36,258 bases of DNA, taken from positions 1 to 36,258 of the forward strand of contig NZ_JAFLKV010000154.1 in the NCBI RefSeq assembly GCF_019163035.1, in the 5' to 3' direction. The notes beneath the pieces were generated by a model. That model did no database searches and had not been told where the DNA came from. It saw only the letters and a list, made by a program, of their open reading frames with translations. A program made the translations under genes and the position numbers. The stretch comes from Sulfuricurvum sp. (GTDB taxonomy: Bacteria > Campylobacterota > Campylobacteria > Campylobacterales > Sulfurimonadaceae). This document shows positions 1 through 36,258 of the stretch, piece by piece (the first letter of the stretch is position 1; each line of letters opens with the position of its first letter).

Positions 1-124
1 AGAGGGTAAAGAGTACCATCGATACGATCGCCCATAATAGCCCAAATACAAAAAAGGGCTGATGGGGCTGGGATAGAAAATAGTTTTGTTTTTTAGGGGA
101 GGGTGATGTCGAAAAAGTAGACAT
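1..124 (-). CDS. nnrS: NnrS-family membrane protein, N-terminal part (runs off the left edge)
   Basis: Reading leftwards from an ATG at 124, 41 codons stay open to the window edge. The peptide has a short polar N-terminus followed by SQPHQPFFVFGLLWAIVSM, the PH-x-PFF-x-x-G start of the first membrane helix that is typical of NnrS proteins. NnrS is a multi-helix haem- and copper-containing membrane protein that helps cells tolerate nitric oxide. An AAGGA ribosome-binding site lies 7 bases before the ATG. An FNR-type box and -10 lie upstream (151-192), in keeping with expression under denitrifying conditions. Only about a tenth of the expected protein is visible, so the family call rests on one motif plus context. 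Confidence 0.65.
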   Translation of the reverse strand, partial: MSTFSTSPSPKKQNYFLSQPHQPFFVFGLLWAIVSMVLFTL

Positions 125-150
125 TTTGGATTCCTTATAAAGTATGGGGG

Positions 151-192
151 AGTATATCGAGATAGTCAAGGGGAGGTATTGACATAAATCAA
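151..192 (-). promoter_or_regulatory. FNR-type promoter of nnrS
   Basis: The palindrome TTGATTTATGTCAA (minus strand, 192-179) is followed by the -10 hexamer TATACT (156-151). Their centres are 32 bp apart, as in class II FNR promoters. The predicted start near 144 is about 20 bp before the nnrS ATG. The box lies just past the 3' end of narB, so nnrS has its own promoter. Confidence 0.7.
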
Positions 193-255
193 TATAGATT
201 CAGCTATCCTGATCAAAAAATATCGTATCAAAGAGAAAGTTCTCCAGTATAGGGA

Positions 256-2283
256 TCATTTTTTAATAACTAATACCTGTGCTGATTTAAGGGCACTTTG
301 AGACGAAAAAGGGTCATTCAAAACAGGGACTAGAGTATTGATTGGAGTTTGCGGATAGCCAAATGGAGCAAAAAGATGTTTATATGCTAATTTTCCAAAA
401 CGTATGGGAAGTTCGAGAGTACCCAAATCATTTTTGATTATCACTGTATCTCCTACGTCTATTCCCATTTTTTCCGCTTCGTCTGAGTTCATTAAAAGAT
501 AGGGTTCTTCTTCCTCTTTTAATAGTTCGTTAGACAATCCTGTACGTGTCATAGTATGCCACTGTTTTTTTGTTCTTCCAGTAATAAGAATGAATTTATC
601 TGGATCAATCATGGATGTAGATGAGATAACGGGATGAAATTGAACTTTAGTCGATGTTGTAGCAAATATTTGATTGCTATAGAGCCGTTCTCCTCCCCAC
701 TGATACGATATGCTATTGTACTCTTGGGTACTTTGATCGCACAACCGATTTTCACTCAGCGCTTTATACTCATCATAAACTGCTTTTATATTCGTATACT
801 CAAAGCCCGAAAAACCAAGTTTTTGTGCAACAGAGTAGATAATATCGAGATCACTTTTAGATCCATCAGGAGCAGGTTTAAATGGGCGTATACGTTTAAT
901 ATAGCGCTCAGAATTGGTCATGCTCCCTTCCTTCTCACCCCATGTATGGGTTGGTAGTATCAAATTCGCCATTGCTGCGGTTTCACTCATAACACAGTCT
1001 TGAACAACTAAAAAAAGATCAGGAGAATTAAGGGCATGTTCTGTTTTATTAAGATCGGGAAGGGTAAGAAGAGGATTCGTACAGGTCACCCATAAAAAGC
1101 GGATATCTTTGGTAAGAATAGAATCGATAGCGTCTGTAATAGTGATACCCGGAATAGGGGAGATTGTATTATGAAAAAGGTTCCAATGGTTTTCGCATGT
1201 TTGTCGGTCCGATAGTGTCCGAACATCGCGGTAGCCTGGAAGTCCGTTTGATAGATAGCCAACTTCTCGCCCTCCCATTGCATTAGGCTGACCGGTGAGA
1301 GAAATCGGACAACCTCGGGAAGCATTAAGACGACCCGTTGCTAAAAAGAGATTCATAAATCCGATATTACGCATAACTCCATCGGTTGCTTGATTGAGTC
1401 CTTGGCACCATAACCCTACGATTTTTTTATCCGATGCAAAACACTGTACTATTTGTTCAGCGTTTTGTTGAGAGATGCCACACGCTTCGATTGCAGATTC
1501 AAATGAGATCTTTTGTGCTTCGGATAGAGTTTGTTCAAATCCCTCTGATACACGTCGTATAAAATCAATATCGCAGGCACTTTGTTTATGAAGCGCAGAA
1601 AGAATAGCATTGTAGAGTGTGGTATCGCTACCGCTGTTTAATCCGATCCACAAATCACTTTTTTCGGCGGTTTCGGTACGGATCGGATCAATGGTAATAA
1701 TAAGTGTTTCAGGGTGAGATTTTTTTCGTGCTAATATACGTCTAAAAACTACCGGATGAGCCCATGCAGGGTTTGAGCCACTTATTAAAATGACATCCGC
1801 GTCATCAATGTCTTTATAATTTCCGACCGGACCGTCGCTTCCAAACACCATTTTATGTGCAATGACGGCACTCGCCATACAGAGTCTGGAATTCGCATCC
1901 ACGTTGTTGGTTCCCAAATATCCTTTGATGAGTTTAGTGAAGAGATAGCTCTCTTCACTAAGGAGTTGCCCTGAGAGGTAAAAATAGAGGGCATTTTTGG
2001 GAAGTTGCAGGATATTATCGGCAATATAACTGAACGCTTTGTCCCATGATATGGGTTTAAACGGCTCATGTTTATGTTGACGGTATAGGGGAGTATTCAA
2101 TCGTGCAGTGTCGAGCACTTTTGCCATTTGAATGGGTTTAAAACAAAGCTCTCCCAATGTAGAAGGGTTCGATTTGTCTCCTTTTACTTTATAACTAGTT
2201 CCGTTGCATTCTACATTAAGAGCACACCCTGTCCCACAAAAAGGACAGCCGGTAGAAATTGTATTAGAGAGATTCATTCTCAC
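256..2283 (-). CDS. narB: Assimilatory nitrate reductase, molybdopterin catalytic subunit
   Basis: A 675-residue molybdopterin oxidoreductase that reduces nitrate to nitrite in the cytoplasm for assimilation. It has no Tat signal. A [4Fe-4S] site is formed by C13, C16, C20 and C47 (motif CPFCGTGC). C135 in NSRLCMAS is the expected molybdenum ligand. The C-terminal molydopterin dinucleotide-binding domain is present (ILITGRTKKQWHTMTRTG). It is shorter than periplasmic NapA and resembles the ferredoxin- or flavodoxin-linked NarB/NasA type; it lacks the extra C-terminal [2Fe-2S] domain of enteric NasA. The first codon is GTG at 2283; the ATG at 2277 is an equally reasonable start. It overlaps the end of nirA by about 20 bp, so the two are translationally linked. 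Confidence 0.9.
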   Translation of the reverse strand: MRMNLSNTISTGCPFCGTGCALNVECNGTSYKVKGDKSNPSTLGELCFKPIQMAKVLDTARLNTPLYRQHKHEPFKPISWDKAFSYIADNILQLPKNALYFYLSGQLLSEESYLFTKLIKGYLGTNNVDANSRLCMASAVIAHKMVFGSDGPVGNYKDIDDADVILISGSNPAWAHPVVFRRILARKKSHPETLIITIDPIRTETAEKSDLWIGLNSGSDTTLYNAILSALHKQSACDIDFIRRVSEGFEQTLSEAQKISFESAIEACGISQQNAEQIVQCFASDKKIVGLWCQGLNQATDGVMRNIGFMNLFLATGRLNASRGCPISLTGQPNAMGGREVGYLSNGLPGYRDVRTLSDRQTCENHWNLFHNTISPIPGITITDAIDSILTKDIRFLWVTCTNPLLTLPDLNKTEHALNSPDLFLVVQDCVMSETAAMANLILPTHTWGEKEGSMTNSERYIKRIRPFKPAPDGSKSDLDIIYSVAQKLGFSGFEYTNIKAVYDEYKALSENRLCDQSTQEYNSISYQWGGERLYSNQIFATTSTKVQFHPVISSTSMIDPDKFILITGRTKKQWHTMTRTGLSNELLKEEEEPYLLMNSDEAEKMGIDVGDTVIIKNDLGTLELPIRFGKLAYKHLFAPFGYPQTPINTLVPVLNDPFSSQSALKSAQVLVIKK

Positions 2284-4174
2284 TCTTTTCTAAAGCAGTA
2301 ACAATTTCGGTAAAAACTTGGTATCTATTCATCGGGTTAGGATGGATCATTCTTTCGATGATTGCCGTATAAGGGAGATACCGTTTATCGACCGTTTTGA
2401 GATCAAATGAAAACGGTTTTTTCCCCTCTAAAAAGGGGTCTTCGACCTCATAGGCTTTTATTCCGGTAATCGATTGAACCAGAGATAATCCATAGGCATA
2501 GATTTCATCACTCTCTTTATGGCTTCCTCCGTGGGATTTCAGATTAAAATGGAGGAGAGATTCAAGGGATTGAAGTGTAACCAAACGGTTCCATCGCATC
2601 AAAAAACCGATCGCATAGTTGCTGTAGCGGATTTGCAGGCGGTGGATAAAATGTTCCAAACTCTCTTTAGAGACGCGTAAATCACGGTACTCGCGCATCA
2701 ACTCGGCAACGAATTCGCGAGCCTCTTTGAGGACGATTCCTTTGAGCAACAGATGTGCTTCTTCTCCCTCACCGCTCAAGCTTCCGCCGATGAATATATC
2801 GACTCCGAGCACTGTTTTTCCGTTACGCGGTACTTTGCATCCGACAAACCCCAAATCTCCCGCACCGTGTACTCCGCATCCTTTGATACAGGCTGACCAG
2901 TAAAGGCGTACTTTCGTATCCTCTAAAGGTACTTCACGGCCCAAATATTTACCCATATCAATCGCGTTGGGTTTCCCCGGAATGACACCGAAAGGACAGT
3001 GTTCAGACCCTGCACAGGCGATGAGGTTCGCCATATAGGGTGAAGGGCGGTTCGGATACTTGGCAAAGAGAGGAGAGGTTAACGCATCGCCCTCATCCCT
3101 GATTCCGGTGATGATGAGGTTTTGCTCGATCGTGAGGCGGATAGCTCCGTTTTGTGACTGGGCAATTTTGGCCGCATGGAGGAGGTGAGTGCCGCTAAAT
3201 ACACCCGAGGGGACAGCGGCATAAAGGGCAAATGATCCATCATTTAGAGCAATTCTTCCATAATGATCTCCCCCTTCTAAACGGGTAAGGCTTTCACCCG
3301 CTTTAGGCATTGAATGCCCTAAATATTCTTCAATTGCATTTCTAAACTCACTCATCCCGACCGCTTCGATCAGAAACTTCAAACGGTTTTTATTGCGGTT
3401 ATCACGGAAACCATAGGTTTTAAAGAGTGTTGCCACCGCTTCAAAGACGTGAACCGCCTCGGATGGGGTAACAAACATATCGGCGTCATGCGCCAAACTT
3501 CCGACACGTCCTCCCAGATAAAGGTTAAAACCGTACATTCCCTCTTTCTGTGCGAGGGAAAGGGCAAAATCCTGACCGAAAATATTACAACGATTGCTGA
3601 GTGAACCGTTGATACCGATGTTGAATTTGCGAGGTAGTGTCGTAGTCCAATCGGGATTTTTTAAAAAGATAGATTGAATCTGCTCCATAATCGCTTTAGT
3701 GGAGAGTATGTTATCCATCGCCAAGCCATCGAGCGGATCGATGAGGATATTTCGGAAATTATCGACCCCCGTTTGATAGCTGGTCAGTCCGACCGCCTCT
3801 AAGAGTTTGAGTGATTCAGGAATATCTTCGATTGCGAGATAGCGCAGTTCGATCTGTTGGCGGGTCGTGATATCAATGTAGTCTTGACCAAACATCGACG
3901 TAACATATCCAACTGCCATCGCCTGCTCTACGCTTAAAGCTCCTCCAGCAATCCGTACACGGATCATAAACCGTTCAGGGGTAGCGGGTCGATCGAAAAT
4001 GCCGAAACTTTTAAGGACAAAATCTTTATCTTCATCGGTGATGGAAGCGTAGCCGCTTTTGGAATACCCTATGAGCCGTTCCCATGCTTCGGTCGCACTG
4101 AAGGCATCTTTGATCGATTCGGTTTTGTGTCGTTTGATACTTCGTTCAGCGTTAGCCTGCGCAAGCGATGTCAT
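2264..4174 (-). CDS. nirA: Siroheme nitrite reductase with a kinase-like C-terminal extension
   Basis: A 636-residue nitrite/sulfite reductase-family haemoprotein that should reduce nitrite to ammonium. The two half-domain pairs are present. The siroheme/[4Fe-4S] ligands appear as CAGSEHCPFG and CIKGCGVHG (four cysteines). The start chosen is ATG 4174, preceded by GGGGG at 7 bases; an in-frame ATG at 4195 lacks a site. It overlaps cobA by 23 bp. Ferredoxin-type NirA proteins usually have about 510-560 residues. The excess is a C-terminal tail, residues 555-636, that aligns with subdomains IX-XI of Ser/Thr kinases, including SITG, PNPMNRY and EIVTAL, with best match to the kinase encoded at 5555-7195. 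Nitrite rather than sulfite as substrate is inferred from the narB partner. Confidence 0.87.
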   Translation of the reverse strand: MTSLAQANAERSIKRHKTESIKDAFSATEAWERLIGYSKSGYASITDEDKDFVLKSFGIFDRPATPERFMIRVRIAGGALSVEQAMAVGYVTSMFGQDYIDITTRQQIELRYLAIEDIPESLKLLEAVGLTSYQTGVDNFRNILIDPLDGLAMDNILSTKAIMEQIQSIFLKNPDWTTTLPRKFNIGINGSLSNRCNIFGQDFALSLAQKEGMYGFNLYLGGRVGSLAHDADMFVTPSEAVHVFEAVATLFKTYGFRDNRNKNRLKFLIEAVGMSEFRNAIEEYLGHSMPKAGESLTRLEGGDHYGRIALNDGSFALYAAVPSGVFSGTHLLHAAKIAQSQNGAIRLTIEQNLIITGIRDEGDALTSPLFAKYPNRPSPYMANLIACAGSEHCPFGVIPGKPNAIDMGKYLGREVPLEDTKVRLYWSACIKGCGVHGAGDLGFVGCKVPRNGKTVLGVDIFIGGSLSGEGEEAHLLLKGIVLKEAREFVAELMREYRDLRVSKESLEHFIHRLQIRYSNYAIGFLMRWNRLVTLQSLESLLHFNLKSHGGSHKESDEIYAYGLSLVQSITGIKAYEVEDPFLEGKKPFSFDLKTVDKRYLPYTAIIERMIHPNPMNRYQVFTEIVTALEKSENESL

Positions 4175-4928
4175 AACATTCCCCCTTGGATTCATAACGA
4201 TAGGTTGGGAGAACCTGTGCTAAATTGACGACATTTCCGAACACCAAGATAGCCGGTTTAGGTGCCGCTTTTGCAGCGATGATAAGTTCCCCAAGGGTGG
4301 TAATGATGGAGCTTTGGATGGCAGTGGTGGCATTGGAGATGATAGCAACGGGCAATGCGGAATCCACCCCTTTATCCAGTGCCTCTTTGACAATCTGACG
4401 GGTACGGCTGAGACCCATGAGGACGACGGTGGTGTGATCTTCGACACTTAACATCGGAATCCATGAGAGGTTAACCCGGTCTCCTGAGAGGTGTGCCGAT
4501 ACGATCGATACACCGGTACTGACACCGCGCGCAGTAGGTGCGATTCCGGCGGAAAGTGGACCGGATAGTGCGGATGAGAGTCCCGGGATAACTTCGGTCT
4601 CAATACCGTTTTTCGAAGCGTAAATCGCCTCTTCCGTTCCACGCCCAAAGATGTAGGGATCACCGCATTTGAGCCGTCCTACCGTGTATCCTTGTAACGC
4701 ATATTCAGTAATCATCGCATTGATCTGATCCTGAGGATAACTATGTTTTCCTTTCTCTTTTCCCACAAACACCACTTTGGTATGCGGGAGAATTAGATCA
4801 ATTATCTCATCGGTGAGGAGATGATCTATCAGTGCTATATCGAGTTTTTCAATAGTTTTAAGTGCTTTGAGTGTTAGCAGGTCTGCATCACCTGGACCGC
4901 ATCCAATCAAATAAAGTTTTCCACTCAT
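4152..4928 (-). CDS. cobA: Uroporphyrinogen-III C-methyltransferase (siroheme synthesis)
   Basis: A 258-residue SUMT-type tetrapyrrole methylase that makes precorrin-2, the precursor of siroheme. The family's N-terminal motif LIGCGPGDADLLTLKA and the SAM-site segment PGLSSALSGPLSAGIAPTARG-like loop are clear. There is no CysG-type dehydrogenase/ferrochelatase domain, so those steps must be encoded elsewhere. Three ATG codons follow AAGGAG directly; the third (4928) has the normal spacing of 6 bases and is chosen. It is the first gene of a cobA-nirA-narB unit, so cofactor supply is coupled to the nitrite reductase that uses it. Confidence 0.92.
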   Translation of the reverse strand: MSGKLYLIGCGPGDADLLTLKALKTIEKLDIALIDHLLTDEIIDLILPHTKVVFVGKEKGKHSYPQDQINAMITEYALQGYTVGRLKCGDPYIFGRGTEEAIYASKNGIETEVIPGLSSALSGPLSAGIAPTARGVSTGVSIVSAHLSGDRVNLSWIPMLSVEDHTTVVLMGLSRTRQIVKEALDKGVDSALPVAIISNATTAIQSSIITTLGELIIAAKAAPKPAILVFGNVVNLAQVLPTYRYESKGECYDIACAG

Positions 4929-4942
4929 CATCATCTCCTTAG

Positions 4943-4958
4943 AGTCTATATTCAGACT
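4943..4958 (-). promoter_or_regulatory. Leader hairpin in front of cobA
   Basis: The minus-strand RNA reads AGUCU-GAAUAU-AGACU, a 5-bp perfect hairpin ending 8 bases before the AAGGAG of cobA. Seen from the plus strand it is followed by a T run. A role in translation or antitermination control is possible but only inferred. Confidence 0.35.
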
Positions 4959-4976
4959 TTTTTATCTTTAAAAATA

Positions 4977-5005
4977 ATAGTGTAAAATTGAGTAGATATA
5001 GGCAA
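4977..5005 (-). promoter_or_regulatory. Possible sigma70-type promoter of cobA-nirA-narB
   Basis: TTGCCT (5005-5000) and CACTAT (4982-4977) are separated by 17 bp. The start would be near 4970, leaving a leader of about 40 bases that contains the hairpin at 4943-4958. There is no FNR-type box here, unlike the denitrification genes. Confidence 0.35.
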
Positions 5006-5056
5006 GTTTTTGATTGTTTTTTAATCAGTTTAATGGATGTGAATGTATGAGCTAAT

Positions 5057-5071
5057 AAATATGATATATTT
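5057..5071. promoter_or_regulatory. AT-rich inverted repeat, candidate operator upstream of cobA
   Basis: AAATATGATATATTT is a perfect 6-3-6 inverted repeat in the gap between the Rrf2 gene and cobA. Rrf2 proteins of the NsrR type bind AT-rich palindromes, so this is a candidate site for the neighbouring regulator. In a low-GC gap such repeats also arise by chance. Confidence 0.25.
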
Positions 5072-5118
5072 GATTAGTAAAAATGAGATAATTCGCAAGA
5101 CCCGATTATAGGGATTTT

Positions 5119-5544
5119 CTAAATTCGTTTGATTCTGCGGTGTAATATATCTTCTTCAATTTCACTCAGACGCATAGCAGAGTACATCTCTATCATCTCT
5201 TGACGCCATACATCCCATTGGGCATGAAGAGCACATGGTTTTTCCGCTTCACAATCTCCGATTCCCAATACACATTCATCAAAAAAGGTTGTTCCATCAA
5301 CCGCTTCGATAATCGAGAGGAGGGTGATATCGGAGGCTTTGCGTGAGAGTGTTACCCCGCCAGCTGCTCCGCGCTGAGAGATCAGTATCCCCGCATGAAC
5401 CAGTTTTTGAAGTGATTTTGCCATAAAATGAAAAGGAAGTTCCAGTGCTTCACTAATCTCTTGTATTCGATGAAACTCATCGGCAGGTTTGGTGGAGAGC
5501 CATACGGTAGCTCGAATCGTATCTTGGCAAGCAGAGGAAAGCAT
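5119..5544 (-). CDS. Rrf2-family iron-sulfur transcription regulator
   Basis: A 141-residue winged-helix regulator. The Rrf2 wing is clear (LVHAGILISQRGAAGGVTLS). Three cysteines in ECVLGIGDCEAEKPCAL match the spacing of the Fe-S ligands of NsrR and IscR. Known members sense nitric oxide, iron-sulfur status or redox state. The gene follows the kinase gene by 10 bp and precedes cobA by 190 bp, so it probably belongs to the narK transcript and may control cobA-nirA-narB or its own operon. NsrR-like NO or nitrite sensing is plausible but not proven. AAGG precedes the ATG. Confidence 0.85.
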   Translation of the reverse strand: MLSSACQDTIRATVWLSTKPADEFHRIQEISEALELPFHFMAKSLQKLVHAGILISQRGAAGGVTLSRKASDITLLSIIEAVDGTTFFDECVLGIGDCEAEKPCALHAQWDVWRQEMIEMYSAMRLSEIEEDILHRRIKRI

Positions 5545-5554
5545 TTAAAAACCT

Positions 5555-7195
5555 TTATTTGGTAACGTACAGATAAAATGTGATCATTTCTAATAGTAAC
5601 AGAATTATAAATCCGATTTTATAAAAAGTAGCAGGGGAACGTTCGATTAGGGGGGTAGAGGTGCAAAAAAACGGCTTTACTTTTTCCGGCGATTTGAGAT
5701 CATAAAAAAGTTCTGAGTAGTGGCGGTAGCGTAATGTAGGGTCAATGGCGATGGAGCGCATAATGACCGAATCGAGCCAAAGAGGAATATTTTTATTAAA
5801 AGTTACTGGGCGTTTGGGTGATTTGAAGGTTGGGGTTTGAAACGGTTCAATCTCTCCATAAGGAAATTTTCCGCTAAGTGCCCAATAAAGTGTAACTCCG
5901 ATCGAGAAAATTTCGGTTGATTCGTTGATAGCACTCTCACTAAATCGTTCAGGTGCGAGATAGGTGGGTGTTCCTGCACGCGAAGCCGTCGAAAAAATCT
6001 CGACGATAGAGCCAAAATCAACCATTTTAAAATCAACCCCCGCTTCACCGTCACGTTGATAGACGAGAATGTTTTCGGGTTTGATGTCGCCGTGTACGAG
6101 ACCAAGATGGAGTAGATGGGCTTCTGCGCGATGGAGAAATTTGCCCAAAGCTATGGCATTGTCCACCGAGAGAGTACGGTTTTTGAGATACTCTAACAGA
6201 TTCACCCCCTCTATCAGTTCCATCAGGTAGTAACGCATACTACGATTTTCCGGTATCCATGCCTGTCCAAAGGCTTTGTGGGTAATTTGTTTGGCGTACC
6301 ATGCTTCGTGTACAAAGGCATCAAGAGCTTCGTCATCTTCCGCTTTCAACGGAAACTTTATCACATAGAGTTCTGAATCTTTAATGACTTTCCAAATACG
6401 TCTGTGCTCCATCATAGGAGAGAGGAGGGTATAGCCGTCGATGATTTGCCCCTCACTCAGGGTTTCAGGGATGATAAGGGGGGTATTTTTGATCGCATAG
6501 AGTGGATCGAGAGCTTCGATACGAAAAATCTGGAGGCTCATGTCATCACGATCTTTGAGATCGCAATTTTGGGTAGCGCTATAGATAATAGTCGAGGCAC
6601 CTAACCCTTTTTGGATCATATCAGTAAAGACGTTCTCCTCTAAGAGATTGTAGACACCATCACTGCACAGTATCAGGGTATCGCCGATGGCTACAGATGT
6701 GGTGAGTATGACCGGATCGATATTTTCACTCAATCCGCACGCAGAGGTTAAGACATGGGACATGTATTCATCATCCATCGTATGATCATTGCTGAGATGG
6801 CGAAGTTCACCCTCTTTTTTCAGTAGATAAATACGTGAATCCCCAAGATTGAGAGTATAGAGATTTTCCCCCTCGATCACAGCGAGACATAGGGTTGTTA
6901 GAAGCTCAATTTTCCCATACTGCGTCATTGATTCTTTGAAAAGGAGACTATTGATGTGGCGGGTAAATACCTCCATCGTTTTGGGAATATCCCAAGCACG
7001 AGGGCGGTTTTTGAACTGATCAATAAAAAATTTGACGCATTGGCGTGCGGCAGTTCCGCCACGTGAGGCACTTCCGACTCCATCGCATAACACGCTTATC
7101 AGCAGAGCATTATCGATGATGCTGTAGGCACAAGCGTCATCGCCTGTAGTGGCGTCTTTAGGAAGGATGAATTCGGAAGATTGTACTTTTAGCAT
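5555..7195 (-). CDS. PP2C phosphatase/Ser-Thr kinase fusion, membrane-anchored
   Basis: A 546-residue bifunctional protein. Residues 1-230 form a PP2C phosphatase: metal-binding acidic residues in GDDACAY (19-20), CDGVGSASRGG (about 37) and CSDGV (178), and a final acidic cluster near 217. Residues 255-500 form a Hanks-type kinase: lysine K280, HGDIKPEN (368-375), DFG (393-395), APE (414-416). The glycine loop is degenerate. Residues 524-546 are a C-terminal transmembrane helix, so the catalytic parts face the cytoplasm. The ATG overlaps the narK stop as TAATG, so it is translationally coupled to the nitrate transporter. Such fusions accompany nitrate-assimilation genes in several proteobacteria. 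The substrate is unknown; NarK or NirA are candidates. Confidence 0.88.
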   Translation of the reverse strand: MLKVQSSEFILPKDATTGDDACAYSIIDNALLISVLCDGVGSASRGGTAARQCVKFFIDQFKNRPRAWDIPKTMEVFTRHINSLLFKESMTQYGKIELLTTLCLAVIEGENLYTLNLGDSRIYLLKKEGELRHLSNDHTMDDEYMSHVLTSACGLSENIDPVILTTSVAIGDTLILCSDGVYNLLEENVFTDMIQKGLGASTIIYSATQNCDLKDRDDMSLQIFRIEALDPLYAIKNTPLIIPETLSEGQIIDGYTLLSPMMEHRRIWKVIKDSELYVIKFPLKAEDDEALDAFVHEAWYAKQITHKAFGQAWIPENRSMRYYLMELIEGVNLLEYLKNRTLSVDNAIALGKFLHRAEAHLLHLGLVHGDIKPENILVYQRDGEAGVDFKMVDFGSIVEIFSTASRAGTPTYLAPERFSESAINESTEIFSIGVTLYWALSGKFPYGEIEPFQTPTFKSPKRPVTFNKNIPLWLDSVIMRSIAIDPTLRYRHYSELFYDLKSPEKVKPFFCTSTPLIERSPATFYKIGFIILLLLEMITFYLYVTK

Positions 7196-8472
7196 TAAAT
7201 TCTTGCTCCTGATGTGGCACCCCATGTCGTGCGCCATCGTGTTTTAACCAAACTGATTCCCGATAAGGCAATCATCGTCATTACCGCAAAGATGACAAAT
7301 CCGGCTGTGTAGCCATCAAATGCTCCTTGTGACCATCCGAATGTTTTGATCAGAGCTGTTCCTCCCAATCCGCCTGCCATACCGATCAGACCCGTCATCA
7401 CACCGATATCTTTGCCGAAGCGCTGCGGTACGAGTTGAAACACCGATCCGTTTGCCATCCCAAGATTCGCCATAATCAGAAACATGACAACAATCGCTGC
7501 CCAAAACGGCAAGCTCACAAATGCACTGATGAGGGCTAAAACGATGATACTACCGTAAAAGACATAAAGCGATTTTATTCCCCCCATCTTATCGGCGATA
7601 GCTCCGCCCACCGGACGAAGGAGTGCTCCAGCAAAGATACACAATGCTCCGAAATATCCTGCAATAACTTTCACGTTCTCCTCGTTAATAACATCCAGAC
7701 CAAATGCGGACATATCGCTTTGATAGGTATTCATCAAGTACACTTTCATGTAGTTGGCAAATCCAATAAATCCACCAAAAGAGACAGAGTAAAAGAGATT
7801 AAACCACCATGTATCACGGTCACGCATTAATTTCAAATAATCACCTAGTTTTTTAGGATTTGGTTTATAGACAGATGCAGGGGCATCTTTTGCTAAGAAT
7901 ATATACGCGACGAGAACGATAAACGATAAGAGTGCACCGACGAGGAAGACTGCTTGCCATCCCCACACTTCGGCAATTTTAGGTGCAAATAAAAAGTCGA
8001 TGACAACACCGATATTTCCCGCACCCGCGATCCCTAAAACGGTTCCTTGTAAACGAGGAGGATACCATTGACCCGCTTGAGGTAATGCGACGGCAAACGA
8101 TGCCCCGGCAAAGCCCAGTCCTAAGGCTACGAATAACAACTGATCGTACGTAATGGTTCCTGCGCTGATATATCCGTAAAATAACGTTGCAATAACGATG
8201 ACTTGGGATACTAAAGCAGTTTTTTTAGGCCCGAATTTATCGACAAATATTCCCAGTACTAAACGCAGTATTGCTCCGGCAAGTACTGGAACTGCGAGCA
8301 GTGTCGCCGTTTGATCGGCATTCATCGAAAAACCGCGTGAGGTTAAAGACTCATTGATCTCCGTTGCAAGTGGCCCTAACATAGTCCACATCATAAAACT
8401 AAAGTCGAAATACAAAAAGGCGGCAAAAAGTGTTGGCCAGTGTCCCTCTTTTTTTAAATCACCGAATTTCAT
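7195..8472 (-). CDS. narK: Nitrate/nitrite transporter of the NarK (NNP, major facilitator) family
   Basis: A 425-residue, roughly 12-helix inner-membrane transporter. The glycine-rich nitrate signatures are present in helix 5 (GIAGAGNIGVVIDF) and helix 11 (GLIGMAGGLGGTALI), with NLGMANGSVFQLVPQRF between them. It should bring nitrate into the cytoplasm for NarB; nitrite export is also possible. It is the first gene of narK-PP2C/kinase-rrf2. A good GGAGAGAAG site precedes the ATG. Translational coupling to the kinase suggests that uptake may be controlled by phosphorylation (inference). Confidence 0.92.
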   Translation of the reverse strand: MKFGDLKKEGHWPTLFAAFLYFDFSFMMWTMLGPLATEINESLTSRGFSMNADQTATLLAVPVLAGAILRLVLGIFVDKFGPKKTALVSQVIVIATLFYGYISAGTITYDQLLFVALGLGFAGASFAVALPQAGQWYPPRLQGTVLGIAGAGNIGVVIDFLFAPKIAEVWGWQAVFLVGALLSFIVLVAYIFLAKDAPASVYKPNPKKLGDYLKLMRDRDTWWFNLFYSVSFGGFIGFANYMKVYLMNTYQSDMSAFGLDVINEENVKVIAGYFGALCIFAGALLRPVGGAIADKMGGIKSLYVFYGSIIVLALISAFVSLPFWAAIVVMFLIMANLGMANGSVFQLVPQRFGKDIGVMTGLIGMAGGLGGTALIKTFGWSQGAFDGYTAGFVIFAVMTMIALSGISLVKTRWRTTWGATSGARI

Positions 8473-8507
8473 CTTCTCTCCTAATTAGGATTTTTTTATC
8501 CGAAATA

Positions 8508-8537
8508 ATTGTAGTCTAAAAATGAGGAAAATGTCTA
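8508..8537 (-). promoter_or_regulatory. Possible sigma70-type promoter of narK
   Basis: TAGACA (8537-8532) and TACAAT (8513-8508) are 18 bp apart. The predicted start lies about 28 bp before the narK ATG. The 10-bp palindrome CCTAATTAGG (8480-8489) sits at the ribosome-binding site. No FNR-type box is seen. Confidence 0.4.
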
Positions 8538-8569
8538 CATATTTATGGTTAAAATTTAATCAGTGTAAA

Positions 8570-8836
8570 CTAGAGTGTTTTGAGTGAAGGTAGATAATAC
8601 GCTACAGCGATCATCGAGAGAATGAGGATGAGCCAAAGCGTTGGTATCAGTCTATAGCGGAGTCGAGTCTCTTTTAATCCCATAAAATAATCACTTATCA
8701 ATTGCCCTTTTAAAAAAGTGCTAATCAACAAAATGGCAACCAAAAACGTACTAATAAGCTTAAAATGTCCCAATGCATAAGCAAAAACCGATAAAACTGC
8801 CAAAATGCTCCAGATGGTTTCTGCTTTTAGGTTCAT
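8570..8836 (-). CDS. norF: NorF-like small membrane protein (cytochrome oxidase subunit IV-like)
   Basis: An 88-residue protein with three predicted membrane helices and a Lys/Arg-containing loop (GLKETRLRYRLIP), as in the prokaryotic cytochrome c oxidase subunit IV-like/NorF group. AGGAG lies 5 bases before the ATG at 8836; longer in-frame readings have no such site. It follows norE by 8 bp and is the last gene of the nor operon. NorF is an accessory protein of NO reductase maturation or function; its biochemical role is poorly defined. Family assignment rests on size, topology and position. Confidence 0.7.
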   Translation of the reverse strand: MNLKAETIWSILAVLSVFAYALGHFKLISTFLVAILLISTFLKGQLISDYFMGLKETRLRYRLIPTLWLILILSMIAVAYYLPSLKTL

Positions 8837-8844
8837 TTTGTCTC

Positions 8845-9444
8845 CTAGCGGATGATATAGACTAAGGGAAAGAGGACAATCCACAGCAAGTCCACTAAAT
8901 GCCAATAGATTGCACCTGTTTCAAGACCTCTATGCTCCTGAGGAGTGTAGCCTTGGACTTTTGTTTTTTGGTAGAGATTGAACAAGATTATGACACCTAA
9001 AGAGACATGCATAAAATGAAACATGGTCAATAGTAGATAAAACATGAAGAAGGTATTGGTACTGAGGGTAATGCCTTGAGCAAAGATATGAGAAAACTCG
9101 CTCAGCTTTAAAAGGAGAAAAAGTATACCAAAGAGGATAGCCAATAAAAGCCATTGTGAAGCGACAATACTTGATTTATAGCTAGTGTGTTGTGTCATGT
9201 TTTTAATTTTTTGGACGGCTTTTATGATAAAAAAACTGCTCGTGATTAAAATAAGGGTGTTAATAAATCCGATATTTTTGTTCAGTAGAAGTTGAGAGTC
9301 ATTAAACATTTGAAGATTGGCTCTGCGTGAAAATGCGTACCCTACAAATAAAAGTCCAAAGGTGACTAATTCTACGTAGACAATAATCCAAATCGCAAAG
9401 TCACCTGGCGGATAGGGCTCTTTTATATCTAAAACTTTAGGCAT
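8845..9444 (-). CDS. norE: NorE-like protein (cytochrome oxidase subunit III family)
   Basis: A 199-residue membrane protein with five predicted helices. PYPPGDFAIWIIVYVELVTF at the N-terminus and HFMHVSLGVIIL with EHRGLETGAIYWHLVDLLWIVLFP near the C-terminus are hallmarks of the haem-copper oxidase subunit III family. In denitrifiers this family member is NorE, an accessory protein of nitric oxide reductase. The start at ATG 9444 gives the usual N-terminus; a TTG start at 9483 preceded by GAGG is also possible and would overlap norQ. It lies between norQ and norF. Confidence 0.8.
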   Translation of the reverse strand: MPKVLDIKEPYPPGDFAIWIIVYVELVTFGLLFVGYAFSRRANLQMFNDSQLLLNKNIGFINTLILITSSFFIIKAVQKIKNMTQHTSYKSSIVASQWLLLAILFGILFLLLKLSEFSHIFAQGITLSTNTFFMFYLLLTMFHFMHVSLGVIILFNLYQKTKVQGYTPQEHRGLETGAIYWHLVDLLWIVLFPLVYIIR

Positions 9445-10228
9445 TAATACTTTTTGTAAAATGGAGAGATATAAGCTTTTCAAGCACCTCTAAAACATCC
9501 TCTTCATCACTCAAAGATTCAACAATTGAATGGATGCATGCCTGATAGGGATCAAAGCCGTGGGCAATCAATTTCCCGGCATAAATGAGCAATCGTGTCG
9601 ATACCGCCTCTTGGATATCGCTGTCACTTAGTCGGCGGATTTCACCCGCAATAGCTACCAGTTTTTGGGCTATCGAGTCCTCCACACCGCTCTCCTTTAG
9701 GAGAATTTGTTTCTCAATTTCCGGCGAAGGATAATCAAAACTGAGCGAAATAAAGCGTTGTTTGGTACTGGGTTTCATCCCTTTTAATATATTTTGATAC
9801 CCCGGATTATAGGAGACGACCAACATAAAATCGGGATGGGCGGCGATCACTTCACCGGTACGATCAATGGGGAGAACCCGACGATAATCGGCGAGGGAGT
9901 GTAAAACGACCGTTGTGTCTTTACGCGCTTCAATAATCTCATCCAGATAGCAGATACCGCCGTTGCGCACCGCCTTCGTCAATGGTCCGTCTTGCCAATA
10001 TGTTCCGTTTTCATCGATAAGATGGCGGCCGACCAGATCGGCGGCGCTGAGATCATCATGACACACTACCGTGTAGACATCCCGTCCCAATTCTTCCCCC
10101 ATCGCTTCGATAAAACGTGTTTTTCCGCAGCCCGTCGGCCCTTTGATCAACACAGGGAGATTCATCCCCGCCGCCGCTTTGAAAAGCTCGATTTCGTTTC
10201 CTTGCGGCACATAGTACATTTTAGACAT
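9437..10228 (-). CDS. norQ: NorQ, MoxR-type AAA+ ATPase for NO reductase activation
   Basis: A 263-residue AAA+ ATPase of the NorQ/CbbQ group. Walker A is GPTGCGKT, Walker B is ICYLDEI, and the segment PSTKQRFISLSFDYP contains the sensor/arginine-finger region. With NorD it forms a chaperone that inserts the non-haem iron of NorB in known systems. The second ATG (10228) is chosen because AAGGA is 6 bases before it; the first ATG directly abuts that site. It follows norD by 11 bp. Confidence 0.92.
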   Translation of the reverse strand: MSKMYYVPQGNEIELFKAAAGMNLPVLIKGPTGCGKTRFIEAMGEELGRDVYTVVCHDDLSAADLVGRHLIDENGTYWQDGPLTKAVRNGGICYLDEIIEARKDTTVVLHSLADYRRVLPIDRTGEVIAAHPDFMLVVSYNPGYQNILKGMKPSTKQRFISLSFDYPSPEIEKQILLKESGVEDSIAQKLVAIAGEIRRLSDSDIQEAVSTRLLIYAGKLIAHGFDPYQACIHSIVESLSDEEDVLEVLEKLISLHFTKSINA

Positions 10229-10239
10229 AGTCATTCCTT

Positions 10240-12005
10240 TTATTTAGTCAAATTCATATAGATTTCGGGTAACACTTTGGGGAGTTTTTTGGCATCACGG
10301 ATCACGGCATAGGAGTTTCGCCCGAAAAGGTAGGGGAGGTACTCTTTCGCATCGATATCGATCGTGATACAAAACGGGGTGATCCCTTTTTGTTTCACCT
10401 CTTCGATCGCTTTTTTGGTATCTTCTATCCCGTATCGTCCGTCGTAACGATCGACATCGTTTGGTTTTCCGTCACTGAGAATCAGCAGGAGTTTGTTGGC
10501 ACTTTGCTGTTTCTCTAAAATCTTGGCACTTTCGCGTATCCCAGCTCCCATGCGGGTGTAATACCCCGGTTTAATGGCATGAATCCGACCGCGAACGTTG
10601 TCGTTATAGCTCTCTTTGAAATTTTTAATGAGATGAAAGTTGACCTTCGTGTTTTTGATCGATGAAAAGGTATAGATGGCAAACCGATCTTGAAGACGGT
10701 GCAATGATTCTGAGAACACCATCAGGGCATCTTGTATCATATCGATAACGCGTATCTCTTGCGTGATTCCCGCTTCGGTGGAGAGGGAAACATCCGCTAA
10801 AATCAACGTGGACATATCTCTCGTCTTTCTCTCAAACGTCTCGAAAAATCGCTGCGGATGATTGGAGCGGTTCTGATGTCCTTTGTAATCGATCCAAGTA
10901 TCGATATTGATCTCATCGCCGTAAGGGAGGTTATCTCTTTTGATACGGTCAAGTTCCATCAGATCCAGCTCACTCTGGATACAGCGCATCATTTTTTCCA
11001 GCCGCTTCGGCAATTCGATGGGTTCGGTATGGAGAGAAACTATGGGTTTTATGCAGACATAGTTTTTGAGATAGACTTCATACTTGTAATCCCATTCATC
11101 AATAAAATGTCCTTTCCCCAAAGGATACTCTTCAATACTGTTGGCAGAAATATCCAAATCCATTTTGATCCGTGCGGAGAGGTTGGCATCTTTTTGCCCC
11201 AGCGTTATCTCATCTAAATCTTCGGCATTGTAGAGGGCATCTTCATCAAAACTGTCGTTTTCCTGCCGATCAACCCGCACTTGCTCCATAAAGCTCAAAA
11301 TCGATTCGGGCAAAAAGAGGAGCAGTCCATCCGTCTCTTTTTTATCATCGATCTGTTCGCTTTTTTTCTTCATCTGCAAGGTTTCACTCTTGCGTGGTTC
11401 GTCATTTTGTCTTTCAACGTCCTCTTCATCCTCTGTAGTCAGGAGCTTGCCAGAGGTAGAAAGAGAAGGATAAATCCACAAAGGATTGGGATAATTATCC
11501 GCTGATGAGCCTTCGGATGAAGATTCAATCGTGGATAATTCTGGATAATTGGTTATTAAAAAAGGGTGTGCATAGGCATAAAATTCACTGAAACCGGCGT
11601 ATTTTTCAATGAGACCATTCGCTGCATTGATATTCTCATTTTCTATCTTTTTTGTTTTGATATTTACGTTTGCCAGCATCGCGATCAACCAATAATAGTG
11701 CATCTCATTGTATGCTCTGAGGGGGAAATAGGACAGAGAGGAAGGGAGGTAAATCCCTTTTTCATCTTGCCAGGCAAGGAAAAAAGTTTTACCAGTTCCT
11801 GAAAACTTCTCTAACAGTGTTCGTGACGTTTTAATTGATCGTTTATCGGTAATATGAAGTTCTTTGGCTTTTTCACCCCCTAGGAGGTGATAAAAGAGCT
11901 TTAACCTTTTGGCAATGTCCGCAAATACGATCTCTTCCTCTTTAAAAAGACGAGACGCTTTTTTGGTGACATAGTGATCCCAAAACTTACCGACTTTTTC
12001 ATCCA

Positions 12006-12006
<1 letters not shown>
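10240..12006 (-). CDS. norD: NorD, VWA-domain NO reductase activation protein
   Basis: A 588-residue cytoplasmic protein with a C-terminal von Willebrand A domain. The MIDAS motif DVSLS is at LILADVSLSTEAG, with the downstream threonine/aspartate region in YTRMGAGIRESA and LLLILSDGKPND. The middle is acidic and low in complexity. NorD is the partner of the NorQ ATPase in maturation of the NorBC complex. The ATG overlaps the norB stop as TAATG, so the two are translationally coupled. Confidence 0.92.
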
Positions 12007-13397
<1,391 letters not shown>

Positions 13398-13844
13398 TTA
13401 TCCTTTAATGTTTGGCGGCCACTCTTGATTGTTGACACGAGATGTCCAAATCAAAAAGTCTGCAAGATTATTCACTTGTTCCGGTGTTAAATGAAACTGT
13501 GGCATTTTTCTTCTGCCGGGCGCTTCTAGCGGCTGTGCCGCCATCCAACTGGCTAGATACGTTTTAAATACGACTTCATCTCCTCCGCTTAAACGTTGAA
13601 ATGAATTTCCTAGTTCAGGAGCATAATAAGCCCCTTCACCCATAATGGTATGACAACCGACACAGTTGTTGTTTTCCCATACTTTTTTCCCTAGAGCCAC
13701 TGATTCCGTAATTTGGTCATCATGACTTAATTTCGGAATTTGCTTTACGGTATCAAAGGAAAGCCCTGTAAATACCAATATGGCAAAAAGTCCCCCACCA
13801 AAGTAAATATTTCTGGCCATATTTTTAGTAATACGCTCAGCCAT
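13398..13844 (-). CDS. norC: Nitric oxide reductase cytochrome c subunit NorC
   Basis: A 148-residue protein with an uncleaved N-terminal membrane anchor (residues 13-31) and one periplasmic haem c site, CVGCH at 61-65. The methionine in GRRKMPQF is the probable distal ligand. It passes electrons from periplasmic cytochromes to NorB. The ATG at 13844 has AGGAG 7 bases upstream; the 40 further in-frame codons upstream are AT-rich and without a site. It is the first gene of norCBDQEF. No FNR-type box is visible in the 215-bp gap upstream. Confidence 0.95.
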   Translation of the reverse strand: MAERITKNMARNIYFGGGLFAILVFTGLSFDTVKQIPKLSHDDQITESVALGKKVWENNNCVGCHTIMGEGAYYAPELGNSFQRLSGGDEVVFKTYLASWMAAQPLEAPGRRKMPQFHLTPEQVNNLADFLIWTSRVNNQEWPPNIKG

Positions 13845-14059
13845 TTCAACTCCTATGTATAATTCCACCAATAGGTAGTAATTGAAATGATACCCTAACA
13901 ATTTTAATTCTACCTTTAAATAGTATATAAATAAATTCTCATGAAGGATGCGATGAATTAGCAATATTTAAAATAGAAAAATTAATGAAATAGTGAAGAT
14001 TATTTGTTTAAAAGGGGGATAACAGAAGAGTAAAAACCCTCAAAAGAGAGGTACATGAT

Positions 14060-14224
14060 TTAGGAAGCTTTTTGGCTTTCACAAAAATGGATTCGATCTT
14101 TGTGCTCTTGCTTTTTGCCGATATTAAAACTTTCAACCGGGCGATGGTAGCCCATAACACGTGTATATACAACGCATCGGGTACGTTTATCTGCATCCAT
14201 TTTTAATGATAGATTCGTTTTCAT
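14060..14224 (-). CDS. Detached glycyl-radical domain of anaerobic ribonucleotide reductase
   Basis: A 54-residue protein. Residues 20-26 read YTRVMGY, the RVxGY motif whose glycine (here G25) carries the radical in class III ribonucleotide reductases. It continues with FNIGKKQEHKDR, matching the last residues of typical NrdD (E. coli NrdD has FNAGKQEEVKRR after its radical glycine). The large NrdD at 15403-17505 ends before this motif, so the two together make one complete NrdD. GGAG stands 6 bases before the ATG; the in-frame ATG at 14260 has no site. The gene lies behind a long RNA fold (14263-14358). The alternative role is a spare part that repairs an oxygen-cleaved enzyme, as YfiD/GrcA does for pyruvate formate-lyase. 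Confidence 0.85.
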   Translation of the reverse strand: MKTNLSLKMDADKRTRCVVYTRVMGYHRPVESFNIGKKQEHKDRIHFCESQKAS

Positions 14225-14262
14225 AATATCTCCTTTGTAGTATTCGATTTGGATCCTCAAAT

Positions 14263-14347
14263 AGGAGTTCGTTCAAGCAGTATAGTGCTTTATCGGGGCT
14301 TACCTTAAGGAGGGTTTTTTTAATCTATACTGCTCGAACCAACTCCT
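14263..14347 (-). promoter_or_regulatory. Long RNA hairpin ahead of the glycyl-radical gene
   Basis: Two 23-nt arms (14263-14285 and 14325-14347) are complementary except for two positions. In the minus-strand RNA these are one G-U wobble and one G-G mismatch, whereas plus-strand RNA would have A-C and C-C, so the fold fits transcription towards the small gene. The 39-nt loop contains CCUUAAGG and CUCCUU; the latter is complementary to the AAGGAG of the small gene. It matches no RNA family I recognise. Confidence 0.65.
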
Positions 14348-14358
14348 CAAAAGAGGAG
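14343..14358 (-). promoter_or_regulatory. Competing hairpin after the cytochrome c gene
   Basis: CTCCTC-(4)-GAGGAG forms a perfect 6-bp hairpin 4 bases after the cytochrome c stop region. It shares five bases (14343-14347) with the long fold next to it, so the two cannot form together. No T run follows, so it is not a simple terminator. Confidence 0.5.
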
Positions 14359-14362
14359 AACA

Positions 14363-14659
14363 TTATTTACTGATATGGGCAGCCAAAGTGGTTATTTGAG
14401 CATCTGTTAATGACATAACTTGCCCTTTCATAATCGCTTTTGACGCTGCACCGTAGGTACCGTCTTTGTATCCTTTGAGTGCCATGATAATTTGTGCACT
14501 GCTCATATCTTTGATGATTTTGCTTTTACCAAGTGCCGATTTTTCACCCTGAACACCATGACAGGCCGCACATTTTTTAAATAGATCCGTCCCTTCATCC
14601 GCCGAAGACGTACTCCATAGACCGAACAAAACACTTACCGCAACTAACACTTTTTTCAT
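14363..14659 (-). CDS. Small periplasmic monohaem cytochrome c (c553 type)
   Basis: A 98-residue protein with a signal peptide (MKKVLVAVSVLFGLWSTSSA) and one haem c site, CAACH. The methionine in AIMKGQVMSLTDAQ is the likely sixth ligand. It resembles the class I cytochromes c553 that carry electrons in the periplasm of Campylobacterota. It stands between nrdG and norC and has its own FNR-type promoter, so it is a plausible electron donor to NorC, though this is inferred. AGGAG lies 7 bases before the ATG. Confidence 0.9.
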   Translation of the reverse strand: MKKVLVAVSVLFGLWSTSSADEGTDLFKKCAACHGVQGEKSALGKSKIIKDMSSAQIIMALKGYKDGTYGAASKAIMKGQVMSLTDAQITTLAAHISK

Positions 14660-14686
14660 TGCAAACTCCTATATAAAGAATACGTT

Positions 14687-14728
14687 ATTGTAAAGCGTTT
14701 ACAGAAGAAAGTCTTTGATATAGGTCAA
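14687..14728 (-). promoter_or_regulatory. FNR-type promoter of the small cytochrome c gene
   Basis: The palindrome TTGACCTATATCAA (minus strand, 14728-14715) overlaps the end of nrdG. The -10 TACAAT is at 14692-14687, with centres 32 bp apart. The predicted start is near 14680, about 20 bp before the ATG. It probably also drives the glycyl-radical gene downstream. Confidence 0.75.
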
Positions 14729-15390
14729 TTGCGGAGAATTACAAAATGTTCAAGCAATGAATAATCGATTACGTGTTTGGAATGGGGGATATTCCCCAGC
14801 GTTTGGACATCATTGCGAAAAAGCTGCACGTAAAAAGGTCGCTTATAACCTTCACTTTTGAGTTTATTTGCCATGGTAATGATCTGGTCTTCAGTGAGTA
14901 GTTCAGGATGAAACGTTGTCCGTACTTCAAAATTAACGGAAGATTTTTTGATGAGATGAAAACTCTCCCAAAAACGGAGTTCACTTCCACCACCGCAGAT
15001 ACGTAGCATTTCGGAAGAGGGGGCTTTGTAATCTAGGGCGACATAGTCTAATAGACCCTTTTCCAAAAAGGATGAAATGATATCAGGTCGCATTCCGTTC
15101 GTATCGAGTTTAATCTTATATCCGAGGGCTTTGATGGAACGGCAAAAAGAGAGTAAATTGGGATAGAGTGTAGCTTCTCCGCCGCTGAGAACGACCCCTT
15201 CGAGGAGTCCGGCTCGCTTCGTTAAAAAGGAGAGAGCATCCGCTTCATCGATACGGGCAGAGCCTAGAACAATATCGGGGTTGTAGCAATAAACACAACG
15301 CAGATTGCACCCCGCAAACCAAAAAATGGCCGCAGGGATATCGGGAAAATCGAGTAGGGTAAAGGGGGTTAGATCATAAAGAGCTTTCAT
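14725..15390 (-). CDS. nrdG: Anaerobic ribonucleotide reductase activating enzyme (radical SAM)
   Basis: A 221-residue radical SAM protein. C28, C32 and C35 in GCNLRCVYC bind the [4Fe-4S] cluster; GVVLSGGEATL is the SAM-contacting GGE motif. It generates the glycyl radical on class III ribonucleotide reductase under anoxic conditions. It follows nrdD by 12 bp and ends the nap-porin-nrdDG unit. In this genome its target glycine appears to sit on the separate 54-residue protein at 14060-14224, so it must act on an assembled two-chain substrate. The length fits the longer NrdG group found outside enterics. Confidence 0.92.
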   Translation of the reverse strand: MKALYDLTPFTLLDFPDIPAAIFWFAGCNLRCVYCYNPDIVLGSARIDEADALSFLTKRAGLLEGVVLSGGEATLYPNLLSFCRSIKALGYKIKLDTNGMRPDIISSFLEKGLLDYVALDYKAPSSEMLRICGGGSELRFWESFHLIKKSSVNFEVRTTFHPELLTEDQIITMANKLKSEGYKRPFYVQLFRNDVQTLGNIPHSKHVIDYSLLEHFVILRN

Positions 15391-15402
15391 GGGTTATGCA
15401 TA

Positions 15403-17505
15403 TCATGCAGACTCGCGGGCAAAGATTTCACTATCGCATTTCGGGCAATACTCATGCTCACCGTTGAGATAGCCGTGTACGGGACAGACCGAAAAAGTCG
15501 GAGTCACCGTGATGTAGGGAAGGCGAAAGTTGGTAATGACATTTTTAACCAAACGACGGCATGCTTCGCCGGAGCTCAACCGCTCGCCCATGTACAGATG
15601 CAAAACAGTACCTCCCGTATAGCGGCATTGAAGTTCGTCTTGAAGCGTTAGAGCCTCGAACGGATCAGAGGTGAGATCCACAGGAAGCTGTGAACTGTTC
15701 GTATAATAAATATTTTCTCCCTCACCCGCTTGGAGGATATCGGGATAGCGTTTGATATCTTCTTTCGCAAAACGATACGTTGTCCCCTCTGCCGGAGTCG
15801 CTTCAAGATTATAGAGGTTGCCGCTCTTTTCTTGGAATGTACGCATTTTTTCGCGCATATGATCGAGGATCGAGAGGGCGAACTGTGTTCCCCATTCGGT
15901 AGAGATATTTTCGGTATCGCAGCTCATATTACGGATCATTTCGTTCATCCCGTTGACTCCGATAGTCGAGAAATGGTTATGAAACCCTTTCAGATAACGG
16001 GCGGTGTAGGGATAGAGACCGCGATTAAACATGTCTTGGACAAAAAGCCGTTTTTTCTCTAATGTCGAATAAGAAATTTCAATCAGTGCATCCAACTCTT
16101 CCATCAACCGTGCATGATCGTCTTTGTATAGGTATCCCAATCGTGCCATATTGATCGTAACGACGCCGATACTTCCCGTCATCTCTGCACTTCCGAAAAG
16201 TCCGCCGCCACGTTTGAGCAGTTCGCGCAAATCAAGCTGTAATCGACAGCACATACTTCGTACATGCCCCGGTTTATAGGCGTCGGGATTGTCGATCGGC
16301 TGACCGTTTTCATCCCGAAGATATTGACTCCCTACAAAATTTTGAAAGTAGCTGGAGCCGATTTTAGCGGTGTTTTCAAAAAGGACATCGGTGTTGGGTC
16401 CGTACCAGTCGAAATCTTCGGTGATATTGACGGTGGGGATCGGAAACGTAAACGGGGCCCCTGTTGCATCGCCCTCACTCATGACTTCATAAAAGGCACG
16501 GTTGATTTGGTTCATTTCGCTCTGAAAATCAGAGTAGGTCAGATCGCTCATAACTCTTTTATCCCGTTCAAACAGTTTACGCTGATGATGGGCAGTAAAG
16601 GGAAAGTTATGGAACAGATGGATGTCCTTGCAGGTAGGAAATTGCAATGCAAGATCATCCGGAACCATCCAATCCAGTGTGATATTGGTAAAGGGTGACT
16701 GTCCCCATCGTGCCGGGACATTGAGGTTATACACAAACCCACGTATCGCTTTTTTTATCTCGATAAAAGAGAGCTCATCGGCAAAAACATACGGAGCCAA
16801 ATAGGTATCAAACGAGCTAAATGCCTGTGCTCCCGCCCATTCGGATTGTAAAATGCCTAAAAAATTGGCCATTTGTCCCAGCGCTTCTCGAAAATGGCGA
16901 GGGGGATTACTCTCCACTCGTCCCCGTACTCCGTTAAATCCTTCATTGAGTAGGGCTCTGAGGCTCCATCCGGCACAATAGCCTGTCAAACAATCAAGAT
17001 CATGAATATGGATATCGCCGTTACGGTGTGCGGCTCCTTCGTGAGGCGCGTAAACTTTATCGAGCCAAAAGTTAGCGATCACTTTGCCCGCGAGATTATT
17101 CACCAATCCGGCATTAGAGTATCCGGTATTGGCATTGGCATTGACCCGCCAGTCGGATTTGTGAATATACTCTTCGACACTTTGGGTGGAGTTGACGTAG
17201 GTCGTATCTTCTCCCAGTCCCAAGATATGTTCTCGCTGCATTTTATGTAAAAATCGATAGGTGATAAAGGATTTCATCACTTCGAAGTAGCCCGCACCGT
17301 AAAGAGTGCGCTCGATGAGATCCTGAATCGACTCCACATCCACTATACCCTCATGCAAAACACTAAACAATACTTCCGTCACGACGTTTTCGTCTAAAGG
17401 AACTGAAACACTTTTAAATGCTTTGGCAATGGCGTCTTCGATTTTAAAAGGGTAAAACGGCTCTGTAGAGCCGTCTCGTTTAAGAACATGTTTGATCGGC
17501 TCCAT
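15403..17505 (-). CDS. nrdD: Anaerobic ribonucleoside-triphosphate reductase lacking the glycyl-radical tail
   Basis: A 700-residue class III ribonucleotide reductase catalytic chain. Residues 1-90 are an ATP-cone allosteric domain (HVLKRDGSTEPF). The central barrel is intact (NGDIHIHDLD, MCCRLQLDLREL, GSIGVVTINMARLGY). The C-terminal zinc site reads C674-x2-H677 and C687-x2-C690; most relatives have cysteine at the second position. The chain ends 10 residues after C690, before the RVxGY radical motif that follows the zinc site in the family. That motif is encoded separately at 14060-14224. AAAGGA precedes the ATG. The gene follows the porin by 14 bp and so lies in the nap transcript. Confidence 0.93.
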   Translation of the reverse strand: MEPIKHVLKRDGSTEPFYPFKIEDAIAKAFKSVSVPLDENVVTEVLFSVLHEGIVDVESIQDLIERTLYGAGYFEVMKSFITYRFLHKMQREHILGLGEDTTYVNSTQSVEEYIHKSDWRVNANANTGYSNAGLVNNLAGKVIANFWLDKVYAPHEGAAHRNGDIHIHDLDCLTGYCAGWSLRALLNEGFNGVRGRVESNPPRHFREALGQMANFLGILQSEWAGAQAFSSFDTYLAPYVFADELSFIEIKKAIRGFVYNLNVPARWGQSPFTNITLDWMVPDDLALQFPTCKDIHLFHNFPFTAHHQRKLFERDKRVMSDLTYSDFQSEMNQINRAFYEVMSEGDATGAPFTFPIPTVNITEDFDWYGPNTDVLFENTAKIGSSYFQNFVGSQYLRDENGQPIDNPDAYKPGHVRSMCCRLQLDLRELLKRGGGLFGSAEMTGSIGVVTINMARLGYLYKDDHARLMEELDALIEISYSTLEKKRLFVQDMFNRGLYPYTARYLKGFHNHFSTIGVNGMNEMIRNMSCDTENISTEWGTQFALSILDHMREKMRTFQEKSGNLYNLEATPAEGTTYRFAKEDIKRYPDILQAGEGENIYYTNSSQLPVDLTSDPFEALTLQDELQCRYTGGTVLHLYMGERLSSGEACRRLVKNVITNFRLPYITVTPTFSVCPVHGYLNGEHEYCPKCDSEIFARESA

Positions 17506-17519
17506 AGAGTATTTTCCTT

Positions 17520-18746
17520 TTAAAATTTATAGCTAAGTTGGAGCCAGATTTTGCTCACATCTGCCGTATATCCGGTTACATCGCCGGCTTTAAAGTAGGC
17601 TGCTTTCGCAAGTCCGCTCAAACCTTTAATTCCAGGGATAGTATTGGTATAGAGCATATCCCATTCACTACCGAGATCACTTTTCCCGTTCATCGCTACA
17701 TCGGTTTCAAAATCATGATAAACAAGCATCGCTTTTCCAAAAGCAGGTGTTGTGTACCCGAGTGTTGCACTCGCATCGCATAATCCGCCCGCTGGCGTTG
17801 ATGCTAAAAACTTATCTGCCCATCCGTTGAACGCATGAAGTGTCCCTAATGGAGCAAAAAAAGCTGTTTTGTCATCACCTGCAGTGTGTCCGCTCAAGAA
17901 CTCATATCCCGCACCGGCAAGAATACCGTTGATATTAGCGAGAGCATCGAGATTGTAATACGAAGCATCGGCTTTTACATCTTGATTCGCAGGAAGATTG
18001 TTCGTGTCCCGTGATGCATCACCTTGGGTAGCATACTCTGCGCGGTAAGCGATTTTTGCCGAAGCAAGAGGTATATCTCCGGTCAAAGCCATTCCGATTG
18101 TGTCACTGGCGGAGGAGATCATGTAATCGTATGCTGTAACTTTGAGCATATCGCTCACTTTATACGCTCCGTTTAAGATGATGGAGTTGGTATCGCTCGT
18201 CCCTAAATCACTAACTGGAGCACGACCCCATACATAGGCACCAATGAGGGTTAGGTTATCAATGGTGCTGTCGCTGATCACTGCCGCATCAAAGCTTTGC
18301 ATCATTTGGCGCCAATCGACTGAACCGATAAAACGTTGATTATCAAGATTAATAACCTGTCGTCCTACTTTAGCGACTGTTTTTCCGAGTTTGTATTGAA
18401 GATAGGCTTGTGAAAAACGGGTTTGTTCAGGATCTACGACTTTATCGTACATCAATCCGTTTGATCCGCTGTCATAATGTTCACCGCCGATTGCTTGAAC
18501 GGTTGTTCCGTCCACTTTCATGCTCAATCCGTCAACTCCGAGCAGGTTTGCTTCTACCCCAAGTGTTGCACGTACGGTAAACGCATTAGCGTTGTCTTTT
18601 GTATTGCTCTCATCATCCACACTCTCATAACGCGGACGTATTTCTCCGTTAAACTTTGCGTTACTGAAAAGGGTAAATCCCTCTGCACTGAGTAGGTTTG
18701 GCAACAAGGTTAAAACAGCTATAGCTGATAAGGTGATTCTTTTCAT
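17520..18746 (-). CDS. Outer-membrane porin of the Campylobacterota Opr type
   Basis: A 408-residue beta-barrel protein with a signal peptide (cleavage after LLSA) and a C-terminal phenylalanine (WLQLSYKF) as expected for BAM recognition. Alternating polar and hydrophobic strands, FNGEIRPRYESVDDE at the mature N-terminus and internal FSQAYLQYKLGKTVAKVGRQ resemble the OprD-like porins of Sulfurimonas and relatives. The gene follows napD by 15 bp and precedes nrdD by 14 bp. Passage of nitrate or another anion to periplasmic Nap is an attractive guess from position only. Confidence 0.82.
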   Translation of the reverse strand: MKRITLSAIAVLTLLPNLLSAEGFTLFSNAKFNGEIRPRYESVDDESNTKDNANAFTVRATLGVEANLLGVDGLSMKVDGTTVQAIGGEHYDSGSNGLMYDKVVDPEQTRFSQAYLQYKLGKTVAKVGRQVINLDNQRFIGSVDWRQMMQSFDAAVISDSTIDNLTLIGAYVWGRAPVSDLGTSDTNSIILNGAYKVSDMLKVTAYDYMISSASDTIGMALTGDIPLASAKIAYRAEYATQGDASRDTNNLPANQDVKADASYYNLDALANINGILAGAGYEFLSGHTAGDDKTAFFAPLGTLHAFNGWADKFLASTPAGGLCDASATLGYTTPAFGKAMLVYHDFETDVAMNGKSDLGSEWDMLYTNTIPGIKGLSGLAKAAYFKAGDVTGYTADVSKIWLQLSYKF

Positions 18747-18761
18747 CTTCTTCTCCTAAAG

Positions 18762-19112
18762 TTAAAATCGATCTTTCAGATCGCCGTTGTATTTAATATC
18801 TCTTTTAGTAGCGTTTTCATCATTTAGCCACTGAGGGATATCATTGCCTACTAACTCCAATTTATCACGCTCAGCATTGAGCTCGTCTTCGCTAAAAGCA
18901 AACGACATATCCGCTGAGATGACATGATCCATTTCTTGAATCTTGACGAGTTTCGGGATCTCTTCTTCGACACCCTCACCCTCTATGGTTACAATGATTC
19001 TCCCTTTTTCATCATGAAAATGGTAATCACAAAAATCAGCTGCTTTGAGAATTTCGACAACTTCATCGGTGTAGGTCGGGTTGGTTTGCACCACAATACT
19101 TGAAATATTCAC
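18762..19112 (-). CDS. napD: NapD, Tat-signal chaperone for NapA
   Basis: A 116-residue cytoplasmic protein. It begins with NISSIVVQTNP and has the ferredoxin-like fold pattern of NapD (CDYHFHDEKGRIIVTIEG). NapD binds the twin-arginine signal of NapA and holds it until the molybdenum cofactor is in place. The start chosen is GTG at 19112: it overlaps the napL stop as GTGA and has GGAG 6 bases upstream. The TTG at 19124 would lie too far inside napL. The C-terminal 30 residues, rich in charge, are longer than in enteric NapD. Confidence 0.88.
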   Translation of the reverse strand: MNISSIVVQTNPTYTDEVVEILKAADFCDYHFHDEKGRIIVTIEGEGVEEEIPKLVKIQEMDHVISADMSFAFSEDELNAERDKLELVGNDIPQWLNDENATKRDIKYNGDLKDRF

Positions 19113-20047
19113 GGTAGTCTCCAATAATAAATTTTGTTTTCTTCGCCGGCACCGATCAGTCGGTGCTCATCGAGAAAAATGAGGGTGTCCAAAATTACAT
19201 CTCCACTTTGGAGACGGACGATTTTGGCTTTGGTTCCCGTATTAAATACCTGTAACTCATTATCCATTCCATCGGTATAAACCCCTTTTACACCGGATGG
19301 GCTGAGTCCTACTGCATAAACAAAAAAGTCCGTTTCGATAAAATAACTATCAGTTGGGCGATAAATACCGACACGTCGATCTTGTCCGGCGCTGAGAATC
19401 GTATTTTGTTTATAATCGATCCGATTGATATTATCAACGTTGATAGCATGCAGTGTTTTAATATGGCGTCCACTTTTAGCTTCAATCATCGTAATTTCAC
19501 CACTCTCATCGGCAACAGCAACAAGCGATTTTAAAGGACTTAATGCCATATCTCTAAACACTCCTCCACCTGCTTGAACTTGATATACAAGGGTGTTTTT
19601 TGAGATATCCATTAAAACAATGGTATCACCTGAGAGACCGAAGAGTAAATGATCTAAGTCAAGGAAACGGGCTTTTTTGATCAATAATCCGCGCCCGTTA
19701 TCAATAATTTTAATGCTCTTTCCATCACGGATCAAATAAACATTTCGAAAATCTCCGCCGCTTTCAGTGACCATTACGGTTGATCCTTTATAGTGATCAA
19801 CCGAATAAATTTTCGGTGAAAATAACTTCCCATCACGGCCTTTTATCTCAGGAACACGAAGGAGAGTCAACTTTTTAAAGGTTTTTGAATCAAATACATT
19901 GACCACTCCGCCATCGGTAGCCGCATAGATTTTTCCATCACTCATCACCATATCAGAAATAGATGCATCTGTTTTGATGACACTGGAAGGAAGAATCGCG
20001 GCATTAAGGGATAATGTCATTGCTACTAATAAAGCTAAAAAATTCAT
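19109..20047 (-). CDS. napL: NapL, periplasmic beta-propeller-like protein
   Basis: A 312-residue protein with an N-terminal signal (MNFLALLVAMTLSLNA) and repeated WD-like blades (KIYAATDGGVVNVFD, SLVAVADESGEITMIEA, TILSAGQDRRVGIYRP). This fits NapL, a gene found mainly in the nap operons of Campylobacterota. Its function is not settled; deletion in Wolinella has modest effects. It overlaps napF and napD by 4 bp each (ATGA, GTGA). Confidence 0.85.
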   Translation of the reverse strand: MNFLALLVAMTLSLNAAILPSSVIKTDASISDMVMSDGKIYAATDGGVVNVFDSKTFKKLTLLRVPEIKGRDGKLFSPKIYSVDHYKGSTVMVTESGGDFRNVYLIRDGKSIKIIDNGRGLLIKKARFLDLDHLLFGLSGDTIVLMDISKNTLVYQVQAGGGVFRDMALSPLKSLVAVADESGEITMIEAKSGRHIKTLHAINVDNINRIDYKQNTILSAGQDRRVGIYRPTDSYFIETDFFVYAVGLSPSGVKGVYTDGMDNELQVFNTGTKAKIVRLQSGDVILDTLIFLDEHRLIGAGEENKIYYWRLP

Positions 20048-20520
20048 CCTACAACCTCAATGGCTCCATTAGGGCACACTGCAATACAATAACCGCATGC
20101 GGTACATTTTTCCGGGATAATCACAGGACGAAACATCCCCTGGAAAACAATAGCATCTTCCAAACACGGATCTTTACAAGCGAAACAGATCGTATCGTGG
20201 TGGGACATACATATCATAGAGGTGATACGAGCCCGTCCTTGGATAAAACGATCCGGCTCATTTAAAACATTGGGCGTACATATTTCCATACATTTATGAC
20301 AATCACTGCACCCATTGGTTTTGAAATCCAGAAAGGGGATCCCTTTTTCATCACGATGGATAATGTTCTCTTCACACGCGCTTACACACATCCCCTCACA
20401 ACTGCGGCATTCATTAAACGTTGCCGCTATAGATGCATAGGGAGGACGAATGGGACCTCGGTTCTCTTTAAAAAGGGAACCCAAAGCACCAAAAAAATTG
20501 CGGCGTGTTGGTGTGGTCAT
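20044..20520 (-). CDS. napF: NapF, four-cluster ferredoxin-type maturation protein
   Basis: A 158-residue protein with iron-sulfur motifs at CRSCEGMCVSAC, CSDCHKCMEIC, CFACKDPC and CTACGYCIAVCP. NapF is a cytoplasmic protein thought to help load iron-sulfur clusters or electrons into NapA before export. The N-terminus MTTPTRRNFFGALG has an RR pair, but the known enteric NapF stays cytoplasmic. ATG 20520 directly follows the napB stop; a longer reading from 20562 would overlap napB by 40 bp. Confidence 0.9.
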   Translation of the reverse strand: MTTPTRRNFFGALGSLFKENRGPIRPPYASIAATFNECRSCEGMCVSACEENIIHRDEKGIPFLDFKTNGCSDCHKCMEICTPNVLNEPDRFIQGRARITSMICMSHHDTICFACKDPCLEDAIVFQGMFRPVIIPEKCTACGYCIAVCPNGAIEVVG

Positions 20521-20521
20521 C

Positions 20522-21139
20522 TTATAATCCGTTTCCGACTTGTACACCGGCTTCAATCTCATCCATCAAATACGATTTATTTTTATGTTTTTGACCTTTT
20601 TTATCGGTGTAATCTGCTTTAAAACTACTCTCAACCCGTAGTTTTCCTTGCGTTTGCGGAGCATGACATTGAGTGCAGTTGTAGCGCCCTTGCCATAGTT
20701 GTCCATGAAGATCTTTTTTAATCATTTGATCGTTGCTTTCGGATTTGAAATTATCATCAGCATCCGATTCTACCGCAGGACGGAAATTAGTAAAATGGGT
20801 TTTCGGGATAGGTGTTGCCCCCATAGTGATTGCAACATCTGGCATATGACATCCCAGACATGCATTATTATTTTTGTCGATTTCACCCAAATCACTGATG
20901 TCATGGGGGATCATCGGCGGTGCATTTACATAGGCACGCTGAATTTTTTTAGAGGTTCCGGGTGCTTCTTTGTGGTAGTTTGTACCATCTGGGGCAGCAG
21001 TCTCTTCAGTATAAACTTCTGTTTTACGCATTCCCAAATCTTTTTCGTCTATACCGGCATTGACATTGCTTGCGGCATAGACACCGCTGATTAAAATACA
21101 AGCAGCTACTAGGCTACCGATGATTCGATTTGCTTTCAT
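20522..21139 (-). CDS. napB: NapB, dihaem cytochrome c subunit of periplasmic nitrate reductase
   Basis: A 205-residue periplasmic cytochrome with a signal peptide (cleavage after GVYA). Two haem c sites are visible, CLGCH and CTQCH, with histidines H in IPKTHFTNFRP and MIPHD positioned as axial ligands. It carries electrons from the NapGH quinol dehydrogenase to NapA. It overlaps napH by 4 bp. It is somewhat longer than enteric NapB at both ends. Confidence 0.94.
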   Translation of the reverse strand: MKANRIIGSLVAACILISGVYAASNVNAGIDEKDLGMRKTEVYTEETAAPDGTNYHKEAPGTSKKIQRAYVNAPPMIPHDISDLGEIDKNNNACLGCHMPDVAITMGATPIPKTHFTNFRPAVESDADDNFKSESNDQMIKKDLHGQLWQGRYNCTQCHAPQTQGKLRVESSFKADYTDKKGQKHKNKSYLMDEIEAGVQVGNGL

Positions 21140-21951
21140 TCTTCATCCTTTGATTGTTTTAACTGACTTCGAATTGAAAATCCGAGCGCGTCTTCTTTAC
21201 AAACATCAACACATCTGCCGCAATTGGTGCATTCACCCATCAAGACACTCTCACTGCTGCGATTGATCATATGGAGCACCTCTTTTTCAGGACACACCGT
21301 GATACAATCTCTGCAATCGGTACATTTATTGGCATCATGGTGAACACGGATAAGGGAAAATTTACCGATAAGCGCATACGATGCACCTAGCGGACAAATG
21401 TAACCGCACCATCCATTTTCATGAACCAACAGATCAAACAAAAATATAACCGCTAACGCACCGCCTCCCATACCCATACCGAAAACGGCACCGCGATGCG
21501 CCATGGAAACAGGGCTGATCAGCTCAAATGCCGCCACCCCCATCACCGCTGACAAAACTAAACTCAAACCTAAAATCCAATATCGAAGCGAACGGCTAAT
21601 GTAAAACCGCTTTTGGATTTCTGACAATCGTAATTTACGACGCAGCCATGCGGCAGTATCGGTGATCATGTTAATCGGACACACCCAACTGCAAAATGCA
21701 CGGCCACCGATCACCCCGTAAAAGAAGGTGACTATAAGTGCTCCGAGGATGATATCCATCCCCAGTGTTGCACCGGTAACAGCGATTTGAACCACCGCAT
21801 ACGGATCAGCCAGTGGAACGACGCCTAACAGTGATGAGGCGCTGAGATCACCTCTGAGTATTTTCCATCCCCAGGCGTTGGCTCCGATATAGAGGAGCAA
21901 TACCGCAACTTGGGTAAACCGTCGCATAAAAAGGTAGCGATAATGTTTCAT
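21136..21951 (-). CDS. napH: NapH, membrane quinol-dehydrogenase subunit
   Basis: A 271-residue inner-membrane protein with four predicted helices, the two CxxxCP motifs (CSWVCP, CGYICP) and two C-terminal [4Fe-4S] motifs (CTDCRDCITVCP, CTNCGRCVDVC). With NapG it oxidises menaquinol and feeds NapB, replacing NapC, which is absent here. The ATG overlaps the napG stop as TAATG. Confidence 0.95.
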   Translation of the reverse strand: MKHYRYLFMRRFTQVAVLLLYIGANAWGWKILRGDLSASSLLGVVPLADPYAVVQIAVTGATLGMDIILGALIVTFFYGVIGGRAFCSWVCPINMITDTAAWLRRKLRLSEIQKRFYISRSLRYWILGLSLVLSAVMGVAAFELISPVSMAHRGAVFGMGMGGGALAVIFLFDLLVHENGWCGYICPLGASYALIGKFSLIRVHHDANKCTDCRDCITVCPEKEVLHMINRSSESVLMGECTNCGRCVDVCKEDALGFSIRSQLKQSKDEE

Positions 21952-22763
21952 TACAGCCCACTTTCGTCATTGAGTGAATCAATGGCACTTTTTTCGCTCA
22001 ATTTGGTTTTGGTGAGCTCATGCGGAACTTCTTTCTTGATACTATCAAGACGTTGTTCATCTTTAGGATCCCATCCTTTGATGTAATGATTTCCCGCTTC
22101 CCCCATCGCCAAGGCTCTAGGCAAGACGTAAATCGCCGCTTTTTGTGTGACACAGGCATGCTCGCACATACCGCATCCCGTACAAACATCCGCATGAACG
22201 ACGGGTTTGAGAAACGCATGTTTTCCGGTTCGCTCATTTTTAGAAAATTCAATCGTAATAGCTTGACCCATCAAAGGGCAGGCGCGATAACACGCATCGC
22301 ACTGAATCCCCCATGTCGCAATACACGATTCCTCATCGATAACCGCCAATCCCATACGGGCTCTGTTGATGTTTAGCTTGGCCTGCGCTTGGATATAGCT
22401 GCTAACCGATGATTCATTCAATGCACCGCTTGGGCATACCGGAACACAGGGTATGTCACTGCACATATAACAGGGAATTGTGCGTGGAGTAAAGTAGGGC
22501 GTTCCCAGAGGAAGATTATCTCCTGGTTTCGCCAACTTGAGCGTATCGTAAGGACACGCTTCCACACACAATCCGCATTTAATGCAGTTTTTAATGAACT
22601 CATTTTCACTCAATGCACCCGGAGGGCGTAAAACTAATGGAGCAGCTTTTACCTCTCCCACATAGGCACTCCATACCAACGCACCCATCGCACTTAGCCC
22701 AATACCTCTCGCGATGGAGAGGAGAAAGTAGCGACGATCGTTTGACGGAGAAGATTTCATCAC
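21951..22763 (-). CDS. napG: NapG, Tat-exported four-cluster ferredoxin subunit
   Basis: A 270-residue periplasmic iron-sulfur protein. The N-terminus has a twin-arginine signal (NDRRYFLLSIARGIGLSAMG). Four [4Fe-4S] motifs follow: CIKCGLCVEACP, CYMCSDIPCVPVCP, CDACYRACP and CTGCGMCEHAC. It is the electron-transfer partner of NapH. It follows napA by 8 bp. Confidence 0.95.
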   Translation of the reverse strand: MMKSSPSNDRRYFLLSIARGIGLSAMGALVWSAYVGEVKAAPLVLRPPGALSENEFIKNCIKCGLCVEACPYDTLKLAKPGDNLPLGTPYFTPRTIPCYMCSDIPCVPVCPSGALNESSVSSYIQAQAKLNINRARMGLAVIDEESCIATWGIQCDACYRACPLMGQAITIEFSKNERTGKHAFLKPVVHADVCTGCGMCEHACVTQKAAIYVLPRALAMGEAGNHYIKGWDPKDEQRLDSIKKEVPHELTKTKLSEKSAIDSLNDESGL

Positions 22764-22771
22764 TTTGTCCG

Positions 22772-25561
22772 TTATGCTTTATAGATTTTGACAGCGCATT
22801 TTTTATGGTCGATTTGTTTGGAAATCGGGCAGGTATGATCCAAACAAACTTTATTGATGAAGACTTTTTCATCAAACCATGGAACAAATACGAGTCCGCG
22901 CGGAGGACGGTTACGACCCCGTGTTTCGACGTGCGCTTTTACTTTGCCGCGACGAGATTCGACCCACACCATATCCCCTTGTTTGACTCCCCGTTTTTCA
23001 GCATCTTTCGGATGTATATAACAGAGTGCTTCAGGGACGGCACGATAGAGTTCAGGAACCCTCATCGTCATTGTTCCGCTGTGCCAATGTTCTAACACCC
23101 GACCGGTACAAAGCCAGATATCGTAGTTGCTATCGGGTACTTCGGTCGGTTCCATGTATGGTCGGAAAAAGATTTTGGCTTTACCGTCCAAATGAACTTT
23201 TGTTTGATCGGTAACCCCTTGGAGATTACCCGATGGGATCTCTTTAAAGGCATGCCCGTAAAATGAGAACGGACCGCTGTTCGCTTTTTTCGCATACGGA
23301 TCGTATTTGGCGTTGTAGCGCCATGCGGTCTCTTTTCCATCCACAACCGGCCATTTCAAACCGCGTACTCTGTGATAGGTGTCAAAGTCGGCATAGTCAT
23401 GTCCATGTCCGTCACCGAATTTGCGGTACTCTTCCCATAGGTATTTTTGGAGGAAGAAGCCATACCCTTTAAATGGTTTGCCATCACTTCCGATGACGTT
23501 ACGTTTGTCCCCTTCGACTTCAGAGTTTTGGTATCCTTTACCGACCGGATCAGGCCATTTATAGCTTTTTGCAGTTGGATTGGCAAATAAAACATCATAA
23601 AGGGTATCGGTCTCCTTGTACCCCATCGCTTTTGCTGCACCCATGACATCCGGCAATCCATTATCAAGTCCTGGAATTCTTTGTGCTCCCCATACTTCTT
23701 TGATGGTAAATCGTTTAGAAAGCTCAACAAACTGCCATGTATCGGACATCGCGTCTCCGATTGGAGTGACCTGCTGACGCCAGTGTTGAGTACGACGTTC
23801 CGCATTACCGTATGCCCCCCATTTTTCATACATCATGGCACTCGGAAGGATCAAATCCGATACTTTCGCCGAAATCCCCGGATATCCGTCAGAGGTAACA
23901 ATAAAGTTATCCATTTCACGAGCGGCTTTGATCCAGTGCTCTGCATTGCCCGTATCTTGATACGGGTTACAAACGCTCACCCAGGCAAATTTCACTTTAC
24001 CGTCTTCAAGATCACGATGGATCTGAGTGAAATGGGATCCCGCTTTTGGATTGATTGTGCCGGCTGGAACATGCCAAATTTCTTCGGCTCTTTTACGATG
24101 GGCAGGGTTCATAACGACCATATCTGCTGGAAGACGATGACTAAATGTCCCCACTTCACGTGCGGTTCCGCAGGCGGATGGTTGACCGGTAAGAGAGAAC
24201 GCTCCACTTCCCGGTTTAGCTTGTTTTCCGAGAAGGAAATGGATCATATATGCTTGTTCGTTGACCCATGTACCACGGGTGTGTTGATTGAACCCCATCG
24301 TCCAGAAGGTGAGACATTTACGTTTTTTCTCGATGTAGAGATCGGCCATTTTTTGAAGTTTTACTTTGAAATCTTCAATGCTCTCATCAGGGTCACCTTT
24401 GGCAACATGCGCCGTATAATCAAGAGTATAAGGTGCAAGACCCTTTTTAAACTCTTCAAAAGTGATTTTCCAGTGTTTATTGGCATCATTGGTATTTTTC
24501 ATCTCGAGCGTATCACCCGCTTTGTAGCCCAAATAGCCTAAGCTGACACCCTCATCGGCGGTGAGAACTTTCGATTTTTGCTTGGCGGCGGTATCAAGTT
24601 CACTTTTTTTGTATTTTGGATGATGAATATCTTCGCGCAATCCGTAGCCGATATCGACGGGACCAGTAGCAAATATAATGTATTTGTTGACAAAATCCCA
24701 ATCAATCGCTTCGGGGTGGTTGTAAACAATCTCGCGGGCGATATAGTTGAAAATCGCTAAATCGGTATTAGGCTTAAAGATGATTTCGACGTCTGCAAGG
24801 TCCATCGTACGGTGTTTGTACGTTGAGAGAACGACTACTTGTACTTTATCTGGATTGCTGAGTTTACGATCAGAGACACGAGACCAGAGAATAGGGTGCA
24901 TCTCCGCCATATTCGAACCGAACGCTACAATCGTTTCAGCGAGTTCGATATCATCATAACATCCTGAGGGTTCATCTGCTCCGAAAACGTTCATAAATCC
25001 GGTAACGGCAGATGCCATACACAAACGGGCATTCGGATCGATATTGTTGGTACGGAAACCTGCCTTCATCAGTTTAAGAGCAGCGTTTCCTTCCAAAATA
25101 GTTTGTTGACCTGAACTGAACATGGCGATACCGGTCGGCCCTTTTTCTTTGAGGGCAGATTTAATCTGTACTTCCATTTCATCAAACGCACGTTTCCAGC
25201 TAATAGGTTTAAATTTACCATGCTTGTCAAATTGCCCTTTATCGTTCATCCGTAAAAGGGGTTGGGTCAGACGGTCTGCTCCGTACATGATTTTGGCATT
25301 AAAGTACCCTTTAATACAGTTAAGACCACGATTGACGGGAGCAAGCGGGTCACCTTTGACCGCAACGATACGGTCATCTTTAGTTGCCATCATGATTCCG
25401 CAACCGGTTCCGCAAAAGCGGCATGCCGCTTTATCCCAGCGCCATCCTGCTTGTGCTTGATTTGATGCGGCTTCTACGCTTGCAGGAACTGCTATACCAA
25501 CTGCGGATGCCGCTGCTGCTGCAGCGGCACTTTTTAAAAACTCTCTTCTATCCAATGACAT
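22772..25561 (-). CDS. napA: NapA, periplasmic nitrate reductase catalytic subunit
   Basis: A 929-residue molybdopterin enzyme that reduces nitrate to nitrite in the periplasm. The Tat signal is LDRREFLKS. The [4Fe-4S] ligands are C47, C50, C54 and C82 (CRFCGTGC). C181 in NARLCMAS is the molybdenum ligand. The length and inserts near 310-400 and 680-760 match NapA of Campylobacterota, about 100 residues longer than in enterics. It is the first gene of the unit and is preceded by an FNR-type promoter at 25660-25701. Confidence 0.97.
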
Positions 25562-25659
25562 TGAAAACTCCTTAATGAAATCACGTTCAATCCATACCGT
25601 AAAACGGGTAGACCCCTTAAGATTTCCTTATGCTATGAAATAACTCATGCACTTCAAAC

Positions 25660-25701
25660 ATTGTAAAGTAATTCAAAAAAAAAGTATTTGACCTAAGTCA
25701 A
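25660..25701 (-). promoter_or_regulatory. FNR-type promoter of the nap operon
   Basis: The palindrome TTGACTTAGGTCAA (minus strand, 25701-25688) is followed by TACAAT (25665-25660), centres 32 bp apart. The predicted start near 25653 leaves a leader of about 90 bases. Confidence 0.8.
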
Positions 25702-25738
25702 AAGGGAAGAGAAAAGAGGAATGGATTTTGAAACGCTT

Positions 25739-26638
25739 TTAAGCGTTTCGGATGGCGTTGGCAGCTTCGAGGTTACTTTTGAGTTTTTTGAGGCGTTGGG
25801 CAGTATGATGTAGCTCTTCACTCACCTGTATCATCATATCTTCGCTTTGTTCTAGCAGTTCTTCGGTTTCAGGTGCAGATCGGATGAGTATCGCTGTGGC
25901 GGCTTCGCTTTTCTCGACGGCTTCGGTTGCATTTTGAATCGCTTCTTCGACATTGTGAAGAAAATATTCGATATGGGCACATGCGATATCGAGTTCATTG
26001 CCGCGTTGTTCACCGATGTTTTCATTACCGCTGATCGATTTTGAGTGTTCTAGAAATTTATCAAAATTTTGTTGTATCAGTAATGTTGTCCGTGCCATGT
26101 AGAGGATAACTCCAAACGAGATCAAGGCTAACATAATTTGGATTCGATGGGCAACAATCCGTTTCTCCATCATATACTCTTCGTATTGGGTAACCGCTTG
26201 ATCCATCAGTACTAAGGTGCGGTCTCCGTCATCATAGATTGTTTTGAGATCAAAAAGATTGTGATCCCCCTGCAAATAACGATCAATTAACCCACCCATC
26301 CGATTCCAGTGAGCATAGACATCCAGCATTGTTTTCTCGATTTTTTCGTTCGAAAATCCCTGATATTCAGCCGTTGCTGTACTGAGTTGCTTGAAATTAT
26401 GGTCAAACTCTTCTCGCGCAGATTGGAGTCTCTCATACGCTCCCTCTTCATCCAGAAGCAACCTATGAAGTTCTAGCACCGTCCGTTGAGAAAGCATACG
26501 CTGTTTTCCGGCGGTATTAATCACTTTAGCATCAAACTTTTGATCCGAATTAAGCCATATATCGACCAATATAATAGTAATAAGATTGAGAGAAAGAATC
26601 GCAACGATCCAGCGTACTTTAGTTGATATTGATTGCAT
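25739..26638 (-). CDS. Membrane protein with a PilJ/NarX-like sensor domain and no output domain
   Basis: A 299-residue protein: membrane helix 1 (about 10-29), a periplasmic four-helix region, helix 2 (about 168-190), and a cytoplasmic coiled coil to the end. The periplasmic part starts with VINTAGKQRMLSQRT, the motif of PilJ-type domains, which is related to the nitrate-binding P-box of NarX/NarQ. No HAMP, kinase or chemotaxis signalling domain follows. Its ATG directly follows the stop of the Crp/Fnr gene (TAAATG), so the two are co-transcribed, and it lies 177 bp before napA. A nitrate or nitrite receptor that acts through a partner is a reasonable inference. Confidence 0.8.
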   Translation of the reverse strand: MQSISTKVRWIVAILSLNLITIILVDIWLNSDQKFDAKVINTAGKQRMLSQRTVLELHRLLLDEEGAYERLQSAREEFDHNFKQLSTATAEYQGFSNEKIEKTMLDVYAHWNRMGGLIDRYLQGDHNLFDLKTIYDDGDRTLVLMDQAVTQYEEYMMEKRIVAHRIQIMLALISFGVILYMARTTLLIQQNFDKFLEHSKSISGNENIGEQRGNELDIACAHIEYFLHNVEEAIQNATEAVEKSEAATAILIRSAPETEELLEQSEDMMIQVSEELHHTAQRLKKLKSNLEAANAIRNA

Positions 26639-27295
26639 TTATAGTCCCTCGTTGAAATATCGCGTTAATTCTTCACGTTGTAAAACGATTGTTTTATGAT
26701 CTTCTTCCATAATCAGCCCTTTACGGATAAATTTAGCCAATACACGTGAAAGAGTCGCAGGTTGAATATTGAGCCGATAGGATATCTCTTGTTTCTTTAG
26801 TCGATTGTATAAATCCAAATGATCATAAAGCATCTTTGCCACTTTTGCAGTGACATCATAGACCATCCCCATACTCACCATACAATCCACACGTTGTTTT
26901 TGATCGGCGAGGATATTGACTAAATTAATCAAGAGCGATACATCGGTTTTGACTACTTCTTTAAAAGTTTTAAGATCGAATGATACCACACGACTCGGAA
27001 CCAAAAATTCTATATTACTAAAACAGCTGATACTATGACATTCGAGAGAACCGATATCCGTTAGAAGAGTTTGGTTTGAGAGGGTATATAAAAAGATTTC
27101 ATTATCAAAACGGTCAACTTTATAGAGTTTAACTTCCCCCTCAACGAGGAAATAGACGCGATTAATATCATCTTCTTCATAGACCAAAATATCAGATGTA
27201 TTATAACTTTTAAATTTGGCGGTCGAAGAGAGGAGGGATAATTTTAGAGGATCGCAATCTTTAAAAAAATCAAGATTCTCGAGTTGGAATATCAT
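26639..27295 (-). CDS. Crp/Fnr-family transcription regulator
   Basis: A 218-residue regulator with an N-terminal cyclic-nucleotide-binding fold (VYFLVEGEVKLYKVDR) and a C-terminal helix-turn-helix (SYRLNIQPATLSRVLAKFIRKGLI). It lacks the N-terminal cysteine cluster of FNR, so it does not sense oxygen by that route; NO sensing (NnrR/DNR-like) or another signal is possible. In the recognition helix the Ser-Arg pair is kept but the glutamate usual in CRP and FNR is alanine (PATLSR). It is divergent from moaA and shares one FNR-type box with it, suggesting autoregulation. It is the best local candidate for the regulator of the boxes in this window. Confidence 0.88.
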   Translation of the reverse strand: MIFQLENLDFFKDCDPLKLSLLSSTAKFKSYNTSDILVYEEDDINRVYFLVEGEVKLYKVDRFDNEIFLYTLSNQTLLTDIGSLECHSISCFSNIEFLVPSRVVSFDLKTFKEVVKTDVSLLINLVNILADQKQRVDCMVSMGMVYDVTAKVAKMLYDHLDLYNRLKKQEISYRLNIQPATLSRVLAKFIRKGLIMEEDHKTIVLQREELTRYFNEGL

Positions 27296-27322
27296 AACCT
27301 AACCTTTGTACATTAAACGCAA

Positions 27323-27364
27323 ATGATAACTCAAATCCTCAATTTGATTATTGATCTAAATCAA
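27323..27364 (-). promoter_or_regulatory. FNR-type promoter of the Crp/Fnr regulator gene
   Basis: The perfect palindrome TTGATCTAAATCAA (27351-27364) has TATCAT at 27328-27323 on the minus strand, centres 32 bp apart. It is the same box that serves moaA in the other direction. Confidence 0.65.
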
Positions 27365-27392
27365 GAAGTCGCCTACCTGATTCGGCTACTAT
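27351..27392 (+). promoter_or_regulatory. FNR-type promoter of moaA
   Basis: The box at 27351-27364 is followed by TACTAT at 27387-27392, centres 32 bp apart. The predicted start is near 27399, about 22 bp before the moaA ATG. Confidence 0.75.
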
Positions 27393-27420
27393 TTAGAAAT
27401 CGATAAATTGAGGATCATCT

Positions 27421-28386
27421 ATGTTGCGAGATCGTTATGACCGTAAAGTCACCTATTTGCGTGTATCGGTTACAGAGCGTTGTAATTTTCGATGTCGCTA
27501 CTGTATGGCTGAAAAACCCTTTAGTTGGGTCCCTAAAGAGAACTTATTAAGTTATGAAGAACTATTTTCATTTATTAAAATCGGTATTGATAACGGTATC
27601 CAAAAAATTCGTCTTACCGGTGGGGAACCGACGACCCGTGAGAATCTTGATGAGCTGATCGGTATGATCCATACCTATGCGCCGAATGTTGATATCGGAT
27701 TAACGACCAATGGCTTTTTACTTCCAGCACAGGCAGAGAAACTCAAATGTGCAGGGTTGCGACGTGTTAATATTTCACTTGATTCGCTAAATCGTGAGAC
27801 ACTTGATTATATCACACAAAAAGATGTGTTAGAACAAATACTAACTGGAATAGATGCTGCATCAGACGCCGGGTTATCTATTAAACTCAATAGCGTTATT
27901 TTACGAGGTATTAATGATCATGAAATAGTCCCCCTGTTTGAATATGCAAAAGAGATAGGTGCACAAATCCGCTATATTGAATACATGGAAAATTCCCATG
28001 CTCATGAAACACTGCAAGGTCTTCGAAGTGATGAGATTATCGAGGTATTGGGTAAATCTTATCCGTTCATTCCGATTGATAGAGACGAGAGTGGACCGGC
28101 AAATCTGTATGAAACACCGGATGGGTATCGGTTCGGAACCATCGAACCCCATCGCCACGATTTTTGCGCGACGTGTGATCGTTTGCGACTCACGGCGGAG
28201 GGAGATTTGATTGGGTGTTTATACTTCGAGGGGGCAAAAAGTATTAAAGAGGCGATACGTGAGGGCAATATTGCTAAAGCAACCCAAATTTTAGAGGATG
28301 TTGTGTTTAACAAACCCGAAAAAAACCTTTGGGGAATTGAAAACATCGAGATCTCTTCTCGTGCCTTTTACCGTACCGGAGGTTAA
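27421..28386 (+). CDS. moaA: MoaA, GTP 3',8-cyclase (molybdenum cofactor synthesis)
   Basis: A 321-residue radical SAM enzyme for the first step of molybdopterin synthesis. The N-terminal cluster is bound by C21, C25 and C28 (CNFRCRYC). The C-terminal GTP-binding cluster is DFCATCDRLRLTAEGDLIGC. The chain ends in GG, as active MoaA does. Control by the FNR-type box ties cofactor supply to NapA. GAGGATC precedes the ATG. Confidence 0.96.
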   Translation: MLRDRYDRKVTYLRVSVTERCNFRCRYCMAEKPFSWVPKENLLSYEELFSFIKIGIDNGIQKIRLTGGEPTTRENLDELIGMIHTYAPNVDIGLTTNGFLLPAQAEKLKCAGLRRVNISLDSLNRETLDYITQKDVLEQILTGIDAASDAGLSIKLNSVILRGINDHEIVPLFEYAKEIGAQIRYIEYMENSHAHETLQGLRSDEIIEVLGKSYPFIPIDRDESGPANLYETPDGYRFGTIEPHRHDFCATCDRLRLTAEGDLIGCLYFEGAKSIKEAIREGNIAKATQILEDVVFNKPEKNLWGIENIEISSRAFYRTGG

Positions 28387-28390
28387 AATA

Positions 28391-28432
28391 TTGATTTGAA
28401 TCAATATCCATTATCCAAACTACCTTTATACT
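28391..28432 (+). promoter_or_regulatory. FNR-type promoter of the CopD-like gene
   Basis: The perfect palindrome TTGATTTGAATCAA (28391-28404) starts 4 bp after the moaA stop. TATACT is at 28427-28432, centres 32 bp apart. The predicted start is near 28439, which excludes a start codon inside the box. Confidence 0.75.
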
Positions 28433-28455
28433 CACGAAAATTTAAAGGAGATCCT

Positions 28456-28896
28456 GTGACATGGATTTTGTATATTCATATCCTCTCAGCTTGTGCATGG
28501 ATCGGTGGAAGTATCGTATTGTTCGGACTTGGGGTATTTATTCGGGATAAGGCGACCCAAGAGGTAGTGTACGGTACTATTGGGCCGTTTTACGGCTATT
28601 TTGAAACAGTATGGCTACTTATTTTAATCTCTACTGGATTGGCATTAGGGGAGCATTTTCAACTTTTTAGTTTAATGAACAGCGATACGGAACTCGGACA
28701 TTATGTCGTATGGAAATTAGTGCTGGTTTCACTCCTCAGCATAGCAACGATGGTGCATCTTTACATTGCTTTTGCCACTCACAAGACAACCCGTACCTTG
28801 GTTCAAAAGTTCCTATCACGTGGAGGATCACTCGCCATTTTTCTCTTAAATTTGGCTATTTTATGGGTCGCGATCAACATCCGCTCTGCTTTGTAA
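28456..28896 (+). CDS. CopD/DUF2269-like four-helix membrane protein
   Basis: A 146-residue inner-membrane protein with four predicted helices. ILYIHILSACAWIGGSIVLFG in helix 1 and the histidine in ATMVHLYIAF resemble the His-bearing helices of the CopD and DUF2269 families, some of which may bind haem or copper. The start is GTG 28456 with AAAGGAG 5 bases upstream; a TTG at 28396 lies within the FNR-type box, upstream of the predicted transcript start. It has its own FNR-type promoter. Function unknown; a role in copper or haem handling for denitrification is a guess. Confidence 0.75.
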   Translation: MTWILYIHILSACAWIGGSIVLFGLGVFIRDKATQEVVYGTIGPFYGYFETVWLLILISTGLALGEHFQLFSLMNSDTELGHYVVWKLVLVSLLSIATMVHLYIAFATHKTTRTLVQKFLSRGGSLAIFLLNLAILWVAINIRSAL

Positions 28897-28900
28897 AGAA

Positions 28901-28936
28901 GAAGGTTTATGGATTAAATTTTTTTAATCCACCTTC
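28901..28936. terminator. Two-way hairpin between converging genes
   Basis: GAAGGT (28901-28906) pairs with ACCTTC (28931-28936), and inside it GGATTAAA (28911-28918) pairs with TTTAATCC (28923-28930). The left side has a 4-base bulge. The structure separates the CopD-like gene from the converging rhodanese gene and overlaps the last codons of the latter. There is no T run beyond the stem, so efficiency is uncertain. Confidence 0.5.
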
Positions 28937-29332
28937 AAGATAGATCACATGTTTAAATCCTAATTGTTTTAATCGCTGCGCTGCAAATACCGATCTTGGC
29001 TCCAATGCACAATAGACGACAAAGGTATCCTCTTTAGTGTATTTATCAAGTATCAGTTTCGGATATTTGATTTCTAGAAATCCCCGTGAAATTTTAACTT
29101 GACGGTCATAATTAATGGTGCTTTTTTCCCATTCATCCGGGTCTCTTACATCGAGTAGAATAATTTTTTGCTCAACCATCCACTCTTTTAACTTTTCTGC
29201 TTGAACCGGTTCCACTTGCATTTTGGCTTCTTTGAGCAGCACCTTTGTCTCATCGCTCAATATCGGTTCATTTGCCCAAAAGGTTCCAGATGCTAACAAC
29301 AATGGAAAAATGATCGTAATGATTTTTTTCAT
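28907..29332 (-). CDS. Periplasmic rhodanese-domain protein
   Basis: A 141-residue single-domain rhodanese with a signal peptide (MKKIITIIFPLLLASGTFWA). The domain begins with MVEQKIILLDVRDPDEWEKS and the active-site cysteine is in VVYCALEPRSVFAAQRL. Such domains carry sulfane sulfur, or only a fold without catalysis. The active cysteine is present here. It is divergent from the fmdE-like gene and shares its FNR-type box. The substrate is unknown. Confidence 0.88.
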   Translation of the reverse strand: MKKIITIIFPLLLASGTFWANEPILSDETKVLLKEAKMQVEPVQAEKLKEWMVEQKIILLDVRDPDEWEKSTINYDRQVKISRGFLEIKYPKLILDKYTKEDTFVVYCALEPRSVFAAQRLKQLGFKHVIYLEGGLKKFNP

Positions 29333-29359
29333 GTTACTCCCTATATAAAATTTGAAACC

Positions 29360-29401
29360 ATAGTAACTAAAGGGGAGGGGATCTATCTTGATTTAGGTCA
29401 A
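29360..29401 (-). promoter_or_regulatory. FNR-type promoter of the rhodanese gene
   Basis: The box TTGATTTAGGTCAA (29388-29401 as read on the plus strand) has TACTAT at 29365-29360 on the minus strand, centres 32 bp apart. The predicted start is near 29353, about 20 bp before the ATG. Confidence 0.65.
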
Positions 29402-29429
29402 GCTCAATACTTTTTTTAAAATGTAAAAT
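29388..29429 (+). promoter_or_regulatory. FNR-type promoter of the fmdE-like gene
   Basis: The same box (29388-29401) is followed by TAAAAT at 29424-29429, centres 32 bp apart. The predicted start is near 29436, about 29 bp before the GTG. Confidence 0.7.
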
Positions 29430-29464
29430 AAGTAAAAATATAGAAACATAAAAGGCAGCTATCC

Positions 29465-30079
29465 GTGAGCAATACATCTTTTTTTAATAGTGTTCCCGTC
29501 ATCACTATGTATGATCCCCTAGCAGAAGTTCTGGGTGCGGCAAGTGAAGGAATTTTAGTATATACCTATGCAGATGCTGTCAAACTCGCAGGGCACTCCT
29601 GTCCAACAATCGCGGGGGTATATTTGATGATGCGAAAAGGGCTGAGTCTTTTATATCCGGATACTCTTCCTCTGCGAGGTGGAATCCGTGTTTCTATGCA
29701 AGGTCACGCAGGGGATGGAGTGGTCGGAGTGATGGCGAATGTCGCCTCATTGATTACAGGGTCTACTGAAATAAGCGGATTCCATGGGTTGGGCGGAAAA
29801 TATGACCGACGCGGGTTATTAACGTATGGAGCAGATATAAGAGGGGAAATGGCGTTAGAACGTATCGATACCGGTACGTGCATTTATCTCTCTTACAACC
29901 CAAAAATAGTTGTTGGGGATCCTATGCTGCAAGAGTGGTTAGGTATGATTTTATCTGACAAAGCAAATTTAGAGATTGAAAAATCATTCCAAAATGGATG
30001 GCAGGAGCGTGTTAAATCGATTCTTATTGATTACGCTGAACATCCTGCATTAGTTACTTATATTTTTGAGGAGAAATAA
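29465..30079 (+). CDS. FmdE-domain protein
   Basis: A 204-residue protein. LAGHSCPTIAGVYLMMRKGL matches the conserved GH-x-CP segment of the FmdE family (a domain named after a formylmethanofuran dehydrogenase operon protein). No formylmethanofuran dehydrogenase genes are nearby, and this organism type does not make methane. There is no C-terminal zinc-finger domain and no signal peptide. The start is GTG at 29465. It is 1 bp ahead of a cytochrome c gene and has an FNR-type promoter. FmdE proteins bind metals; a link to molybdenum or haem metabolism is a guess from context. Confidence 0.75.
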   Translation: MSNTSFFNSVPVITMYDPLAEVLGAASEGILVYTYADAVKLAGHSCPTIAGVYLMMRKGLSLLYPDTLPLRGGIRVSMQGHAGDGVVGVMANVASLITGSTEISGFHGLGGKYDRRGLLTYGADIRGEMALERIDTGTCIYLSYNPKIVVGDPMLQEWLGMILSDKANLEIEKSFQNGWQERVKSILIDYAEHPALVTYIFEEK

Positions 30080-30080
30080 T

Positions 30081-30488
30081 ATGATTAAAATAGGGTTATT
30101 TTTAAGTCTATCGTTATCACTTTTTGCAGTTGATGGGTATAGTGTTTATCAAAAAAAATGTATGAAATGTCATGTTGAAATCATGGAGAAATCGGAGGTT
30201 CTAAAAGTAATTCATACGCTAAAAGCACCTCCGATGATCGAAGTGTCTAACCGTCTTCGTGAAAACATCATCATAGCCGATGACGACCAAGATGTAAAGC
30301 GCCGAGTAACGATCGCTTTTATCAAAGATTATATTGAAAATCCGAGTGTACAATACAGTATGTGCCATCCAATGGCAATCGAAAAATTTGGAATTATGCC
30401 ATCTTTAAAAGGGAAGCTAAATGAGGTTGAAAAACAAGCGGTTGCAGAGTGGATTATCGATAGATATCGTGAGAGTAAATTTAGATAA
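30081..30488 (+). CDS. Periplasmic cytochrome c-like protein
   Basis: A 135-residue protein with a signal peptide (MIKIGLFLSLSLSLFA) and one haem c site, CMKCH. A later MCHPMAIEKFGIMPSL contains a Cys-His pair and candidate methionine ligands but no second CxxCH. The ATG at 30081 has GAGGAG 7 bases before it; a longer reading from 30066 lies inside the fmdE-like gene. It ends the chromosomal denitrification block. Its redox partner is unknown. Confidence 0.82.
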   Translation: MIKIGLFLSLSLSLFAVDGYSVYQKKCMKCHVEIMEKSEVLKVIHTLKAPPMIEVSNRLRENIIIADDDQDVKRRVTIAFIKDYIENPSVQYSMCHPMAIEKFGIMPSLKGKLNEVEKQAVAEWIIDRYRESKFR

Positions 30489-30619
30489 TGTTTCAATATA
30501 ATTTATCTTAGGTTAATTAGAGATTTTGTTTATAAAATGGTAGTGGGTATGAAAAAAAGCGGCTAAAAAATACAGAATAGATATTACGAAGTAGGGGGAA
30601 CTTTAGATTTGTATACCTC

Positions 30620-30829
30620 CTAACTTGCGGCTTCAATGGTATTAGATTCGATAAATTTGAGTAATGCTGCTCTGCTGACATGAATTTTATTCCCGATTTT
30701 TACAATCTCCAACTCTCGATTGGATATCAGTTTTTTAGCCATATCTACTTTAATCAATCCCAGTTCTTCGATTTGTCTAAGATTAAATAATATAGCATTT
30801 GGGATCAGTTCGTCAAAGTTCGTTTTCAT
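30620..30829 (-). CDS. Excisionase-like helix-turn-helix protein
   Basis: A 69-residue protein with one MerR-like winged HTH of the HTH_17/excisionase type (LGLIKVDMAKKLISNRELEIVKIGNKIHVSRAALLKFIES). Such proteins are common in integrative elements and plasmids as directionality factors or repressors. ATG 30829 follows GGAG at 8 bases; the ATG at 30847 is an alternative. It is 81 bp downstream of the Rep-like gene. Confidence 0.7.
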   Translation of the reverse strand: MKTNFDELIPNAILFNLRQIEELGLIKVDMAKKLISNRELEIVKIGNKIHVSRAALLKFIESNTIEAAS

Positions 30830-30837
30830 GGGTGGTT
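30822..30837. repeat. Copy 1 of a 16-bp repeat at a translation start
   Basis: GTTTTCATGGGTGGTT covers the start region of the HTH gene. The identical 16 bp occurs at 33895-33910 over the start of the Gp157-like gene; both proteins begin with MKT. Confidence 0.7.
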
Positions 30838-30910
30838 CTCCTATCATTTGGATTTTGGGTATGAGTAATTTCTCAATAGAGTGGAAGTGTTAAAATTTTT
30901 ATACAGAAGC

Positions 30911-31825
30911 TTAGTAGCTTCGTATTGGTGAATGATAGATTACGCCAAAATCACGGTCATAATAAATATGCAGTAGATAATCTATAAAACTAGCAATATA
31001 TGCCATATTCGGATACAACCTGTATTCTTCAAACCCTAATCTTTTAATCTCACGTCTTTGAGGGTTTTTGTAGTTGTTATAAGCGTCTATTTTTGAACTC
31101 TTTATTTCAATATCCTCAAAGTACATCACATGATATCGATGCAAAGCATTCTGAATAGGGGTTATATCAAAGCCATATTTATTAAAAAAAGCCGATTGTA
31201 ACTTTATCTCGAATCTCGTAATATTGTATGAAAGTCCCTCTTTGAGCCTTTTATCGTAAAGATATGACCTCAATATCGCTTTGTTCCGCTTACTTTCTTC
31301 AATATTCTCAATATAGGTCGTTTGGTTCTCATAAGTTTGCGGTTCACCAACCCTCCAATAGTTCGTTTTAGGAGATTTTTTCGTACAGATAGCCAACATA
31401 TGCTCAAAGGAGACATTAGTATCTATAGCAACATCAAGTTCTGTAAATTTGAAAACTATTTGATTGCTATTAAGGTAAGCGCATATAAATGCCAAAATAT
31501 TATTTGATTGCTGATCAGCATCATCGTTGTAGCTTTTCAATCCTGCGAACTTTACAGAGATGTAGTATCTGATCACGGCGTAACCGTTTACTATAGTCCT
31601 AGAGCTACCTGTGTTAATAGTAAGCAAAGTTGTTTTATTCGCATATAGCGAATATTCAATCTTAACAATATCAGTGGGTTTGTTTTGATAAACATCTTTT
31701 GAATCCGCATAGAATCCAAATGTACTAATGTAATTCAACAAATCATTCAGTATCATCTTTTGTATTACTGAGTCATTGCAGTCTATCTGTACGGTTACGG
31801 TGTCTATGTAAGTTTCGTAGTCCAT
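30911..31825 (-). CDS. Rolling-circle-type replication initiation protein (Rep_trans-like)
   Basis: A 304-residue protein. FTELDVAIDTNVSFE resembles the RxDxAxD motif, and YLYDKRLKEGLSYNITRFEIKLQ the YxK...RxE-x-x-L motif, of pT181/phage-type replication initiators. No integrase or relaxase is nearby. The family call is from motifs only and could be wrong; the protein may equally act in transfer or phage replication. The ATG at 31825 sits 3 bases after a hairpin that buries its ribosome-binding site (31829-31850). Confidence 0.5.
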   Translation of the reverse strand: MDYETYIDTVTVQIDCNDSVIQKMILNDLLNYISTFGFYADSKDVYQNKPTDIVKIEYSLYANKTTLLTINTGSSRTIVNGYAVIRYYISVKFAGLKSYNDDADQQSNNILAFICAYLNSNQIVFKFTELDVAIDTNVSFEHMLAICTKKSPKTNYWRVGEPQTYENQTTYIENIEESKRNKAILRSYLYDKRLKEGLSYNITRFEIKLQSAFFNKYGFDITPIQNALHRYHVMYFEDIEIKSSKIDAYNNYKNPQRREIKRLGFEEYRLYPNMAYIASFIDYLLHIYYDRDFGVIYHSPIRSY

Positions 31826-31828
31826 TGT

Positions 31829-31850
31829 TTTATCCTAAGTGATGGATAAA
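31829..31850 (-). promoter_or_regulatory. Hairpin that hides the rep ribosome-binding site
   Basis: In the minus-strand RNA UUUAUCC pairs with GGAUAAA across an 8-base loop. The AGGA of the ribosome-binding site lies at the start of the 3' arm, and the ATG follows 3 bases after the stem. This would limit Rep synthesis. Confidence 0.45.
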
Positions 31851-31895
31851 GGAATAAATTGAACTGACTATCTACGACTCTTTTTATGTACTCTA

Positions 31896-31916
31896 ATGTC
31901 ATATTTGGTATGACAT
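31896..31916. promoter_or_regulatory. Inverted repeat upstream of rep, candidate operator
   Basis: ATGTCATA-TTTGG-TATGACAT is a perfect 8-5-8 inverted repeat about 70 bp before the rep ATG. A repressor site or origin element is possible; the HTH protein at 30620 is a candidate ligand. Confidence 0.4.
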
Positions 31917-32065
31917 ATAGGTCTATATTATAGAGACGAAAAATTATGCGAAAATCTGCTGGATTGATTCGCTAATTTATATGTCCGTTTTTATCCCTTT
32001 TCACTACATAGGCAACGTTAAAAAAAATAATCACACATATATTTATTTGTAGGGCTATATAGGCT

Positions 32066-32091
32066 AAAAGAAAGGGATATCCCTTTCTTTT
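32066..32091. terminator. Perfect 26-bp palindrome, two-way terminator
   Basis: The 26 bp are a perfect palindrome with GGGATATCCC at the centre, an AAAG-rich left arm and a CTTT-rich right arm. The T run on either strand gives a rho-independent terminator. It overlaps the DUF2958 stop codon and ends the 34725-32090 operon. Confidence 0.8.
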
Positions 32092-32386
32092 AACACTTGA
32101 TCTTAGAAAACGGTGTGGGCATAAACGATTCATCCCGCTCCACCGAAATACCCAAAGAGCCTTGAAGTGATTCCAACTCTTCAAGCGAGATGTAGCCAAA
32201 CTCAGATTCCAATCCAATGACATAGCCGAAGCATAAGTTGTGATCTTCTTTTGAAATCTCAGTGACGTACCACGTCCATTTTGTGCTTGGAAGAAAAAGC
32301 TTGATATGGCATATCGGATCGGGTGTTTCCTCGGTTTCATACAGATCGGGGATAGTGTTAAGCAATTCTTGCGGTATTAATGTCAT
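32090..32386 (-). CDS. DUF2958 protein
   Basis: A 98-residue protein. The order LYETEETPDPICHIKLF, WTWYVTE, FGYVIGLESEFGYISLEELES and GISVERDESFMP matches DUF2958 over its full length. This family is common on plasmids and integrative elements and has no known function. It is the last gene of the DUF932-gp157-rad52 operon, 9 bp after its neighbour. Confidence 0.85.
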   Translation of the reverse strand: MTLIPQELLNTIPDLYETEETPDPICHIKLFLPSTKWTWYVTEISKEDHNLCFGYVIGLESEFGYISLEELESLQGSLGISVERDESFMPTPFSKIKC

Positions 32387-32395
32387 TAATTGCTC

Positions 32396-32614
32396 CTATA
32401 GCTCTAAGTGGCGTATCATGTCGCCCACATACTGTACGGCTATAACTTCTTTGAACCCATGCTCTAAAAGATAGTCTTGATTGTGTTTAAAGCTCACAAA
32501 TGCTTCAAAAATATTATCACCTTCCCCGTCACCGAGGATTTGCATGTTGTGCAGCTCTTTGTGATTGGGATCAAACGTGAATCCCTCTAAGGTAAAGAAT
32601 AAAAACTTTTTCAT
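32396..32614 (-). CDS. Small protein of unknown function
   Basis: A 72-residue protein beginning MKKFLFFTLEGFTFDPNHKE. I do not recognise a family. It has no signal peptide or membrane helix, is acidic, and looks like a compact alpha/beta domain. The start at 32614 is 1 bp after the rad52-like stop; a longer reading would run back through that gene. Position in a tight operon supports it as real. Confidence 0.7.
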   Translation of the reverse strand: MKKFLFFTLEGFTFDPNHKELHNMQILGDGEGDNIFEAFVSFKHNQDYLLEHGFKEVIAVQYVGDMIRHLEL

Positions 32615-32615
32615 C

Positions 32616-33305
32616 TTATGCCGCTTGTTGTTCGATTGGCTTGTACCACTGTTTAGATTTCCCGTCCCATCGGAAGCCAAATGATTTGATACTGTCCTTT
32701 TTCGAAAAGAGATCATCGCCCGTAACGATAAGATACTCTCCTTGCGTCACGACGGACAATCCAATATTATAGAGTGATGCGTAATCTTGCGGTGTAGCGT
32801 TTTGAAGCTGTTTCGGCGGTTGGGATGAATGCTGTTTTGGGGGTTCTAATTGTGCAGGTGGTTGATTACCATAAGATCGGCTTTTACCGCCGTAAAGACT
32901 ATTGCCAAACTGATTTCCGAAGCTACGGAAACACCGTTTGAGTGCATCGGTCACTGCTTCCTTTGCTCCACCTTCGTGTGCATCGGCTAACGATTTGGCA
33001 ATTCCCGTTCCGAAACCGACATCTTCACGACTGACGTGTTTGGTATGGAGATGATCGTAGACAGTAAGAGATACAATAGCTTTATAGCCCACTACGAGGT
33101 TTTGTTTTTCGTTGGTTTCTTGGGAAACGTGTTCGAGTGTTGATACGCTATAACTCCAGTGACCATATCCGAATATCTTATTCGCGGTATCGATAATGTC
33201 AAACCCCTCCAGATAGGAGAGACTGACGCTTCCTTTTTCACGGGTTTTAATACGGCTTGGATCGAGATCATATGAGAGGACTTGAATTATTTTTTCATTA
33301 AGCAT
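32616..33305 (-). CDS. Rad52-like single-strand annealing protein with a C-terminal add-on
   Basis: A 229-residue protein. Residues 1-140 match the Rad52/Rad22 annealing domain (GYGHWSYSVSTLEHV, VVGYKAIVSLTVYDH, AKSLADAHEGGAKEAVTDALKRCFRSFGNQFG). A Gln/Pro/Ser-rich linker (about 145-170) leads to a final domain with SIKSFGFRWDGKSKQWYKPI, a pattern resembling DUF5710-type modules. Annealing proteins of this kind serve recombination in phages and plasmids. A strong GGAGG precedes the ATG. It lies 9 bp after the Gp157-like gene. Confidence 0.85.
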   Translation of the reverse strand: MLNEKIIQVLSYDLDPSRIKTREKGSVSLSYLEGFDIIDTANKIFGYGHWSYSVSTLEHVSQETNEKQNLVVGYKAIVSLTVYDHLHTKHVSREDVGFGTGIAKSLADAHEGGAKEAVTDALKRCFRSFGNQFGNSLYGGKSRSYGNQPPAQLEPPKQHSSQPPKQLQNATPQDYASLYNIGLSVVTQGEYLIVTGDDLFSKKDSIKSFGFRWDGKSKQWYKPIEQQAA

Positions 33306-33314
33306 GAGAGCCTC

Positions 33315-33902
33315 CTATGCCGCTTCTTGGTTTTCAACCAATGTAAGCAGTTCGGTGGCTTGATTATTAGCGTGTGAATGTCTGGCATTAACTTTAATGC
33401 GAGCGGGTATTTGTTCGGTGATTACCCCGACCTCTACATATTGATCTACTTCGTTCATACTCTCTAAGGTGGACATCGCTTCACGAACCGCTTGCTCATC
33501 GACTACGACACTGCAATATCCTAATTGGATAAGAGCTTGCTCATCGATGATCTTGAATGTTTCTGCGAGTTTAGTTTTTGAGGGGGTAATGGTGATACTA
33601 GAGATCACCGTGCCATCAAGTCTATCAATCCCGTATTCTGATAATACGGTGGCGATTGCTTCCAGTGCAACGGTTTTAGCATCGGAGAGAGACTTTTTTA
33701 ATGCACTCATCTCTTTAATATCTTCGGAGAGATAATCGATTTTATTCTGGATTTCTTGGATGCTGAGACCGATATAATCGGCTTTAGTATAATAAGGTTT
33801 ATCGGACTCCAATACTATACGTAATTGATTTTTAAACCATTCTTGTTTATCTGATTTGACGTTTTGCATTTCGATAACTAAGCGGTAATCGGTTGTTTTC
33901 AT
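33315..33902 (-). CDS. Gp157-like phage/plasmid protein
   Basis: A 195-residue protein with a coiled coil (about 45-85) followed by ALEAIATVLSEYGIDRLDGTVISSITITPSKTKL, the helix-then-strand pattern of siphovirus Gp157-like and host-nuclease-inhibitor proteins, including the final position where such proteins name short beta residues. It could protect element DNA from host nucleases, which would suit its Rad52 neighbour. Assignment is by pattern. The start shares a 16-bp sequence with the HTH gene start. Confidence 0.6.
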   Translation of the reverse strand: MKTTDYRLVIEMQNVKSDKQEWFKNQLRIVLESDKPYYTKADYIGLSIQEIQNKIDYLSEDIKEMSALKKSLSDAKTVALEAIATVLSEYGIDRLDGTVISSITITPSKTKLAETFKIIDEQALIQLGYCSVVVDEQAVREAMSTLESMNEVDQYVEVGVITEQIPARIKVNARHSHANNQATELLTLVENQEAA

Positions 33903-33910
33903 GGGTGGTT
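33895..33910. repeat. Copy 2 of the 16-bp translation-start repeat
   Basis: Identical to 30822-30837 and placed in the same way around the ATG, here of the Gp157-like gene. Confidence 0.7.
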
Positions 33911-33915
33911 TCCTT

Positions 33916-34725
33916 TTATGCGGCTAATAGTAGATTGGGTTCTTTGATCGATGCTATACGCTCAGCGATATCCCAGAGACCTTGATTGACATCTACATCT
34001 TTAGAGATAGAGGTAATCTCACGGCTAGTAAAGCGTCTACCGCTCTCTTTGTTAATACCTGAGACGTTTCCTCGAAGTAGATTTTCTTGGATAACATTGA
34101 ATACGGTATAAAGATCATTTTTGGAATCTTGCTCTCTGTGCGGGACTAATAAATCCCGATGATCGATTTGTAAATGGTTTTCAAACCGTAGGGGAATCGC
34201 ACTAAGGGCGAAAGACTCTTTTTCAAAGGAGCTTAATTCAATTGATTCGAGTTTGCTGATCTTCTCCATCAGTTTAGGCTTGATAGCGGTGATGCTTGCA
34301 ACGGCTGCGGCGACATCGTTATCGCGATCACCTAGATGTTTGATTTTATAGCTTTCAAAGACGCTCTCAGCGACTACAAGACCGTTACTACATACAAAGC
34401 GGAATATTCCCGCTGAGATCGTAAAGCTTTTACTACGGTCGTGCGAGTTGAAGAGTATTAATTCAACGGCATTGTCTTGTGGTACTAAGAGATCGTCGAA
34501 GTGACGGAATCGTACAAGGTGTTGTTGATATCCTTCTTTATCGGCATCACGAACGGAAGCTTCCGAAACTGACATTGGGTACCAGTTGTTGCGGCGGATT
34601 TCATCGATAACCTCGATGGTCGGGATGAAGCAATATTTTTCACTTACTTCGCGGTGAGGTTCTTGCGTGAAGAGTGTTGGCGCTTGCTCTTTGAGTTTCT
34701 CGTTGGATAATGGGATAGCTGACAT
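33916..34725 (-). CDS. DUF932 protein
   Basis: A 269-residue protein. CFIPTIEVIDEIRRNNWYP, HLVRFRHFDD, VELILFNSHDRSKSFTISAGIFRFVCSNGLVV and LPLRFENHLQ-type segments follow the DUF932 pattern seen on plasmids and phages, often beside recombination genes. Function is unknown. It is the first gene of a five-gene operon ending at the palindrome 32066-32091. AAAGGAAAA precedes the ATG. Confidence 0.85.
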   Translation of the reverse strand: MSAIPLSNEKLKEQAPTLFTQEPHREVSEKYCFIPTIEVIDEIRRNNWYPMSVSEASVRDADKEGYQQHLVRFRHFDDLLVPQDNAVELILFNSHDRSKSFTISAGIFRFVCSNGLVVAESVFESYKIKHLGDRDNDVAAAVASITAIKPKLMEKISKLESIELSSFEKESFALSAIPLRFENHLQIDHRDLLVPHREQDSKNDLYTVFNVIQENLLRGNVSGINKESGRRFTSREITSISKDVDVNQGLWDIAERIASIKEPNLLLAA

Positions 34726-35096
34726 GGGGTTTTCCTTTGTATGGTTATTTAGTAATTCAAGAATTAAGATCCAAAGGATTTTTCTTGGATAGATTGTTGA
34801 CTACGATGGTAGCGACAGCGATTGCGACGGTTAAACACTTCGTGATGGATAGCATGAGGCTCCTTGGTGGGGATTCGTTGGTTGATTACAGTGTGATAAT
34901 ATGGGTTTGTAATGAGGTGGAAATCAAGTTTAGTAGGGTTGCTTAGGGGTAATTGTGGCTCATCAGCGGGGAATCTCTAGCTATTCAGCAGTATACTGTG
35001 TGAAGCTCGCCAAATAGTAAATGGTATTTAGAGCTTATGTTGATATGGGAAGAGCAAAAGTCGTGGCTAGTTTAGGGATGATTTTTTAGATCGTTG
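34726..35096. other. 371-bp gap without a convincing gene
   Basis: It holds the upstream region of the DUF932 operon and the downstream region of the next gene. The only structure noticed is a short inverted repeat, ATCCAA and TTGGAT, at about 34770-34791. No tRNA, terminator with T run or clear promoter pair was found. Confidence 0.5.
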
Positions 35097-36080
35097 TTAT
35101 GATTCGAATATCTCTTCCACATCTTCAACCGATAAATATGTAATATGTGCAATATCTGCAATGGAATACGTATCTAACACTTTGTTGGGATTTAATTTAA
35201 TAAATTGTATTAATTTTGAAGCAATATCATTCCTAATTCGCTTTTCCATATTGGTCGATAAATCATAAGCTTTAAAATTTTTATTTGGTCTGTATACAAA
35301 ACTTTTAAGTTTCTTACTCTTTGGAGTACAAGTTATACTTTTATCCCCAAAACTCTCTCGAAAATACCGTCCAGTTTCAGTAGGATTAGCTTCAGGCTTA
35401 AAGAAATATAATCGATAAAGATGCATGGCAAGATTAGACGTTAAAAGATTTTTATGCTTTAAAAGTTCAAGATCTTCATTGATTTTACCATTTAGATCTT
35501 TATCTAGATAACTATCGTATCTAAAAAATCTTTTAATAAAATCGTTTCTATACTTTATAAAATCACTCAGATACGGTTTCAACTCATCATTTTTAAGCAA
35601 CGCTATAAGCCCTTGCTTCGTAGTATCAAAGCCATTAAGGTAGTAATTTAAACAATCAGGAAAGCCTATAGGCTCTATATCTTGAATTTTACTGGTCGAA
35701 ATTTTATTAAATGTATCAACCGCGTCTTCTTCTAGTGCAAAAAGTATCTTTTGACCTTTATCACTAAAAAAATTCATTAATTGCGTTATTTCGGAAACAG
35801 AGTTGGCATCTACTAAAAAAATAAAATTTTTTATACTTTCTTGCATTGATCTTTTAAATATAACATTATCAACATTTTGAATATACTCTTTAAGATATGA
35901 TCGTTTGTTTATATCTGATATATGACAATTGAAGCTTCTGTGAAAACAATTTAAATTATAATGAATTGTCTCGTTCTTTGACGATTCACAAAACAGTAAT
36001 ACAACTTCTTTATTTTCACAATTACTATATAAATTAGTAAACCAATTTAAAAGTAATATTTTTCGCATTGCATCTTTCAC
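35097..36080 (-). CDS. AT-rich protein of unknown function
   Basis: A 327-residue protein starting at GTG 36080 with AGGAG 5 bases upstream. I do not recognise its family. The N-terminal 130 residues alternate strands and helices (KEVVLLFCESS, IKNFIFLVDAN, KILFALEEDAV), as in a Rossmann-like sensor or nuclease fold. The C-terminal 45 residues (IRNDIASKLIQFIKLNPNKV, then SIADIAHITYLSVEDVEEIFES) resemble the small helical end of several transposase/nuclease families. Codon use is clearly more AT-rich than in the rest of the window, suggesting recent acquisition. Confidence 0.65.
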   Translation of the reverse strand: MKDAMRKILLLNWFTNLYSNCENKEVVLLFCESSKNETIHYNLNCFHRSFNCHISDINKRSYLKEYIQNVDNVIFKRSMQESIKNFIFLVDANSVSEITQLMNFFSDKGQKILFALEEDAVDTFNKISTSKIQDIEPIGFPDCLNYYLNGFDTTKQGLIALLKNDELKPYLSDFIKYRNDFIKRFFRYDSYLDKDLNGKINEDLELLKHKNLLTSNLAMHLYRLYFFKPEANPTETGRYFRESFGDKSITCTPKSKKLKSFVYRPNKNFKAYDLSTNMEKRIRNDIASKLIQFIKLNPNKVLDTYSIADIAHITYLSVEDVEEIFES

Positions 36081-36258
36081 ATCAACTCCTAAAATAGAAA
36101 TAATAACATAGAATCTATAATTGATATAGTAGAATAAATATCAATATAACTAGTTCATAACCAGTTATGAACTTTTTTTGTTTATAATATAATTTCAATA
36201 TAGATAAAAATTAATATAATATAATTAATTTATTATAATTATATTATATTTATAAAAC
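36081..36258. other. Very AT-rich end of the window with stacked inverted repeats
   Basis: Upstream of the 35097-36080 gene, ATTGATAT and ATATCAAT form an 8-10-8 inverted repeat (36120-36145), and AGTTCATAAC-CA-GTTATGAACT forms a perfect 10-2-10 repeat (36152-36173) followed by seven T on the plus strand. Beyond 36180 the sequence is almost only A and T. Operators, a terminator or an origin are possible. Confidence 0.45.

Follow-up and report, generated by a model that had tools for sequence, protein, structure and literature searches.

The locus raises the question of what an FmdE-like gene does in a Sulfuricurvum-like bacterium in which no methanofuran pathway is apparent, searches of its 88% complete genome having returned neither a PF02663 nor an FTR match, in agreement with an earlier note on this DNA. 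The window, i.e., the whole contig that was analysed (36,258 bp), places the gene (fmdE) 1 bp ahead of a cytochrome c gene by the open reading frames and near genes for nitrate and nitric oxide (NO) reduction (Table 1). By computational analysis, fmdE appears to be switched on with the nitrate- and NO-reducing genes of this organism, and this co-regulation, combined with a tendency in relatives to accompany NO reductase, suggests that its product, a small cytoplasmic protein with a distant relationship to the FmdE of methanogens, probably assists denitrification as a helper not yet characterised. NosZ had no match in the own genome either, and at 88% completeness the term 'denitrification' may describe a partial pathway here.

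Table 1. Features of the window that bear on the FmdE-like gene and its putative regulon.
Feature	Position	Strand	Details
nnrS, 5' end	2-124	-	cut by contig end; PF05940, 3.3e-4 on 41 aa
Box TTGACATAAATCAA	179-192		precedes cut nnrS; ~62 bp to ATG
norB (12006-13388) and norC (13398-13964), NO reductase	12006-13964	-	assigned from sequence
Box TTGATATAGGTCAA	14715-14728		precedes cytochrome c gene 14363-14659, upstream of norCB
napA, periplasmic nitrate reductase	22772-25561	-	NF010055, 1437.8 bits
Box TTGACCTAAGTCAA	25688-25701		upstream of napA, 133.5 bp
Crp/Fnr-family regulator, Nss/DNR-like candidate	26639-27295	-	without N-terminal Cys cluster, by reading
Box TTGATCTAAATCAA	27351-27364		between crp and moaA; 62.5 and 63.5 bp to starts
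moaA (molybdenum cofactor biosynthesis)	27421-28386	+	assigned from sequence
Box TTGATTTGAATCAA	28391-28404		precedes membrane gene; 58.5 bp to start
Membrane protein (cluster c63)	28456-28896	+	probable GTG start 28456; own box
Rhodanese (cluster c86)	28907-29332	-	141 aa; Sec-type signal peptide by eye; PF00581, 9.4e-15
FNR/DNR-type box TTGATTTAGGTCAA	29388-29401		common to rhodanese and fmdE, divergent
Candidate -10, TAAAAT	29424-29429	+	predicted; read from the letters, absent from consensus-search matches
FmdE-like gene (fmdE)	29465-30079	+	204 aa; GTG start; without signal peptide; LAGHSCP motif (H44, C46)
Monohaem c-type cytochrome	30081-30488	+	135 aa; ATG start; signal peptide by eye; CMKCH

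The window has six copies of the perfect form of the box, TTGAYNNNNRTCAA, where shuffled sequence would give 0.29, and none of 100 shuffles reached six. These sites precede nnrS, the cytochrome c gene of the nor region, nap, the crp/moaA pair, the membrane gene and the rhodanese/fmdE pair, at similar distances to the start codons (58.5, 62.5, 62.5, 62.5, 63.5 and 70.5 bp) apart from napA as an outlier (133.5 bp). The divergent promoter that fmdE was previously proposed to share with a periplasmic rhodanese is recovered at the 29388-29401 box, with the fmdE start codon 70.5 bp away on one side and that of the rhodanese 62.5 bp away on the other, though the rhodanese adjoins fmdE in just four loci. 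The palindrome, of the TTGAT-N4-ATCAA type, lies upstream of fmdE at a predicted class II spacing, as the candidate -10 element would set its centre at -41.5. The excess of boxes in the window, together with the conservation of the fmdE box upstream of orthologues, argues that the latter is no chance match.

Among orthologues, a box matching the consensus at 9 or more of 10 positions precedes fmdE in 17 of 28 loci of the genus compared with 21 of 389 other genes in the same loci (p 5e-13, relatedness ignored), and in 12 of 60 loci outside the genus compared with 25 of 726 control genes (p 5e-6, relatedness likewise ignored), where some of the control matches are themselves shared divergent boxes. 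The neighbours differ among the boxed loci, which indicates that the box travels with the gene.

Control had been described in the earlier note as FNR-type; the FNR/DNR-type box is conserved, but FNR itself is an unlikely regulator because Campylobacterota are reported in a review to be without FNR orthologues (PMC6682613) and the regulator on the nap side has no N-terminal Cys cluster by reading. An Nss/DNR-like regulator is probably the better candidate, and the nap-side Crp/Fnr product would be the natural choice; a Crp/Fnr regulator also recurs beside fmdE in other families. Wolinella uses Nss-type proteins (NssA/B/C) for nitrate, NO and N2O (PMC6682613), and Dnr-type sites precede the nap, nor/nir and nos units of Nitrosophilus labii (PMC11539149). 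The window resembles these regulons in the position of the regulator next to nap and in the FNR/DNR-type boxes ahead of the nap and nor units, and departs from them by the addition of the FmdE-like gene, moaA, the rhodanese, the membrane gene and the cytochrome, for which no earlier report of membership in an Nss/DNR-type regulon was found.

Several other features of the contig should be noted. The cut nnrS with its own perfect FNR/DNR-type box (2-192) lies outside the stretch covered by the earlier note. Assimilatory nitrate/nitrite reductase-like genes, assigned mostly by reading, occupy 256-8472, within which a transporter and an Rrf2-like regulator flank a phosphatase-kinase fusion ORF (5555-7237, likewise mostly by reading). 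The small membrane protein at 28456-28896 has weak similarity to UPF0093 (E 0.1) and adjoins the cytochrome in two other loci (L161 and L162). At the right end, the minus strand of 30620-36080 carries an excisionase-like HTH gene, a DNA-recombination-like gene and ORFs of unknown kind with, by reading, the look of a mobile element, such that the fmdE-cytochrome pair may sit at an element border.

Assigning the protein to a family required its relatives. Pfam and NCBIfam searches returned nothing for the window protein, even when the threshold was loose, and, with the PF02663 search of its own genome empty, orthologues were used instead. PF02663 was matched by 22 of 29 FmdE-like proteins of the genus (best 3.6e-5) and by 24 of 27 divergent orthologues from across the phylum (best 6.3e-8), with orthologues at 33.2, 30.4, 30.2, 27.9 and 24.8 bits above the curated cut-off of 22.9 bits. 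The label 'FmdE-domain' given to the gene previously therefore rests on the orthologues, the window protein itself having no detectable domain. As the matches align residues of about 41-190 to profile positions 1-129, nearly the whole FmdE core, the protein belongs, by sequence comparison, to a remote branch of this family. The structural match is weak: an AlphaFold model from four sequences (the window protein and three relatives) reached a moderate pLDDT of 65, its best PDB fold match was the FmdE-like 3d00 without significance (E 0.18, TM 0.34-0.37), and sequence searches of the PDB returned chance matches only. A search under 'FmdE family protein' returned no paper, and for the family as a whole structures exist while an established function was not found in the literature considered.

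The putative metal site is partly lost. In FmdE, the metal is held by two His and one Cys in an FHGHxC motif and by a distant Cys (Axelrod 2010, PMC2954224). The corresponding motif here is LAGHSC, in which the second His and the Cys are kept and the first His is replaced by Ala42; at the fourth ligand, alignment by eye sets Val89, Asn92, Ser95 and Thr101 against Cys55 and Asp58/Gln61/Thr67, which would leave His44 and Cys46 as the only two of the four ligands. Both are invariant in every FmdE-like sequence aligned from the phylum-wide sample, where the further invariant positions include D17, G24, G43, S45, G51, R71, G88, G105, F106, G108, R115, F175, Q180 and V183. Compared with the family (PF02663; structures 2glz, 2gvi and 3d00; PMC2954224), the core-domain alignment, the GHxC His and Cys and, by eye, the TGxT segment of the second motif are shared. 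The differences are the first-motif His, the apparent Cys-to-Val change, an apparent Asn92 for the motif 2 Asp, an N-terminal extension of ~40 residues, a C-terminal zinc finger that was not seen and, for the window member, a score below detection. Loss of ligands is also known in some true FmdE members, such as 3d00 (PMC2954224). A divergent FmdE-like subfamily with GHSCATVAG/GHSCGTVAG and GFGGIP motifs was observed in other contexts (L101, L120, L147 and L148) and is at times the second copy within one genome (G289, G184 and G101).

No formylmethanofuran dehydrogenase genes lie beside fmdE. Such a neighbourhood is found for just 13 of 208 FmdE-family genes (PMC2954224), so it is no strict criterion for the family.

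By its distribution, the gene is associated with NO reduction. A scan of genome contigs with the single protein recovered three relatives only, and the counts used here derive from a whole-genome search, which places fmdE in 29 of 41 Sulfuricurvum genomes and in 138 of 397 Campylobacterota genomes (36 of 68 genera). All co-occurrence counts ignore phylogeny and include many incomplete metagenome-assembled genomes. Co-occurrence of the fmdE-cytochrome pair with nap, nor and nos had been suggested as a check, and a presence of the pair mainly in genomes without nitrate reduction would have spoken against the idea. For fmdE that pattern was not found: NapB is in 127 of 138 carriers compared with 205 of 259 non-carriers (p 0.0009, phylogeny ignored), which, along with the box regulon, upholds the link to nitrate and NO respiration. 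Within Sulfuricurvum, NorB is present in 19 of 29 carriers and 0 of 12 non-carriers, and NapA in 21 of 29 and 2 of 12, a pattern that persists among genomes at least 90% complete (NorB 15/24 vs 0/6; NapA 18/24 vs 1/6). Outside the genus, in a sample stratified by fmdE presence (39 carriers and 15 others), NorB was matched in 26 carriers, three of them by weaker, longer homologues, compared with one of the others (p 1e-4), NosZ in 18 (one partial) compared with none, and NapA in 33 compared with nine (p 0.07). NnrS is also commoner in carriers. Of the NorB-positive genomes examined, 45 of 46 carry fmdE, a ratio that is no population frequency because of the stratified sampling. Carriage of fmdE is thus more closely associated with NO reductase than with nitrate reductase.

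Gene neighbourhoods point in the same direction. In 29 of 88 fmdE loci, from several families and with differing gene orders, at least one gene of a nitrogen-oxide set lies within six genes; the set comprises NapA, nap accessory genes, the Crp/Fnr regulator, a PilJ-type sensor, two kinds of DUF2249 (which we take to be COG4309), a DUF1858-DUF2249 protein, SufT-like PF01883, hemerythrin and a multi-TM protein of ~420 aa. Outside Sulfuricurvum, fmdE often adjoins NapA, DUF2249, SufT-like or hemerythrin genes. For the COG4309 family, Rodionov 2005 predicted a link with NO reductase (PMC1274295); in Thermus, nitrate reductase reaches its full activity only when the DUF2249 protein DrpA and DrpB are both present (PMC6282519). 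Accessories named in the former study (NnrS, COG4309 and hemerythrin) are the kinds of genes that cluster or co-occur with fmdE in these relatives; an FmdE-like member was not found in the passages of that study considered. The multi-TM protein (cluster c2) has an APPF or APPIS start and a QLLPVV-like motif and matches neither Pfam nor NCBIfam. Several families have it next to fmdE, DUF2249 and SufT-like genes (L103, L121, L135, L039, L100 and others), and it may be an unnamed NnrS-like family. Conserved xseA-, ribD-, hisG- and trpS-like neighbours were also considered as functional clues and were judged to reflect lineage synteny rather than function.

The main rival to a denitrification helper is a protein that handles metals or cofactors generally in free-living Campylobacterota, lacks a specific nitrogen-oxide role and is placed under nitrate/NO control in those lineages alone where metal or cofactor demand rises. 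The breadth of the distribution across genera would fit such a role, as would the position of most FmdE-family genes near metal-ion transporter genes (Axelrod 2010, PMC2954224) and the six carriers with neither NapA nor NorB (G017, G024, G032, G036, G319 and G182). Its prominence derives from Sulfurimonas-type genomes, where fmdE belongs to a housekeeping operon that has no box, overlapping or abutting an xseA-like gene, and from a Sulfuricurvum sublineage in which fmdE stands beside an aldo/keto reductase-like gene and the box is mostly missing. Against it stand the strong association with NorB, NapA and NnrS inside one genus, the conserved box and the way in which several families repeatedly show fmdE linked to the nitrogen-oxide module, and this general role is considered rather unlikely, if worth keeping in view.

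The earlier note had suggested a metal- or sulfur-handling step in the maturation of molybdenum or haem enzymes, and such a step is possible. In its molybdoenzyme form, the protein would serve the insertion or sulfuration of bis-MGD in NapA, consistent with the presence of moaA and napA in the same regulon, with NapB in nearly all carriers and with the fact that some organisms transcribe fmdE together with genes for formylmethanofuran dehydrogenase (PMC2954224). However, the Nap-bearing families f2, f3 and f5 are almost all without fmdE, so Nap there does not need it, and the frequency of such families lowers the standing of a Nap-specific factor. With the weaker association of NapA than of NorB outside the genus and a carrier (G343) that has NorB and no NapA match, NapA maturation is improbable.

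An assembly factor for NO reductase itself, acting in the insertion of haem or non-haem iron into NorB, would account for fmdE in nearly every NorB-positive genome examined and agrees with the NO reductase-related prediction for its COG4309 neighbours (PMC1274295). Many carriers are nonetheless without NorB, and the nor cluster of the window already includes norQ- and norD-like genes (9437-12006, by reading), making this explanation quite improbable.

The cytochrome has the CxxCH motif and, by eye, the signal peptide of a Class I cytochrome c, together with the conserved Met (in FGxMPS) of PF13442/PF00034, and differs from them in a conserved APPMxEVS segment and an extra invariant Cys (SMC); against Cytochrome_CBB3 it scores 24.8 bits, just under the cut-off of 27, which one orthologue passes. 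Of 31 Sulfuricurvum loci, 11 have it next to fmdE, with a truncated remnant there in another genome, and it is strongly conserved in 8 of 12 Sulfuricurvum genomes without fmdE, where it has unrelated neighbours and its own box ~34-87 bp upstream. In two genomes it follows the same membrane gene that starts at 28456 in the window, and in G001 an intact copy directly precedes a second nap operon. That genome also has the remnant, a 72-aa frame right after fmdE (C1:67787-67936; compare L161). The cytochrome thus belongs to the regulon independently of fmdE and is not its dedicated partner. That the two proteins form one functional unit, as their earlier description as a pair implied from a 1 bp spacing that does stand, is rejected as scarcely credible despite the 11 adjacent loci and the reversed adjacency in another family (L139), since the cytochrome is missing from most fmdE loci, persists with its own box where fmdE is absent, and is expected in the periplasm while the FmdE-like protein is expected in the cytoplasm.

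The preferred reading thus remains that of a cytoplasmic accessory of nitrate/NO respiration, and, taken jointly with Nss/DNR-type activation, a metal or thiol role and a separate cytochrome, it stands at about an even chance. Under it, an Nss/DNR-type Crp-Fnr regulator, probably the product of the gene next to nap, would activate fmdE through the class II box and co-activate nap, nor, nnrS, moaA, the membrane gene and the cytochrome. The conserved Gly-His-Ser-Cys, the remainder of the FmdE metal site, would most likely bind a metal or act as a reactive thiol, and the protein, acting beside neighbours like the DUF2249, SufT-like and hemerythrin proteins, may protect, repair or help assemble cytoplasmic metal centres that NO would reach. 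We infer the chemistry at H44/C46, the protective or assembly role and the acting regulator alike. The cytochrome, a separate member of that regulon, would carry electrons in the periplasm and be co-transcribed with fmdE only sometimes.

More tentatively, and with something less than an even chance, these proteins may constitute an unrecognised family of denitrification accessories: a Campylobacterota branch of the FmdE fold with its metal site partly lost, retooled for cytoplasmic metal centres under NO and found almost always with NO reductase. The branch stands apart from methanogenesis; its regulatory context is clear and NO reductase is its strong genomic partner, in bacteria that are active in nitrate- and sulfur-linked cycling. 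A 'function unknown' gene thereby gains a testable phenotype in nitrate/NO respiration, and the few denitrification accessory genes listed for the Campylobacterota are joined by a further candidate.
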